57,270 nucleotides of DNA, from positions 1 through 57,270 of the forward strand of contig CANQXF010000015.1 in NCBI GenBank assembly GCA_947627695.1, given 5' to 3'. Of the stretch, positions 1 to 57,270 are shown in pieces (position 1 is the first letter of the stretch; the number at the start of each line of letters is the position of its first letter). The notes beneath the pieces were generated by a model. It did not search any database. It was not told where the DNA came from and saw only the letters and a program-made list of their open reading frames with translations. A program made the translations under genes and the position numbers. The stretch comes from an uncultured Ruminiclostridium sp. (GTDB taxonomy: Bacteria > Bacillota > Clostridia > Oscillospirales > Ruminococcaceae).

Positions 1-153
1 GAAAAAATCTGATTTGCGACTTATTTTGAACTATGTTGGGTTATAGCAAGAATTGAAACGATGTCCTAAATCGTCCCCACCATGCGACCGATCGACTAAA
101 ATACCCGAAAAAACCGACATTTACGAAAAATCAATTACAAGGAGGCAGAAAAA

Positions 154-342
154 ATGAGAAAATGTATTCGTTGCGGAGAAGAAATGGAGGAAGACTTCAA
201 GTTCACAGGTGGCGGCGGCAACGTTGTCCGCAAGAAAGGCCTGACAGGCAAAGCCGTTTACCCCAAAGCGGCAGTATGCCCGAAGTGCGGCGAGGTCTCC
301 ATTTATGTTGACGAAGAACAGCTTGAAAAGCTGATGAAGTAA
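154..342 (+). CDS. Small zinc-ribbon protein
   Basis: 62 residues. A CxxC pair near the N-terminus (CIRC, residues 4-7) and a second pair near residues 42-45 (CPKC) can form a single treble-clef or zinc-ribbon knuckle. Between them lies a glycine-rich and basic stretch (GGGG, then VVRKKGL). A strong ribosome binding site (AAGGAGG) lies about 8 bases before the ATG. It is monocistronic and closed by a hairpin terminator. The family is common in Clostridia as 'nucleic acid-binding / zinc-ribbon' proteins, but no function is established; nucleic-acid binding is inference from the zinc ribbon. Confidence 0.8.
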   Translation: MRKCIRCGEEMEEDFKFTGGGGNVVRKKGLTGKAVYPKAAVCPKCGEVSIYVDEEQLEKLMK

Positions 343-373
343 TTTCGTTTTGATATGACTACAAAACAAAAAA

Positions 374-410
374 CAGCCCTTGCTGAACTTGCAAGGGCTG
401 ATACTTTTTA
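374..410. terminator. Bidirectional intrinsic terminator
   Basis: Perfect 10-bp stem (374-383 with 391-400, loop of 7) followed by a T-rich tract on the plus strand and preceded by an A-rich tract that serves the minus strand. It separates the converging zinc-ribbon gene and the lipoprotein gene. Confidence 0.85.
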
Positions 411-416
411 TATTAC

Positions 417-1313
417 TCAGTAAATACCCGAACCTCCGCAGACAGGGCACAGACCGTCCCCGCCGCAAGGATCGCACCTGCCGCTTCCCGTGCAGGATAA
501 GCACATAGTATCTCCGAACCAACCTTCACCTCTGCACGCGGAGCAAATGCCGTCGCCGTTGCAGGAGTAGCATTTGCCTGTGCCTGCGCACCTCCAGCAC
601 CTTCCGCCGTTGCCGCCTGAATTTCCGCCTCCTGCGTTTCCGCCGCCGCTTGAACCTTCAAGCTGACTTCTGTCTACAAACTGGGATTCCCCAGCCATTT
701 CAAGAGTTGTGGTACTGCCGTTGATGGGAATATCCGTTTTCACGTAAAACGTTGCGATCTGTCCCTCGGTATATCTGTAAAGACCGATATGTACCTCTTT
801 TCTTTGAAAATCAGGGTTGTCGTCAGATATAACGTATTCCGCCGTGGCGTAATCTGTAAAGACTATCGAACAGCCTGCGCTGTATACCTCGGAATTGTTG
901 TATGCCGCGCCCTCTTTCGCCGCCTCATCAGGTATCGCCACGCCAATAACATAAGTCCCGCCGTTATAGCTGTACATTGCCATTATCAGCGGGCGGCCCG
1001 TTTCGTCCGTGGTGTAGTAGAACATACCCTCGGTAACGTCGCTGCCGTTTACCCTGAGATAGGAGTTTGTAGGCATATCGGGTATCTGCGACCAGTCGTA
1101 CCCGTCTTCACCGCTTTGCTCGTCTGGCACTTTAGTCTGTTCGTCGGGAGCTTTGGTGGGAGCTTCGGTTTTCTGCGGCTCTTGTTCAGCCTGCTCAGAC
1201 TGCTGAGAATTTGAACTTTGAGAAGAATTGTTTTCTTCCTTAGGCGCACTTGCAGCACAGCCGCCCAGCATAACGCATACCGACAGCAAAGCCGCCATGA
1301 TCAATTTTTTCAT
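417..1313 (-). CDS. Lipoprotein with DnaJ-like cysteine-knuckle tail
   Basis: 298 residues. The N-terminus is a lipoprotein signal (MKKLIMAALL, then lipobox LGGC), so it should be exported and lipid-anchored. A Ser/Gln/Glu/Lys/Pro-rich low-complexity linker follows (about residues 25-75), then a central domain of about 150 residues that I do not recognise, then a Gly/Asn linker. The last 60 residues hold repeated CxxCxGxG and CxxC units resembling the zinc-binding region of DnaJ. The frame is open for 37 more codons upstream, but the start at 1313 is chosen because AAGGAG lies 7 bases before it, a lipoprotein signal begins there, and a consensus promoter lies inside the upstream extension. 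Function unknown. Confidence 0.8.
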   Translation of the reverse strand: MKKLIMAALLSVCVMLGGCAASAPKEENNSSQSSNSQQSEQAEQEPQKTEAPTKAPDEQTKVPDEQSGEDGYDWSQIPDMPTNSYLRVNGSDVTEGMFYYTTDETGRPLIMAMYSYNGGTYVIGVAIPDEAAKEGAAYNNSEVYSAGCSIVFTDYATAEYVISDDNPDFQRKEVHIGLYRYTEGQIATFYVKTDIPINGSTTTLEMAGESQFVDRSQLEGSSGGGNAGGGNSGGNGGRCWRCAGTGKCYSCNGDGICSACRGEGWFGDTMCLSCTGSGRCDPCGGDGLCPVCGGSGIY

Positions 1314-1353
1314 ATCATATCTCCTTGTAAAAAGAACGCATCTCTTTTTGTGA

Positions 1354-1382
1354 AGTATACCATACCCGCAAACGTTTGTCAA
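1354..1382 (-). promoter_or_regulatory. Sigma-A promoter of the lipoprotein gene
   Basis: Read on the minus strand, TTGACA (1377-1382) and TATACT (1354-1359) are separated by 17 bp. Transcription would start near 1347, about 34 bases before the lipoprotein start. Confidence 0.85.
1369..1378. promoter_or_regulatory. Operator-like palindrome CAAACGTTTG
   Basis: A perfect 10-bp palindrome centred on CG lies in the spacer and overlaps the -35 box of the lipoprotein promoter, about 55 bp upstream of the promoter of the galactoside operon. LacI-family operators have this kind of CG-centred palindrome. It does not fit the CcpA cre consensus. The assignment as an operator is inference. Confidence 0.4.
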
Positions 1383-1430
1383 TAAAATAAACTGAACATT
1401 TTTCTTATTAAGAGCGACAGCCATCGCTGA

Positions 1431-1459
1431 TTGACAAATTATGAAATATATGATAAAAT
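1431..1459 (+). promoter_or_regulatory. Promoter of the galactoside operon
   Basis: TTGACA (1431-1436), 17 bp, TAAAAT (1454-1459). It lies 47 bases before the GH2 start codon and is divergent from the lipoprotein promoter. Confidence 0.8.
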
Positions 1460-1505
1460 TTACACATAACCTAATTTACTTTATGCCTACGGGGAGAGAA
1501 ATATT

Positions 1506-3851
1506 TTGATACGACTGAACAACGACTGGGAGTTTTCCCAAAGCTGGAGCGACGACTTTTTGTCAGGCGGCAAAGCGGAGCCTGTTCGCCTTCCGCACAC
1601 CGTAAAGGAAACTCCTCTGCACTATGCCGACCCCTCCGATTACGAGATGATATGCGGCTACCGCAGAAAACTGAATATTCCTGAGGAAATGCAGGGAAAG
1701 CGGCTGTTTTTGCAGTTTGACGGCGCCGCACATATTGCCACAGTGTATTTTAACGGCAGGGAAATATGCACCCACAAGTGCGGCTACACCGCCTTTCGCA
1801 CCGAGATAACCGACACAGTCCGCTATGGGGAGGAAAACCTTCTGGCGGTAAAGCTGGACTGCACCGAAAACCCCGAAATACCGCCGTTCGGCTTTGTCAT
1901 AGATTATCTTACATACGGCGGTATCTATCGTGACGTCTGGCTGGACGTTCGCCCGCAAAAGCTGATAGCAGACGTTTTTATTCATACGCCGACCTTAACC
2001 TCTGTCGAGATACGTTACACCGTTGAACCAAAAGACTGCCAAGTACGCTTCGACGTAATTTCCCCCGACGGAAAAACGCTCGCTTCCGCCGTTTCAGAAA
2101 ACGGCGAAGTCCTGACCGTTGAAGTCCCCGCCGCAAAGCACTGGTCCACCGACGAGCCGAACCTTTACACCTGCAAAGCTACCGTCCTTGAAAACGGCAA
2201 AGACGGTGACAGCACCGAAACAGTTTTCGGATTTCGCACAGCTCAGTTCCGTGCGGACGGATTTTATCTCAACGGCAAAAAGTTTTTCCTCCGTGGAATA
2301 AACCGACACCAGTCCTATCCCTATCTGGGATACGCCGTGCCTGAACAACTCCAGCGTGAGGACGCGCGGATAGTAAAGCACGAGCTTCAGTGCAACACAG
2401 TCCGCACCAGTCACTATCCCCAAAGCAGATATTTTTTAGACGAATGCGACCGCGAGGGACTGCTCGTGTTCACCGAGCTTCCCGGCTGGCAGCATATCGG
2501 CGATGAAAAATGGAAAGAGCAGGCGTGTGAGAACCTGCGTGAAATGATTTTACAAAACCGCAATCACCCCAGCATTATCCTCTGGGGCGTGCGGATAAAC
2601 GAAAGCCTTGACGACGACGAATTTTACACAAAAACGAATGCAATAGCCCACCAGCTTGACCCGAGCCGAGCCACCACAGGCGTGCGCTATCTTGAAAAGA
2701 GCAGTCTGCTGGAGGACGTTTATGCGTTCAACGACTTTTCCCACACAGGGGACAACGGCGGCGCAAGAGCGAAAAAGGACGTGTGTCCCGACCCAAACAA
2801 GCCCCTGCTCATCTCAGAATGCAACGGTCATATGTACCCCACAAAAGCTTTTGACTCCTGGTCTCACCGTCAGGAGCAGGCTCTGCGCCACGCCCGCGTT
2901 CTTGACGCGGCAATGTCCGACGGCGGACATGTGGGCTTTTACAGTTGGTGTATGTTCGATTATCCCACCCACAAGGACTTCGGCTCAGGTGACAGAATAT
3001 GCTACCACGGCGTAATGGACGCTTTCCGCAATCCCAAGCTCGCCGCCTCGTTCTATGCTTCCCAGGGGGAGGAATTTCCCGTGCTGGATATCGGCGCTTC
3101 AATGGACATAGGCGATTATCCCGGCGGACAGATAGGAAAAATATACGCCTTTACCAATGCGGACGAGATAGCATTGTACAAAAACGGCGACTTTGTCACC
3201 AAGCTCTGCCCAAGCGGTTGGAAAGCGCTCGAACACGGTCCGATAGCGGTAGAGGACACTATCGGCGTTCTGCTTGAAACAAAAGAGGGATTCCCCAAAG
3301 CCAAAGCCGACGCCCTGCGCAAATGCCTTCTTTCCGCAGGAAAATACGGTCTTGCCAATATGCCGCTGAAAGACAAGCTGAGAATGTTGTGGTGTATGAT
3401 GCGGTACAAAATGACCTTCCAGGACGGCTACGACCTTTACGGCAAATACGTGGGCAACTGGGGCGGCGAATCCACAGTATGGCGCTTTGACGCGCTGAAA
3501 AACGGAAAAACCGTGGCTTCAGTCACAAAGTCCCCAGGCGCAAAGCTCCATATTGAAGCTAAACCGAGCCACACAGAGCTTTCAGAGGGCGAGGTCTACG
3601 ATATTGCGGCGGTGAGGATACGCCTGCTGGACGAATACTACAACCTTGCGCCCTACGCGCAATTGCCCGTAACTCTTACGTTAAGCGGAAACGCAGAGCT
3701 CGTCGGTCCCTCCGTAGTGACCCTTGAGGGCGGAAGCTGCGGCACGTATATCCGCACGACAGGCGGTTGCGGGGAAGCGGTGCTCACCATTTCCACCCCG
3801 CAGACAGGACCCGTTTCAATAAAATTCAACGTAAAAAAGGAGAGAAATTAA
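1506..3851 (+). CDS. Glycoside hydrolase family 2, beta-galactosidase-like
   Basis: 781 residues, cytoplasmic (no signal peptide). The order is GH2 sugar-binding jelly roll (about 1-130, opening with the typical LNxDWxF), Ig-like domain (about 135-225), TIM barrel (about 230-520) and an extra C-terminal Ig-like region. The motif RNHPSIILWG is followed by INES, whose Glu366 is the expected acid/base; the nucleophile is expected to be Glu438 in LLISECNGH. The start is a TTG with GGGGAG 10 bases upstream. It opens an operon with a sugar transporter and an alpha-galactosidase, which favours beta-galactoside as substrate, although beta-glucuronide or beta-mannoside activity cannot be excluded from sequence reading alone. 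Confidence 0.85.
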   Translation: MIRLNNDWEFSQSWSDDFLSGGKAEPVRLPHTVKETPLHYADPSDYEMICGYRRKLNIPEEMQGKRLFLQFDGAAHIATVYFNGREICTHKCGYTAFRTEITDTVRYGEENLLAVKLDCTENPEIPPFGFVIDYLTYGGIYRDVWLDVRPQKLIADVFIHTPTLTSVEIRYTVEPKDCQVRFDVISPDGKTLASAVSENGEVLTVEVPAAKHWSTDEPNLYTCKATVLENGKDGDSTETVFGFRTAQFRADGFYLNGKKFFLRGINRHQSYPYLGYAVPEQLQREDARIVKHELQCNTVRTSHYPQSRYFLDECDREGLLVFTELPGWQHIGDEKWKEQACENLREMILQNRNHPSIILWGVRINESLDDDEFYTKTNAIAHQLDPSRATTGVRYLEKSSLLEDVYAFNDFSHTGDNGGARAKKDVCPDPNKPLLISECNGHMYPTKAFDSWSHRQEQALRHARVLDAAMSDGGHVGFYSWCMFDYPTHKDFGSGDRICYHGVMDAFRNPKLAASFYASQGEEFPVLDIGASMDIGDYPGGQIGKIYAFTNADEIALYKNGDFVTKLCPSGWKALEHGPIAVEDTIGVLLETKEGFPKAKADALRKCLLSAGKYGLANMPLKDKLRMLWCMMRYKMTFQDGYDLYGKYVGNWGGESTVWRFDALKNGKTVASVTKSPGAKLHIEAKPSHTELSEGEVYDIAAVRIRLLDEYYNLAPYAQLPVTLTLSGNAELVGPSVVTLEGGSCGTYIRTTGGCGEAVLTISTPQTGPVSIKFNVKKERN

Positions 3852-3852
3852 G

Positions 3853-5271
3853 ATGAAGCTGACCCGTTCGCAAACCGTCGCCTTCGGTATAGGCGCGGTA
3901 GGAAAGGATATGGTGTACGCCCTTTCCGCAAGCTAAGTAATGTACTTTTATCAGGACATACTGGGACTTTCCGCCACATTCGTGGGACTTATCCTGATGA
4001 TAGCGAGAGTTTTTGACGCATTGAACGACCCCTTTATGGGAATACTCGTCGCAAAGACCCGCACCCGCTGGGGACGTTTCAGACCCTGGCTGTTCAGCGG
4101 CACTGTGCTGAACGCCGTGGTGCTTTACGCACTTTTCTCTGCTCCCGACCTGAGCGAAAGCGGAATGATGGTTTACTTCGCCGTTATCTACATTTTGTGG
4201 GGCACTACGTACACTATGATGGACATACCCTACTGGTCCATGATTCCCGCCGTTACAGAGCTTCCCAAGGATAGGGAAAATCTTTCGGTGGTGGGACGTA
4301 CCTGCGCGGGCGTAGGCTCAGCGCTTATACAGGTGGGCGCTCTCATCACGGTCAAGGCTCTCGGCGGAGGAGACGAGCGCACAGGCTTTGCCCTTATCGC
4401 ATTGATAGTCGCCGTTATCTTTATTGCCGCCGAGGTATTCTGCTGCTTTAAAGTAAAGGAACAGCGCCTTGAGAAGGTGGAAACTTCAACGGTGGGACAG
4501 ATGTTCAAAGCGCTTTTCCGCAACGACCAGGCGCTTATAACCGTCCTTGCCATACTTCTTGTGAACAGCGCCCTTTACCTCACCTCAAACCTTATCATCT
4601 ATTTCTTTAAATACGACGTGGGAGCGGTTCTTGCGGCAGGTGGAGCAGAATGGGAAGGAAATTACACCCTTTTCACTATGGTAGGCGGCATATTTCAGAT
4701 CCTGGGTATGATGGTGGTATATCCTCTCCTGCACAAAAAGCTCACCAACACCGCTATTTTCAAGACTGCCCTTTCAATGGCTATCGTAGGCTACGTTCTC
4801 ATACTCGGCTTCTGCCTTATGGGACTCGGCTCGAATATGGTCATTCTCTGCGTATGCGGAGCGCTTGTGTTTATGTCCAACGGCATACTCACCGTTCTTA
4901 CCACGGTATTCCTCTCAGGCTCGGTGGATTACGGCGAGCTTAAAACGGGCAGACGTGAGGAAAGCGTTATCTTCTCTATGCAGACCTTCGTTGTAAAGGC
5001 GGCGTCGGGAATTTCCGTTTTCATCACAGGCATAGGACTTGACCTTATCGGACTTGAGGGAAACACCGACAGCACAGGAGAAATAGTCGCTCAAAGCGCC
5101 GACACCATTATGGGACTGCGCCTGCTGATGACCGTTCTGCCTATAATTCTTCTGGCGATCGCATTCATTTTCTTTGTGAAGAAATTCGTCCTTACCGATA
5201 AAAAGACCGAGGAGATAGCCTTGGCGCTGAAAGAGAAAAAAGAACTGAAGACGGAGGAAGAAAATGCTTGA
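3853..5271 (+). pseudogene. GPH-family sugar:cation symporter, interrupted by TAA
   Basis: Reading from the ATG at 3853, 27 codons encode the usual GPH (glycoside-pentoside-hexuronide) start, ending KDMVYALSAS. A TAA at 3934-3936 follows, and the same frame then continues with VMYFYQDILGLSATF for more than 440 codons without another stop. The family normally has Tyr at the TAA position, so one base change (TAC or TAT to TAA) explains it. The remainder has about 11 hydrophobic segments and the family-type motif with DRTRTRWGRFRP-like charges (TRTRWGRFRPW). An ATG at 3940, two codons after the stop, could allow re-initiation without a ribosome binding site, but the protein would lack most of transmembrane helix 1. 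The alternatives are a recent pseudogene and a sequencing error. Confidence 0.8.
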
Positions 5272-6859
5272 TTGGCGCATAAACATACAGACGCAAAGCG
5301 GAAATGAGGAGCTTAACGGCAGTACCGCCCTTGCGGAACGTCTTCCGCTTATTATAGAATGTGAACTGCCTCAATGCACGATAAACAGCGTCGCCGCCGA
5401 AACCGACGTTGTTGTTGACGACGATGAAAAGATATTTATGAACGGCTATCAGACCTGGACGAACTGTCCCGAATGCGGAAAGCACGACAAAATAAGAGGA
5501 CTTCACGGAATACCGAAATTCCTCATTGACAAATTCAGCTTTGACCGTTACGGAGATTATCACTTCGTGGATTATCCCAACAAAAAGGGAATAACTCACG
5601 GTTTTTCTTGGTGTTATTTCCGCAAGGGGAACAAATACAGGCTTTTCGCCTCCCTTGACGAGAAAAACGGCTACACAATGTTTACATACGACAGCAACAG
5701 GGGCAGACTGAAAATAGAGCGTGACTGCAAGGGTCTGAGCTTCTGCGGGAATTTCGCCGCATTTCAGCTTTACTATGCCGAGGGAACCGAAGACGAAGTG
5801 TTCGACGGCTGGTTCAGCGCAATGGGCATACACGCCTCCGCCCCACCGATAAGCGGTTATTCAAGCTGGTACAACCGCTACGAGGACATAAACGAAAGCG
5901 CCATAAAATCCGACCTTGAGGGCTGTAAAGACCTGCTGTCCCCCGGCGACCTGTTCCAGATAGACGACGGCTGGGAGCCTGCGGTGGGCGACTGGCTTGA
6001 GACTGACAAAACAAAATTTCCAAACGGTCTGAAACCCTTGGCGGAGGAAATACACAATTCGGGATTTCTTGCAGGATTGTGGCTTGCGCCTTTTGTATGC
6101 AGAAACGGCTCCCAACTGATGAATACACACCCCGACTGGCTCCTGCAGGTGGACGGAAAGCCTTGGAGCTGCGGCAGTAACTGGGGCGGATTTTACTCTC
6201 TTGATATAGATAATCCCGAAGTCACCGACTATCTTCGCAAGGTGTTCGACACCGTGCTGAACGACTGGGGCTTTGACCTTGTGAAGCTGGATTTCCTGTA
6301 CGGCGCCGCCCCGTTCGGCACTGATAATGAAACGAGAGCAGGACGTATGATAAAAGCTATGGACTTTCTCCGTGAGATCTGCGGCGATAAGCTGATACTC
6401 GGCTGCGGCGTGCCAGTTATGCCCGCCTTTGGCAGAGTGGATTACTGCAGAGTGAGCTGCGACGTCAGCCTTGACTGGAACGACAAGCCGTATATGCGCT
6501 TGTTCCACCGAGAACGTGTTTCCACCAAGCAGGCGATAGAAAATACCCTGTCCCGCAGTCAGCTTAACGGCAGAGCATATCTCAGCGACCCCGACGTATT
6601 TTTCCTGCGTGATAACAATATCAGCTTGTCCGACGACCGCAAGCTGTTGCTCGCCAAGATAAACGCCCTGTTCGGCGGAGTTTTCCTTACCTCCGACGAC
6701 CTTTCCTCTTACGACGAAAAACAGCGCAAGCTGTACCGCAGTCTTCGCCATCTTCGTGAAGCAAAGGACGTGACCCTTGACCGCGACGCTTTAACGGTAA
6801 CCTTCACCCTGGACGGAAAAAAGTATAAACTGAGCCTGCCGAAAAAGTGGTTCAGCTGA
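5264..6859 (+). CDS. Alpha-galactosidase, glycoside hydrolase family 36
   Basis: 531 residues, cytoplasmic. It is shorter than the classic 720-residue GH36 enzymes because the N-terminal sandwich domain is reduced. The (beta/alpha)8 barrel shows IDDGWEP, GLWLAPF, LVKLDFLYG (Asp343 is the expected nucleophile) and RVSCDVSLDW (Asp400 is the expected acid/base). It overlaps the transporter frame by 8 bases (ATGCTTGA), so its translation is probably coupled to the transporter. The GGAGG site is inside the transporter's last codons. Together with the GH2 enzyme it suggests uptake and cleavage of raffinose-type or galacto-oligosaccharides. If the upstream TAA is real, ribosome drop-off could lower its expression. 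Confidence 0.88.
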   Translation: MLDWRINIQTQSGNEELNGSTALAERLPLIIECELPQCTINSVAAETDVVVDDDEKIFMNGYQTWTNCPECGKHDKIRGLHGIPKFLIDKFSFDRYGDYHFVDYPNKKGITHGFSWCYFRKGNKYRLFASLDEKNGYTMFTYDSNRGRLKIERDCKGLSFCGNFAAFQLYYAEGTEDEVFDGWFSAMGIHASAPPISGYSSWYNRYEDINESAIKSDLEGCKDLLSPGDLFQIDDGWEPAVGDWLETDKTKFPNGLKPLAEEIHNSGFLAGLWLAPFVCRNGSQLMNTHPDWLLQVDGKPWSCGSNWGGFYSLDIDNPEVTDYLRKVFDTVLNDWGFDLVKLDFLYGAAPFGTDNETRAGRMIKAMDFLREICGDKLILGCGVPVMPAFGRVDYCRVSCDVSLDWNDKPYMRLFHRERVSTKQAIENTLSRSQLNGRAYLSDPDVFFLRDNNISLSDDRKLLLAKINALFGGVFLTSDDLSSYDEKQRKLYRSLRHLREAKDVTLDRDALTVTFTLDGKKYKLSLPKKWFS

Positions 6860-6896
6860 ACGTTTCGCCATTCGGTATCTTAAAATAAACATACAA

Positions 6897-6940
6897 AAAG
6901 AGGAACAGTCATAAGCTGTTCCTCTTTGATTTTTTGTTTT
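6897..6940. terminator. Bidirectional terminator after the galactoside operon
   Basis: A 12-bp perfect stem (6897-6908 with 6916-6927), loop of 7, T-rich tail on the plus strand and A-rich flank for the minus strand. It also ends the XRE gene that finishes at 6939. Confidence 0.85.
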
Positions 6941-7232
6941 ATTTCTTATTCTTTTTTCTCAGCGTGTCTGCGATCATCATAATCAGCCGCACATCATCGT
7001 CGCTGAGGTCTGAAACGTCTATCAGTTTTTTATGCTCCACTCCCAGCAGATGATCTGTTGTGGTATGAAAGATCTGCGCCAGCTTTGCCAGTATTTCAGG
7101 CGACGGAGTCCTCTCCCTCAGCTCGTAGTACGACACCACCGATTTAGTGACGCTAAGCCTTTTCGCAAGCTCTTCCTGCGTCATACTCGCCTGCTTTCTT
7201 AACGCCTTGAGATTATCTCCAAAGTTGACCAT
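6939..7232 (-). CDS. XRE-family transcriptional regulator (first of a pair)
   Basis: 97 residues. A Cro/C1-type helix-turn-helix fills residues about 5-62 (LKALRKQASMTQEELAKRL, then VTKSVVSYYE as the recognition helix, then LAKLAQIFHTTTDHLLG). The short C-terminal helix (LSDDDVRLIMMIADTLRKK) may dimerise. The start has GGAGG about 7 bases upstream. It is a paralogue of the next gene in the same orientation, with a 134-bp gap, so each probably has its own promoter. A 9-bp inverted repeat lies upstream. Its target is not shown by the sequence; self-regulation is the simplest inference. Confidence 0.85.
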   Translation of the reverse strand: MVNFGDNLKALRKQASMTQEELAKRLSVTKSVVSYYELRERTPSPEILAKLAQIFHTTTDHLLGVEHKKLIDVSDLSDDDVRLIMMIADTLRKKNKK

Positions 7233-7254
7233 TTTAACACCTCCGTATTAAAAA

Positions 7255-7332
7255 AGTTTATCAAATCTGAGTATCAATTTGGTTAATTAAAGTATTAAAA
7301 TAGTTGACAAAAGTATAAGATTGTGATAAACT
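7255..7332. promoter_or_regulatory. Inverted-repeat pair upstream of the first XRE gene
   Basis: AGTTTATCA (7255-7263) and its exact reverse complement TGATAAACT (7324-7332) flank an AT-rich stretch that must hold the promoter of the XRE gene at 6939-7232. The right arm overlaps the -10 box of a plus-strand promoter candidate. Such spaced arms are consistent with two repressor half-sites; this is inference. Confidence 0.4.
7304..7332 (+). promoter_or_regulatory. Candidate plus-strand promoter without a gene
   Basis: TTGACA (7304-7309), 17 bp, TAAACT (7327-7332). The same pair of boxes with the same spacing stands before the GGDEF-EAL gene. No plus-strand gene follows until 7914; a transcript from here would run antisense to the second XRE gene. 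Confidence 0.35.
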
Positions 7333-7366
7333 GTCCTTGAAAAATAAATTTTTATGTAAAGGTATG

Positions 7367-7666
7367 TCAGTCCTTGTCGTTCATCACCCGCAAAAGCCCT
7401 GCAAAAGCCGCTATCTGCCGATCCGTCAGTCCGCTTGCGTCCAGCGCCGAGTCGGGCGGGGGAGCCTGTTTTCCCAGCAGATAGTCTGTGCTGCAATTGT
7501 AAAGATATGCCAGCTGGAGCAGCACCTCGGTGCTTGGCGTCCGTTCACCCGTTTCATAGCCGGAAACCACCGAGGGGGAAACCTTCAGCTTTGCCGCCGT
7601 TTCCTTCTGGGAGTATCCGTATTTCAGTCTTAGCTTTTTCAGCTTTTCAGGAAGTCCTTTTATCAT
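7367..7666 (-). CDS. XRE-family transcriptional regulator (second of a pair)
   Basis: 99 residues. The helix-turn-helix covers about residues 6-65 (LRLKYGYSQKETAAKL, VSPSVVSGYETGERTPS, then LAYLYNCSTDYLLG). The C-terminal segment (LTDRQIAAFAGLLRVMNDKD) resembles that of the neighbouring paralogue. The start has AGGTG 8 bases upstream. It is divergent from the giant surface protein gene, with 247 bp between the two starts. The shared region carries two inverted copies of a motif, one near this gene's own start and one over the -35 box of the giant gene, which suggests that it represses itself and controls the surface protein. Confidence 0.85.
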   Translation of the reverse strand: MIKGLPEKLKKLRLKYGYSQKETAAKLKVSPSVVSGYETGERTPSTEVLLQLAYLYNCSTDYLLGKQAPPPDSALDASGLTDRQIAAFAGLLRVMNDKD

Positions 7667-7677
7667 TGTGTTTCACC

Positions 7678-7742
7678 TCAACACTTATTGTAAACTTTTT
7701 GAGCGCACAATGGGAGTTAGTAAAATTTACTCAAAGTGTTGA
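7678..7742. promoter_or_regulatory. Paired operator-like motifs between XRE gene and giant gene
   Basis: TCAACACTT (7678-7686) recurs as its reverse complement at 7734-7742. The similarity continues inward as GTAAA followed by a T run (about 7690-7699 and 7721-7730), giving two facing motifs of about 20 bp. The right copy runs into the -35 box of the giant gene promoter. A further palindrome, AGTAAA-A-TTTACT, lies at 7719-7731. The arrangement fits a regulator that binds both sites. Confidence 0.55.
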
Positions 7743-7766
7743 TTTTTTTTAGAAATGTGTTATAAT
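7739..7766 (+). promoter_or_regulatory. Promoter of the giant surface protein gene
   Basis: TTGATT (7739-7744), 16 bp, perfect TATAAT (7761-7766). Transcription would start near 7773, giving an untranslated leader of about 140 bases. The -35 box overlaps an operator-like motif. Confidence 0.75.
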
Positions 7767-7774
7767 TAACATAT

Positions 7775-7845
7775 ATATGTGATGATTTAAAACTTCAGTA
7801 TCCTAAACTTACCAAAAAGGTAGACATCACATATGATAAATACTG
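7775..7845 (+). ncRNA. Structured leader with candidate pseudoknot
   Basis: ATATGTGATG (7775-7784) is exactly complementary to CATCACATAT (7825-7834), a 10-bp stem closing a 40-base loop. Within the loop, CAGTAT (7796-7801) is complementary to ATACTG (7840-7845) outside the stem, so both helices together would form a pseudoknot. A small TACC/GGTA hairpin lies in the loop. The element ends about 60 bases before the ribosome binding site. I do not recognise it as a known riboswitch class. Confidence 0.4.
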
Positions 7846-7913
7846 ACGTAACTTTACGACATAAAAATATTGACCGAATTTAATTTTTCTAATTATACAC
7901 AGGAGGAAAAATT

Positions 7914-10900
7914 ATGAAGATTTGGAAACGTGTAACAGCGGCTTTTCTCGCTCTTACCATGCTCGCCACCACCGCCAGGGATTTTCCCCTTTCTCCCGTA
8001 GCGCAGGCGGATGAACCTGCGGGTACGGCGGCTTCTGATATTACTTGGGAAAAATATCAGCAAAACATCAACGCAACAACAAGCAGAAGATTGTTTTGGA
8101 GATATGACAGTGGACCGGTTGGAAGTATAAAATCCTACAACCAGATACATGTCTTTGCCTTTGCGGGGGAAACTATATGCTTCGGCAGCAATGTAAACAA
8201 AGCTGCATCGGGAAGAGATATTGTATTGATAGACCTTCAAGGTAAGGAAACATATTTTGACATTGCGGAAACAATCGGCGCTCAGGGTCTTATTTCCGAT
8301 CCGTACTATGAATATCTCGCAAAAACTATGACCTCCAAAAACGGAAAAACAGGTGTTGACCCGACCGATTACACAACAATGATAAAAGACGGCACCGCAG
8401 GTGACGCTAATAAGGATTCCGAAGGAAATGTTCATAATAGTGGTGTCACTAAAACCTACACGCCCTTTACCTACGAAGTAAAAGAAACGGGTGTATACAC
8501 CTTTGAGTTCAGAGTTGGCAGTGGCGCTACTAACGGACCGTCTTATGTAGGCACAGGAAGAATTAAACAGAATAAAACAGACATAGAGAGAAATGCAAAT
8601 ACTACAAATAATGCTTGGTTCTGGTACAATCCAAATGCAACTACAAACAAATATGTTGAAGGAAACCTTAGTTCAGAGCAGAAAGAAAATTATCCATACA
8701 TTGTTCAGGTAACTTTTAATACAGGCGGATATACAAATGATTCATCGAAAAATTACAATATAAGTTCAATTTCTGCATACTACAAACCTATGCCATCAGA
8801 CCCCAACAATTTTTATTGTCGTACAGATGCCAGCGGAAACGTTATGACGGCAAGTAATGGACGGGAAATAAATAAAGACGCCCTTTGGGATCAGACGAAA
8901 CAGGCTGAGGTCTCCGCTTGGGACATCAAAGTCTTTGACGAATATGATCGTGAAAAAACAGGCCGCACCTACTGCGATTTTATGGCTCTCCAGTCAAGCG
9001 GAAATATCATTGAGACCGTTTATGTTCTTACCAATGACAGTTATATCTATCAAGTAGATTTCAATCAATGCGCCCCCTATACCTTTACCTTTTTCTCCAA
9101 CAACAGAGGTATAGTTGACAGCGCCACAGGCAATATTCTTTATAAATCTGTAAAGGCATTAAGTAACAATTGGAGCAATGATTATGAAGGTGTATTTGGC
9201 GTGCACGGCTTTACCTTTAAGCAGCCCTCCTCTACCGATACAGAACTTGAAAAGACTTTTAAAATATTCTTTGAAAAGCCGAATGATGACCTTTTAGGTC
9301 ACTTATATACAACAGCCCGTGCGCCCGAAGCCCCCACAAACATAAAATTTTACACCACTCTGCCTGACGGAATTGACTTGCCTGAGGGTGGCGGAAAATC
9401 TGATAGCACGCCCGGCAGTTATGTCGGTATGGGCGGCTATTTTTCCTTTGAAGTAAAAGAAGCCACCACCGCTACTCTGCGCCTTGAGTTTAAAGGAAAA
9501 CTGAAGGACTTTGTCCCTGTGGAAATTTCCGATATCGTCACGCCAAATTCCACCAACTATTTCTACTGGGACGGCAGAGACGGCAACGGAACAATTATAC
9601 CTGAAGGCGTATATAGCACTGATGATTTTTCATATTCCGTTCTTACCAAGTCGGGCGAGATACATTTTCCTATTTTGGATATGGAGCAAGCGCCAAAAGG
9701 CATAACAATAACAAGAATCAGCGATATATATGACGCTGATGGTAACAATTTATGTGAAGATCCAAACTCAATATATGAAAAAACAAAAAGTGTAGTATAT
9801 TATGACGAATCCGATATATATTATGGCGGAAAAATAGGTTCTTCTGCCACATCGACCGAAGAAAACGTTGATGTATGGGGTCATGCAACGTATGGCACAA
9901 GTACATATAAAGATACTGATTCATTGGGCAACACTTATTATAAGTATCGAAACTTGCAAAATTCAATAGTAAGTAGTGTGACCTATTATGGAGAAGAATA
10001 TCTTTATAATGCATATGCAAAAGATCGCAAATTAAGGATAGGCGATCACAGTCATTTAAGCAACCCGATAGATTATTCCGGAACTTCGACAGACACAGAC
10101 CTGCAAAATAAGCTTATAGACTTTCTGGACAGCAAAAAACACCCGGTAGGTGTGAGCAGTTCTAATGGTGCTAGTGGTGGATATTATCAAACCACCACCG
10201 ACTACGCCATCGCCAACTACTGGACCTTTACTCCCTCCTCCTTATCTTCGCCGATTAGCGACGATGAAAATACAGTCACGATCGTTAATCCCGAAGCGTC
10301 GGACAAGGGTATTTTCAACCTGCGCTCTTTTGTCTTCTATGATGAAACAAGCGACGGCAAATACGACCCGAAAGCCGGTGAAGACCACGCTCTCCAAGGC
10401 GTCACCTTAAATGTTTATAAAAAGCATACTTCCGGTGAAAATGAAAGCGACGGCGTCTATGCCGTTTATGATGAAACGTCAAATGCATTGACCAAATATT
10501 CAAATTGGACTGAAGTTACAGCTGCCGGAAAACAAAACGACGCTTATGACCTTGTTTCCACCGCTGCCACCGCCCTTACAGGCGAACACGTTTTCACCAA
10601 CCTTGAATATGACACAAAAACCGGCACCGACTACGTTCTTGAGGTTGTAAGACCTGACACTAACTATAAATTAACCACTAACGCAATCGGCAGAACAAAT
10701 ACCGACACATACACATATACCGACACGAAAACCAACGGTACGGAAATACAGAAATTTACTGTCGGCGGAAGTGGTCTTACGCCTGATGAAGCTAAAATGA
10801 ACACCCTCTCTGCCGCTGACGTAGGGTATTATTTTGATACTCCCGACCAGACGTTAGTTGTACAGAAAACTTATAAAATAGATTCTGCCAAGGATGAAAA

Positions 10901-13900
10901 AGAGCCTCTCTATACCTTCCTGGAGTTGTCTTATACCACAGTGGACAGCAATAAAGATACTGTTTACGGTCAATGTGTCATAAGCTCAGCAGACCAGTAT
11001 AAGCACTCCTATCCTTTCCTGCCCCAAGTAATAAATCCTCCTTATGATTCGGCAATTACAGAGACTGTGCAGGATTATTATGTTTCCGCCGAATATTACA
11101 TCGTTCCGAGAAAAGAGACGAGCAGCGGCAAAACATTGTTCAGAATTTGGAAGCACGTTTTCAATTATAATGATTATAGCAGTTCATATATAAACTCCCT
11201 CAGCACAGATGTATATTACTATGATATAAAGGCGGAAAATCTTGACGCTAACGGAGACGGCGTTATAGATTATGAAACGCTGTTCGGACCGTTAGGTGAC
11301 GAAACAAACGACGGGATCCCCGATTTGAATAAGATCCCTTATAAAACGGCGGAATCTACTGCCGATTCTGTTGCATTTACAAAAGTCGAGGACAAAGACG
11401 AAATTCAGCCCCCCTTTATTGCCACTATCGACAGAACAAGAGGCACTGCCGAAATAACTATAAACGTCACCAACAGCAACCTCGGCGGAACTCTTGAGAT
11501 ACTCAAGGTGGATTCCAACAGCGTAGATGAACATGGTGTTTTAAAGAGCGACTATACACCGCTTGAGGGCGCTACCTTTAAATTGTTCGATGAAAAAGCG
11601 GAAGACGTAAAAAAATTTGAAGAACAATCTAAAGGCACTGATGAAACGAAGAAGCAGGAAGCGATCAATTGGCTTACAACTCATCAGATCGGTATGTCCA
11701 CCACCGAGGCAAACGGTCAGATAATCTTTACAGGTCTTTCCTTGGATGCAGGCAAGACCTACACCGTTAAAGAGATATACGCTCCGGACGGCGGTTACAC
11801 CTGGGACGAACAGTATGTAGAGGTAACAGCGGCAGAAATACAAAGTTCAACAAATGCTTACAAACAGCTTGTACTTACCAATTTTATACCCAGTGAAGAT
11901 TTAACATTCACCAAAACCATAAACGGCAGAGGCTGGATCAACACATCTGAAGGTTCAACCACATACCTTGACAGCTTTGATTTTAGTATAGAACTTAAAA
12001 GTGCTACAAGTGAAGCAGGCGTTGACATTGCTGAAGATTCTATCTCTGCATTAAAGGAAACTTTTAGTAAAACAACGATAAAAGTAACTGAAGAATCAGG
12101 CGGCAAAGGTACAACTTCTCACGACAGAACGCTGACTACCAACATACCCAAAAATCTTTTCGGAGGATTTAACGAAGCATTAAGCAAGGAAAAAATAACA
12201 TTCCCCGAGTCAGGCACATATACGTTTGAGATAAAGGAAAAAGATATTGATACTGGCAATCCGCTGTATAAAGGTACAAGCGGGGAATCCAATATTGAAA
12301 AATCAGAAGCTGTATATTCGGTTTCTGTAAAGATAACTGTTGATGGCGGTAATTATACTTGTGAACTTGGAGAGGTAAAGCGTACCCTAAACGGAAAAGA
12401 TACTACTATCAAGAACGGTAATATTCTTTTTACAAACAAGTATACCGTAGAAGAGTTCGACTCCGAGACTAAATATATAATAACCAAGACGCTGACAGGA
12501 CGTCCGGATGGCAAATGGTTGCCCGATGATAGTTTTGCTTTTAACATAGAGGGTAATGATAAAAATACCATAGATGCTATGCTTGAAGGCAAAATAACGT
12601 TTCAAACTCTTCTTGGCAGCAGTCATAAAGATGGTGATCCCTATCCTCAAAAGTACACTGTATATACTAATGAAAAAAACAAATCCGTTGGAATAGGCGA
12701 AATAGATTTTAAAGATATTAGCTTTGAAACGTCAGAAGGTGTACCGACCCCTGTTGTCTATACCTTTAAAATTTCAGAAGAAAACGGCGGGAAAGCAGGC
12801 ATAGATTATGCCGACACTGTTTATTACCTGAAAGCTACTTTAAAGTGCGAACATCTGAATAATGAAATATCAGAGATCCAGTACGATGTTTACAAAGACA
12901 ATTTAGAAGGAGAACCCATAGGCACTTGCCATGTCTACCCGAAAGACAGTACAGAAAAAGACAGCCACAAAGAAGAATCCCACACCTTCTCTTTCAACAA
13001 CACATACAGCGCAACCCAAACCTGGTCTCCTACCGTCACCAAACAGCTTAACGGGCGTGATTGGTATGAAAAAGATGAATTCCAATTTGAAATTAAGCTT
13101 ACTAATTCTTCAGCAGACGGTGGCGCTTTTATAAGCAGTGGATCTGTCACGATCACAAATGCAACAACAGCCCATAAAGCAACCCTCGGAACAGTAACCT
13201 TCAAACAGCAAGGCTACTATACCTTCAGCATAAACGAAACAAGCACAACAGCAGGTATAGAAAACGGTGCGTCAAAAACGATCACAGTCTATGCTAAAGA
13301 TAATAATGAAGGCGGATTTGATTTAACGTTTTACGAAGGTGAGGTAAATGCCTCAACTTCTGCAAAAACTACGTTGCCTGAACACGAAAACTTCACCTTC
13401 GTAAACACATACAGCGAAAGCGGTTCTATTTCTTTCAACATTGAAAAGACGCTTCAAGGCAGAAAATGGGCGTCCGATAATTTTACGTTCACCATAACCC
13501 CTGATAAAGAGACTTTTAGCAAAATAAACCAACCAAATTCGCCTATCACGATAACAGAACCCACACATGGTGGCGAAGGTCCTGATGCCCATAATGATAA
13601 TTACGATTATGACAGCACAACAGGCGTTATCACACTCAGCGTTTCAGGCACTGGTGACGCAGGCAAAGCCTTCACTGAGACGTTATCCAAAGTAATCAAT
13701 TTTAACGCTGCAACCGAAGAAGGCAAACCATACATATTCACCATCACAGAAACATCAGGCACAGACAACATAGAATATGACACCACCAAATATGAAGTTA
13801 CCGTAACCGTAACACGTGAGATAAGCAAAACAACAAATCTCCCCACCGGTAATCTTCTCGTCTTGGCCTCATACGTTGTTGCAGATTCATCGGATAGTGG

Positions 13901-16900
13901 AACAAAAGACGCCTCTATCACCCTCCCATTCACCAACAAAGCCTACGTTGATCAGTCTCTAACTGTCATCAAAGACCTCCAGGATAGGAACTGGGCGGAT
14001 AGCGATACTTTCACTGCAACTGTAAAATTGTCTGTTTCAGGCGATACGAAGGAAGATAACGTAAAACTGTTAGACAGCACATCTAAACCTACAACTATAT
14101 CTACAACGCTTGATTTCACAAGTACAAATCACGAAGTAACTAACACTTTCCGCTTCTACGCCCCAGGCACCTACACCTTTACAATAAAGGAAAATGAAGG
14201 TTCTGCCGACGGCATAACCTATGACGCAAACACTTACACATGGACAGTGACGGTAACAGATGACGGAAACGGAAATCTTGTTGCAACAACCAACATCTCC
14301 GACAACAAAATCACTATCACCAACACCTATACTACTGAAAAATCGTTCGACATTTCCAAGGAATTTACAGGCAGAATAAACAATGAAACATATGCGATTG
14401 ATAATCATTGGCTGACAGGCGATAAATTCACTTTCACCATTACGGCTGATGGCGAAGAAACAGAAAAAGCATTTGAAAACGGTCAGATGTTTTTCACAGA
14501 TTTGTCGAAAGAAACCGATACCAAAACCGTTACTATTTCATCGGAAACAGACGGTCACAAGGTAACCATTCCCCTCGGTTTCACTAACCTTGAATTTACA
14601 ACCGACAAGAAAGAGTACACATTCACCCTCAAAATAACCGAGGATTCTCCTAAAGAGAAGTACGGCATATCTTACGACGAGTCTGTCCACACTATCACTT
14701 TCACCGTTACAGAAGACCCAACGTCTAAAACGTATGTGATCACACCTTCTACTGAGACAATAACAGTCAAAAACACATACAGCGCCAAATCTGTTTCCGC
14801 CGAATTTTCTCTCAAGAAGGAGCTTACAGGCAGACCTTGGAATGATGATGATTCCTTTACGTTCAACATTGTGCCTAAAGAGCTTACATCAGGCGAAACG
14901 GTAACTTCAGAGGTATCAGGCTCTGGCGACCACATCGGCAAATTTGATCTCAAATTTGAGAAAGCAGGTACTTACACCTACACAATTTCTGAAGAAGAAG
15001 GTGAAATTGGCGGTGTAGACTATGACACTACCCATAACTACACCCTTACCGTTGTAGTTAAAGATAACGAGAAGGGCAATTTGATAATTGAATCAGCAGA
15101 AGTCAATGAGACTGCCTTGACTGTTTCTGCTCCAAACACCAACCCCGACGGCAGTTACAAATACACTTTCGATTCTTCCAACAATCTTTATTTCACCAAC
15201 GCCTATACCGCAGGCTCTGCAAGTATGCAGTCAGAAGACCTGTATTGGATATGGGTAGAAAAGATAATCAGCGGCAGAGAGTGGAAAACAGGAGAGCCCG
15301 AAGAGCAGTATAAATTTACCATAAAAGCCGCTGACAAGACAACACAACAAGCCGTAGATGATGAAAACATTCAGTTTATAAGCGGTAATTCTAAAAAAGA
15401 AACAGCAGATAGCACACTTCGTACAAGTGTATCTGTCAGCACAGATGATACAAAGATCAAAGAAGGCAGACACATTGACAGCCTTAGAATTTACTTTAAG
15501 GACATAACCTTCGAGTCAGATGAAGGAAATGTTTACACCTTTGATATTTCGGAAGCAAAGGATACCCCTCTCAAAGGTGGTATCACTTATGATGATACCA
15601 CATATCGTGTAGAACTCCTTGTCACCGACAACGAAAACAGTAAGGGCGAGTCAAAGCCTGACGGCATAGTGGAAGTAGCGGTTGATTCAGTAACCAAAAT
15701 CAATGGCAGTCAGACAACAGAATATTCGTGTGAAACGCATGACGATACAAAGCACAACAAAGCAATAATCCTTCCTTTCACCAACACCTATGATTCAAAA
15801 GGCGATTGGACTTTCACTATTTCCAAAACTCTGACAGGAAGACCTTGGGCGACTGATGAAACCTTTAACTTTGACCTGACTTTGAGCGATTACACGCCCG
15901 ATAAAAACGCAACGGACGAGTACTCAAAAGCAAATTATAAAGAGCCTCAACCGATGTCGCTTAGCGTTGCTGCGCCCTCTTCCGGTGGTAATGAATCTAC
16001 GATCAACGGCACCGTTACATTCAACGAACCCGGAACGTATGAATTCACCCTTACAGAAAAAACCGATACGATCGAAGATCAGGGCATAACCACCACCCCG
16101 TCCAGCGGTTACAAAATAACCGTTGAAGTGACCGATAATATGGACGGAAAGCTTTCAGCCCAGGTCGCAAGCTATACAATGGGTGGTACTGAAACAAAAG
16201 TTGAATCCACGTTCGACAACATATTCAACTTCACGAACGCATATGCCGCTGACGGCACACTTACTCTTTCCGTCGAAAAAATGATAAAGGGAAGAGCGTG
16301 GCAGGAATTTGACACATTTGATTTCACTATAGAAGCCTACGGCGATACTATTGACAAAGTCGGTGCTGATGGTGAAAAGGGCAAGTATGTGATCATGCCC
16401 GATGACCAAACGGCAACCGTAAAATATGATGGCACATCTGACCACAAAGCCGACTTTGGTGCGATCACATTCAAATCCAACGGCACAGTGGGAACGTATT
16501 ACTATCAGTTCAAAGTATCCGAAACCGTTCCCGAGGGCGCAGTAGACGGCGTATATTACAACGGTCTGACTTACAGCAAGCCCTATATTGTCACAGTTTC
16601 AGTTACCGACAACGGAAAAGGCAGCTTGAGCGCTGTGGTTACAAGCGTTGCACCTGAGGACTCGGAACCTATTTCCACTCCGTCAAACACCATAACCTTT
16701 ACCAACACCTATGCCGCATCAGGTACGCTTGAAAAAATAGACGTAACTAAGGTTCTTAAAGGCAGAAACTGGCTTACAGGCGGAGAATCGTTCAGCTTTG
16801 ATATTCAGCTTGTTGATAAAGACGGAAACCCGGTAACATCAGATTATGTTACCGTTCCCTCCGCCTTGACCATTACAAGCAGCACTGCAACGGAAAACGA

Positions 16901-19900
16901 AGAAGTTAAAGACAGCTTTGGAGCAACGTCGTTTGTCTATGCTCAGGACGAATACGGCACAAACTCAAAGAAAACCTATTACTTCAAAATCACCGAAGTC
17001 CAGCCCACAGCCGCCGACGGTTACACAGTAACGAAAGACAGCTACAGCAAAAACGTATTCAAAGGCGTTACCTACGACAATAAGGTATATATAGTTGAAG
17101 TAGAGGTTACTCATGATTACAAAGGCAAACTTACAGCTGAAATAGTCAGCCCGACCGATGGCATAGTATTCACTAACGAATACAATGCAGCGGCGGTATG
17201 GCAGCCCACTGTCAGCAAAACCTTTACAGGCAGAAAGTCAGGCTGGCTTGAAACCGACAGCTTTGCCTTTGATATCACTGTATCAGATGATACTGACAAC
17301 ACTATCACAAACGCAAAGCAAATCGTTTCCGTTTCCAAGGGAACTGAAACAAGCGACACATACCGCAGCAATTTTGGTGAAATAACCTTTACCAAGCCCG
17401 GCACATTCACCTTTACGGTAAACGAAGCCCAGCCTGAAGCCGCTGGCGATTATGAAGTAACGAAAGCCGGCGACGGCAAAAATGTATTCAAGGGCATTAC
17501 CTATGACAATACGGAATACACCTTGACTGTAACAGTCACCGACAATTTTGACGGCACTCTCAGCTACACTGTTACCAGTGACAGTGAAAAATTTGTAGCC
17601 AACGGCGAAAATACGCAGCTGAAATTCACAAACGTTTACAACGCTTATGGCGAATGGACGCCGCAGGTAAAGAAACAGCTTACAGGCAGAGATTGGCTGA
17701 AAGTAGGCGATATCAAAGGAGAGTCTCCTCTTGCTGAACGTGAAAGCTACGAATTTTCCGTCAAGTTTGCAGAATCTTCTGATGCAAGCGTAACCCTTCC
17801 CGCTAACCTCACTGTTGATAAACCCGACACACCTGTTTCATTTGAATCCGTTAAATTCACAAAGCCGGGTTCGTTCACCTTCACCGTTCAGGAAGAAAAA
17901 CCTGCCGACATTACAGGTAATGTTTTTGAGGGAATAGCGTATTCCGAAAAGATCTACACCGTCACAGCAAAAGTCACCGACAACAACGACGGCACGCTGA
18001 CAATAGACACATCGGCGGTTGACGAAGCAAAAGAGAAAGCCGAAGAGCCCTACACCTTTGTAAACAGCTACACAGCAACTGGTACGCTTACAAAGTCTAT
18101 AAGCATATCCAAGACCTTGCTTGACAGGATATGGCACAAAACCGAGAGCTTTACCTTTGACGTCACCCCCGCTGAAAATGCTAAAGCTGCCGTTGACGGC
18201 GGAATGATAACTCTCCCCAAGGTAGGAGCAGAGATTTTCGGCGACGATGATCTGGGCAACAAGCAAACAGGATACGCAAACGACATCTCATTCCTTAAAG
18301 ATGAGGATCATCAGTTAAAGGACGGAACATATTCTTTCATCATAAGCGAAACAGTTCCCGATGATGCAAAAGACGTTGACGGTAAAAAGGTATATCTGGG
18401 CATTTCCTACGACCTGTCGCAATACAAGGTAGAAATTCAGGTGACAGACCTTCACAACGGCAATATCAAAGCCGAAGTCACCAGCATTACCAAGGTAGGC
18501 GGGACAGGTGAGCCTGTTGAAATAGCCTTCGTCAACGATTACGACCCGTCAGGCGTATGGCCTCCCGTCATCAGCAAAACAATTGACGGCAGAGATTGGC
18601 TGTACGATTACAAAAATATCAACGGCGAAATGATAACCGATAGATTTAATTTTACAGTCGAACTTGCAGACGAACAGAGAGACGGCATAGATAAAAACAA
18701 TGTTGATTTTAACAACAATAATCTTTCCGTTGACAAAAAAACTGTTGACAAGGACAATAACCCCACGTACGATGGCGAAACAAACAGCGTCATCGCTCAG
18801 TTTAAGGACATAACCTTTACCAAGGACGGCGTTTACAGATTTGTGGTAAAGGAAACGGGAACGGACGAAAACGGTATGACCCTTTCAAAGGTCGTCTACA
18901 CAATGGATGTTACAGTCAAGGACGATGAAGAGGGTCTCCTCACTCCTGTTGATTTTACAGTCACCGACGACAGCGGAAACCTCGTGATCTACGATGAAGA
19001 GAATCCGCTTTCTTTCGTAAATACTTATCAGGCGACTACCGAATTAAGCAAAATTACCGTTTCCAAGACTCTGAACGGCAGAAACTGGCTGAAAACAGGC
19101 AATACATTCGGAAGCGGCACAGCCAGCGAAGATGAGAGCTTTGATTTCACCTTATCTCTTGCGGAAGGGCATACAGCGGATAACGCCGATTATATTGAAC
19201 TCCCCGAAAATATATCCGTAATCGGAACAACCGAGGGAACTCCTTACACCAAAACCTTTGGCAACGTAACGTTCCATTCCAACGGCAAAGAAGTCAACGA
19301 TTACGCCATAGAGGTAAGCGAGGTTATCCCCGACGGCATAACACCTGTTGACGGCAAGTACGTACAAAACGGACTCACCTATGACAGTAAGAAATATACC
19401 GTTGACCTCAAGGTAAAAGACGACTTTCTGGGAAATCTCACCGTTGAAGTTGACAACAAGGACGTATTCAACGGTCTGTCTTTCGTGAACGATTATAGCG
19501 CACAGGGTATAATTTCAGGCATAACCGTTAACAAGACCCTTGAGGGCAGACAGTGGAGCGACAAGGACAAATTTAACTTTGAACTTTCCGTTTCCGAAAA
19601 GCCTGACGGCTCCTCAGTTTCCTTTGACAACAACGGCGTTAAGGAAGCTGTCGGCAAGCTGACCATAACCAAAGGTATTGACGTTTCATACACATACATC
19701 GGTGTTTTCGGAGACATAACAGTTGACGAGCCGGGCGATTATGAATTTACCTTAAAGGAAGTCAGCAACACTTCAGACGGCACTCTGTATGACGAAAAAA
19801 CCTGCACCATAACCGCAAAAGCCGTTGACAACAACGACGGCACGATCACGATAACCGAAGTCAACGGAGCTGACGACCTCAGCTTTACCAACAAAGCTTA

Positions 19901-22900
19901 CGTTGACTCTCAGCTTACCGTTATCAAGGATCTTCATGGCAGAGCGTGGTCCGATACTGACAGCTTTACCGCCACTCTTACGCTGACAAAGGACGGATCA
20001 AGCACCGACGACGTAAAGCTTAAAACGCAGTCAGGCGAAACAGACGTACCCGACTCTCTCACCTTTACACAAACAGCTCCCAGCACTCAGCTTCCTCTGC
20101 GTTTCTATCAGCCCGGAGTTTATACCTTCACGATTAAGGAAACGGCGGGAAGCGCCGCAGGTCTGACCTACGACGGCAGCGTGCATACCTGGACGGTGAC
20201 CGTTGATGATAACGACGGGCAGCTGGAAATAACCGACTCCACAGTGGACGGCAAGAACGGCGCACTTTCAGCGGACACCATTTCCATTGTAAATACCTAT
20301 AAATATTCCGATAAGATCACAATATCCAAGGACTTTATTGGAAGAGCCGAAGATAAATGGCTGTATACCGACAAATTCACCTTTGACGTCAAAGCGGATA
20401 AGGATACGGAAAAATATTTCGACGAAGGCGTACTTGCCTTTGACGGAAGATATGCAAAGGGCGTTTCTTCTGCCGAAGCGGTAATTTCCGCCGCCGACAG
20501 CATAAAGTCGGTGGATATCCCTCTTGATATCACAAATCTTGACTTTACTTCCGCTGATAAGTATAATTTCACCTTCCTTGTAAGCGAACAGTCAACGCCC
20601 GATAACGGCATAGCTTACAGCAAGGCGGTATACAAGGTGACATTCACAGTTACAGAAAACTCAGACAAGACCTACAACGTCACAAAGGTAATTTCAGTCA
20701 GCGAAAATGCGGACGATAATTATGCGCCTGCCGATGATATTGTCTTTAAGAATATCTATACGGCCAAGCCCGTTACTGCGTTTATAAATATTTATAAACA
20801 GCTTACAGGTGCGTCATGGGACGACCTTAAAGACAGCTTCGTATTTACGGCCGATCCAAGCGAGGATAATCCCGAAAGCGGAGCGACCGTTAAAAACGGC
20901 AGCATAAACGCTCAGTCCGATAAAATACCCACAGCTGATACTCTGCGCAAGGGAAATATGTCCGTAGAATTTACCAAAGCTGGCGAATATGAATTCACCA
21001 TAAAGGAAAAATCAGGCTCAAACGACGGTATACTCTACGATAACAAACACACATATCAGCTTGTTGTAAAGGTGGAGGACAACGACAGCGGCAATCTTGC
21101 CATAACGTCTCTCACCATTGACGGCGAGGAGTATATAAGCGGTGCAGACGGCGTTATCAACTCCGTTTCCGTTACTGACGAAGACGTATTCTTCACCAAC
21201 GGCTATCACGCCGAAGCAGAACTTTCGGGAATTACCGCCGTCAAGCTGCTTAAGGGCAGAGATTGGAAAAACAGCGATGAAAGCTTTAGCTTCACGATCG
21301 CTCCCGCTGACGATTATACAGAAAACGAAGCGGGCAAGACCGTTATTATTCCCGACCCCGCATCAGCAAACGAGGACAATAACGGCAAAGCGCTGTTTGA
21401 CGCTTTGAAATTCGTATCAGACGGCAAGGAAACGCATATCTACAAATTCACCGTTTCCGAGATAGTTCCCGGCGGAGTGATCAACAGGACCGACAAGGGA
21501 CTTACTTATTCTGACAAAACCTACGACGTTTACGTCAAGGTGACCGACCGGTTCAACGGTCACATGACTGCGGAATTTGTTGACAAGGACGGAAACTCGC
21601 TTGCAGATCAGCAGCTTTCTCTTGATTTCACCAACGAGTACGTTTCGTCAGGAAAATGGAGCTTCTCCGTTACCGAGAACTTTATCGGAAGACCCTGGAT
21701 AAGCGCCGACGTATTCAATTACGATATTGCGGTTGAAACGGAAGTGCCCGACGGTCTGACGGTGACTGTTCCCGACAGTATGCATATATCAATGCCCGCA
21801 CCTTCAAATACTGCGGGAATTGCAGCAGCGTCCGCTGTTAAGACTCAGCACAGCGCCGACTATGCGGCAGACTTTGACAAGACTGCGCAATATTCCTTCA
21901 CCAAGCCCGGAGAATACACCTTTACCATAACCCAGAAAAAGGACTTCAGGAGCAAACAGCTTTCGGATTACGGAATTTCCTTTGACGATACTGTTTATGA
22001 AGTAACGGTGCAGGTGACCGACGACAACGAGGGAAAACTTAACGCTGAGATAACAAAGCTGCTTATTGACGGAAAACCTGTTGACGATATTGACGCATAC
22101 GGCGACAGCTTTGCTTTCACCAACACCTATTCAGCCACAACCACATGGAATATGTCGGTGGAAAAGCAGATAGACGGCAGAGAGTGGAAAAACATCAAGG
22201 ACTATCCCGACAGCCCTGACGATTTTGAATTTACTATCGAGGCTTACGGCGATGAAACGATACAGGCAGTCAAGGACGGAACGATAACTGTTGCAAACGG
22301 CAAAACCAACATCACCGCCCAGACTCCCATTCATACCTCATCGTTCGGCAACATCACTTTCAATTCAAACGGTACGGTGGGCAGCATTTATTACAGCTTC
22401 ATTATCAGGGAAACCACGCCCTCCGATACAAAGGGACTTACTTACAGCAAGCCTTATATAGTAACGTTTGAAGTGACCGACGACGGCGAAGGTACTCTTA
22501 CCGCCGTTGTCACCGACGTGCTTCAGGAGGGAACAAAGCAAAAGGGCGATTATACAGTAAACGGCAATTCCGTTACCGTTACCTTCACCAACACATATGC
22601 CGCCAACGGCTCCCTTTCCGAAAACTCCATAAGCGCAGCAAAGGTATTGACAGGCAGAGAATGGCTCGGCATTGAGGGTGTATTCACCGATTTCTTTACC
22701 TTTGCCCTGAAGCCCGACCTTGAAGATGCCATTACCGCCGACGCTTTCAGAAGCGGACTTATCAAACTGAACGGCGATACGGTAACTGTTACCGATGAAA
22801 CTGCCGAACATAAAGATTACTTCGGCAGTATCGACTTTAAATCTAATGGACAGAAAACCACCGTTTACACCTTCAAGCTGAGTGAGATAATATCCAAAGG

Positions 22901-25900
22901 CTATGAAAAGGAATATAGCATAGATTACGATGACGCTGTATTCACTGTCAAGGTGGAAGTTACCGACAATTACGACGGAACGCTTTCCGCAAAGATTATC
23001 AGCGGTGCAGAAGCCGAGTTTACCAACGAGTATACCGCCTCGGGCGTATGGCCTCCCGTTGTGAACAAGGTAATTGATGGAAGAGAATGGCTCGCTGACG
23101 ACAAGTTTACCTTTAAGATCGCTCTTGATGAGGAAAATTCCGATTATCCCGTAGTAATAACCCAAGATACTCTGACGATCGGAAAAGATGATCTTGACAC
23201 AACAACAGGTCTTTACACAAAACAGTTTGAAGATATCATCTTCTCAAAGCCCGGCAATTACTTCTTCACAGTATCCGAAGAAAAAGGCCAGGCAGGCGGA
23301 CTCACCTATTCCGACACCGAATACTATATGTACGTCAGGGTAGTCGACGAGGAGAACAAGGGAACGCTTGTACCTTACATTTACTTTGCGATCCCTCAGA
23401 ACTCTGTTCCTGCCATAACAGGTAGTGAAGTGGGAATTGAGAAAGCGCTTTCTTTCGTAAACACATACAGCGCAACTGCAACCCTTGACAAGATCGAGGT
23501 TTCCAAAAAGCTAACAGGCAGAGACTGGCTGAAGCAGGGCGATACCACAGGAAAAACCGTTCTTACCGAGGACGAAAGCTACAAGTTCGCCATTACCGCC
23601 GCAGACGAATACACCTCAGCGGCAGTAAACAGAAAGGATATTGTCCTCCCCGCTGACGTCAGCATTTCGGGAGCTTCCGACGGCGCAATATACAAAGCGC
23701 TCTTCGACGGTATCATCTTCAACTCAAACGGTAACCGTACCAACAATTATACCTTTGAGATAAGGGAAAAAATTCCCGCCGACAAGGAAAAGCTCGGCGG
23801 CGTTGAGTATGACAAGAGCGTTTATACTGTAAAGGTGACCGTCACCGACGACTTTAAAGGCAAGCTCACCCTGAACGCCGAAATACCCGACAATATCCTG
23901 TTCACCAACGTCTATACTTCCACTGGAACAATAGAAAAAGGTGAAATAAAGGTATCCAAGACCTTGACAGGCAGACCTTGGCAGGCTGACGACAAGTTTG
24001 AATTTGAGATAAAGAATACCGTAAAACCCGCAAATTCAACCGTCACAATTGCAGACGAGGGCAAGTTCATCATAGAAAAGGGTGCAGACATTGGCGATAC
24101 CTTTACAGACGCATTCGGCGACATCACCTTTGACGAGCCCGGCGAGTATGAATTTGAGATAAGAGAGATAAACAACGGCGAACCAAGCGGCATAGACTAC
24201 GACGATACGGTCTACACCGTCAAGGTATCCGTTTCCGACAATTACGACGGCACTCTCACAGCCGTTGTAACAGGCGCCGACAACATCTCCTTTACCAACA
24301 AATACCACGCCGAAGCTGCCTCAGCCGAGATAAACTTTACCAAAAAGGTAACAGGCAGACATTGGGAGAAAGGCGAAGCATTCGCCTTCAGACTTGAAGC
24401 CGCCGATACCTTAACTCAGCAGGCGATAGACAGCAATCTGGTAATTCTCCCCGACAATGCCGAAATGACCCTTACAGGTGACGGCATAAAGGACGAGATG
24501 ACTTCTGCCTTCGGAGCAATAAAGTTTAATTCCGACGGAAAGTCCGAAACAACGTACAAATTCAACGTAACGGAAGAAAAAGGCACACGCGGCGGACTTA
24601 CTTACGACGAAACCGTTTATACCGTGACCGCAGTCGTAAAGGACGATTTCAAGGGCAAGCTCACCGCAGAGCTTTCAGGCGCTGAGAATATCCTGTTCAC
24701 CAACACCTACGCCGCCGCAGGCTCACTTGCCGACAATGCGATAAGCGCTTCCAAGGTATTGACAGGCAGAGAATGGCTTGACAACGACCTTGTAAAGGAC
24801 GGCTTCACGTTTGTTATCCAGCCTTACGGCGACACCGTAAACGCAGTTGGCAAAACGGTATTTATGCCCAAGAACACCGAGATAATCGTTACCGACAAGA
24901 ACGACCCCAAGGTGTTCTTTGAGAAGATAGACTTCAAGTCCGACGGAGAGAGAACAGCCGAGTACAAATTCAAAGTGACCGAACAAAACACGCAGGCGTC
25001 AGGTATCGACTACGACACCTCCGAATACGTCATTACCGTGACCGTGTACGACGATTACAACGGCGCTTTAACAGCGGAAGTCACCGATATTTCCAAGGAC
25101 GGCGAGCCTGTCGAAAGCATAGTATTTACTAATGATTACTCCGCTTACGGAATATGGCCTCCCGTTGTGGATAAGGTGATAGACGGCAGAAAGTGGCTTG
25201 ACAGCGATAGCTTTACGTTTAAGATAACCCTTACTTACGAGGAAGTTGAAAACAGCGTAAATATGCCTGATGACAATACCGTTGATGTCACTGCGTCCGA
25301 TAACAAGGACGGCAAATACGCCGCGCAGTTTGACAACATAACCTTTACAAAGCCCGGTCTGTATATATTCGAGGTAAGCGAAGAAATCGGCAAAACGCCG
25401 GGGCTCACCTACGACACGACTGTGTACGAAATGTACGTTGACGTTTCCGACGACGGAATGGGCAGGCTGACGCCGAAAGTGGTGAGAGTCATTGATCAGC
25501 AAGGAAATGATTTTGACTACGGTCATATCAACAACCTCACCTTCACCAATAAGTATAATGCCGTTGGAACTCTTGAAGCGGGAGGAATAACCGTCAGCAA
25601 GCTCCTTGACGGCAGAGAATGGCTTGACAGCGACAGCTTTAAGTTTACCATAGCTCCCGCAGAGGATTACGGCAGCAACGTGGAAATTGTCGAAAACAGT
25701 ATCACGATAAGCGGTACAGACAGCGAAAAGACCTCCTCCTTCGGAAATATCACCTTCCGCAAGGCGGGAACTTACAGATTCAACATCTCCGAAGCAAGCG
25801 GAGATGTCCCGAATATCACATATGATACTTCCGTCTACACCGTGACGGTGGAGGCAACGGACAACTACGACGGAACGCTTGCCGTTAACGTAACAGGCAG

Positions 25901-26294
25901 CAGCGCCTTTACGTTCACCAACACCTTTGTTCCCGATGAAACTTCTTCAGAGGAGACAGCGCCTCCTTCCGAGGAAAGCACGACTCCTCCCGAGGAAACT
26001 ACTTCTGACGAAGTCACAACTCCTCCCGAGGAAACTACTTCCGATGAAGCTACAACTCCTCCCGAGGAAACTACTTCCGACGAAGTCACAACCCCTCCCG
26101 AAGAAACAACACCTCCTCCCGTGACAACCACTGACAACAACAGGGTAGACGGGGAAGATGACGAGAACAACAAGCCTGACGACAATGTGAACACAGGCAC
26201 GCCTCTTGACGCAGGCGCATTTGCGGCGGCTTCCGTACTGCTTGCAGCGCTTATCCCAACGCTGAACAGGCGTAAAAACAAAAAGAACAAATAA
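7914..26294 (+). CDS. Giant wall-anchored surface protein with 31 isopeptide domains
   Basis: 6126 residues. Signal peptide 1-32 (cut after AQA). Residues 33 to about 795 are a head I cannot assign, with a WDGRDGNG turn near 549 typical of FlgD-like Ig folds. An SdrD-like domain starts near 797 (SFVFYDETSDGKYD) and a SpaA/CnaB-like domain near 1190 with Lys (LEILKVD), Glu (YTVKEI) and Asn (LTNF). Residues 1330-6005 are 31 FctA/Spy0128-type domains of about 150 residues, each opening with a K-x-L-x-G-R-x-W-like motif, with Glu in a Y-x-F-x-I-x-E strand and Asn in a final F-x-N-x-Y. In this family Lys and Asn form an isopeptide bond with Glu as catalyst. A P/E/T/S-rich repeat, NVNTGT (6091-6096), a hydrophobic segment and RRKNKKNK follow: a non-LPXTG sorting signal. 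Strong AGGAGG site. Likely an adhesin stalk. Confidence 0.92.
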   Translation: MKIWKRVTAAFLALTMLATTARDFPLSPVAQADEPAGTAASDITWEKYQQNINATTSRRLFWRYDSGPVGSIKSYNQIHVFAFAGETICFGSNVNKAASGRDIVLIDLQGKETYFDIAETIGAQGLISDPYYEYLAKTMTSKNGKTGVDPTDYTTMIKDGTAGDANKDSEGNVHNSGVTKTYTPFTYEVKETGVYTFEFRVGSGATNGPSYVGTGRIKQNKTDIERNANTTNNAWFWYNPNATTNKYVEGNLSSEQKENYPYIVQVTFNTGGYTNDSSKNYNISSISAYYKPMPSDPNNFYCRTDASGNVMTASNGREINKDALWDQTKQAEVSAWDIKVFDEYDREKTGRTYCDFMALQSSGNIIETVYVLTNDSYIYQVDFNQCAPYTFTFFSNNRGIVDSATGNILYKSVKALSNNWSNDYEGVFGVHGFTFKQPSSTDTELEKTFKIFFEKPNDDLLGHLYTTARAPEAPTNIKFYTTLPDGIDLPEGGGKSDSTPGSYVGMGGYFSFEVKEATTATLRLEFKGKLKDFVPVEISDIVTPNSTNYFYWDGRDGNGTIIPEGVYSTDDFSYSVLTKSGEIHFPILDMEQAPKGITITRISDIYDADGNNLCEDPNSIYEKTKSVVYYDESDIYYGGKIGSSATSTEENVDVWGHATYGTSTYKDTDSLGNTYYKYRNLQNSIVSSVTYYGEEYLYNAYAKDRKLRIGDHSHLSNPIDYSGTSTDTDLQNKLIDFLDSKKHPVGVSSSNGASGGYYQTTTDYAIANYWTFTPSSLSSPISDDENTVTIVNPEASDKGIFNLRSFVFYDETSDGKYDPKAGEDHALQGVTLNVYKKHTSGENESDGVYAVYDETSNALTKYSNWTEVTAAGKQNDAYDLVSTAATALTGEHVFTNLEYDTKTGTDYVLEVVRPDTNYKLTTNAIGRTNTDTYTYTDTKTNGTEIQKFTVGGSGLTPDEAKMNTLSAADVGYYFDTPDQTLVVQKTYKIDSAKDEKEPLYTFLELSYTTVDSNKDTVYGQCVISSADQYKHSYPFLPQVINPPYDSAITETVQDYYVSAEYYIVPRKETSSGKTLFRIWKHVFNYNDYSSSYINSLSTDVYYYDIKAENLDANGDGVIDYETLFGPLGDETNDGIPDLNKIPYKTAESTADSVAFTKVEDKDEIQPPFIATIDRTRGTAEITINVTNSNLGGTLEILKVDSNSVDEHGVLKSDYTPLEGATFKLFDEKAEDVKKFEEQSKGTDETKKQEAINWLTTHQIGMSTTEANGQIIFTGLSLDAGKTYTVKEIYAPDGGYTWDEQYVEVTAAEIQSSTNAYKQLVLTNFIPSEDLTFTKTINGRGWINTSEGSTTYLDSFDFSIELKSATSEAGVDIAEDSISALKETFSKTTIKVTEESGGKGTTSHDRTLTTNIPKNLFGGFNEALSKEKITFPESGTYTFEIKEKDIDTGNPLYKGTSGESNIEKSEAVYSVSVKITVDGGNYTCELGEVKRTLNGKDTTIKNGNILFTNKYTVEEFDSETKYIITKTLTGRPDGKWLPDDSFAFNIEGNDKNTIDAMLEGKITFQTLLGSSHKDGDPYPQKYTVYTNEKNKSVGIGEIDFKDISFETSEGVPTPVVYTFKISEENGGKAGIDYADTVYYLKATLKCEHLNNEISEIQYDVYKDNLEGEPIGTCHVYPKDSTEKDSHKEESHTFSFNNTYSATQTWSPTVTKQLNGRDWYEKDEFQFEIKLTNSSADGGAFISSGSVTITNATTAHKATLGTVTFKQQGYYTFSINETSTTAGIENGASKTITVYAKDNNEGGFDLTFYEGEVNASTSAKTTLPEHENFTFVNTYSESGSISFNIEKTLQGRKWASDNFTFTITPDKETFSKINQPNSPITITEPTHGGEGPDAHNDNYDYDSTTGVITLSVSGTGDAGKAFTETLSKVINFNAATEEGKPYIFTITETSGTDNIEYDTTKYEVTVTVTREISKTTNLPTGNLLVLASYVVADSSDSGTKDASITLPFTNKAYVDQSLTVIKDLQDRNWADSDTFTATVKLSVSGDTKEDNVKLLDSTSKPTTISTTLDFTSTNHEVTNTFRFYAPGTYTFTIKENEGSADGITYDANTYTWTVTVTDDGNGNLVATTNISDNKITITNTYTTEKSFDISKEFTGRINNETYAIDNHWLTGDKFTFTITADGEETEKAFENGQMFFTDLSKETDTKTVTISSETDGHKVTIPLGFTNLEFTTDKKEYTFTLKITEDSPKEKYGISYDESVHTITFTVTEDPTSKTYVITPSTETITVKNTYSAKSVSAEFSLKKELTGRPWNDDDSFTFNIVPKELTSGETVTSEVSGSGDHIGKFDLKFEKAGTYTYTISEEEGEIGGVDYDTTHNYTLTVVVKDNEKGNLIIESAEVNETALTVSAPNTNPDGSYKYTFDSSNNLYFTNAYTAGSASMQSEDLYWIWVEKIISGREWKTGEPEEQYKFTIKAADKTTQQAVDDENIQFISGNSKKETADSTLRTSVSVSTDDTKIKEGRHIDSLRIYFKDITFESDEGNVYTFDISEAKDTPLKGGITYDDTTYRVELLVTDNENSKGESKPDGIVEVAVDSVTKINGSQTTEYSCETHDDTKHNKAIILPFTNTYDSKGDWTFTISKTLTGRPWATDETFNFDLTLSDYTPDKNATDEYSKANYKEPQPMSLSVAAPSSGGNESTINGTVTFNEPGTYEFTLTEKTDTIEDQGITTTPSSGYKITVEVTDNMDGKLSAQVASYTMGGTETKVESTFDNIFNFTNAYAADGTLTLSVEKMIKGRAWQEFDTFDFTIEAYGDTIDKVGADGEKGKYVIMPDDQTATVKYDGTSDHKADFGAITFKSNGTVGTYYYQFKVSETVPEGAVDGVYYNGLTYSKPYIVTVSVTDNGKGSLSAVVTSVAPEDSEPISTPSNTITFTNTYAASGTLEKIDVTKVLKGRNWLTGGESFSFDIQLVDKDGNPVTSDYVTVPSALTITSSTATENEEVKDSFGATSFVYAQDEYGTNSKKTYYFKITEVQPTAADGYTVTKDSYSKNVFKGVTYDNKVYIVEVEVTHDYKGKLTAEIVSPTDGIVFTNEYNAAAVWQPTVSKTFTGRKSGWLETDSFAFDITVSDDTDNTITNAKQIVSVSKGTETSDTYRSNFGEITFTKPGTFTFTVNEAQPEAAGDYEVTKAGDGKNVFKGITYDNTEYTLTVTVTDNFDGTLSYTVTSDSEKFVANGENTQLKFTNVYNAYGEWTPQVKKQLTGRDWLKVGDIKGESPLAERESYEFSVKFAESSDASVTLPANLTVDKPDTPVSFESVKFTKPGSFTFTVQEEKPADITGNVFEGIAYSEKIYTVTAKVTDNNDGTLTIDTSAVDEAKEKAEEPYTFVNSYTATGTLTKSISISKTLLDRIWHKTESFTFDVTPAENAKAAVDGGMITLPKVGAEIFGDDDLGNKQTGYANDISFLKDEDHQLKDGTYSFIISETVPDDAKDVDGKKVYLGISYDLSQYKVEIQVTDLHNGNIKAEVTSITKVGGTGEPVEIAFVNDYDPSGVWPPVISKTIDGRDWLYDYKNINGEMITDRFNFTVELADEQRDGIDKNNVDFNNNNLSVDKKTVDKDNNPTYDGETNSVIAQFKDITFTKDGVYRFVVKETGTDENGMTLSKVVYTMDVTVKDDEEGLLTPVDFTVTDDSGNLVIYDEENPLSFVNTYQATTELSKITVSKTLNGRNWLKTGNTFGSGTASEDESFDFTLSLAEGHTADNADYIELPENISVIGTTEGTPYTKTFGNVTFHSNGKEVNDYAIEVSEVIPDGITPVDGKYVQNGLTYDSKKYTVDLKVKDDFLGNLTVEVDNKDVFNGLSFVNDYSAQGIISGITVNKTLEGRQWSDKDKFNFELSVSEKPDGSSVSFDNNGVKEAVGKLTITKGIDVSYTYIGVFGDITVDEPGDYEFTLKEVSNTSDGTLYDEKTCTITAKAVDNNDGTITITEVNGADDLSFTNKAYVDSQLTVIKDLHGRAWSDTDSFTATLTLTKDGSSTDDVKLKTQSGETDVPDSLTFTQTAPSTQLPLRFYQPGVYTFTIKETAGSAAGLTYDGSVHTWTVTVDDNDGQLEITDSTVDGKNGALSADTISIVNTYKYSDKITISKDFIGRAEDKWLYTDKFTFDVKADKDTEKYFDEGVLAFDGRYAKGVSSAEAVISAADSIKSVDIPLDITNLDFTSADKYNFTFLVSEQSTPDNGIAYSKAVYKVTFTVTENSDKTYNVTKVISVSENADDNYAPADDIVFKNIYTAKPVTAFINIYKQLTGASWDDLKDSFVFTADPSEDNPESGATVKNGSINAQSDKIPTADTLRKGNMSVEFTKAGEYEFTIKEKSGSNDGILYDNKHTYQLVVKVEDNDSGNLAITSLTIDGEEYISGADGVINSVSVTDEDVFFTNGYHAEAELSGITAVKLLKGRDWKNSDESFSFTIAPADDYTENEAGKTVIIPDPASANEDNNGKALFDALKFVSDGKETHIYKFTVSEIVPGGVINRTDKGLTYSDKTYDVYVKVTDRFNGHMTAEFVDKDGNSLADQQLSLDFTNEYVSSGKWSFSVTENFIGRPWISADVFNYDIAVETEVPDGLTVTVPDSMHISMPAPSNTAGIAAASAVKTQHSADYAADFDKTAQYSFTKPGEYTFTITQKKDFRSKQLSDYGISFDDTVYEVTVQVTDDNEGKLNAEITKLLIDGKPVDDIDAYGDSFAFTNTYSATTTWNMSVEKQIDGREWKNIKDYPDSPDDFEFTIEAYGDETIQAVKDGTITVANGKTNITAQTPIHTSSFGNITFNSNGTVGSIYYSFIIRETTPSDTKGLTYSKPYIVTFEVTDDGEGTLTAVVTDVLQEGTKQKGDYTVNGNSVTVTFTNTYAANGSLSENSISAAKVLTGREWLGIEGVFTDFFTFALKPDLEDAITADAFRSGLIKLNGDTVTVTDETAEHKDYFGSIDFKSNGQKTTVYTFKLSEIISKGYEKEYSIDYDDAVFTVKVEVTDNYDGTLSAKIISGAEAEFTNEYTASGVWPPVVNKVIDGREWLADDKFTFKIALDEENSDYPVVITQDTLTIGKDDLDTTTGLYTKQFEDIIFSKPGNYFFTVSEEKGQAGGLTYSDTEYYMYVRVVDEENKGTLVPYIYFAIPQNSVPAITGSEVGIEKALSFVNTYSATATLDKIEVSKKLTGRDWLKQGDTTGKTVLTEDESYKFAITAADEYTSAAVNRKDIVLPADVSISGASDGAIYKALFDGIIFNSNGNRTNNYTFEIREKIPADKEKLGGVEYDKSVYTVKVTVTDDFKGKLTLNAEIPDNILFTNVYTSTGTIEKGEIKVSKTLTGRPWQADDKFEFEIKNTVKPANSTVTIADEGKFIIEKGADIGDTFTDAFGDITFDEPGEYEFEIREINNGEPSGIDYDDTVYTVKVSVSDNYDGTLTAVVTGADNISFTNKYHAEAASAEINFTKKVTGRHWEKGEAFAFRLEAADTLTQQAIDSNLVILPDNAEMTLTGDGIKDEMTSAFGAIKFNSDGKSETTYKFNVTEEKGTRGGLTYDETVYTVTAVVKDDFKGKLTAELSGAENILFTNTYAAAGSLADNAISASKVLTGREWLDNDLVKDGFTFVIQPYGDTVNAVGKTVFMPKNTEIIVTDKNDPKVFFEKIDFKSDGERTAEYKFKVTEQNTQASGIDYDTSEYVITVTVYDDYNGALTAEVTDISKDGEPVESIVFTNDYSAYGIWPPVVDKVIDGRKWLDSDSFTFKITLTYEEVENSVNMPDDNTVDVTASDNKDGKYAAQFDNITFTKPGLYIFEVSEEIGKTPGLTYDTTVYEMYVDVSDDGMGRLTPKVVRVIDQQGNDFDYGHINNLTFTNKYNAVGTLEAGGITVSKLLDGREWLDSDSFKFTIAPAEDYGSNVEIVENSITISGTDSEKTSSFGNITFRKAGTYRFNISEASGDVPNITYDTSVYTVTVEATDNYDGTLAVNVTGSSAFTFTNTFVPDETSSEETAPPSEESTTPPEETTSDEVTTPPEETTSDEATTPPEETTSDEVTTPPEETTPPPVTTTDNNRVDGEDDENNKPDDNVNTGTPLDAGAFAAASVLLAALIPTLNRRKNKKNK
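11890..25935 (+). repeat. Array of 31 FctA-type domain repeats
   Basis: Tandem coding repeats of about 450 bp, diverged at DNA level. Counting the K...GR.W openings gives 31. Thirty keep the Lys, Glu and Asn of the isopeptide triad. Domain 22 (about 21650-22125) has Glu4588 for Lys and Gln4674 for Glu. Domains 5-10 match domains 18-23 one for one, and domains 14-17 match 24-27, so the array grew partly by block duplication. Domains 2, 6, 12 and 19 carry insertions between GR and W. Confidence 0.88.
25980..26123 (+). repeat. 36-bp tandem repeats in the wall-spanning tail
   Basis: Four units of 36 bp, the first three encoding TTPPEETTSDEV or TTPPEETTSDEA and the last TTPPEETTPPPV. The region is Pro/Glu/Thr-rich, as expected of a segment that crosses the peptidoglycan. 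The near-identical units are prone to slippage, so copy number may vary between strains. Confidence 0.85.
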
Positions 26295-26299
26295 CACAA

Positions 26300-26334
26300 A
26301 AAACGACAGGTAAAAAACGACCTGTCGTTTTTTT
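26300..26334 (+). terminator. Terminator of the giant gene
   Basis: Stem of about 12 bp (26300-26311 with 26320-26331), 8-base loop, followed by a run of T. Confidence 0.88.
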
Positions 26335-26356
26335 GTACTGTCTTGCGGATATTTTG

Positions 26357-26385
26357 TTTACATTCAGCAGTAAATATGATATAAT
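26357..26385 (+). promoter_or_regulatory. Promoter of the SH3b lipoprotein gene
   Basis: TTTACA (26357-26362), 17 bp, perfect TATAAT (26380-26385), 64 bases before the start codon. Confidence 0.8.
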
Positions 26386-26449
26386 AAACACATAAAAATT
26401 TTTCCGCACTTACAAAGTATGCTATTAACCCTATCTGAAAGGAACTACC

Positions 26450-27010
26450 ATGAAAAAATACATAATCCTACTTATCATTGTTTCCGCACTTTCAGTTTCC
26501 CTGACCCTCACCGCCTGTCAGGGAACGCAGGGCGGCTCCGACAGCACAACCACTCCGGAGCCCTCCGACAGCGTATCGGATTCATCGGACGTTTCCTCCC
26601 TTGATACCTCCGCAACCACTGAAAAAACCAAGGAAACAAGCGAAAGCTCCTCTTCTGCAAGCAGCACCTCCTCCGCTGAAACAAGCGCCTCCGAAGAAAG
26701 CAGCTCTTCAGGCTCTTCCGCTTCAGCCACTTCTTCAAGCGCTTCCGACAAATGGACAGAAACTGTCTTTGAAAGCGTAATGTACGTTCTTGCAGACAAT
26801 GCAAAAAGCTACAAGACCCCCGACGAACACGGCGAAAAGGCAAATTCCTACAAGAAAAATACCAAGGTGAAAGTAGTCGCCAAAACCGACAACGGCTTTT
26901 ATAAACTGAGCACCGACGATTATATCAAAATGATATATTTAGGACCCAAACCCGTTGACGGCGACCCCATAATCACTATCGCCACAACTCCCCCGCCTGT
27001 TGAAAGATAA
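26450..27010 (+). CDS. Lipoprotein with SH3b-like domain
   Basis: 186 residues. The signal MKKYIILLIIVSALS ends in the lipobox LTAC, so it is an exported lipoprotein. Residues about 25-100 are a Ser/Thr/Glu-rich unstructured linker. The C-terminal 70 residues (from YVLADNAKSYKTP through KVKVVAKTDNGFYKLS) look like a bacterial SH3 domain, a fold that often binds cell-wall peptides. It ends with Pro-rich residues. It has its own promoter and terminator, and its position beside the giant surface protein gene may be coincidental. The role in wall binding is inference. Confidence 0.78.
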   Translation: MKKYIILLIIVSALSVSLTLTACQGTQGGSDSTTTPEPSDSVSDSSDVSSLDTSATTEKTKETSESSSSASSTSSAETSASEESSSSGSSASATSSSASDKWTETVFESVMYVLADNAKSYKTPDEHGEKANSYKKNTKVKVVAKTDNGFYKLSTDDYIKMIYLGPKPVDGDPIITIATTPPPVER

Positions 27011-27015
27011 AAATC

Positions 27016-27076
27016 AAGCCGCCCTGCCATAGGAAAACCTGCGTTTCCCTGCGACAGGGCGGCTTTTTATTTTTGT
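27016..27076. terminator. Bidirectional terminator
   Basis: An 11-bp GC-rich stem (27016-27026 with 27055-27065) with a smaller hairpin inside, followed by a T-rich tract. It ends the SH3b lipoprotein gene and, read on the other strand, the DUF362 gene. Confidence 0.82.
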
Positions 27077-27080
27077 AATT

Positions 27081-27947
27081 TTACATTTCTATCAGCTCAT
27101 ACTCTCTCGTGCCGAACCCGTGTTTAGCCGCCGCCTCAATGGTATGAACTCCGTTTCTGCTTTCTATCCTCTCCAGCAAATGCTTTTGCCCCTTGTCGTC
27201 CTTTGAGGCATAAACAAGGTCAAGGCACGCCTGATCAATAGCCACAGGGTCGAGAGACGCCAGTATTCCTATATCTTTCATACAAGGATCCTCCGCCACA
27301 GCACAGCAGTCGCAGTCCACCGACATATTTTTCATCACGTTGATGTAAGCGGCATTCCCCTTGAAGAACTTTACCACCGACATAGCGGCGTCCGCCATTG
27401 ACTCAAGGAAGGAATTATGATCGGCAGTCCACAGCTTTGCGGGATCTCCCGCCCCGTGGATATAAGCCTTTCCGTAAGAGGAAGCAATACCTATCGAAAG
27501 CTGTTTCAGCGCTCCGCCGTAGCCGCCCATAGGGTGACCCTTGAAGTGGGAAAGCACCAGCAGGGAATCATAATTCGCCAGATTTTTCCCCACAAAATTT
27601 TTCTTTATCACCTTTCCGTCGGGAATTTCAAGCTCCATATCGGGACCTTCCCCGTCCAGCAGGTCAAAATCAAAATAATCGTTCCACCCATGAGCCTTTA
27701 TCGTTTTCAAGTGTTTTTCAGTAGTATTTCTTTCCCCGTCATAAGCGGTGTTGCACTCAACCACCGTTCCGTTTACTTCCTTCACGATATTTTCCCAGAA
27801 ATCGGGGCGGAGAAAATTCTGATTGCCCATTTCCCCCGAATGTACCTTGACCGCGACCTTTCCCGAAAGCTCCTTTCCCAGCGCCTTGTAAAGCTCCGTC
27901 ACCTTTTCGGGAGTTATCTCCCTTGAAAAATAAACCTTAGCCTTCAT
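27081..27947 (-). CDS. DUF362 domain protein, putative Fe-S protein
   Basis: 288 residues, cytoplasmic. The N-terminal half (KVAVKVHSGEMGNQNFL, then VVECNTAYDG, then HFKGHPMGGYGGALKQL) is typical of DUF362 proteins. A cysteine cluster with spacing CDCC...C (VDCDCCAVAEDPC) follows in the C-terminal half, where family members often carry iron-sulfur ligands. The reaction is not known for this family. It is the last gene of a minus-strand operon after a flavin reductase and an AlkZ-related gene, with a 13-bp gap and AAGGAG before the start, which suggests a redox context. Confidence 0.78.
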   Translation of the reverse strand: MKAKVYFSREITPEKVTELYKALGKELSGKVAVKVHSGEMGNQNFLRPDFWENIVKEVNGTVVECNTAYDGERNTTEKHLKTIKAHGWNDYFDFDLLDGEGPDMELEIPDGKVIKKNFVGKNLANYDSLLVLSHFKGHPMGGYGGALKQLSIGIASSYGKAYIHGAGDPAKLWTADHNSFLESMADAAMSVVKFFKGNAAYINVMKNMSVDCDCCAVAEDPCMKDIGILASLDPVAIDQACLDLVYASKDDKGQKHLLERIESRNGVHTIEAAAKHGFGTREYELIEM

Positions 27948-27960
27948 ACCATTTCTCCTT

Positions 27961-28635
27961 TCATTTAATGAGTTTTATTATCCTGTCTTTTTCCTTTGCA
28001 CCTAAAATATCCGTCAGTCGCTTTACGATTTTTTCAAAGGATTCCTCAGGCTCATTTATATAAGCCGCCGTTATCCTGTCATATCCGTAAAGCTCCTCAG
28101 GCGTTGTATACTTCGCCACGCCCCAGCCGTACTGCATACCGTACTTGTCCCGCATATACTCAAAGTCTGCGATACAAACGTAGCTTTCCATCTGCAATCT
28201 TGTGATCACGGTATCAAACCCCTTGTTCCCGCCCTTGCGGTAGTTGCAGATACTTTTCAGCCGCTTTGACAGCAGTATTTTGTTTTCCGTTATGGTATCG
28301 TAAACGTTCTTGTCCTTGGTCTGCGCCAGCCCCTCGTCGTATCTTGAATCAAAATCGTATCCGTCCCTGCGGTAATTCGCAAAGTCGGGGAATTGCTCAA
28401 GACTGACGAACCCCGCCTTGTTCTGAAAAAACTTTCCGTAAAGGCAGGTCCCTTTCCTCGCCACAGGACCTTTCCATTCCCAGGGACCGTCCTGCTGGTC
28501 GGAAAACCACAGCTCCCTCGGACAGTTCTCCTCAATGGAAAATCCCCTTATCTCATTTGCAAAAAATGGAAGAAATCCGACTTTCAGCACCAGCCGTTCA
28601 ATATCCTCAGGACTTCTCAGCTCAAAAAATTTCAT
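27961..28635 (-). CDS. AlkZ-related protein (unknown function)
   Basis: 224 residues, soluble. It has a Trp-rich core (PWEWKGPVARKG), a YGKFFQNKAGFVS segment and a DFANYRRDGYDFDSRYDEG segment. I recall this pattern from conserved Firmicutes proteins annotated as AlkZ-related, AlkZ being a DNA glycosylase of the HTH_42 superfamily. Whether it cleaves DNA adducts is not shown. The start overlaps the end of the upstream flavin reductase gene by four bases (ATGA), so translation is coupled. Confidence in the coding call is high and in the name moderate. Confidence 0.65.
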   Translation of the reverse strand: MKFFELRSPEDIERLVLKVGFLPFFANEIRGFSIEENCPRELWFSDQQDGPWEWKGPVARKGTCLYGKFFQNKAGFVSLEQFPDFANYRRDGYDFDSRYDEGLAQTKDKNVYDTITENKILLSKRLKSICNYRKGGNKGFDTVITRLQMESYVCIADFEYMRDKYGMQYGWGVAKYTTPEELYGYDRITAAYINEPEESFEKIVKRLTDILGAKEKDRIIKLIK

Positions 28636-29108
28636 TTTTCTTTTATCTCCGTTACCTCGCCGATAAACATAGTGTGCGCCGCCTCGGAGGAATAAAAGGT
28701 TTTTCTCACGTTTTCGGGCATACTGACTATGTCAAGCTCCTGCGAATATATCTTCCTGCAAACTAGAGTAGCTTCCGCCTCCTCAAAGGTGACGGAATTT
28801 TCCAGAAATTTCGGAGTAAGCCCCGCTTCTTTTATTTTGTCCCCGTCCCTGCCCGACTTTGTGCCGAGGAACATAAGCGCTTTTCTGTACTTTTCTGGGA
28901 AAAAGCTGACGGTGAAATATTCATTTTTCTCAAGAAACTGATGTGTGTATCTTATAGGCTTGACATACACTGTGACTATGCTTTTGCCCCACAGCGTGCC
29001 AAGACTTCCCCAGCTGATAGTCATAGTGTTCATTTCGCCCTTTTCACCCGCCGTGAGCAACGCCCACTTATCGTTGAAAATGCCGAAAGAATTTACGTTG
29101 AACTCCAA
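28632..29108 (-). CDS. Flavin reductase-like FMN-binding protein
   Basis: 158 residues. The order WALLTAGEKGEMNTMTISWGS, then VYVKPIRYTHQFLEKN, then FTVSFFPEKYRKAL is the split-barrel flavin reductase family, which binds FMN and often serves as an NAD(P)H:flavin oxidoreductase. The start is placed at a TTG (29108) because GAGGTGAT, a near-perfect ribosome binding site, lies 8 bases before it; an in-frame GTG at 29117 sits inside that site and is unlikely to be used. It is the first gene of the three-gene minus-strand operon. Confidence 0.8.
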   Translation of the reverse strand: MEFNVNSFGIFNDKWALLTAGEKGEMNTMTISWGSLGTLWGKSIVTVYVKPIRYTHQFLEKNEYFTVSFFPEKYRKALMFLGTKSGRDGDKIKEAGLTPKFLENSVTFEEAEATLVCRKIYSQELDIVSMPENVRKTFYSSEAAHTMFIGEVTEIKEK

Positions 29109-29140
29109 AAAGATCACCTCATATCCGCTTATTTACCAGA

Positions 29141-29170
29141 ATTATACACCATATTTCCCGCCTTTGTCAA
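29141..29170 (-). promoter_or_regulatory. Promoter of the flavin reductase operon
   Basis: On the minus strand TTGACA (29165-29170) and TATAAT (29141-29146) are both perfect, with an 18-bp spacer. Confidence 0.85.
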
Positions 29171-29198
29171 CACCCCACGGAGCATTTGCCGCCGCCAC

Positions 29199-29227
29199 TT
29201 GAAAATATCCTCCGAATGTGCTATACT
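29199..29227 (+). promoter_or_regulatory. Promoter of the gene at 29274
   Basis: TTGAAA (29199-29204), 17 bp, TATACT (29222-29227). It is divergent from the flavin reductase promoter, the two -35 boxes being about 30 bp apart. Confidence 0.75.
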
Positions 29228-29273
29228 TTACTTTTAGAATATCGTATCTCCAAGGAAAGGAAGTCAAAATATA

Positions 29274-30074
29274 ATGTCATACGACGACGACAAGCGCGAG
29301 CTTTTAAAGCTGAAACAAGGACTTATAGAAGAAAGCGAAACTATCAAGGAAGAGCCCAACGCCGCCGATAAGGCGCATTACGAGGTAAAGGGCTTCAAGA
29401 ACAAGGTAGCAAACTTCTTTTATCATTACAAGATACACGTTATCCTCATATCTTTCTTCACGGCTCTCACGGTATTTCTTGTATACACCACCGTAACAAA
29501 GGAAAGAGGCGACGCCAGAGTGCTGCTTTTTTCCGACGACCCTGAGGTAGCGGCGTCGTTTTACTACAAATCCTACGACATAGAGCGTGCCCTCGAGCAG
29601 TACACCCCCAACTATGACAACAACGGCTACGTTCACGTAGAGCTTTTCTATATGAATATGGATGCGGAGCGCGACGCAAATTACTATATGGCGGATCAGG
29701 CAAAGCTGTACGGCGAATTGCGTTCAGCGGTGGCGTATATGTTCATCGCCAACAGACAGCAGCTTTCCGACGTGCTGGGAAATCAGTCTGAAAGCAAGGG
29801 CTTTGAGGACCTTTCCGCCCTTTATCCCGACGACCCAAACATTGTTGACAAATATTACTATCATATCAAGGGAACAGCTTTCGCAGATGCGGCAATGTAT
29901 CTTGAATCCTGCCCCGACGACCTTTATATTGCCATAAGGAGCAAGACCTTTACGGGAATAAGGGAATACGACGATGAAATGGCGGAAAATCACGACAAAG
30001 CTATGGAAATACTGGACAACATAGTAAAAGACAACAAAATAAATCCCATAGTTACCGAACAGTCTGAAAAATAA
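29274..30074 (+). CDS. Single-pass membrane protein of unknown function
   Basis: 266 residues. A charged cytoplasmic N-terminus of about 50 residues (DDDKRELLKLKQGLIEESE, probably helical) leads to one transmembrane segment (about 56-73, IHVILISFFTALTVFLVYT). The remaining 190 residues should be outside the membrane and are rich in Tyr and Asp, without cysteines except one. I recognise no enzymatic motif. AAGGAAAGG lies about 13 bases before the ATG. It is monocistronic with its own promoter and terminator. Type II-like topology (N-in) is inferred from the basic residues before the segment. Confidence 0.75.
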   Translation: MSYDDDKRELLKLKQGLIEESETIKEEPNAADKAHYEVKGFKNKVANFFYHYKIHVILISFFTALTVFLVYTTVTKERGDARVLLFSDDPEVAASFYYKSYDIERALEQYTPNYDNNGYVHVELFYMNMDAERDANYYMADQAKLYGELRSAVAYMFIANRQQLSDVLGNQSESKGFEDLSALYPDDPNIVDKYYYHIKGTAFADAAMYLESCPDDLYIAIRSKTFTGIREYDDEMAENHDKAMEILDNIVKDNKINPIVTEQSEK

Positions 30075-30077
30075 CTT

Positions 30078-30124
30078 GTAACGCACAGAAAAGTGACCCG
30101 TTAAGGTCACTTTCCGTTACTTTT
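30078..30124 (+). terminator. Terminator with extended stem
   Basis: Inner stem AAAGTGACC/GGTCACTTT (30090-30098 with 30105-30113) and outer stem GTAACG/CGTTAC (30078-30083 with 30115-30120), followed by TTTTT. Confidence 0.75.
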
Positions 30125-30320
30125 TGTTTGCGTCCGTTTCTCTTTTGGCAAGCAGGGCGTCGCTGTCGCTTTTGTTTATAACGCAGCCGTTTTTGTTTGT
30201 GACGTTATCCGTCACCGCATAAGTGAGATAGCGGGGAACAACGTCCGTTTTCGGGTCGATATGCCCGTCGTTTCCCCTGTCGATGATGATTTTGCGTTTT
30301 TTATCCTTTTTATCGCTCAT
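30117..30320 (-). CDS. Small basic/acidic hypothetical protein
   Basis: 67 residues, very polar (opens MSDKKDKKRKIIIDRGNDGH), no membrane segment and no known motif. It starts with an ATGA overlap on the end of the upstream gene, and GAAGAGG lies 7 bases before the start, so it is the second gene of a two-gene unit. The overlap and the ribosome site support that it is real in spite of its size. Confidence 0.55.
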   Translation of the reverse strand: MSDKKDKKRKIIIDRGNDGHIDPKTDVVPRYLTYAVTDNVTNKNGCVINKSDSDALLAKRETDANKK

Positions 30321-30751
30321 AAAAACCTCTTCAGCCCGTCGGCATATCTTTCCTCAGCGGACAACAGCTCCTTCGCCTGAGAAATTATCTTTTCGTCCGC
30401 CTCGTGCGCGTGATTTACCGTTTCGGCGATATCCACTATCCCCATATTCGTCCCGTTGTACATCAGTTTGGCGATATTTGTGCGGGAGCTGTCCATCATC
30501 GTTTTCATATCTATCCCCATTTCCGCCATAAACTGCTCCATTTTGGGCGGAGGAGTGGGCTCGCCGCCTCTTTCCCTTATCTGCCTTGAAACGGTGTCGC
30601 AGCTGTTGCGGTAATGTCCCCTCTGTTTTCTGATATAATCTCTCAGCTTGTCGTCGGGGCATTTGTCGGCTACGCTGTCAATGCAGTCCGCCGCCATTTT
30701 TCCGTTTTTGTAAATACAGTTCAGTATTGCAAGATCGTCTTTTACAGACAT
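30317..30751 (-). CDS. Helical ferritin-like hypothetical protein
   Basis: 144 residues, predicted mostly alpha-helical: four amphipathic helices separated by short turns (about 3-30, 34-60, 68-105, 108-142), with conserved-looking Glu/His/Asp positions (HYRNSCDTV, VNHAHEADEKI). This resembles the four-helix bundles of the DUF2383/PA2169 or ferritin-like type, but metal ligands are not clear enough to claim. It is divergent from the membrane protein at 30801 with only 49 bases between, and it is followed by the small polar protein. Confidence 0.6.
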   Translation of the reverse strand: MSVKDDLAILNCIYKNGKMAADCIDSVADKCPDDKLRDYIRKQRGHYRNSCDTVSRQIRERGGEPTPPPKMEQFMAEMGIDMKTMMDSSRTNIAKLMYNGTNMGIVDIAETVNHAHEADEKIISQAKELLSAEERYADGLKRFL

Positions 30752-30800
30752 ATTTTTTCAACTCCTTCCCAAATATATTTTTGACCGAAAGGACAGTATT

Positions 30801-31352
30801 ATGCAAAGAAAACCTTTTTGGAAGCTCCTGCTGACAGGAACAGGCTATATGATCCTTGGCAACGTGATGTCCACCGTAATGACGGTTGCGCTGTCGGTGA
30901 TAGCAAACATCACAGCAATTATGATAATCCTGTTTATAATGACCCTGTTCGTGTTTTATTCTCTTGTGTTCACCGCTGCCTACAAGGACGGACAGCGTGA
31001 GCATCTTATGGTAAAGAACCACCGTGTTGACGGCCCTGTAAAAGGCAGATGGACGCTTATCGGAATAATAATGTTCCTCATTATGTCCATACCGTCGGTT
31101 ATCCTGTTCATAGACGCCTGCATAAGACTTTTTGACGGCTATCTTATCCCTTACAGAATGATATGCGGAATGATATATCCCCTTTCTCTCGCTATGGGAG
31201 TGGATTATGCGGAGATAACCCAAATGCCCCCTTATTATGCGATAATTTTCCTGCTTTGCTACGTTCTTATTCCCGTTGCAACCACTGTGGGCTTTGACTT
31301 CGGCTTTAAGAACAGATTTGACCCTGACAAAATGATGTACGAAAAAAAGTAA
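30801..31352 (+). CDS. Polytopic membrane protein of unknown function
   Basis: 183 residues with four hydrophobic segments (about 8-50 as a long pair, 88-107, 116-140, 147-165). The loop between segments holds a basic cluster (HLMVKNHRVDGPVKGRW), probably cytoplasmic. No family signature is recognised. GAAAGGA lies about 8 bases before the ATG. It is upstream of cwlD by 75 bases and may be cotranscribed with cwlD and radA, since no terminator is visible between them. Confidence 0.7.
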   Translation: MQRKPFWKLLLTGTGYMILGNVMSTVMTVALSVIANITAIMIILFIMTLFVFYSLVFTAAYKDGQREHLMVKNHRVDGPVKGRWTLIGIIMFLIMSIPSVILFIDACIRLFDGYLIPYRMICGMIYPLSLAMGVDYAEITQMPPYYAIIFLLCYVLIPVATTVGFDFGFKNRFDPDKMMYEKK

Positions 31353-31427
31353 TATTATGACAGCTTGTTTCATAGTCTATCCTTGAGGGGTTATCCCGAA
31401 ATTTTTCTTTCCGAAAGGATAACGACT

Positions 31428-32195
31428 ATGAAAACCAAAATACCCCATACGCTTATATTTCTCACCTGCTTTATAGCGGCAGCAGTAGTGCTTTCTTTTC
31501 ACAACAGTGCGATACCCGCCGTATCCGAGGGCGTTGAGAACCGCAGGTCTATTGTGATAGACAGCGGTCACGGCGGTATAGACGGCGGCTGTCAGGGCGT
31601 TAACGGCTGTATCGAAAAGGACATAAATCTGGCGATAGCCACCGACCTTGCCCGCTTGCTGGAGCTTTCGGGCTTTGAGGTGGTAATGACAAGGAGCGAG
31701 GACGTTTCCCTCCACGATGACGGAGTCGAGGGCATACGCAACCAAAAGGTCAGCGATATGGAGAACCGCCTTGAAATAGTGCAGTCCCACCCCGACGCCC
31801 TGTTCATCTCAATTCATCAGAACCAGTACACCGAACCCGAATATTTCGGAGCGCAGATGTTCTACACCACCAACAATTCAGGCAATTTCAAGCTGGCACA
31901 GACTATGCAGGACTGCTTCGCCGAATTACAGCCCGGCAACGACAGGGAAATAAAGCTGATAGATAACGACCTGTACCTGTTTAAGAACACCAAGCAGTTA
32001 GCCCTGCTGATAGAGTGCGGCTTTCTTTCCAACGCCAACGACGCCGCCAATCTGTCCGACAGCGAGTATCAGAAACAGGTAGCCTTTACCATATACCGAG
32101 GAATAATGAAATATTACACGGACGCAAATACCACGGATGTTGAAATAACGGAGGACTCCAATGGCGAAACAGAAAACCCTTTACATATGCAGTGA
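31428..32195 (+). CDS. cwlD: N-acetylmuramoyl-L-alanine amidase, CwlD-like
   Basis: 255 residues. A signal-anchor (about 7-26) is followed by an Amidase_3 zinc domain: DSGHGGIDGG (first His), CIEKDINL (Glu), SIHQN (second His), and LLIECGFLSN with the catalytic Glu. It hydrolyses the amide between muramic acid and L-Ala in peptidoglycan. CwlD homologues make the muramic-lactam of the spore cortex, so spore formation is possible but not proven here. The start with GAAAGGAT upstream is preferred to an in-frame codon 63 bases earlier. The gene overlaps radA by 35 bases. Confidence 0.85.
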   Translation: MKTKIPHTLIFLTCFIAAAVVLSFHNSAIPAVSEGVENRRSIVIDSGHGGIDGGCQGVNGCIEKDINLAIATDLARLLELSGFEVVMTRSEDVSLHDDGVEGIRNQKVSDMENRLEIVQSHPDALFISIHQNQYTEPEYFGAQMFYTTNNSGNFKLAQTMQDCFAELQPGNDREIKLIDNDLYLFKNTKQLALLIECGFLSNANDAANLSDSEYQKQVAFTIYRGIMKYYTDANTTDVEITEDSNGETENPLHMQ

Positions 32196-33552
32196 GTGCG
32201 GTCAGGAATATCCCAAATGGTCAGGAAAATGCAATTCCTGCGGCGCATGGAACACCCTTGAGGAGGTGGAGGTAAGACCTGCCTTGTCCAAGACCGTTTC
32301 CGCCCCCTCGGTGAAATATTCCAAACTCAGCGAGATAACCTGCGACGAGGACGTGCGCTATAATACGGGACTTTCCGAGCTTGACCGTGTTCTTGGCGGC
32401 GGACTTGTGAAAGGCTCTCTCGTCCTGCTCAGCGGCGATCCGGGAATAGGAAAATCCACCCTCCTTTTGCAGATATGCAACTTTTTAGGCGAGGAACACA
32501 CCGTCCTCTACATATCAGGCGAGGAAAGCCGCCGACAGATAAAGCTGCGTGCGGAACGCTTAGGCGTTGATACCGAAAACCTCAGCCTTATAGCTGATAC
32601 CGACTGCGCCGCCGTTATCTCCGCCATTGAACAGCACAAGCCCGAAATAGTGATAGTGGATTCGATACAGACTATGCAGCTTTCCGACCTTTCCTCCTCA
32701 GCGGGAAGTCTTGTTCAGGTGCGTGAATGTACCAACGCCTTTATGCACGTTGCAAAGGAAATGGAAATACCCATATTCATCGTAGGACACGTGAACAAAG
32801 ACGGCGGAATAGCGGGACCTAAAGTCCTTGAGCATATCGTTGACACAGTGCTTTACTTTGAGGGCGACAAACAAATGTCCTACCGTATTCTGAGAGCAGA
32901 GAAGAACCGTTTCGGCTCCACCAATGAAATAGGCGTTTTCCAGATGTGCGACAGCGGCCTTGAGGAAGTTCCGAACCCCTCCCTAATGCTCCTCTCGGGC
33001 AGACCCGCCGACGTCAGCGGTATCGGCATACTTTGCTCAATGGAGGGCACCCGCCCCATTCTGGCGGAGGTGCAGGCTTTGGTGAGCAAATCCGCTTTCC
33101 CCTCTCCCCGCCGTGTTTCCAACGGATTTGACTACAACCGCCTCTGCCTTATTTTAGCGGTGCTTGAAAAGCGCACGGGCTACATTTTCAGTATGTTTGA
33201 CGTGTATATAAACATAATCGGCGGACTTCGCATAGACGAGCCTGCCGCCGACCTTGCAGTCGCCGCCGCATTATATTCGGGACTTATTGACAAGCCCCTC
33301 CCCGAAGAGATGTTTTTCATCGGGGAAATAGGACTTGGCGGTGAGATACGCACCACCTCCCACATAGCCCAGCGCATAAAGGAGGGCGCCCGCCTCGGCT
33401 TCAAGGTCTGCGTTATCCCCAAAGCCGCCCTGCAAGCCCTTGATAAAAGCGGAGATTACGGCATACACATTATGGGTGCGGCAAATTTACAGCAGGCTTT
33501 CAAAGCCATAGAGGTCTATCAGGAGCGCAAATCAAAAAAGGAAACAAAATAA
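32161..33552 (+). CDS. radA: DNA repair protein RadA
   Basis: 463 residues, the normal length. A zinc finger with two Cys pairs (CSECGQEYPKWSGKCNSC) comes first, then a RecA-like ATPase with Walker A GDPGIGKST (from residue 92) and the RadA-specific KNRFG motif (248-252), then a C-terminal Lon protease-like domain without the protease active site. RadA promotes branch migration during recombination. GGAGGA lies 5-8 bases before the ATG, inside cwlD. It is closed by a terminator at 33553. Confidence 0.95.
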   Translation: MAKQKTLYICSECGQEYPKWSGKCNSCGAWNTLEEVEVRPALSKTVSAPSVKYSKLSEITCDEDVRYNTGLSELDRVLGGGLVKGSLVLLSGDPGIGKSTLLLQICNFLGEEHTVLYISGEESRRQIKLRAERLGVDTENLSLIADTDCAAVISAIEQHKPEIVIVDSIQTMQLSDLSSSAGSLVQVRECTNAFMHVAKEMEIPIFIVGHVNKDGGIAGPKVLEHIVDTVLYFEGDKQMSYRILRAEKNRFGSTNEIGVFQMCDSGLEEVPNPSLMLLSGRPADVSGIGILCSMEGTRPILAEVQALVSKSAFPSPRRVSNGFDYNRLCLILAVLEKRTGYIFSMFDVYINIIGGLRIDEPAADLAVAAALYSGLIDKPLPEEMFFIGEIGLGGEIRTTSHIAQRIKEGARLGFKVCVIPKAALQALDKSGDYGIHIMGAANLQQAFKAIEVYQERKSKKETK

Positions 33553-33580
33553 GGGACGTTAAACACGTCCCATTTTAATT
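33553..33580. terminator. Terminator after radA
   Basis: GGGACGT/ACGTCCC stem (33553-33559 with 33565-33571), 5-base loop, T-rich tail. It starts immediately after the radA stop and may also serve the minus-strand peptidase gene. Confidence 0.75.
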
Positions 33581-33592
33581 ATTACAATCGTT

Positions 33593-34405
33593 CTATCCCT
33601 CGATATACTTTTCAATATACTCATTCACCGTCAGAAATTCCCCCGTTTCCTCATAGACCTGATGAAATTTCTCAGCGTGCTTTAATCCCACGAACCTGTA
33701 ATGCCACGGCTCATAAATAAATCCCGTGATATTTTCCTTTCCCTTAGGGTAGCTTAAAACAAATCCGTATTTCCACGAGTTTTCGATAAGCCAGTCAAAA
33801 TGGGGCAGCTTTTCAAAGCTCTCGTCCAGATCATCGTGATTAGCCCAGTAATCTCCCGAAACGATATCCATCGCCAGCCCCGCGTTATGCTCGCTGCACC
33901 CCGGCATCGCTATTTCCAGCTTTGCCTGTTTCTCCGCCTCCTCAGGGGACATTCCCTGTGCTATAAGTGAATTTGTATAGCTTTCCAGATTTTCCGCCTG
34001 CTTTTGTATGCTTCTGTATGAGGAGGTGACAAAAAGGTCTATCCCCTCCGCCTTTGCGTCCTCCAGCATTTTTATGGCATAGTCGGCGCATCTTTCGTCC
34101 AGCTCTCTTTCACCCGCCACGGCTTTCGTTTTCACCGTAAAATTTTCGGGCAGGGGATTGTTGTTGCCGATAACGTACAGCGCCCAGTCCTCCTGCTCAA
34201 CGTAAGCGTGAGGAGCCTTCGTGCTTGACTGTGACGGCGTGCTTTCTTCCGTCTGAGAGGACTCTTCGTTTTTCTGCGAGCAGGAGCCTGCGCAGGAAAC
34301 GACCCCGTATATCCCCAGAATAAGCACAGCCAGCGGCAGGATTATCATAACAAATACCGCAAGCACCGTTCTTGCCGTATTTTTCCTTTTTTTCTTCTTT
34401 GCCAT
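33593..34405 (-). CDS. D-alanyl-D-alanine carboxypeptidase, VanY-like (M15B)
   Basis: 270 residues. A Lys-rich N-terminus (MAKKKKRKN), one transmembrane anchor (about 12-34) and a Ser/Thr/Gln linker lead to an extracytoplasmic M15B domain. The zinc motif is SEHNAGLAMD (His and Asp ligands) and the distal motif is EPWHYRFVG (Glu catalyst and His ligand). Such enzymes trim the terminal D-Ala of peptidoglycan peptides. AAGGAAG lies 6 bases before the chosen ATG; two Met codons upstream are less well placed. A TATAAT box (34436-34441, minus strand) lies upstream, without a clear -35. No van regulatory genes are near, so a housekeeping role is likely. Confidence 0.88.
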   Translation of the reverse strand: MAKKKKRKNTARTVLAVFVMIILPLAVLILGIYGVVSCAGSCSQKNEESSQTEESTPSQSSTKAPHAYVEQEDWALYVIGNNNPLPENFTVKTKAVAGERELDERCADYAIKMLEDAKAEGIDLFVTSSYRSIQKQAENLESYTNSLIAQGMSPEEAEKQAKLEIAMPGCSEHNAGLAMDIVSGDYWANHDDLDESFEKLPHFDWLIENSWKYGFVLSYPKGKENITGFIYEPWHYRFVGLKHAEKFHQVYEETGEFLTVNEYIEKYIEG

Positions 34406-34502
34406 ATTCATCTTCCTTTTTATAACGCTGCTTTTATTATACAACTTTCCTGATGAATTTTTTTAATATTTACTGAACATACCCTTACATTTTTCTTAAT
34501 TT

Positions 34503-35588
34503 TTACAGGATAACTCCGCCTCCGATAACCACTTCTCCGTCATAGAACACAACTCTCTGCCCTTTTGCAACGGCTCTTTGCGGCTGTTCAAAAACAACGT
34601 CTGCGGTGCCGTCTGCGTGAAATGTGACCTTACAAGGCTGTTCGGGCTGCTTGTATCTTGTCCTCGCCCTGCATTCTACCGTCTTTTCAAAGGGAACGTC
34701 GGCTATCAGGTTCACCTCTCCCGCTTTCAGCTCACTGCTGTAAAGCTCGCTGTTTTCACCCACAGTAATGGTGTTGTCCTCCGCATTCTTGTCAATGACG
34801 TACATCGGCTTTCCAAACGCTATCCCAAGCCCCTTTCTCTGCCCTATGGTAAAGTTGATTATCCCGCCGTGCCTGCCAAGAACGTTTCCGTATTTATCCT
34901 TCACGTCTCCGCAGACAGGCTCTATCCCCGTATATTCTCTGATAAATCTTCCGTGATCCCCGTCGGGAACAAAACAAATATCCTGACTGTCAGGCTTGTC
35001 GTGATTTATCAGCCCGTATTCCTTTGCTATCTCCCTCACTTCGCTTTTTTTCAGCTCACCCAATGGGAACAGAATGTGCTTCATCTGCTCCTGTGTCAGA
35101 TTGTAAAGCACGTAGGACTGGTCCTTTTCATTCTCGCCCTCGCCGCTTACCGCCTTGAGCAGCAAATATCTCCCGCTTTTTTCGTCGTATTTTATCCTTG
35201 CGTAATGCCCTGTTGCGATATAGTCGCACTCCATAAGCTCCGCCCTTTCAAGCAGCGCCGAGAACTTCAGAAATCTGTTGCAGTCTATGCAGGGATTGGG
35301 CGTCAGCCCCCTCATATACTGGTCGTTGAATCTTTCGATAACGTCTTTTCTGAACCTGTCCTTGAAGTTGAAAACATAGTGTGGAACGCCGAACCTTGCC
35401 GCCACTGCCTTTGCGTCCTCAACGTCGCTGAGTGAACAGCAGGTGGAGCTTTTGTCCCCAATGTCCTCATTATCGTAAAGCCGCATGGTCGCCCCGATCA
35501 CCTCATACCCCTGCTTTTGCAGAAGTATCAGCGCCGCCGAGCTGTCCACCCCGCCACTCATAGCCAGCATAACTCTTTTATTGCTCAT
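34503..35588 (-). CDS. mnmA: tRNA 2-thiouridylase MnmA
   Basis: 361 residues. The PP-loop SGGVDS (residues 11-16) binds ATP; Cys100 (NPCIDCNRF) and Cys205 (SQDICFVP) are the expected catalytic pair. The enzyme adds sulfur to U34 of Lys, Glu and Gln tRNAs. The start at 35588 is chosen because the protein then begins with the usual short lead to the PP-loop; the open frame reaches 28 codons further upstream, over the small membrane protein gene. The start region overlaps that gene by 11 bases, so the two are translationally linked. Confidence 0.93.
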   Translation of the reverse strand: MSNKRVMLAMSGGVDSSAALILLQKQGYEVIGATMRLYDNEDIGDKSSTCCSLSDVEDAKAVAARFGVPHYVFNFKDRFRKDVIERFNDQYMRGLTPNPCIDCNRFLKFSALLERAELMECDYIATGHYARIKYDEKSGRYLLLKAVSGEGENEKDQSYVLYNLTQEQMKHILFPLGELKKSEVREIAKEYGLINHDKPDSQDICFVPDGDHGRFIREYTGIEPVCGDVKDKYGNVLGRHGGIINFTIGQRKGLGIAFGKPMYVIDKNAEDNTITVGENSELYSSELKAGEVNLIADVPFEKTVECRARTRYKQPEQPCKVTFHADGTADVVFEQPQRAVAKGQRVVFYDGEVVIGGGVIL

Positions 35589-35799
35589 TTTTGTCGTTGT
35601 CCTTTGTGATATTTTCGCTGTCGTCATCGCTGTTTTCGGTATCGTCTTTCTTTTGCTGATTTTTTCTGCCATATCTGTCCACCAGCAGAAGAATCACAAA
35701 TATCAAAGCCATCACCACAACGATATAGCCCGCCGATATAAGCAGCTCTGCAAAATTCACATTGTTTTCCTCCGCCGCGGCGGTAAGCAGTTGTATCAT
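35578..35799 (-). CDS. Small single-pass membrane protein, OadG-like
   Basis: 73 residues: a short N-terminus, one hydrophobic helix (about 22-42, ISAGYIVVVMALIFVILLL), then RYGRKNQQ and a very acidic tail. The shape resembles OadG/gamma subunits of sodium-pumping decarboxylases, but no decarboxylase gene is near, and the similarity may be only of shape. CAGGAG lies 7 bases before the ATG. It is cotranscribed with mnmA, overlapping it by 11 bases. Confidence 0.6.
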   Translation of the reverse strand: MIQLLTAAAEENNVNFAELLISAGYIVVVMALIFVILLLVDRYGRKNQQKKDDTENSDDDSENITKDNDKNEQ

Positions 35800-35849
35800 A
35801 TAAAACTCCTGTTTTTATGTTTTCCGACTTTTGATTTAAGCACAAACAG

Positions 35850-36050
35850 TCAGCATTCGTTTTTATCTTTCTTTTTGTAATATTCTCTTGCTTCTTCGGT
35901 AAGCTTAATTGCTTCTTCCACTGTATACAGCCGTCCATTCGCTTTAATTACAGATTTTCGTGCTGAAGCAATAATTTCATCAAACGTTCTGTTTGTTGGC
36001 TTTAAATTTTTCAAAAAGTCTAAATCATTTAAATCAATCATTTCTTGCAT
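35850..36050 (-). CDS. Tiny hypothetical protein (cassette gene 3)
   Basis: 66 residues, charged and helical (opens MQEMIDLNDLDFLK; later YTVEEAIKLTEEAREYYKKK). AGAAGGAAAT immediately precedes the start, and the gene overlaps the previous one by 17 bases. The base composition is visibly richer in A and T than the flanking mnmA and dut regions. Not recognised; a role as part of a toxin-antitoxin or mobile cassette is speculation. Confidence 0.5.
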   Translation of the reverse strand: MQEMIDLNDLDFLKNLKPTNRTFDEIIASARKSVIKANGRLYTVEEAIKLTEEAREYYKKKDKNEC

Positions 36051-36279
36051 ATTTCCTTCTGTAATAGTAATCAATGATTTCTTCGCCCTGTTCTTCTGTC
36101 AATCCATCTTCACCGTCCGTGTTAAAATGCACAAAAGCACGCAGCTCTTCAAGGTAGCAGTCAAGAAGCGTTGAGTTTGTCAAAACGGCCTTTTCCAGAT
36201 TGTCAATAGCTGTTTCCACTTCCTTCGGAATTGGAAAATCAAAGTGCTTACGCTTGAAAACGGTATTGTTGTTATTCAT
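36034..36279 (-). CDS. Tiny hypothetical protein (cassette gene 2)
   Basis: 81 residues, acidic, with a central helix (VETAIDNLEKAV) and a C-terminal charged helix (EEQGEEIIDYYYRRKYARND). AAAGGA lies 8 bases before the ATG. It overlaps the next small gene, and a 38-codon open frame ends 5 bases before its start. No homologous family is recognised. AT-rich relative to neighbours. Confidence 0.5.
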   Translation of the reverse strand: MNNNNTVFKRKHFDFPIPKEVETAIDNLEKAVLTNSTLLDCYLEELRAFVHFNTDGEDGLTEEQGEEIIDYYYRRKYARND

Positions 36280-36284
36280 GATTA

Positions 36285-36401
36285 TTATCCTTTAAAAAAT
36301 AAATCTTCTTTGCGTATTCCAAGATATTTTTCACGCAGATACCATGCCTGTTCAGACGTTATTTGCAAGTCTACTTCGGCGGCGTTTATATCGCCTTTCA
36401 C
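36285..36401 (-). CDS. Possible 38-residue gene or gene remnant (cassette gene 1)
   Basis: A GTG-started frame of 38 codons whose end reads TSEQAWYLREKYLGIRKEDL and then FFKG. The helical, protein-like end and the 5-base gap to the next start suggest coding, but there is no clear ribosome binding site, and an in-frame TAA stands five codons upstream. It may be the surviving 3' end of a longer gene. Confidence 0.3.
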   Translation of the reverse strand: MKGDINAAEVDLQITSEQAWYLREKYLGIRKEDLFFKG

Positions 36402-36462
36402 GTTCCGAATATAATTTTACCCCCCACACACCAAAAAGTCAACACTTTTTCGTTTTTCGCTG

Positions 36463-36491
36463 TTGATTATTCCTCCGCTTTCTGCTATAAT
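36463..36491 (+). promoter_or_regulatory. Promoter of the U32 peptidase-dut operon
   Basis: TTGATT (36463-36468), 17 bp, TATAAT (36486-36491), 39 bases before the start codon. Confidence 0.82.
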
Positions 36492-36530
36492 CAATATTGC
36501 CAAAATTTATAAAACGTGAGGAAAAACAAA

Positions 36531-37274
36531 ATGAACTCCTACACCTTCCGAGTGGAAGTAGCCGATGCAAAACAGCTTTCTCAGGCGCTTTCCCTTTCGG
36601 AGCTGCAATATATCTACGCTCCCGAACAGCTTCTTACCGCCGACCTGCCCTGCAAGGAGCGTATAATCGCCGTGCCTCCCGTATTTCTTGCGGACTGCGG
36701 AGAATATCTTTCAAAGCGCCTTGCACAGCTTTCACAAATGGGCTACGGCAAAGTCCTCGCTCACACAGTCGACCACATTCTCCCCGCCCGTGAAAGCGGA
36801 ATGACTCTTTACGGCGGCGCAAGGCTGAATATTACCAATTCCGCCTCCGCAGCGTTTTTCGCACAGCAGGGCTTCGAGGATATCGTCCTTTCGGTGGAAC
36901 TTACCCGCAATAAGCTCAATTCTGTGAAATCCCCCATTCCCAAAGGAATAGTCGCCTACGGCAGGCTTCCCCTTATGATCACCCGCCGCTGTCCCGTAAA
37001 TGACGGAAAGCCCTGCGGCGGCAGGGAACAGTGCGACAAAATGATAACCGACCGACAGGGCAGACAGCTTAAAACCCTTTGCCGCAACACAGTCGAACTG
37101 TTAAATCCCGACGTCCTTTATCTGGGAGATAAACTGAGGGATTTTTCAGCAGACTTTTTCCTGCTGAAATTCACCGACGAAAACGACCTTTCCCAAATAA
37201 TCCGCCGCTACCAAAACGGCGAAAAGCCCACCGGAAAATTCACCAGAGGATTATATTACAGAGGAGTTGAGTGA
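36531..37274 (+). CDS. U32 family peptidase-like protein (short form)
   Basis: 247 residues, shorter than typical U32 proteins (400 or more). It matches the second half of the family: a barrel segment with MTLYGGARLNITNS, the family-type AYGRLPLMITRRCPV, a cysteine set (CPVNDGKPCGGREQC, later LKTLC) and a closing NPDVLYLGDKL. U32 members act in collagen degradation or in tRNA and ubiquinone hydroxylation with Fe-S clusters; the cysteines here fit an Fe-S site, which is inference. GTGAGG lies 8 bases before the ATG. The stop is one base from the start of dut. Confidence 0.75.
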   Translation: MNSYTFRVEVADAKQLSQALSLSELQYIYAPEQLLTADLPCKERIIAVPPVFLADCGEYLSKRLAQLSQMGYGKVLAHTVDHILPARESGMTLYGGARLNITNSASAAFFAQQGFEDIVLSVELTRNKLNSVKSPIPKGIVAYGRLPLMITRRCPVNDGKPCGGREQCDKMITDRQGRQLKTLCRNTVELLNPDVLYLGDKLRDFSADFFLLKFTDENDLSQIIRRYQNGEKPTGKFTRGLYYRGVE

Positions 37275-37275
37275 A

Positions 37276-37713
37276 ATGAAAATAAACGTAAAAAAGCTGA
37301 AAGAAACCGCCAAGCTTCCCTACAAAGCCACCACTGGCAGCGCAGGTGCAGACCTTTACGCCTGCATTGACGCTCCCGTCACCGTTGAAGCGGGAAAGCG
37401 CGTCACTATCCCCACGGGGATAGCGCTGGAGATACCGCAGGGCTATGGCGGCTTTGTCTTTCCCAGAAGCTCCTGCGCCGTGAAATACGGTCTTTCTCTT
37501 CCCAACTGCGTTGGCGTTATCGACAGCGATTACCGCGGCGAGCTTTGCGTTCCCGTGATAAACCACGGGGAAGAGCCTTACACCATCGCTCCTTACGACC
37601 GCATAGCCCAGCTTGTGATACTCCCCGTTGAGGACGCGGAATATTGCCTTACACAGGGACTTTCCGATACCGAAAGAGGCGAGGGCGGCTTTGGCTCAAC
37701 AGGAAAAAGTTAA
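37276..37713 (+). CDS. dut: Deoxyuridine triphosphatase
   Basis: 145 residues, a normal trimeric dUTPase. All five motifs are visible: SAGADLYA, PRSSCAVKYGL, GVIDSDYRGE, YDRIAQLVI and RGEGGFGSTG. It converts dUTP to dUMP and diphosphate, preventing uracil incorporation into DNA and supplying the thymidylate pathway. The ATG at 37276 has GAGGAG 9 bases upstream; an in-frame TTG nine bases earlier abuts that site. It follows the U32 gene with one base between, so they share a transcript. Confidence 0.95.
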   Translation: MKINVKKLKETAKLPYKATTGSAGADLYACIDAPVTVEAGKRVTIPTGIALEIPQGYGGFVFPRSSCAVKYGLSLPNCVGVIDSDYRGELCVPVINHGEEPYTIAPYDRIAQLVILPVEDAEYCLTQGLSDTERGEGGFGSTGKS

Positions 37714-37776
37714 AGCCTATTGGTAAATTGTTCCAAAAAAATTCGGAAAAATCACGATTTTTTTCACAATGGGCAG

Positions 37777-37805
37777 TTGTATACCTTGGAAATTCGTGTT
37801 ATAAT
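37777..37805 (+). promoter_or_regulatory. Promoter of the mreBCD-PBP2 cluster
   Basis: TTGTAT (37777-37782), 17 bp, TATAAT (37800-37805), 75 bases before mreB. Confidence 0.75.
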
Positions 37806-37879
37806 AATTCCATACACTTATTTTTATAAGTAAAACTGTCTGTTTTCACACAGTAAGATAAAAAATTCAGGAGGAAAAA

Positions 37880-38902
37880 ATGTTTACAAAAGACATCGGA
37901 ATAGATCTTGGAACCGCCAACACGCTGGTTTATATGAGAGGAAAAGGAATAATAATCAGAGAACCCAGCGTTGTTGCCGTTGACGTAAAATACGACAGAG
38001 TCCGCTACGTGGGACAGGAAGCCAAGGACGTAATAGGCAGGACCCCGGGCTCCATAAAGGCAGTAAGACCCCTTAAAGACGGCGTTATCGCAGACTTTGA
38101 CATCACCACCAGTATGCTCCAGGAATTTATCAGAAAGGCGCTGAAGGGCAGAGCCTTCACCAGAGCGAGAGTTATAATCTGCATTCCCTCAGGCGTAACC
38201 GCAGTTGAGCGCCGCGCAGTAAAGGAAGCCACCCAGAACGCAGGCGCAAAGCGCGTTTCCATAATCGAGGAGCCTATGGCTGCCGCAATAGGAGCTGGAC
38301 TTCCCGTAGCCGAGCCCACAGGCAGTATGATAGTTGACATCGGCGGCGGTACTAGCGAAGTTGCAGTTATCTCCCTCGGCGGTATCGTAACCTCAAAGTC
38401 CGTCAGAGTGGCAGGCGACGAGTTCGACTCCTCCATAATCAACTATATCAAGAAAAAGTACAACCTGCTGATAGGCGAAAGAACAGCAGAAAACATAAAA
38501 ATGACCATCGGCTCCGCATTCCCCTATGCGGATAACGAGCCTGTCATGGACATCAAGGGCAGAAACCTGATGAACGGTCTGCCTGAAAATATCACCATAA
38601 CCAGCGAGGAGATAAGAGAAGCTCTTGCTGAGCCGCTGAGCAACGTTACCGAGGCTATTAAGACCACTCTTGAGAAAACTCCCCCCGAGCTTGCCGCCGA
38701 CATAATCGACCAGGGCATAATGCTTGCAGGCGGCGGCGCCCTGCTGAAAGGACTTGACCTGCTCGTTCACCACGAAACGGGAATGCCTGTCAAGATAGCC
38801 GAGCGTCCTCTTGACTGCGTAGCGGACGGAGCCGGCGCAGTGCTTGAGAACATAGACAAGCTGGTAGACGTCCTTGACGACGATGACAAGACATATTATT
38901 GA
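37880..38902 (+). CDS. mreB: Rod-shape-determining protein MreB
   Basis: 340 residues, full length. The actin-fold ATP motifs are present: [13 protein letters not shown] (phosphate 1), [13 protein letters not shown] (phosphate 2) and [13 protein letters not shown] (adenosine). MreB polymerises under the membrane and guides the elongation machinery. AGGAGG lies 7 bases before the ATG. It is the first gene of an mreB-mreC-mreD-PBP2 cluster, in the usual order, though a hairpin separates it from mreC. Confidence 0.96.
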
Positions 38903-38920
38903 TAAAACGTTAAAGCAAAC

Positions 38921-38946
38921 AAAGGCGGGAAATTTCCGCCTTTTTG
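38921..38946 (+). terminator. Terminator-like hairpin between mreB and mreC
   Basis: AAAGGCGG/CCGCCTTT (38921-38928 with 38936-38943), 7-base loop, T run at the base. In this position it would reduce, not abolish, transcription into mreC, giving more mreB message than mreCD. Confidence 0.7.
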
Positions 38947-38965
38947 TATCTGACCGAGGTAAATT

Positions 38966-39817
38966 ATGAGAGAGTTTTTCCACACGGTGAAGTTCAAGGT
39001 GCTTGTGTGCATTTTCTCCCTGCTTCTGGGATTTATGATATACGTCGCCATTTCCGCGGGAGTGGCGACCCTGCCAAAAAAGATACTTGAAACAATATCA
39101 GCTCCTTTCGTATCCCTTTCCACCACCGTTTCAGACTGGGTGGAGGACACGGCGGACAAATTCATAAACGCCGACAAATACAAGCGTGAAAACGAGATAC
39201 TTCGTGAACAGCTTGCGGAAATGTACAGTCAGGTTTTGGAAAAGGAAGACCTTCAGGCGGAAAACGACCAGCTTAAAGAAATGCTTGGCATATCCGAGGA
39301 GCATACCGACTTTCAGTGGAGCCCCTGCTGTTCCGTAATCGCCCGCACCGCAGGCGACCTGACAGGCAGCTTTACCATAAACAGAGGGAGCAGCGACGGC
39401 ATTTCCCTTTACGACCCCGTTTTCAATAAAATAGGGCTGGTTGGTATAGTTACCGAGCTTTCTGAGCATTACTGCATAATCTCCACCGTCCTTTCCCCCG
39501 AGGTGAACGTAGGCGTAACAAGCGCCGACAGCGGCGTTATTGGTATCATAGAAAACGACCTCACCTATTCCGCGCAAGGCTTTTGCGTGATGAACTACAC
39601 GGGCAAAGACAGCGGCATAAAGCCGGGCGAAGTGATTGTCACGTCGGGAAGCGCATTTTTCCCTCAGGGACTTACCGTAGGAACGGTAAAGGAAATTGTC
39701 ACCGACGACAACGGACTTTCCGTCCACGTTCTGATAGAGCCTTTCGTTGACGTATACACGGTCTCCGACGTATTCGTGCTGACAGGCTTTGAGGGCAAGG
39801 GCGAGGAAAAGGAATAA
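38966..39817 (+). CDS. mreC: Rod-shape-determining protein MreC
   Basis: 283 residues. One N-terminal transmembrane helix (about 10-30), a coiled coil (about 62-105, KRENEILREQLAEMYSQVLE) and two beta domains typical of MreC (SFTINRGSSDGI, LVGIVTEL, GIKPGEVIVTSG, FPQGLTVGTV). It connects MreB to the periplasm-side peptidoglycan synthases. GAGG precedes the ATG by about 8 bases. mreD follows after 3 bases. Confidence 0.93.
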   Translation: MREFFHTVKFKVLVCIFSLLLGFMIYVAISAGVATLPKKILETISAPFVSLSTTVSDWVEDTADKFINADKYKRENEILREQLAEMYSQVLEKEDLQAENDQLKEMLGISEEHTDFQWSPCCSVIARTAGDLTGSFTINRGSSDGISLYDPVFNKIGLVGIVTELSEHYCIISTVLSPEVNVGVTSADSGVIGIIENDLTYSAQGFCVMNYTGKDSGIKPGEVIVTSGSAFFPQGLTVGTVKEIVTDDNGLSVHVLIEPFVDVYTVSDVFVLTGFEGKGEEKE

Positions 39818-39820
39818 GCC

Positions 39821-40447
39821 GTGAGATACAAGATAATTTCTTCGGGAGCGTACACGGGAAAAATGAAACTGCGGGTATTTTTCCGCTGGTTTTTCTACTC
39901 CCTGACCCTGCTCCTGCTTTACTCACTGATGTGCTGCGGCGCCTTCGGCAGCTGGCAGCCATATTTCATAGTCGCGCTTGCTGTTGGCGTATCAATGTAC
40001 GAGCAGGAATTTTCCTCTTCTGTTTTCGGAATTTTCTGCGGCTTAGTGCTGGATATGGCGACGGGAACGCTTTTCGGCTTTCACGCCGTTATGCTTATGC
40101 CTTTTTGTTTTCTCACAGCGCTTTTGTCCCGCAATCTTATAAAAGTAAACTTCGTAAATCATATCATAGCCACGGCGGTAACGCTCCTTGCCGCATTTTC
40201 CGTACACTATCTTTTCACCTATATAGTATGGGATACCAGCGGCGGCGAAACGGTGATACTTTCCGTGCTTCTCCCGTCATTTATCGCTACTGTTGTGACT
40301 GCCCCCGCTATGTATTTCCTCACAAAGCTGATATCGGAAAAGCTGTCTTTGGCGGGCAAGGATATCCTTGACCTGTCAGACGAGGCGGCCGAGAGCGCCG
40401 AGGAGATCAAAAAGACCTCAGAACCCGTGAAAGAGGACAGCAAATGA
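39821..40447 (+). CDS. mreD: Rod-shape-determining protein MreD
   Basis: 208 residues with five or six transmembrane segments between about residues 20 and 170, and an acidic cytoplasmic tail. The segment FGIFCGLVLDMATGTLFGFHA is the conserved MreD core. The GTG start at 39821 has AAGGAA 6 bases upstream; an ATG at 39862 lacks a site. The gene overlaps PBP2 by four bases (ATGA). Confidence 0.88.
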   Translation: MRYKIISSGAYTGKMKLRVFFRWFFYSLTLLLLYSLMCCGAFGSWQPYFIVALAVGVSMYEQEFSSSVFGIFCGLVLDMATGTLFGFHAVMLMPFCFLTALLSRNLIKVNFVNHIIATAVTLLAAFSVHYLFTYIVWDTSGGETVILSVLLPSFIATVVTAPAMYFLTKLISEKLSLAGKDILDLSDEAAESAEEIKKTSEPVKEDSK

Positions 40448-42543
40448 AAATAGATACGTTGGTAAGAAATATCGTTATCGTTGCATTGACCTTCATTATG
40501 GCTTTTCTGGCTATAGTGCAGCTTATGCGCATACAGCTTGTTGACGGGGATTACTACGCCTCCAAACGCGAAAGCTATCACGAGGCGGAGCAGTCTGTTC
40601 CCGCCCCGAGAGGACAGATAGCCGACGTAAACGGCACTCCTCTTGTCACCAACACCATAGTTTATCAGGTGATAGTGCAGGCGGCATTTTTCCCTCAGGG
40701 CCGTGAAAACGAGATAATTGCCCGCACCATAAAGATACTCCAGAAAAACGGCGAGGAATGGAACGACGATATGCCCCTGCAAAAGGAAGCTCCATTCGGT
40801 TTCACCACGGACGACGACGAAACCCTTGACGCTTTCAAGGAGGACTTGAAGCTGAACTACGACGCCACAGCGGAAAACTGTATGACCGCCCTGACGGAGA
40901 TATACGAGATAGACACCTCTCTTTACGACCCCGTTATGACAAGGCTCATCGCAGGCGTGCGCTACCGTATGACAAAGCGTGATTTTTCAATGCTCAACCG
41001 CTATAACTTTGCGGACAGAGTATCGATTGACACCGTCCGCGACTTAAAGGAGCAGGGCTTCCTGATACCGGGGATAGACATACTTGAAACTTCCGACCGT
41101 TCCTACCAGCGCAGCAGCACGGCACCTCACGTTATCGGCACCATCGGACCTATATCCATGGAGCAGTATCAGGCTACCAAGGACGAAAACGGCGACACGA
41201 TATACACCATAAACGACCTTTACGGTCAAGACGGAATAGAACGGGGAATGGAATCCACCCTCAAGGGCGTGGACGGCACCCGCACCATCGTCCGCAGCAG
41301 CAGGGGAGAGATAGTTTCCGACGACATAACCGTCCCCGCCTCTCCGGGGAACAGTCTGAAGCTCACCATCGACGCCGATTTTCAGGACGATCTTCAGGAC
41401 ATACTTTTAAATCAGATAAACTGGCTGCACTACTACAACGACCCTGTAAGGGGCGCAAACTGCAAAGCGGGAGCAGTAGTTGTGCTGAACGCCAAAACAG
41501 GCGCAGTCCTTGGAATGGCGAGCTACCCCACCTACGACCTTAACGAATACGTGGAAAATCCCGCCGCAGTAATGAGTGGCGCAAACGGCTCTTCGATATA
41601 CAATCGCGCCACAATGGGACTTTACCGTCCCGGCTCCGCCTTCAAGACCATAAACGCCGTAGCGGGACTTTGCGAGGGGGAGATAACCGCCACCTCCACC
41701 ATAACCTGCAACCACAGATACACCTATTTTGCAGACTATCAGCCGAGCTGCACAGGCACTCACGGCTCGATAACCGTCCCTTGGGGACTGAAATATTCCT
41801 GCAATGTCTTTTTCTTTGAGCTGGGCAGACGCCTGGGCATCGACCGTCTCGCCTCATACGCAAGCCTTTTCGGCTACGGCGAGGACCTTAAGCTGGAAAT
41901 ACCCTGCGTTGTCAGCGAAATGACCACCCCCGCCCTCTACGAAAAAAATCACGCAGGCACCAGCGACCCCTACTGGACCCCCGGCAACGTGCTGCAAGCG
42001 GCAATAGGACAGTGTGAAACGAGAGTAACTCCGTTAAATCTCGCCGTTCAGGCGCTGACCCTTGCAAACAACGGCACCAGACTCAGACCCTATCTTGTTG
42101 ATTCCGTGTGGAATTACGATTACAGCCAGCTTATCTCTAAGACAGAGCCCCAAGTAGTATCAAAGGTGGACGACAAAGGCACGAACGCCTTTTCCACTGT
42201 CCGTGACGGAATGATAATGGTGAGCCAGAACTGCACCTGGCCTATTTACGGCGGAACTAACCTTGTTTTCGATTATCTTCCCGACGACGTGGCAATAAAG
42301 ACAGGTACTCCCGAAATAGGCGGCGGAAAATACAATTCCACGGTAATGGGCTTTTACCCCGCCCATGACCCGCAGATAGCTTTCGGAATAGTCCTTGAGG
42401 ACGCCGACTTTTCCCGTTATATGATAAGGAATATCATCGACGCATATTTTTACGACTGCTACGAGCCCGACCTTGACGCTGACGGCAACACGGTTTCACC
42501 CTGGAAACGCTGGACAGATACAAACAAAACGCCGATACGCTGA
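40444..42543 (+). CDS. mrdA: Penicillin-binding protein 2 (elongasome transpeptidase)
   Basis: 699 residues, class B PBP. A transmembrane anchor (about 8-28), a dimerisation domain starting with APRGQIADVNG, and a transpeptidase domain follow. Active-site motifs are SAFK (Ser398, Lys401), SCN (Ser452, Asn454) and KTG (619-621). It crosslinks peptidoglycan during sidewall growth with RodA and MreC. No rodA is next to it. ATGA coupling with mreD supports the shared operon. Confidence 0.93.
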   Translation: MKIDTLVRNIVIVALTFIMAFLAIVQLMRIQLVDGDYYASKRESYHEAEQSVPAPRGQIADVNGTPLVTNTIVYQVIVQAAFFPQGRENEIIARTIKILQKNGEEWNDDMPLQKEAPFGFTTDDDETLDAFKEDLKLNYDATAENCMTALTEIYEIDTSLYDPVMTRLIAGVRYRMTKRDFSMLNRYNFADRVSIDTVRDLKEQGFLIPGIDILETSDRSYQRSSTAPHVIGTIGPISMEQYQATKDENGDTIYTINDLYGQDGIERGMESTLKGVDGTRTIVRSSRGEIVSDDITVPASPGNSLKLTIDADFQDDLQDILLNQINWLHYYNDPVRGANCKAGAVVVLNAKTGAVLGMASYPTYDLNEYVENPAAVMSGANGSSIYNRATMGLYRPGSAFKTINAVAGLCEGEITATSTITCNHRYTYFADYQPSCTGTHGSITVPWGLKYSCNVFFFELGRRLGIDRLASYASLFGYGEDLKLEIPCVVSEMTTPALYEKNHAGTSDPYWTPGNVLQAAIGQCETRVTPLNLAVQALTLANNGTRLRPYLVDSVWNYDYSQLISKTEPQVVSKVDDKGTNAFSTVRDGMIMVSQNCTWPIYGGTNLVFDYLPDDVAIKTGTPEIGGGKYNSTVMGFYPAHDPQIAFGIVLEDADFSRYMIRNIIDAYFYDCYEPDLDADGNTVSPWKRWTDTNKTPIR

Positions 42544-42653
42544 TAGTGTCACCGATTTTTTGTATAATCTGTACAAAAATTACCCACATAAAAACATCAA
42601 ATCTACAAATTTTATATTAAGCCCCAAAAACTCTTTTAAATTTTCTTGTTTTG

Positions 42654-42662
42654 TGCTATAAT
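42654..42662 (+). promoter_or_regulatory. Extended -10 promoter of mgsA
   Basis: TG-C-TATAAT (42654-42662) without a good -35 box. The start would be near 42669, giving a leader of about 135 bases that contains a TGCCG/CGGCA hairpin (42682-42686 with 42698-42702). Confidence 0.6.
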
Positions 42663-42803
42663 CAGTATGATGGCTGATTTTTGCCGTAAGTAACCTGCGG
42701 CAGTAAAAATGCCCGTTGTCGTTTTATGGAACGCATCTCAAAAGCACCGTTCCCACGCTGAAAACAACATTCATCACAGTAAAACCAAAACGGAGGGCTT
42801 ATC

Positions 42804-43202
42804 ATGAACATTGCACTGATTGCACACGACTCCAAGAAAGAGCTGATGGTACAGTTTTGCATTGCTTATTGCGGTATACTCAGCAGGCATGAGCTCTGCG
42901 CTACCGGCACCACAGGAAAGCTGGTAGCAGAGGCCACAGGTCTTCATATTCAGCGTTTTCTCAGCGGTTCGCAGGGCGGCGATCAGCAGATCGCAGCGAA
43001 AATGTCCTGCAACGAGGTAGATATTCTCATCTTTTTCAGAGACCCTATAAAGATAAATCATCAGGAACCCAACGAATCACATCTCCTCAGACTGTGCGAT
43101 GTACACAACATACCCGTTGCCACCAACATCGCCACAGCGGAGGCGCTTATCCATGCGCTTGAAAGAGGAGATCTGGATTGGCGCGAGATCGTGAGGGATT
43201 AA
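42804..43202 (+). CDS. mgsA: Methylglyoxal synthase
   Basis: 132 residues, a common length in Firmicutes. Family motifs are HDSKKELM, the phosphate-binding [20 protein letters not shown] and [10 protein letters not shown], with the catalytic Asp in GGDQQIA. It converts dihydroxyacetone phosphate to methylglyoxal, releasing phosphate when sugar phosphates build up. CGGAGG lies 8 bases before the ATG. It is near sugar-degrading genes in the window but not in one operon with them. Confidence 0.94.
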
Positions 43203-43216
43203 AAACGGAAAATACC

Positions 43217-43251
43217 GCCCCGTTGCCTGAAGGCTGCGGGGCGTTGCTTTT
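43217..43251 (+). terminator. Terminator between mgsA and hisS
   Basis: GCCCCG/CGGGGC stem (43217-43222 with 43237-43242), an inner GCC/GGC hairpin and a T-rich tail. No T-box motif is visible between it and hisS, and hisS therefore has no obvious promoter of its own. Confidence 0.65.
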
Positions 43252-43290
43252 AAAAGAAACAAGAACAAGGAAAGGAAAACACAAAGCACT

Positions 43291-44571
43291 ATGGACATCA
43301 TCACAAAAGCACCGAGAGGCACAGCAGACAAACTCCCCTCAGAGATATACAAATGGCACACTGTACAGTCCGCCGCCGCAAGTATAGCGGAGACCTACGG
43401 CTGCCGTGAGATAAAGACCCCCACCTTTGAGCATACCGAGCTTTTCCAGCGCGGAGTTGGCGACACCACAGACGTTGTCCAGAAGGAAATGTACACCTTC
43501 AATGACAAAAAGGGAAGGAGCATAACCCTCCGCCCCGAGGGAACGGCTGGCGTTGTGAGGGCGGCTCTTGAAAACGGACTGCTCAACGAGGCTCTCCCCT
43601 TAAAGCTGTATTATTTCACCAACTGCTTCCGCTACGAAGCCCCTCAAAGCGGCAGGCTCCGCGAATTTAACCAGTTCGGAGTCGAGGTGTTCGGCGCGGA
43701 TTCCCCTATCGCCGACGCCGAGCTTATCTGCATGGTGAACGACATTTTTGAATTTTTGCAGCTTAAAGGCATAAAGCTGGAAATAAACAGCATAGGCTGC
43801 CCCAAATGCAGAGCAAAATATTACGACGCATTAAAGGAATACTACCGCCAATATGAGGAGCAGCTCTGCGATACCTGCAAGGAGCGCCTTGAGCGCAACC
43901 CAATGCGCTTGCTGGACTGCAAGAGCGAGATATGCAGCTCCTTTGCAAAGAACGCCCCCTCTATCCTCGACTATCTCTGCGAGGACTGCGCCGACCATTT
44001 CGCCACAGTAAAGTCAACCCTTGACTCTATGAACATTTCCTACACCGTAAATCCCCGCATAGTGAGAGGACTTGACTACTACACCAACACTGTTTTCGAG
44101 TTCGTTGCGGACAACTGCGGCACGCAGGGCACTGTCTGCGGCGGCGGCAGATACAACGGCTTAGTTGAAGAAATAGGCGGAAAAAGCGTTTCAGGCCTCG
44201 GCTTCGCTATGGGTATCGAGCGCCTGCTTATGGTAATGGACGCCGAAAACTGCCCCTACGACCCGCCAAAGGAATGTGACCTGTATATCGCAGGAACCGA
44301 CCCCAATTCCTCCGCTTACGCCGCAGGTCTGGTAAGACAGCTCCGCAAATTCGGCTTCCGCGCGGAAAGCGACGTCGTTGGCAGAAGTCTGAAAGCCCAG
44401 ATGAAATACGCCGACAAGATAAACGCCCGTTTCAGTATGGTCATAGGAGAAAACGAGATAAATTCCAAAACCGCACAGCTTAAAAATATGAAAACAGGCG
44501 AAAAGCTGAACGTATCCATCGGCGACAACTTTGCGGAAAAGATAAATTCCATACTTATGGACATTGAATAA
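43291..44571 (+). CDS. hisS: Histidyl-tRNA synthetase
   Basis: 426 residues, full-length class II synthetase. Motif 2 (TNCFRYEAPQSGRLREFNQFG), the histidine-A loop (GLDYYTNTVFE) and motif 3 (GLGFAMGIERLLM) are present, followed by the anticodon-binding domain. It charges tRNA-His. AAGGAAA lies 9-14 bases before the ATG. Stand-alone gene with a terminator behind it; aspS is not adjacent, unlike many Firmicutes. Confidence 0.95.
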   Translation: MDIITKAPRGTADKLPSEIYKWHTVQSAAASIAETYGCREIKTPTFEHTELFQRGVGDTTDVVQKEMYTFNDKKGRSITLRPEGTAGVVRAALENGLLNEALPLKLYYFTNCFRYEAPQSGRLREFNQFGVEVFGADSPIADAELICMVNDIFEFLQLKGIKLEINSIGCPKCRAKYYDALKEYYRQYEEQLCDTCKERLERNPMRLLDCKSEICSSFAKNAPSILDYLCEDCADHFATVKSTLDSMNISYTVNPRIVRGLDYYTNTVFEFVADNCGTQGTVCGGGRYNGLVEEIGGKSVSGLGFAMGIERLLMVMDAENCPYDPPKECDLYIAGTDPNSSAYAAGLVRQLRKFGFRAESDVVGRSLKAQMKYADKINARFSMVIGENEINSKTAQLKNMKTGEKLNVSIGDNFAEKINSILMDIE

Positions 44572-44576
44572 AAAAC

Positions 44577-44612
44577 AAACCCCGAAAGTCAATGCTTTCG
44601 GGGTTTATTTTA
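44577..44612. terminator. Bidirectional terminator after hisS
   Basis: 12-bp stem AAACCCCGAAAG/CTTTCGGGGTTT (44577-44588 with 44595-44606), 6-base loop, T-rich tail; also ends the converging GH94 gene. Confidence 0.88.
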
Positions 44613-44618
44613 TTGTAA

Positions 44619-47000
44619 TTACATCTCTATCAGAACATCATTCACATCTTCCAGAATATCCGCCTTGATAAGAATACCGTCCAGCTTCTTTCCGTTGACT
44701 GTAACTGACTTAACTCCGTGCTGACTGCCGTCAGGATTTTTAACGGTAACGTTCAGCTTCTTTCCTCTGAAATTCTTTTCCATAGTGAATTCTTTCCATG
44801 AGGAGGGAATTGACGGGTCGATAACGATGCCTTCCGTGTTGGGATTAAGACCCAGGATACCCTCGGTCGTTCCCACCATAACGGTGGACGCAGTACCTGT
44901 CAGCCAGTGAACGTGAGCTCTTCCTGCGAAAGGACTGTCCTTGCCCTCAACGAACTGCCCGTAAACGTACGGCTCAAGCACTCTGTGCTCCGCATTGTCG
45001 TTATACGTTGCAGGAGCAGCTTCTGTCCAGTATTTGTACGCTCTGTCGCCGTGACCCAGCTTTGCCTCCGCCAGTATCAGCCAGCCCTGGGGCTGAGAGA
45101 AGATACCCGCGTTTTCCTTGGTGCAGGCGTTGAAGCACTGCATAAGCGCCCCGTCAAAGCCGTGCTCAAAGTAAGGAGGATACATTACCATAGCGCCGTA
45201 AGGAGTGTTCAGCTCACGCTCAACGCTGTCCATAGCCTTTTCGCCCTGTTCCTTTGACGCAAAGCCTGAAATTACCGACCAGGACTGAGGATTGAGCCAC
45301 ATCGAAGCCTCGGGATCGGTGCGCTGACCGATAACGGTGCCGTCCTCCTTATAGCCTCTTATCCACCTGTCCTCATTCCAGCAGCCCGCCAGAATTTCGT
45401 CCAGCTTAGCCTTTATCTCGTCAAGATACTTGATATATTCCGTATCGTTCTTCTCAACAGCGTAAGTCCTCAGAATCTTTACAGCGTAAACCAGCTGGAA
45501 TGCAACGAAGGTGGATTCGCCCTTCTTGCCAAGTCTCAGGCAGTCGTTCCAGTCCGCGTGCAGACCTGCGGGCATACCGTGATTGCCCAGATTGTTCATC
45601 GAGAAGTCGATAGCTCTCTTCAGGTGGTCGTAAACCGTGCCCTTTTCGCCGTTGTTTGCGTAATATACCTCTTCATCAAGGAACGCGCTGTTTCCGCTTT
45701 CGGAAATGTACTTGTAAACGGTGGGGAACAGCCACAAAGCGTCGTCCGCACGGTATGAGGGGTGACCTGTTTCCTTTACATATTCGGGATCGTCAGGAGT
45801 ATTTTCCTGTCCCGCCTTATGAGTATATTTTACCAGCGGCAAACCTGCGCCGTTTGTTACCTGCGCCGACAGCATAAACTTTATCTGCTCATAAGCCATT
45901 TCAGGAGCAAGGTGGATTATACCCTGAATATCCTGTACCGTATCGCGGTAGCCGTAGCCGTTTCTCAGTCCGCAGTACTGGAAGGACGCCGCTCTCGACC
46001 AGATAAAGGTGATAAAGCAGTTGTAGGCGTTCCACACGTTCACCATATTGTTGAAGTTTTCGTCGGGAGTGTGTACCTGCAAATTGTTCAGCTTGCTGTG
46101 CCAGTAATTTTTCAGCTCTGTCAGCTCTTTTTCCACCTGACCTGCGTCCTCGTACTTAGCGATTATTTCCTTGGCAATATTTTCAGGGCGCTGACCCATA
46201 ATGTAGGTTATATTCCTGCTTTCGCCCGGCTGAAGAACAATATCGCTCTGCAAAGCGCCGCAGGAGTTGGTGTTGTAGTTAAGGTTGCCCTTTAAGCCTT
46301 CCTCGATACCTTTAGGATTTGCATATCCTCTGTAAGCCCCCACAAAAGCGTCCCTGTCGCCGCAGTAAGCGGAAACTTCCGCCCCAGCAACGCCGAGAAA
46401 ACGCTCGTTATCGGGATTTCTGAACACTTCGTTCTGCTTTTGCTGAATGAAGTTGCCCTTGAAATAAGTCCTTGTGATGAACAGCGTGTATTGCAGATTT
46501 ACCTGATCCTGCTCATAGTTATTGTCGTTTACAAATTCGCAGTAGCCAGTAACTGACAGCTTGCGGAGCTTTGTATCGTTGTTTGTTATCTTCGCCGCCC
46601 AAACCTCATAGGTGGCGTCCTTGGGAACGTAGTAGGTCACCTCGGACTTTATATTCTTGTACTCTGAGGTGATAACGGAATAAGCCGTACCGTGGCGGCA
46701 CTCGCTCTTGTACTGATCCAGCGGCTTGCACACGGGGGACCAGGAAGCGGACCAGAAGTCCCCGTCCTCATTGTCCTTTATGTAGACGTATCTGCCCGGC
46801 TGATCGTTGGGAACGCTGTTGAAGCGGTAACGGATAACACGACCGTTTGCACCCGATTTAACGAAGCTGTAACCGCCTGCGTTGTTTGAAATGATAGCGC
46901 CGTATTCGGGAGAGCCGAGGTAATTCGCCCAAGCCGAAGGCGTGTCGGGACGGGTGATGACGTATTCCCGATTTTTTTCGTCAAAATGACCGTAATTCAT
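44619..47000 (-). CDS. GH94 disaccharide phosphorylase (cellobiose/chitobiose class)
   Basis: 793 residues, cytoplasmic, normal GH94 length. The N-terminus (REYVITRPDTP, YLGSPEYGAIISNNAGGYSF), the GYRDTVQD motif and ADWNDC (Asp483/Asp486, around the general acid) define the family, which splits beta-linked disaccharides with phosphate to a sugar 1-phosphate and a sugar. Several segments (YGYRDTVQDIQGIIH, DDALWLFPTVYKY) look closer to N,N'-diacetylchitobiose phosphorylase than to cellobiose phosphorylase as I recall them, so the substrate is open. The start has AAGGAAGG 9 bases upstream. A perfect inverted repeat lies upstream of the promoter. Confidence 0.85.
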   Translation of the reverse strand: MNYGHFDEKNREYVITRPDTPSAWANYLGSPEYGAIISNNAGGYSFVKSGANGRVIRYRFNSVPNDQPGRYVYIKDNEDGDFWSASWSPVCKPLDQYKSECRHGTAYSVITSEYKNIKSEVTYYVPKDATYEVWAAKITNNDTKLRKLSVTGYCEFVNDNNYEQDQVNLQYTLFITRTYFKGNFIQQKQNEVFRNPDNERFLGVAGAEVSAYCGDRDAFVGAYRGYANPKGIEEGLKGNLNYNTNSCGALQSDIVLQPGESRNITYIMGQRPENIAKEIIAKYEDAGQVEKELTELKNYWHSKLNNLQVHTPDENFNNMVNVWNAYNCFITFIWSRAASFQYCGLRNGYGYRDTVQDIQGIIHLAPEMAYEQIKFMLSAQVTNGAGLPLVKYTHKAGQENTPDDPEYVKETGHPSYRADDALWLFPTVYKYISESGNSAFLDEEVYYANNGEKGTVYDHLKRAIDFSMNNLGNHGMPAGLHADWNDCLRLGKKGESTFVAFQLVYAVKILRTYAVEKNDTEYIKYLDEIKAKLDEILAGCWNEDRWIRGYKEDGTVIGQRTDPEASMWLNPQSWSVISGFASKEQGEKAMDSVERELNTPYGAMVMYPPYFEHGFDGALMQCFNACTKENAGIFSQPQGWLILAEAKLGHGDRAYKYWTEAAPATYNDNAEHRVLEPYVYGQFVEGKDSPFAGRAHVHWLTGTASTVMVGTTEGILGLNPNTEGIVIDPSIPSSWKEFTMEKNFRGKKLNVTVKNPDGSQHGVKSVTVNGKKLDGILIKADILEDVNDVLIEM

Positions 47001-47069
47001 ACTGCTGACCTTCCTTTTTAAATTATTTTGAATATTGATTGCGCTTTGCAAAAATTACCTGTTACTCTA

Positions 47070-47098
47070 ATTATAACAATAAAACCTTTTAAGCACAA
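47070..47098 (-). promoter_or_regulatory. Promoter of the GH94 gene
   Basis: On the minus strand TTGTGC (47093-47098), 17 bp, TATAAT (47070-47075). Confidence 0.7.
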
Positions 47099-47132
47099 GG
47101 GCGGTATTTTTAACAAATAATTTTGCAAAAAT

Positions 47133-47149
47133 TTGTACAGGTTGTACAA
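47133..47149. promoter_or_regulatory. Operator-like inverted repeat TTGTACA-GGT-TGTACAA
   Basis: Perfect 7-bp arms with a 3-bp spacer, 35 bp upstream of the -35 box of the GH94 gene and 37 bp upstream of the -35 box of the divergent GNAT gene. Position upstream of both promoters suits an activator or a looping repressor; the regulator is not in the window. Confidence 0.5.
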
Positions 47150-47185
47150 CACATAAAAATCCTCACTTTCCGTTTTGGTTCAGTA

Positions 47186-47214
47186 TTGCATTAAAGGGGA
47201 AATTATGTTATAAT
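47186..47214 (+). promoter_or_regulatory. Promoter of the GNAT gene
   Basis: TTGCAT (47186-47191), 17 bp, TATAAT (47209-47214), 31 bases before the start codon. Confidence 0.72.
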
Positions 47215-47245
47215 TTATATAAATATTTACACAAAGGAAAAGCAG

Positions 47246-47695
47246 ATGTTAACTATTACACCCCTCACCAAGGACAGCAAATACTGGAACGAAACTATCA
47301 TTTTCGCTGAGCATTGCTCATGGTCGGCAGGACCCTTTCTTGCGGACAAAATGCGCAAAAACGATTTTCTCGAATGGGAACGTGTTTTCGCCGCGCTGGA
47401 GGACGAAAAACCGATAGGTTACTGCACCTTTTGCAAAAATGACGAATTGCCTGAAAAATACGGTCTTTATCCCTTTATAGGATTTGTTTTCGTGGACGAA
47501 GAACACCGTGGGCACAGAGTTTCCGAAAAGCTGATAAAAAGCGCCATTGTCTATGCAAAAGATCTGGGCTTTGACTGCATTTATATTATGAGTGGAGAAA
47601 AAGGGCTGTACGAAAAATACGGCTTTGAAAAGATAGGGGATTACGAAACGATTTTCGGCACGGTGGACCAGCTGTTTAAAATGGAAATAAAATAA
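47246..47695 (+). CDS. GNAT family N-acetyltransferase
   Basis: 149 residues. The acetyl-CoA-binding core is FIGFVFVDEEHRGHRVSEKLI (a variant of the usual RGxGxG, with the first glycine of the loop retained), followed by the C-terminal YIMSGEKGLYEKYGFEKIGDYE motif. The acceptor is unknown; small molecules or protein N-termini are possible. AAAGGAAA lies about 8 bases before the ATG. Divergent from the GH94 gene across a shared regulatory region. Confidence 0.82.
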   Translation: MLTITPLTKDSKYWNETIIFAEHCSWSAGPFLADKMRKNDFLEWERVFAALEDEKPIGYCTFCKNDELPEKYGLYPFIGFVFVDEEHRGHRVSEKLIKSAIVYAKDLGFDCIYIMSGEKGLYEKYGFEKIGDYETIFGTVDQLFKMEIK

Positions 47696-47789
47696 CAGCG
47701 ATTTTAATAAATTTTAAAAAGAAAAAGTAAAATGACCGTTTCTGATTTATCAAACACTATATTAAATTATAAAAAACGAGGTACATAAA

Positions 47790-48191
47790 ATGCAAACAGG
47801 CATAAAACACAAGCTCACCAAAACCGTCGCTGAAAGCGACCTTGCCACCTCCTACACCAGCGGCACGCTCCCCGTTTTCGCCACTCCCGCAATGATAGCC
47901 CTTATGGAAAGCACCGCAATGTACAGCGTAATGCCCTATCTTGCTGAGGACGAGGCAACGGTGGGAGCCGCCCTTGACGTAAAGCACCTGAGCGCCACAC
48001 CCTGCGGCTGTGAGGTATACTGCGAAAGCGAGCTTATCGAGATCGACGGCAGAAAGCTCACTTTCAAAGTGACCGCCTACGACAGCAAAGGCGTTATCGG
48101 CGACGGAACGCACGTCCGTTTCATAGTGAAAAGCGAAAAATTTCTTGCGAAAGCAAATGAAAAACTTATAAGATCAGGAGAAGAACAATGA
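47790..48191 (+). CDS. Hotdog-fold thioesterase, FlK-like
   Basis: 133 residues. The pattern VFATPAMIALMESTAM, then TVGAALDVKHLSATP, then VTAYDSKGVIGDGTHVRFIV fits the thioesterase family of fluoroacetyl-CoA thioesterase (FlK), with Thr, Glu and His catalytic positions (Thr32 region, Glu in MEST, His in KHLSAT or GTHVR). The substrate is some acyl-CoA, not identified. GAGG is about 9 bases before the ATG. It overlaps the next gene by four bases (ATGA). Confidence 0.78.
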   Translation: MQTGIKHKLTKTVAESDLATSYTSGTLPVFATPAMIALMESTAMYSVMPYLAEDEATVGAALDVKHLSATPCGCEVYCESELIEIDGRKLTFKVTAYDSKGVIGDGTHVRFIVKSEKFLAKANEKLIRSGEEQ

Positions 48192-48997
48192 AAACCAAAA
48201 CGTTATATCTCAACAACGAAAAAACCGCCTACGTCAAGGCATATCTCCTTGATATGGTGGAATCCGTGCCTTTCGGCAAAAGCCGTCCCGCCATACTCAT
48301 TATGCCCGGCGGCGGATATGAATACTGCTCCGACCGTGAGGGAGAGCCTATCGCTATGCATTATCTTGCGGAGGGCTACAACGCTTTCGTGCTTTATTAC
48401 ACCTGCAACAAAAAATACCCTGCCGCTTTCACCAACGCCGCCTATGCGCTTTACAAAATCAGAGCGAGAGCAGAGGAATTCGGCATAAACAAGGATAAGA
48501 TAGCGGTATGGGGAGCCAGCGCAGGCGCTCACCTTGCAGGCTGCCTTGCCACTATGTGGAACGACAGCGGCATACTTAACGCCTTGGGCTGCGAGCCCCA
48601 GGACATTCGCCCCAACGCCGCAATCCTCAGCTACCCCGTTATAAGCGGCATAACCTCCCCTCATCAGGGCAGCTTTAACGTGCTTCTTGGCGAAAATCCC
48701 TCCTCCTCCGCAGTATCAAGGCTCTCCCTTGAAAACAGGGTAACTCCCAGAACTCCTCCCTGCTTCGTCTGGTGTACCGCAAACGACGACTGTGTTTCGG
48801 CACACAACAGCCTTGTTTTCGCAAAAGCGTGCGTTTCCAACAAGGTCCCCTGCGAGCTGCATATGTTTGACGAAGGACCTCACGGACTTTCCGACTGCTC
48901 CAAAAATACAGGCTGGAACGAGTATTTTTACAACGACAACTGCAAACAATGGATAAAGATGTCGATAAAATTCCTTGAAAAATATATGGACATCTGA
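48188..48997 (+). CDS. Alpha/beta hydrolase, acetyl-xylan esterase-like
   Basis: 269 residues, no signal peptide. The oxyanion segment IMPGGGYEYCS, the nucleophile elbow WGASAGAH (Ser), the Asp in TANDDCV and the His in EGPHGLSD form a complete catalytic set, typical of the BD-FAE/Axe family that removes acetyl or feruloyl groups from sugars. Being cytoplasmic it would act on imported acetylated oligosaccharides. Coupled to the thioesterase by ATGA. Confidence 0.82.
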   Translation: MKTKTLYLNNEKTAYVKAYLLDMVESVPFGKSRPAILIMPGGGYEYCSDREGEPIAMHYLAEGYNAFVLYYTCNKKYPAAFTNAAYALYKIRARAEEFGINKDKIAVWGASAGAHLAGCLATMWNDSGILNALGCEPQDIRPNAAILSYPVISGITSPHQGSFNVLLGENPSSSAVSRLSLENRVTPRTPPCFVWCTANDDCVSAHNSLVFAKACVSNKVPCELHMFDEGPHGLSDCSKNTGWNEYFYNDNCKQWIKMSIKFLEKYMDI

Positions 48998-49005
48998 GGA
49001 TAGAA

Positions 49006-49371
49006 ATGATCGTAAGAACAAAATACAAGCGCTGGCAGTTCGTTATGGAATGGGTAACGCTGGGACTTTACGTCGCATGGTTCGTGGCGGGGCTTATCCT
49101 GCTGAACTTTTTCTGTGATTATCAGCACGAGATATTCAAGCGCAATCTCCTGCTCATCAGCTTTCTTATGGACGCTATGGGCTACCTGGGATTTACCTAC
49201 ATCAGCTTTCTCCCCCACAATAACGGACTTATCAAGACCGAACGCTATATCAAAGGCACAAAGGAATTTCAGTACCGCAGGGAAAGCGCTCTGCGCTCCG
49301 CCGCACTCATCGGAAAAACGGCGTTTATCCTGCTTACCGCCTTTGTGGGCTTATCTCAATATATTTTTTAG
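49006..49371 (+). CDS. Small three-helix membrane protein
   Basis: 121 residues with three hydrophobic segments (about 13-35, 48-70, 98-118) and a basic loop between the second and third (TERYIKGTKEFQYRRE). No family recognised. TGAGGATAG precedes the ATG closely. It sits 8 bases after the esterase gene and 20 bases before lysA, so it is in the same transcript. Confidence 0.65.
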   Translation: MIVRTKYKRWQFVMEWVTLGLYVAWFVAGLILLNFFCDYQHEIFKRNLLLISFLMDAMGYLGFTYISFLPHNNGLIKTERYIKGTKEFQYRRESALRSAALIGKTAFILLTAFVGLSQYIF

Positions 49372-49391
49372 AGCAGCGAAAGGAACGACCA

Positions 49392-50657
49392 ATGAACAAG
49401 ACCCCATTCATCACCAAGGAAAAGATAGAGGAAATAACGAAAACCATTCCCACCCCCTTTCACGTTTATGACGAGCAGGGAATAAGGGAAAACGCCCGCA
49501 GATTAAAGCAGGCGTTTTCGTGGAACAAGGGCTTTCGTGAATATTTTGCCGTGAAAGCCACCCCCAACCCCTTTATAATGGAAATTCTTGCGGAGGAGGG
49601 CTGCGGCTTTGATTGCTCCTCCTATACTGAGCTTATGCTCTCCGACAGAGTGGGCGCAAAGGGAAACGACATAATGTTCAGCTCCAACGCCACACCCGAC
49701 GAGGATTTTCTCCTTGCAAGAAAGCTGAACGCACAGATAAATCTTGACGATTTCACCCATATTCAGATACTTGACGACCTTTGCGGCATACCCGAAACGA
49801 TAAGCTGCCGCTACAATCCCGGCGGCGAGTTCAAAACCACTGAAACAGGGAACGTAATGGACACGCCCCGCGACGCAAAGTACGGATTTACCCACGACCA
49901 GCTTATCGAGGGATATAAAATACTGAAAGAAAAGGGCGCAAAGCGCTTCGGTATGCACGCCTTTCTTGCCAGCAACACCCTCACCAACGATTATTACCCC
50001 GTCCTTGCGGAAATAATGTTCAAAACTGCGGTTGAAATAAAGGAAAAAACAGGCGTTTCCCTCAGCTTTATCAACCTTTCGGGCGGCGTGGGAATTGCCT
50101 ACCGTCCCGACCAGACCCCCAACGACATCGCTGTTATCGGAAAGAAAGTCGAAGAGGTCTACAACAAGGTATTAGTCCCCGCAGGACTTGGCGAAGTGGC
50201 AATTTTCACCGAGCTTGGCAGATTTATGCTCGCCCCTTACGGACATCTTGTAGCAAAGGCTATCCGTGAAAAGCACATCTACAAGGAATACATCGGTCTT
50301 GATGCCTGCGCCGCCAACCTTATGCGCCCCGCCATCTACGGCGCATATCATCATATAACTGTTGCAGGCAAGGAAAACGCTCCCTGCGACCATAAGTACG
50401 ACGTAACAGGCGGCTTGTGCGAGAACTGCGACAAATTCGCCGTTGACAGAATGTTGCCCAAAATCGAAATGGGCGATTACATAATAATCCACGATACAGG
50501 CGCTCACGGCTTTTCCATGGGCTACAACTACAACGGCAAGCTGAGAAGCGCAGAGGTGCTGTTAAAGCCCGACGGCAGTTTTAAGCTGATACGCCGTGCC
50601 GAAACGCCCTCCGACTATTTCGCCACCTTTGATTTCACAGAAAAATATAAATTCTGA
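49392..50657 (+). CDS. lysA: Diaminopimelate decarboxylase
   Basis: 421 residues, fold type III PLP enzyme. Lys55 in YFAVKATPNP binds PLP; the segment LSGGVGIAYRP binds the phosphate, and the C-terminal motifs CENCDKFAVDRMLP and HDTGAHGFSMGYNYNG carry the Cys and Tyr residues of the second subunit face. It makes L-lysine from meso-diaminopimelate. AAAGGAA is 8 bases before the ATG. Last gene of the run starting with the thioesterase. Confidence 0.92.
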   Translation: MNKTPFITKEKIEEITKTIPTPFHVYDEQGIRENARRLKQAFSWNKGFREYFAVKATPNPFIMEILAEEGCGFDCSSYTELMLSDRVGAKGNDIMFSSNATPDEDFLLARKLNAQINLDDFTHIQILDDLCGIPETISCRYNPGGEFKTTETGNVMDTPRDAKYGFTHDQLIEGYKILKEKGAKRFGMHAFLASNTLTNDYYPVLAEIMFKTAVEIKEKTGVSLSFINLSGGVGIAYRPDQTPNDIAVIGKKVEEVYNKVLVPAGLGEVAIFTELGRFMLAPYGHLVAKAIREKHIYKEYIGLDACAANLMRPAIYGAYHHITVAGKENAPCDHKYDVTGGLCENCDKFAVDRMLPKIEMGDYIIIHDTGAHGFSMGYNYNGKLRSAEVLLKPDGSFKLIRRAETPSDYFATFDFTEKYKF

Positions 50658-50734
50658 CATCAAAGCGGCAAAATACTCTGTTATTTTAAAGCGAACACGA
50701 CATATAGTCACATTTTTATAATTGATTTACAGAG

Positions 50735-50879
50735 CGAAAAAAACACGCTCCCGTAAATTGGGAGCATGTTGAGTCCAGCGTCACGCTGTCACAATTGCTT
50801 TACGAAACGGTTTTTAGGCGAGAAACAAAAAAACACGCTCCCGTAAATTGGGAGCGTATTGGGTCCAGCGTCACGCTGG
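50735..50879 (-). repeat. Tandem duplication of a tRNA terminator region
   Basis: About 54 bases at 50735-50788 recur at 50825-50879 with a 90-base offset. Each copy holds two hairpins: ACGCTCCC/GGGAGCGT and CCAGCG/CGCTGG. The right copy is immediately after the tRNA-Ser gene and is intact. The left copy has a base change in the long stem (GGGAGCAT) and a shortened second hairpin, so it is decaying. Confidence 0.75.
50826..50857 (-). terminator. Terminator of the tRNA-Ser operon
   Basis: Read on the minus strand: ACGCTCCC/GGGAGCGT stem (50835-50842 with 50850-50857), then a run of seven T. Confidence 0.82.
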
Positions 50880-50969
50880 TGGCGGAGAACAAGGGATTCG
50901 AACCCTCGCGCCGGTTTCCCGACCTACTCCCTTAGCAGGGGAGCCCCTTCACCACTTGGGTAATTCTCC
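50880..50969 (-). tRNA. tRNA-Ser (anticodon GCU)
   Basis: 90 bases, type II tRNA with a long variable arm (GTCGGGAAACCGGC type). Acceptor stem GGAGAAT pairs with GTTCTCC, T-loop GGTTCGAATCC, anticodon loop CTGCTAA, encoded 3' CCA. It reads AGC and AGU codons. Second of two serine tRNAs in one transcript, followed directly by the terminator hairpins. Confidence 0.93.
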
Positions 50970-51031
50970 ATAGTGCTAAAAATCCTGTATTTTATTTTGC
51001 GGTTAGTTTTTATAACATTTCCCCGAAGGGT

Positions 51032-51120
51032 TGGCGGAGAAGGTGGGATTCGAACCCACGGTCCCTTGCGGGATCACCGGTTTTCAAGACCGGCTCTTTA
51101 AACCACTCAGACACCTCTCC
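51032..51120 (-). tRNA. tRNA-Ser (anticodon UGA)
   Basis: 89 bases, type II tRNA with the anticodon loop CTTGAAA, a long variable arm (GATCCCGCAAGGGACC) and T-loop GGTTCGAATCC; the 3' CCA is encoded. It reads UCN codons. Its 5' end is about 14 bases downstream of the likely transcription start. Confidence 0.93.
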
Positions 51121-51140
51121 GGCTTTTGTACCGCCTGACA

Positions 51141-51169
51141 ATTATAGCACATCAGCGCAGATTTGTCAA
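51141..51169 (-). promoter_or_regulatory. Consensus promoter of the tRNA-Ser operon
   Basis: On the minus strand: perfect TTGACA (51164-51169), 17 bp including a TG extension, perfect TATAAT (51141-51146). This is the strongest promoter in the window, fitting stable-RNA transcription. Confidence 0.92.
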
Positions 51170-51291
51170 GGGCATTTTTGCTTTTTCTGAAAAAACCGCG
51201 ATTCCGCCTGATAACGGCGTTTTCCCGTCTCTATGCAGCACACCGGACCGTCAGATTCAGTGTGAAAATTAAGGAAAATTCTTAAAATATA

Positions 51292-51320
51292 TTGATTTTT
51301 CGAGAAAATAGATGTATTAT
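51292..51320 (+). promoter_or_regulatory. Promoter of the DUF896 gene
   Basis: TTGATT (51292-51297), 17 bp, TATTAT (51315-51320), about 75 bases before the coding region. Confidence 0.65.
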
Positions 51321-51391
51321 ATATGTAATATTATGTCCATATTCCTTGATATATGGCATAGAAATATTATGCCGATAACGTTCGGCGGGAG

Positions 51392-51607
51392 GTGAAAATT
51401 ACGGAGAAAGAAAAGATCCAAAGGATAAACTTTCTTGCCCGCAAAGCGAGAGAACAGGGACTTACCCCTGAGGAAAAAGCGGAGCAGGAAGCGCTGAGGA
51501 ACGAGTACCGCGAGGGCTTTCGCCGCAATTTTCTGATCCAGCTTGACAATACCGTATTCGTTGACGAAAACGGCTGTCGGCGTAAAATCACTGAAGGAAA
51601 GGATTGA
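51392..51607 (+). CDS. DUF896 (YnzC-type) protein
   Basis: 71 residues from a GTG. The motif KIQRINFLARKAREQGLTPEE and the following EALRNEYREGFRRNF identify the DUF896 family of small helical-hairpin proteins; the Bacillus member YnzC is SOS-associated but its role is unclear. The GTG at 51392 lies inside the ribosome binding site GGGAGGTGA (51387-51395), so the real start is probably the ATT at 51398 or the ACG at 51401, which are 5 and 8 bases after GGAGG. The gene overlaps the next by four bases. Confidence 0.8.
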   Translation: MKITEKEKIQRINFLARKAREQGLTPEEKAEQEALRNEYREGFRRNFLIQLDNTVFVDENGCRRKITEGKD

Positions 51608-52806
51608 TACGTTTGACATCATCATTTTGCAGGGCAATTGTTTCCTATTTGTCAGTCCTGAACGCGCGCTGCGCTCTTTACGATGACGAAATGAAGCCAC
51701 TATGGAACAGCTGCGGCGAATTTTTTGACAATTTTGATCTGAGCATTGTAACGCAGCGCTTTCCGATCAAAAAAGAGACCCATATCATAGTGGACGACGG
51801 CGGCACTCAGTCGGTGCTCAGCGTAGTTCCGGTGTACAGGAGCAAACGCCTTGTTACAGGCTACGCCCTGGTGCTCAGAGACAGCTATGACGTGCTGGGA
51901 CTTGTTAATCATACCTCCTTGAGTGAATTTATGGTTCAGCTTTTGCGTGAAGGTCAGGAATCACTGGGACACATCATCAGCGTCAACAAAACGATAGCGT
52001 CCGCTCTCTCCTCATCAAAAGCACATTCCGCCGAGGTGCAGCTGCTAGACTGCCAGTACGAGGACGCTCTTGCGCTTTACAACAGTATGTGTCACACAAT
52101 GGCGTATACCGAGTTAAAGACGGACGGACCCGTCACCATAAACAGCAATATCTCCGCTTTGCTGGGAACGATCTGCGCAGAGACCTCTCAGATCCTTTCC
52201 AAAACAAAACGCAAGCTGATAAAGAAGATAGATACCAAAAACTATTACGCCAAAATACGCTATCAGAATTTTATAATCGCATTTATGAGCCTTATGCGCT
52301 CACAGCTCATCATGTCCCCCGAGGGCGGGGATATATCGGTTTCCTCCCGCTGTACGGGCAACGTTTACAGCATAACGCTGAAGACTGATATCGACCCGTC
52401 GCTTTCCGACGACGTAGCATTGAAGTCCCGTTACGAGCGCGAGCTTGCCAGAAAGATAATCGTCAGCGACTGCGGTGGCGAGATAACCTTTACCGTCGAC
52501 GAGCAGTCGGTAGTCACGTTGATAAGGATGCCCATCATACGCAAGAACAGGGGAACGACGCTTAATCTGGAAAATGCCGAGTACCTTACAGGCGAGTATC
52601 AGCCTATAAGGACCTTCCTTTACGATATCATACAAAAGGAAAGCGGCGGCGCTTATTCCTCAAAGAAGGTCGCTTCAAAGCCCGCCTCCGAGAAAAAGGA
52701 GCGCTCTTCAAGATCAACGGCGAAAAAATCCGACGCAAAAAAACCGGCGGCAAAAAAAGCTCCCGCAAAAAGGGGAAGAGCCGCAGCAAATAAAAAGGCA
52801 AAATAA
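51604..52806 (+). CDS. Degenerate sensor-kinase-like protein with Lys/Ala-rich tail
   Basis: 400 residues, cytoplasmic. Residues about 1-105 resemble a PAS-type sensor, about 106-170 are helical and could be a dimerisation region, and about 170-320 look like a histidine-kinase ATPase without its G-boxes (the end GGEITFTVDEQSVVTLIRMP resembles the last strands). No GxGLGL and no clear HDLRTP-like phosphoacceptor are seen. The last 55 residues are repeats of K, A, S and P (AKKPAAKKAPAKRGRAAA), like bacterial histone H1-type tails. The TTG start overlaps the DUF896 stop; AAGGA lies 5 bases upstream. Function unknown; nucleic-acid binding by the tail is inference. Confidence 0.65.
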   Translation: MIRLTSSFCRAIVSYLSVLNARCALYDDEMKPLWNSCGEFFDNFDLSIVTQRFPIKKETHIIVDDGGTQSVLSVVPVYRSKRLVTGYALVLRDSYDVLGLVNHTSLSEFMVQLLREGQESLGHIISVNKTIASALSSSKAHSAEVQLLDCQYEDALALYNSMCHTMAYTELKTDGPVTINSNISALLGTICAETSQILSKTKRKLIKKIDTKNYYAKIRYQNFIIAFMSLMRSQLIMSPEGGDISVSSRCTGNVYSITLKTDIDPSLSDDVALKSRYERELARKIIVSDCGGEITFTVDEQSVVTLIRMPIIRKNRGTTLNLENAEYLTGEYQPIRTFLYDIIQKESGGAYSSKKVASKPASEKKERSSRSTAKKSDAKKPAAKKAPAKRGRAAANKKAK

Positions 52807-53069
52807 CAAAATACGAATAATAACGACGGTTTTTGCGCTGATTTTCCGATTATTTTAAAATTGCTGTCACAAATCTATCATAATCGGAGGCTATAATCAT
52901 AAATGTCAAGGGAAGTCTTGACAAGTGGTTAATGCTAAATTAATCATAATTTCCTCTCCCAACATTTTCATTATGATGTCATTTGATTTCGCACTTATTG
53001 TGCAAAAGCGTTCAGTTAAAGCAAAAGCTGCGACTGGACGATTTTTTTTACAAAACGGAGGAACTCACT
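52807..53069. other. Intergenic region upstream of the response regulator gene
   Basis: No gene. It holds a TATAAT box (52892-52897) without a -35, the inverted repeat GTCAAG/CTTGAC (52905-52910 with 52917-52922), and TTGACA (52918-52923) overlapping its right arm with a poor -10 (TAATCA, 17 bp on). The repeat may be an autoregulatory site for the response regulator. Confidence 0.35.
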
Positions 53070-53747
53070 ATGTACAAAATACTTATAGCGGACGATGAGC
53101 AGAAGATACGGGAAGTCCTGAGAGAATACGCCGAATATGAAGGACACACGGTAGTTGAGGCGGTAGACGGAATGCAGGCGGTGGAGCTTGCCAGGCAGGA
53201 GGATTTCGATATCATAATCCTTGACATAATGATGCCCCGTCTGGACGGATTTTCCGCCTGCAAGGAGATAAGAAAATTTAAGCAGACCCCCGTGCTTATG
53301 CTGTCTGCCAGGGGCGAGGAATACGACAAGCTGTTCGGCTTTGAGATAGGCGCGGACGACTATGTGGTAAAGCCCTTTTCCCCCAAGGAGGTCCTTGCCC
53401 GCATAAACGCCATAATCAAGAGAAACAAGACCTCCGACACCGCACAGGCAGAGATAGTCAGCTTTGAGGGACTGGAGATAAATTTCACTTCGCGTGACGT
53501 CAAGATAGACGGCGTAAAGGCAAATCTCACCCCCAAGGAATACGACCTTCTGTTTTATCTTGTGAGGAACAAAAACATAGCCCTTTCAAGAAACAAGCTG
53601 CTTGAAGAGGTATGGGGATACGACTTCTTCGGCGATGACAGAACGATAGATACTCACATAAAAATGCTGAGAAACAATCTGGGCGTTTACAGAAAATTTA
53701 TCGTTACCCTCAGGGGAATGGGCTATAAGTTTGAGGCCGAGGGCTGA
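53070..53747 (+). CDS. OmpR-family response regulator
   Basis: 225 residues. Receiver domain (1-120) with acidic pocket ADDE, phospho-acceptor Asp52 in ILDIMMP, Ser/Thr and Lys switch positions (LSARGE, VVKPF); winged-helix DNA-binding domain (about 130-223) with LTPKEYDLLFYL and RTIDTHIKMLRNNL as recognition elements. It controls transcription when phosphorylated by the downstream kinase. GGAGG precedes the ATG by about 8 bases; the frame open upstream is not used. The last base overlaps the kinase start. Confidence 0.93.
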   Translation: MYKILIADDEQKIREVLREYAEYEGHTVVEAVDGMQAVELARQEDFDIIILDIMMPRLDGFSACKEIRKFKQTPVLMLSARGEEYDKLFGFEIGADDYVVKPFSPKEVLARINAIIKRNKTSDTAQAEIVSFEGLEINFTSRDVKIDGVKANLTPKEYDLLFYLVRNKNIALSRNKLLEEVWGYDFFGDDRTIDTHIKMLRNNLGVYRKFIVTLRGMGYKFEAEG

Positions 53748-55213
53748 TGAAACAGTATTTCAAAAGCATACGCTTTCGTATCTGGATGTCATTCGTGCTG
53801 TTTTCATTAAGCACTACGCTGCTGATGTATTTTGCCCAGTCGGTTTTGACGCCTATTTTTTACGGCTACGTCAAGGCAAGCGAATGTACAAGCACTGCCG
53901 GCACGATAAAGGGGCTCCTTTCCGCCGAGGAGCTTGACCCGATAGAGCTTAACAGGGTCGCGGGAGAGCTTGCCGTCCGCAATCAGATAGACATAATCGT
54001 AAACTTTCCCAACACGGGCGTAAATCTTATAAAAAGCAAGGCGGGAAACGGCGACGTGCTCCAACGCTGGATAAGCGACAGCGTGCGTGCATCTATCGAC
54101 AGCGATCCCGACAACACCCTTATGGTAAGAGTGGAGGGCGACGCCAGCGGCGGCGCCGACGGTATGATACTTGCCACGAACGTCATCAGGGGAAATTCCG
54201 TCGCCGCATATATATTTATTTACAGCTACGTTGAGCCCATAGGCACTACCCTCAGCATAGCCAACTCCCTTTTGTTCATCTTTGCCAATATAATCCTGCT
54301 GGGAGCCTGTGTTATTTCTATAATGATATCCTCCCATATAGCCAACCCTCTGGTAAAGATAGCGAAAAACGCAGACAAGCTGATAACGGGCGAATTCAGT
54401 ATGAAGGTGCGCAGAAGCGAGTATGACGAGGTCGCCGTGCTGACAGAAAATCTGAACGCCGCCTCAGTTGAGATAGCCAAAACTGAAAACCTGCGCAAGG
54501 ACCTAATGGCTAACGTTTCTCACGACCTGAGAACGCCGCTTACAATGATAAAGGCGTATGCCGAGATGATAAGGGACCTTTCAGGCGATAATCCCGAAAA
54601 GCGTGAAAAGCATTTGCAGGTAATAATCGAGGAGACCGACCGCCTTACTCTGCTGGTAAGCGACATTCTCGACCTTTCCAAGCTGGAAAGCGGTGTGGTT
54701 CAGACGGAGCCTGTATATTTCGATTTCTCACAGCACCTGAAAGAGCTGGTGAACCGTTTCTCTCTCCTTGACGACGCCAAGGATTACCAGGTGATATCTC
54801 AGGTGGAGGACGGGATATTCATTTACGCCGACACCCAAAGGATAGAGCAGGTGGTGTACAACCTGATAAACAACGCCATAAACTATATGGGCGAGGATAT
54901 GAAGGTGACGGTACGGCTGTTCAGAAAAAGCCCCGATACCGCCCGCTTTGAGGTTGTAGACAGGGGTGTGGGTATCCCTCCCGAGCAGATACCGTACATC
55001 TGGGACAGATATTACAAGGTGGACCGTTCTGCAAATCACAAAAGGGCAGTGAAGGGAACAGGTCTTGGTCTTTCCATAGTAAAGGGCATACTGACAAAAC
55101 ACAACTTCACCTTCGGCTGCGACAGCAAGGTAGGCGAGGGCAGCTGCTTCTGGTTTGAATTTGCCATACCGAAGGATATTCCCGAGGAAGGACAGAACGC
55201 TCTCCCGCAATAA
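53747..55213 (+). CDS. Membrane sensor histidine kinase
   Basis: 488 residues. TM1 (about 11-33), an extracytoplasmic sensor of about 130 residues that includes the IVNFPNTGVNLI region, TM2 (about 170-193), HAMP (about 194-245), HisKA with His259 (NVSHDLRTPL), N-box (QVVYNLINNAINY), G1 (DRGVGIP), F-box (WDRYYKVD) and G2 (GTGLGLSI). It overlaps the regulator by one base, so they are a matched pair. The signal is unknown. Confidence 0.92.
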   Translation: MKQYFKSIRFRIWMSFVLFSLSTTLLMYFAQSVLTPIFYGYVKASECTSTAGTIKGLLSAEELDPIELNRVAGELAVRNQIDIIVNFPNTGVNLIKSKAGNGDVLQRWISDSVRASIDSDPDNTLMVRVEGDASGGADGMILATNVIRGNSVAAYIFIYSYVEPIGTTLSIANSLLFIFANIILLGACVISIMISSHIANPLVKIAKNADKLITGEFSMKVRRSEYDEVAVLTENLNAASVEIAKTENLRKDLMANVSHDLRTPLTMIKAYAEMIRDLSGDNPEKREKHLQVIIEETDRLTLLVSDILDLSKLESGVVQTEPVYFDFSQHLKELVNRFSLLDDAKDYQVISQVEDGIFIYADTQRIEQVVYNLINNAINYMGEDMKVTVRLFRKSPDTARFEVVDRGVGIPPEQIPYIWDRYYKVDRSANHKRAVKGTGLGLSIVKGILTKHNFTFGCDSKVGEGSCFWFEFAIPKDIPEEGQNALPQ

Positions 55214-55274
55214 AAATAATAGACAAATCCAAGCTCTTCGTTTTGAATATAGTTACAAAAAGACCGCCGCTTTA

Positions 55275-55303
55275 TTGACACATTGCAAAATAAATGTTAA
55301 ACT
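55275..55303 (+). promoter_or_regulatory. Promoter of the GGDEF-EAL gene
   Basis: TTGACA (55275-55280), 17 bp, TAAACT (55298-55303), 39 bases before the start codon. The same boxes and spacing as the orphan promoter at 7304. Confidence 0.7.
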
Positions 55304-55342
55304 AAAATACAGCGATACTTTTACTTATTTTGCGGGGTCAAT

Positions 55343-57067
55343 ATGTCAGATAAAAGCAAGGGCTTTTTCAAAGCCGAAAACGTACTTTTCGCAGCGGTCC
55401 AGGCGGCGTCGCTGCTGTTGCTTATACAATCGTTTTTCCCACAGTTCAGCAGCTGGGACGTGCTGATATACGCCGTATGCGAGATGCTGACGGCGTTATC
55501 CGCCGTTTCCGTGATACTGAAAAAGCGTGCGGGGCTTATTTTCTCCTGCCTGTTCAGCCTTGCCCGCATAGTGTCGGGCGTTGTGTGTATTGTGGGCGGG
55601 GATTTTCCTTTGGGAGTATTTATGATAGTTTCCGCCGTCGCCTCCGTGATAATATCCTTTATGATATTCGTCGGAACGGACAATGGCAATTCCGTTGAAA
55701 TATCCGAATTTATCGAGGAGACAGAAAACGAATCGGTGGAAGAGGCGACAACAGGTACGATAAACGTAAAAAAGCAGGAGCTTTACCTTCTTGCCTGCGT
55801 TGACGAGTTGACAGGACTTTTCAATCCCGCCAGACTTAAAGAGGACGCAGAACGGCTCATTCAGCAAAATACACCGTTTTCCATGATATACGTGGGTCTT
55901 GATAATTTCAATGTGATAAACGAGGCAAATGGTCACGAAGCGGGAGACAAAGTGCTTGCAGAAGCGGCACGGCGAATAAGCGGTGCCGCCGCCGATACCG
56001 ACGTTTGCGGCAGAGTGGGCGGCGACGAATTTCTGATAATCACCCGCCGTCACCTTTCAAAAGAGGAATGTGAGGTATTCTCACAACAGCTCAGCGACAG
56101 CCTTTGCGAATGTTTCCCTATGGAGGACGGAACGGACGTTTACCTCAGCGCCAGCTTCGGCATTGCCGTTTGCCCCGAGGACGGCGCAGATTACGCTGAG
56201 CTGTTCAAGAACGCAAATATCGCACTGTGCAGGGCGAAAGCGGACGGCAAACACAGATATATGCTTTTCGACCGCAATATGCAGACTGAGATAGAGTACC
56301 ACAGCAGAGTCGCAATGCTAATGCATACCGCCCTGGAAAAAGGGGAATTTTACCTTGTGTATCAGCCCCAGTTTTTCCCCGACAAGCGGCTGAGGGGCTT
56401 TGAAGCCCTTTTAAGGTGGAAGTCTGAGGAGCTTGGAAATGTCAGCCCCGTAGCGTTTATTCCCATAGCGGAAGAAACAGGCTTTATCGTCACTCTCGGC
56501 AAATGGATAATGGAAACTGCCTGTGCCAAGCTGAACGAGCTTACCAACCGTTACGGCAGGGAAATACTGATGTCGGTGAATATTTCCTCTATGCAGTTTA
56601 TGGAAAAGGATTTCGTCCAGAGCATAGTGGAGTCACTGGATAAGACGGGAGCAAACAGCGCCCAGCTTGAGCTTGAGATAACCGAATCCCTCCTGCTTTC
56701 TTCCGTGGAGAAAACGTCGGAGCTTCTCCGCCAGCTTAAGCGTATGAACATAAAAGTTGCGATAGACGATTTCGGAACGGGCTATTCCTCGCTGAATTAT
56801 CTCAGAGTCCTGCCGATAGACACGCTGAAAATAGACAAATCCTTTATCGACGCCCTTTCCGAGGGCAATAACGGTAAAAATATAGTAAGCACTATCATAA
56901 GGCTCGCACATATCCTGAATATGACGGTAACGGCGGAGGGCGTGGAGTACGACGAACAGCTGAACTACCTCAGCAGCAATTCCTGCGACTGCATACAAGG
57001 CTTTCTCTTCAGCAAGCCGCTTGTTGAACAGGACGTCGACGCCCTTATGGAAGCCTACGCCGAATGA
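55343..57067 (+). CDS. Membrane cyclic-di-GMP enzyme with GGDEF and EAL domains
   Basis: 574 residues. Four transmembrane helices (about 10-115), an acidic linker, a GGDEF domain with intact GGDEF (226-230), then an EAL domain with intact EALLRW (354-359), NISSMQF, LEITES, DDFGTGYSSL, KIDKSFI and AEGVE. Both active sites look complete, so it may make and degrade cyclic di-GMP, with the net direction set by the membrane input or by allostery. No RxxD inhibitory site is evident before the GGDEF motif. It has its own promoter and terminator behind the two-component genes. Confidence 0.92.
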   Translation: MSDKSKGFFKAENVLFAAVQAASLLLLIQSFFPQFSSWDVLIYAVCEMLTALSAVSVILKKRAGLIFSCLFSLARIVSGVVCIVGGDFPLGVFMIVSAVASVIISFMIFVGTDNGNSVEISEFIEETENESVEEATTGTINVKKQELYLLACVDELTGLFNPARLKEDAERLIQQNTPFSMIYVGLDNFNVINEANGHEAGDKVLAEAARRISGAAADTDVCGRVGGDEFLIITRRHLSKEECEVFSQQLSDSLCECFPMEDGTDVYLSASFGIAVCPEDGADYAELFKNANIALCRAKADGKHRYMLFDRNMQTEIEYHSRVAMLMHTALEKGEFYLVYQPQFFPDKRLRGFEALLRWKSEELGNVSPVAFIPIAEETGFIVTLGKWIMETACAKLNELTNRYGREILMSVNISSMQFMEKDFVQSIVESLDKTGANSAQLELEITESLLLSSVEKTSELLRQLKRMNIKVAIDDFGTGYSSLNYLRVLPIDTLKIDKSFIDALSEGNNGKNIVSTIIRLAHILNMTVTAEGVEYDEQLNYLSSNSCDCIQGFLFSKPLVEQDVDALMEAYAE

Positions 57068-57083
57068 ACCTTACAAAAACAAA

Positions 57084-57113
57084 ACACGCTCATCAAATGA
57101 GCGTGTTTTTTAT
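57084..57113 (+). terminator. Terminator of the GGDEF-EAL gene
   Basis: ACACGCTCAT/ATGAGCGTGT stem (57084-57093 with 57097-57106), 3-base loop, run of T. Confidence 0.88.
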
Positions 57114-57120
57114 TACCCCT

Positions 57121-57270
57121 CGGCAAAAATTTTCATACGCGGCATAAAACCGAACCTCCGCCGCAGGACGGCAAACCGCACAGCGGCAAGCTGTCAGGTT
57201 TTCAAGTCCGCTGACAAAAAAGGTGCTAAACCTTCGATTAAATTCCTATCCCGCAACCTTGAACCTTTTA
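57121..57270 (-). other. Structured-looking non-coding stretch at the window edge
   Basis: No convincing gene on either strand. The region is GC-rich with several complementary segments, for example CAGCGG (57181-57186) with CCGCTG (57208-57213) and, as an alternative, GTCAG (57193-57197) with CTGAC (57211-57215). It may be part of an RNA gene continuing beyond the window; I cannot name the class. Confidence 0.35.

Follow-up and report, generated by a model that had tools for sequence, protein, structure and literature searches.

The 6126-residue surface protein encoded in the window, the whole 57,270-nucleotide stretch of Ruminiclostridium DNA analysed here, is probably a single-chain fibrillar adhesin anchored by a sortase. 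Its head family is otherwise carried by shorter proteins with pilin-type sorting signals, some of them encoded beside class C sortases, and the giant would thus be the self-stalked counterpart of a pilus-type protein. The chain has the layout of a single-chain fibrillar adhesin with a signal peptide, an N-terminal head, a repeat stalk and a wall anchor, the signal and the anchor being read by eye.

Architecture and fold of the giant protein

The ORF was confirmed as the single uninterrupted frame that the initial annotation had described. That account holds for the stalk, but residues 1-1325 with the head, an SdrD B-like and a SpaA domain had been left out of it. The signal peptide it had named is visible by eye in the translation, which starts MKIWKRVTAAFLALTMLATTA. 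The wall anchor was upheld in part: by eye the C-terminus looks like one, with NVNTG, a hydrophobic stretch and the basic tail RRKNKKNK, but it is not an LPXTG signal. A Shine-Dalgarno-like AGGAGG was seen by eye at 7901-7906, 5' of the gene. The features are as follows, G028 being a second genome of the same genus.

7914..26294, + strand: gene of the giant surface protein, 6126 aa in a single chain (ORF, ATG start, one frame)
7914..8015, + strand: signal peptide, residues 1-34, approximate boundary, by eye; dN/dS 0.15
8016..9323, + strand: outer head, residues 35-470, without Pfam match; model confidence mixed, mostly outside the listed fold matches
9324..10286, + strand: head, residues 471-791, weakly matched FN3-like fold that contains a long insertion
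10299..10838, + strand: SdrD B-like domain, residues 796-975
11484..11888, + strand: SpaA prealbumin-like domain, residues 1191-1325 (PF17802, E 1.9e-7)
11889..13946, + strand: neck, FctA domains D1-D4, corresponding in position to those of the short forms
13947..25931, + strand: extended stalk, FctA domains D5-D31
21645..22133, + strand: D22 (E, Q, N), the sole domain to lack Lys and Glu; dN/dS 0.13
25932..26183, + strand: Pro/Thr/Glu-rich linker with 36-bp repeats
26184..26291, + strand: putative sorting signal NVNTG, hydrophobic stretch and basic tail, by eye
26299..26336, + strand: terminator-like hairpin with T-run, 3' of the stop codon of the giant gene, by eye
6939..7232, - strand: HTH-like regulator, 97 aa, divergent from the giant gene and kept in G028 (HTH by eye)
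7367..7666, - strand: second divergent HTH-like regulator, 99 aa (HTH by eye)

The two small HTH-like genes are paralogues and 97 and 99% identical in G028; a regulatory role for the giant gene is putative. GH2, sugar transporter and melibiase genes, likewise conserved in G028, lie upstream of the adhesin at 1506-6859 of the window.

HMM searches of the two halves of the protein bore out the 31 tandem FctA/Spy0128-type domains claimed for it. PF12892 (FctA) matched 12 + 19 = 31 stretches with E-values of 1.4e-136 and 9e-299, and TIGR03786 matched 9 + 17 = 26. A six-frame Pfam search listed 30 of the 31 FctA domains, D1 being missing. Zero-stretch matches to PF22091 and PF24306 were set aside as chance or composition. 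The claim that 30 domains keep the Lys-Glu-Asn triad was likewise confirmed by profile alignment, with the Lys of D1 assigned by eye; the exception is D22 with Glu-Gln-Asn.

The AlphaFold model of three neighbouring domains, D28-D30, had a pLDDT of 92 and matched the folds of Spy0128 (3b2m) and FctB. In this model the fold is CnaB-like, with Lys on the first strand and Asn on the last. A PDB search with the first half of the protein as a single sequence gave no match, while the domain profile did match. Hits of this profile on glutamate receptors and sodium channel beta-4 were weak (E 0.004 and worse) and were likewise put down to chance or composition. The alignment of this profile to the first domain of Spy0128 covered Glu and Asn; Lys aligned only in the second domain, weakly (11.9 bits) and with Glu there out of line. 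Taken together, the fold match to Spy0128 and the Lys/Glu coupling described below indicate that covalent locking of the domains, as proposed initially, is the likely state.

According to the mechanism we propose, the chain would be cut at NVNTG after its secretion and attached to the wall. Thirty of the 31 Spy0128-like domains would close a Lys-Asn bond from first to last strand with the help of Glu. The resulting stalk would be thin, protease-resistant and nearly inextensible and would carry the head away from the wall. D22, without a cross-link, would be the one extensible link.

Five reciprocal best domain pairs within D5/D18 to D10/D23 (5-18, 6-19, 7-20, 9-22 and 10-23) are 13 domains apart, and the score for this lag was reached in 16 of 20000 shuffles in a permutation test. 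Because of these pairs the comparison supports an old 13-domain block duplication.

Coupled loss of Lys and Glu and constraint along the chain

We scored the triad positions in FctA domains from head-bearing proteins and from headless FctA proteins of the same or related genomes. Of 624 clusters, 441 could be scored, the rest being lost to a gap at one of the three positions (177) or to a missing G-R motif (6). Lys and Glu were both present in 419 domains and both missing in 18; Glu occurred without Lys in four, Lys without Glu in none. All 18 domains missing both had Gln in place of Glu and kept Asn. The Lys/Glu coupling had a Fisher p of 2e-28, with each of the 441 domains counted singly whatever its relationship to the others. 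In Lys-less domains the Lys position was occupied by A, S, T, V, E, D or N.

The 77 head-bearing sequences contributed 348 scored domains (147 gap rows and 3 others dropped), with 328 Lys+Glu, 0 Lys only, 3 Glu only and 17 neither, all of these with Gln. The 15 sequences without a strong head yielded 91, 0, 1 and 1, respectively (30 gap rows and 3 others dropped). Other giant FctA proteins, scored for 682 of 1341 clusters after removal of 639 rows with gaps and 20 others, had 680 KEN, 1 KVN and 1 TEN, and no domain lacking both Lys and Glu was found among the 682. A cruder motif scan pointed in the same direction but was noisier and the coupling was less clean: K/E 310, K/Q 3, x/E 10 and x/Q 15 in the first set (144 rows unclassified), and K/E 267, x/E 12 and x/Q 0 in the other giants (99 rows unclassified). 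The simplest reading of these alignments is that Lys and Glu function jointly, as the formation of the bond would demand, and that domains without a cross-link are a recurrent trait of the group scored first. Null domains, in which Lys is missing and Gln stands for Glu, also occur in L019, L023, L017, L034, L037, P0053, P0054 and others, and some of them share an ordinal position (2 or 10) between proteins.

Selection on these domains was judged from dN/dS between the window and G028. Values were 0.12-0.29 for D22-D31, 0.30-0.59 for D10-D21 and 0.40-0.73 for D2-D9; D1 had 1.71 at a low dS, the SpaA domain 0.84 and the SdrD-like domain 0.76. Along the stalk, constraint loosens from the wall outwards, which agrees with what one expects for an extended fibre. 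The gradient is not monotone, as the inner head (residues 311-860; 0.26-0.40) departs from the trend. Residues 35-310, the most diverged part compared to G028, had a dN/dS of 0.61 with both dN and dS high; because of the high dS we suggest that they were exchanged with a divergent allele. The neighbouring melibiase and GH2 genes had 0.05 and 0.12.

Do D22 and the other null domains have a role, or are they mere leftovers? We give the latter an even chance. The loss of one bond should be bearable in a chain of 31 domains, the change of Glu to Gln may merely relieve a buried charge after the loss of Lys, and four Lys-less domains retain Glu. On the other hand, D22 reads E, Q, N in both species and is among the most constrained domains with no sign of decay. 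A further-reaching reading is doubtful as a whole. In it the giant stalks would carry selected cross-link-free domains (Lys lost, Gln for Glu) as the sole extensible links of an otherwise inextensible fibre, a built-in mechanical fuse, and a head found only in rabbit-gut bacteria of several families would be mounted interchangeably on pili built by sortases and on giant stalks that lock themselves.

The head family and its pilus-type relatives

Homology of head and neck with the family of the short pilus-type proteins extends over ~1000 residues with 32-48% identity in the best segments and 78% to G028; the alignment took in 51 sequences. The model of the head was of medium confidence (pLDDT 73.2), and its first ~440 residues gave no convincing fold and no evidence of a new one. 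Pfam searches of the head and the halves of the protein returned no thioester or ester-bond domain of the kinds that define TIE (thioester-isopeptide-ester) proteins, the outer head again being without a convincing fold.

A contig scan for the head, run with two peptide patterns from close relatives so that distant heads in other hosts may be missed, found 49 loci (47 strong, 2 weak; L034-L082), all titled 'Lapin-...', a figure to be weighed against the share of such records among the contigs scanned. 'Lapin' is French for rabbit, and a rabbit origin of the samples is presumed. The MAGs are labelled as uncultured Lachnospiraceae, Oscillospiraceae, Ruminiclostridium, Ruminococcus, Clostridia and one Bacilli. 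Matches to the head core occurred in 14 of 394 genomes of the order, 10 strong and 4 weak, the weak ones not being among the 49 loci. The distribution suggests that the head is a host- or niche-restricted module moving between lineages.

This distribution might instead be explained by caecal diet or niche, with the giant serving as a long tether for plant fibre or another microbe rather than for the host. We consider this a serious though less likely reading. The conserved GH2, sugar transporter and melibiase genes upstream would suit it. However, a Pfam search found no carbohydrate-binding family in the head, and the sugar genes may be unrelated neighbours, since the two divergent regulator genes lie between.

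The head family is also found on short proteins of ~2200 residues that end in pilin-type PxxGG signals. These short forms, among them the genome's own paralogue (L028, 2238 aa) and most of P0007-P0057, consist of head, SpaA domain and about four FctA neck domains, so that this genome encodes both a giant and a short head-bearing form. The giant is like them in these three parts but differs in its long stalk and its NVNTG end. It would amount to the short form's head, SpaA and D1-D4 neck with 27 further domains in the stalk and another sorting signal. Class C sortases typically act on PxxGG ends, as the sortase neighbours of the short forms in part suggest; the short forms are presumably located at the tips of pili.

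The sorting signals separate the two kinds. Of 19 long forms with a script-called signal 18 had xxxTG, and the single PxxGG call (L049) is wrong by eye, the sequence reading PKTG. The NVNTG pattern as such says little, with 5 occurrences in the genome versus 3 for the reversed control. Sortase neighbours were counted for 21 short complete genes and 17 long genes of the 49 head loci, 11 fragments, weak or in-between cases being omitted. A class-C-type sortase lay within 5 kb of 11 of the 21 short genes versus none of the 17 long genes, where the type was judged by match length except at L057 (two sortases) and L031 (one), which are NCBIfam-confirmed, a class-C-type sortase ~11 kb off at L077 was not counted, and several giant loci end at contig or locus ends. 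The L057 locus continues after the head gene with a pilin that resembles SpaH/EbpB (below the curated cut-off) and ends in LPFTGG, and with two class C sortases above cut-off. Some sortase adjoins 3 of the 17 giants (L034, L049 and L065).

That the giant itself is a pilus subunit, polymerised by a sortase or placed on a pilus like the short forms, is improbable. It does share head and neck with proteins bearing pilin-type signals, its genome encodes an isopeptide pilin next to a class C sortase (contig C9), and the sortase adjoining the giant of L034 resembles in match shape the third one of pilus clusters. Yet the giant ends in NVNTG and not in PxxGG, nearly all long forms agree with it, class-C-type sortases are absent beside the giants tested, and none of the genome's five PF04203 matches is on contig C15, which is the whole window. 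We thus retain the self-stalked adhesin as the preferred reading. Because of the sortase-pilin locus in the same genome the giant would be an addition and not a replacement. The initial proposal of a one-gene alternative to a pilus stands insofar as one head family is common to giants and to short proteins, some of them in pilus clusters; concept and length are not new, the reach of ~150 nm given for it is an estimate, and the genome has the sortase-pilin locus as well.

Further relatives were observed. Two Pfam sortases and a third, detected by a small custom profile, lie in tandem on contig C11 (L033, 8847-12209); such groups recur in relatives and may serve xxxTG signals. P0004 (5151 aa; contig of L040) has the same head and about five FctA-like neck domains followed by PF19407, PF24547 and PF01345, and from this protein the type of stalk seems exchangeable. 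L027 and L030 (2230 and 2136 aa), from contig C4 of this genome and from G028, represent yet another, third FctA protein; their end, IPDTANEG, is unlike either other signal type.

Length of the array and known systems

An assembly artefact, for which one could cite repeated domains within a 67-contig genome, can practically be dismissed, because domain identity in the giant averages 34% (amino acids) with a maximum of 52%, no 30-mer is repeated within the gene, and G028 encodes a 6106-aa protein whose 31 domains correspond one-to-one, in the same order, as reciprocal best matches of 72-97% identity. FctA matches were present in 12 of 60 genomes of the genus, the window's genome included, and the listed frames include 6113, 5645, 5561, 5103, 5095 and 5003 residues.

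A record in length was considered and rejected, since FctA arrays of 50, 42 and 40 domains exist (P0061, 7998 aa; P0074, 7600 aa; P0060, 6644 aa); P0099 of Bifidobacterium sp. LC6 has 30 in 5137 aa. In contrast to our giant, none of these four is among the head matches listed. Many of the other giant FctA proteins listed carry what we take from the accessions to be VWA domains. In P0060 and P0115 (5518 aa) a sortase domain (PF04203) is annotated within the same giant FctA chain.

Giant single-chain isopeptide adhesins are already known. In the account of PMC10619420, the Mobiluncus mulieris adhesin has 7651 aa with 33 isopeptide and 18 ester domains, and single-gene stalks have a covalent spine and presumably grow by domain duplication. 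Like our giant it is the product of one gene with an N-terminal adhesion part and a long Ig-like stalk, its isopeptide domains having been found with a Spy0128 query. Unlike it, with its thioester head and ester-bond domains, the giant has another head and, by Pfam stretches, an FctA-only stalk. Cpe0147 of Clostridium perfringens (PMC10619420) likewise carries its adhesion domain on a covalently cross-linked shaft within a single polypeptide, but has Thr-Gln ester bonds and far fewer domains (11), while Lys-Asn bonds are predicted for the giant. A survey of isopeptide domains lists FctA, describes such domains as often repeated in fibrillar adhesin stalks and cites Spy0128 domains as inextensible under force (PMC12617251). 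Spy0128 of Streptococcus pyogenes shares the domain fold and the partly aligned Lys, Glu, Asn motif with the giant; it is, however, a two-domain subunit polymerised by sortase, whereas the giant has 31 domains in one chain and another sorting signal. A literature search, mostly confined to papers outside subscription, returned no description of the head, of its sharing between pili and giants or of natural Lys/Glu-to-Gln domains.

The double use of a pilus-type head, the coupled loss of the cross-link and the single-host labels merit follow-up. The natural Lys/Glu-to-Gln domains offer ready material with which to test how fibre mechanics depend on cross-links. The genome provides a natural pair, a pilin-type protein and a giant stalk with heads of the same family, which lets one ask why a cell would pay for an 18-kb gene over a pilus. 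If the head were truly restricted to one kind of host, it would be a lead to a host-specific colonisation factor common to unrelated gut bacteria.
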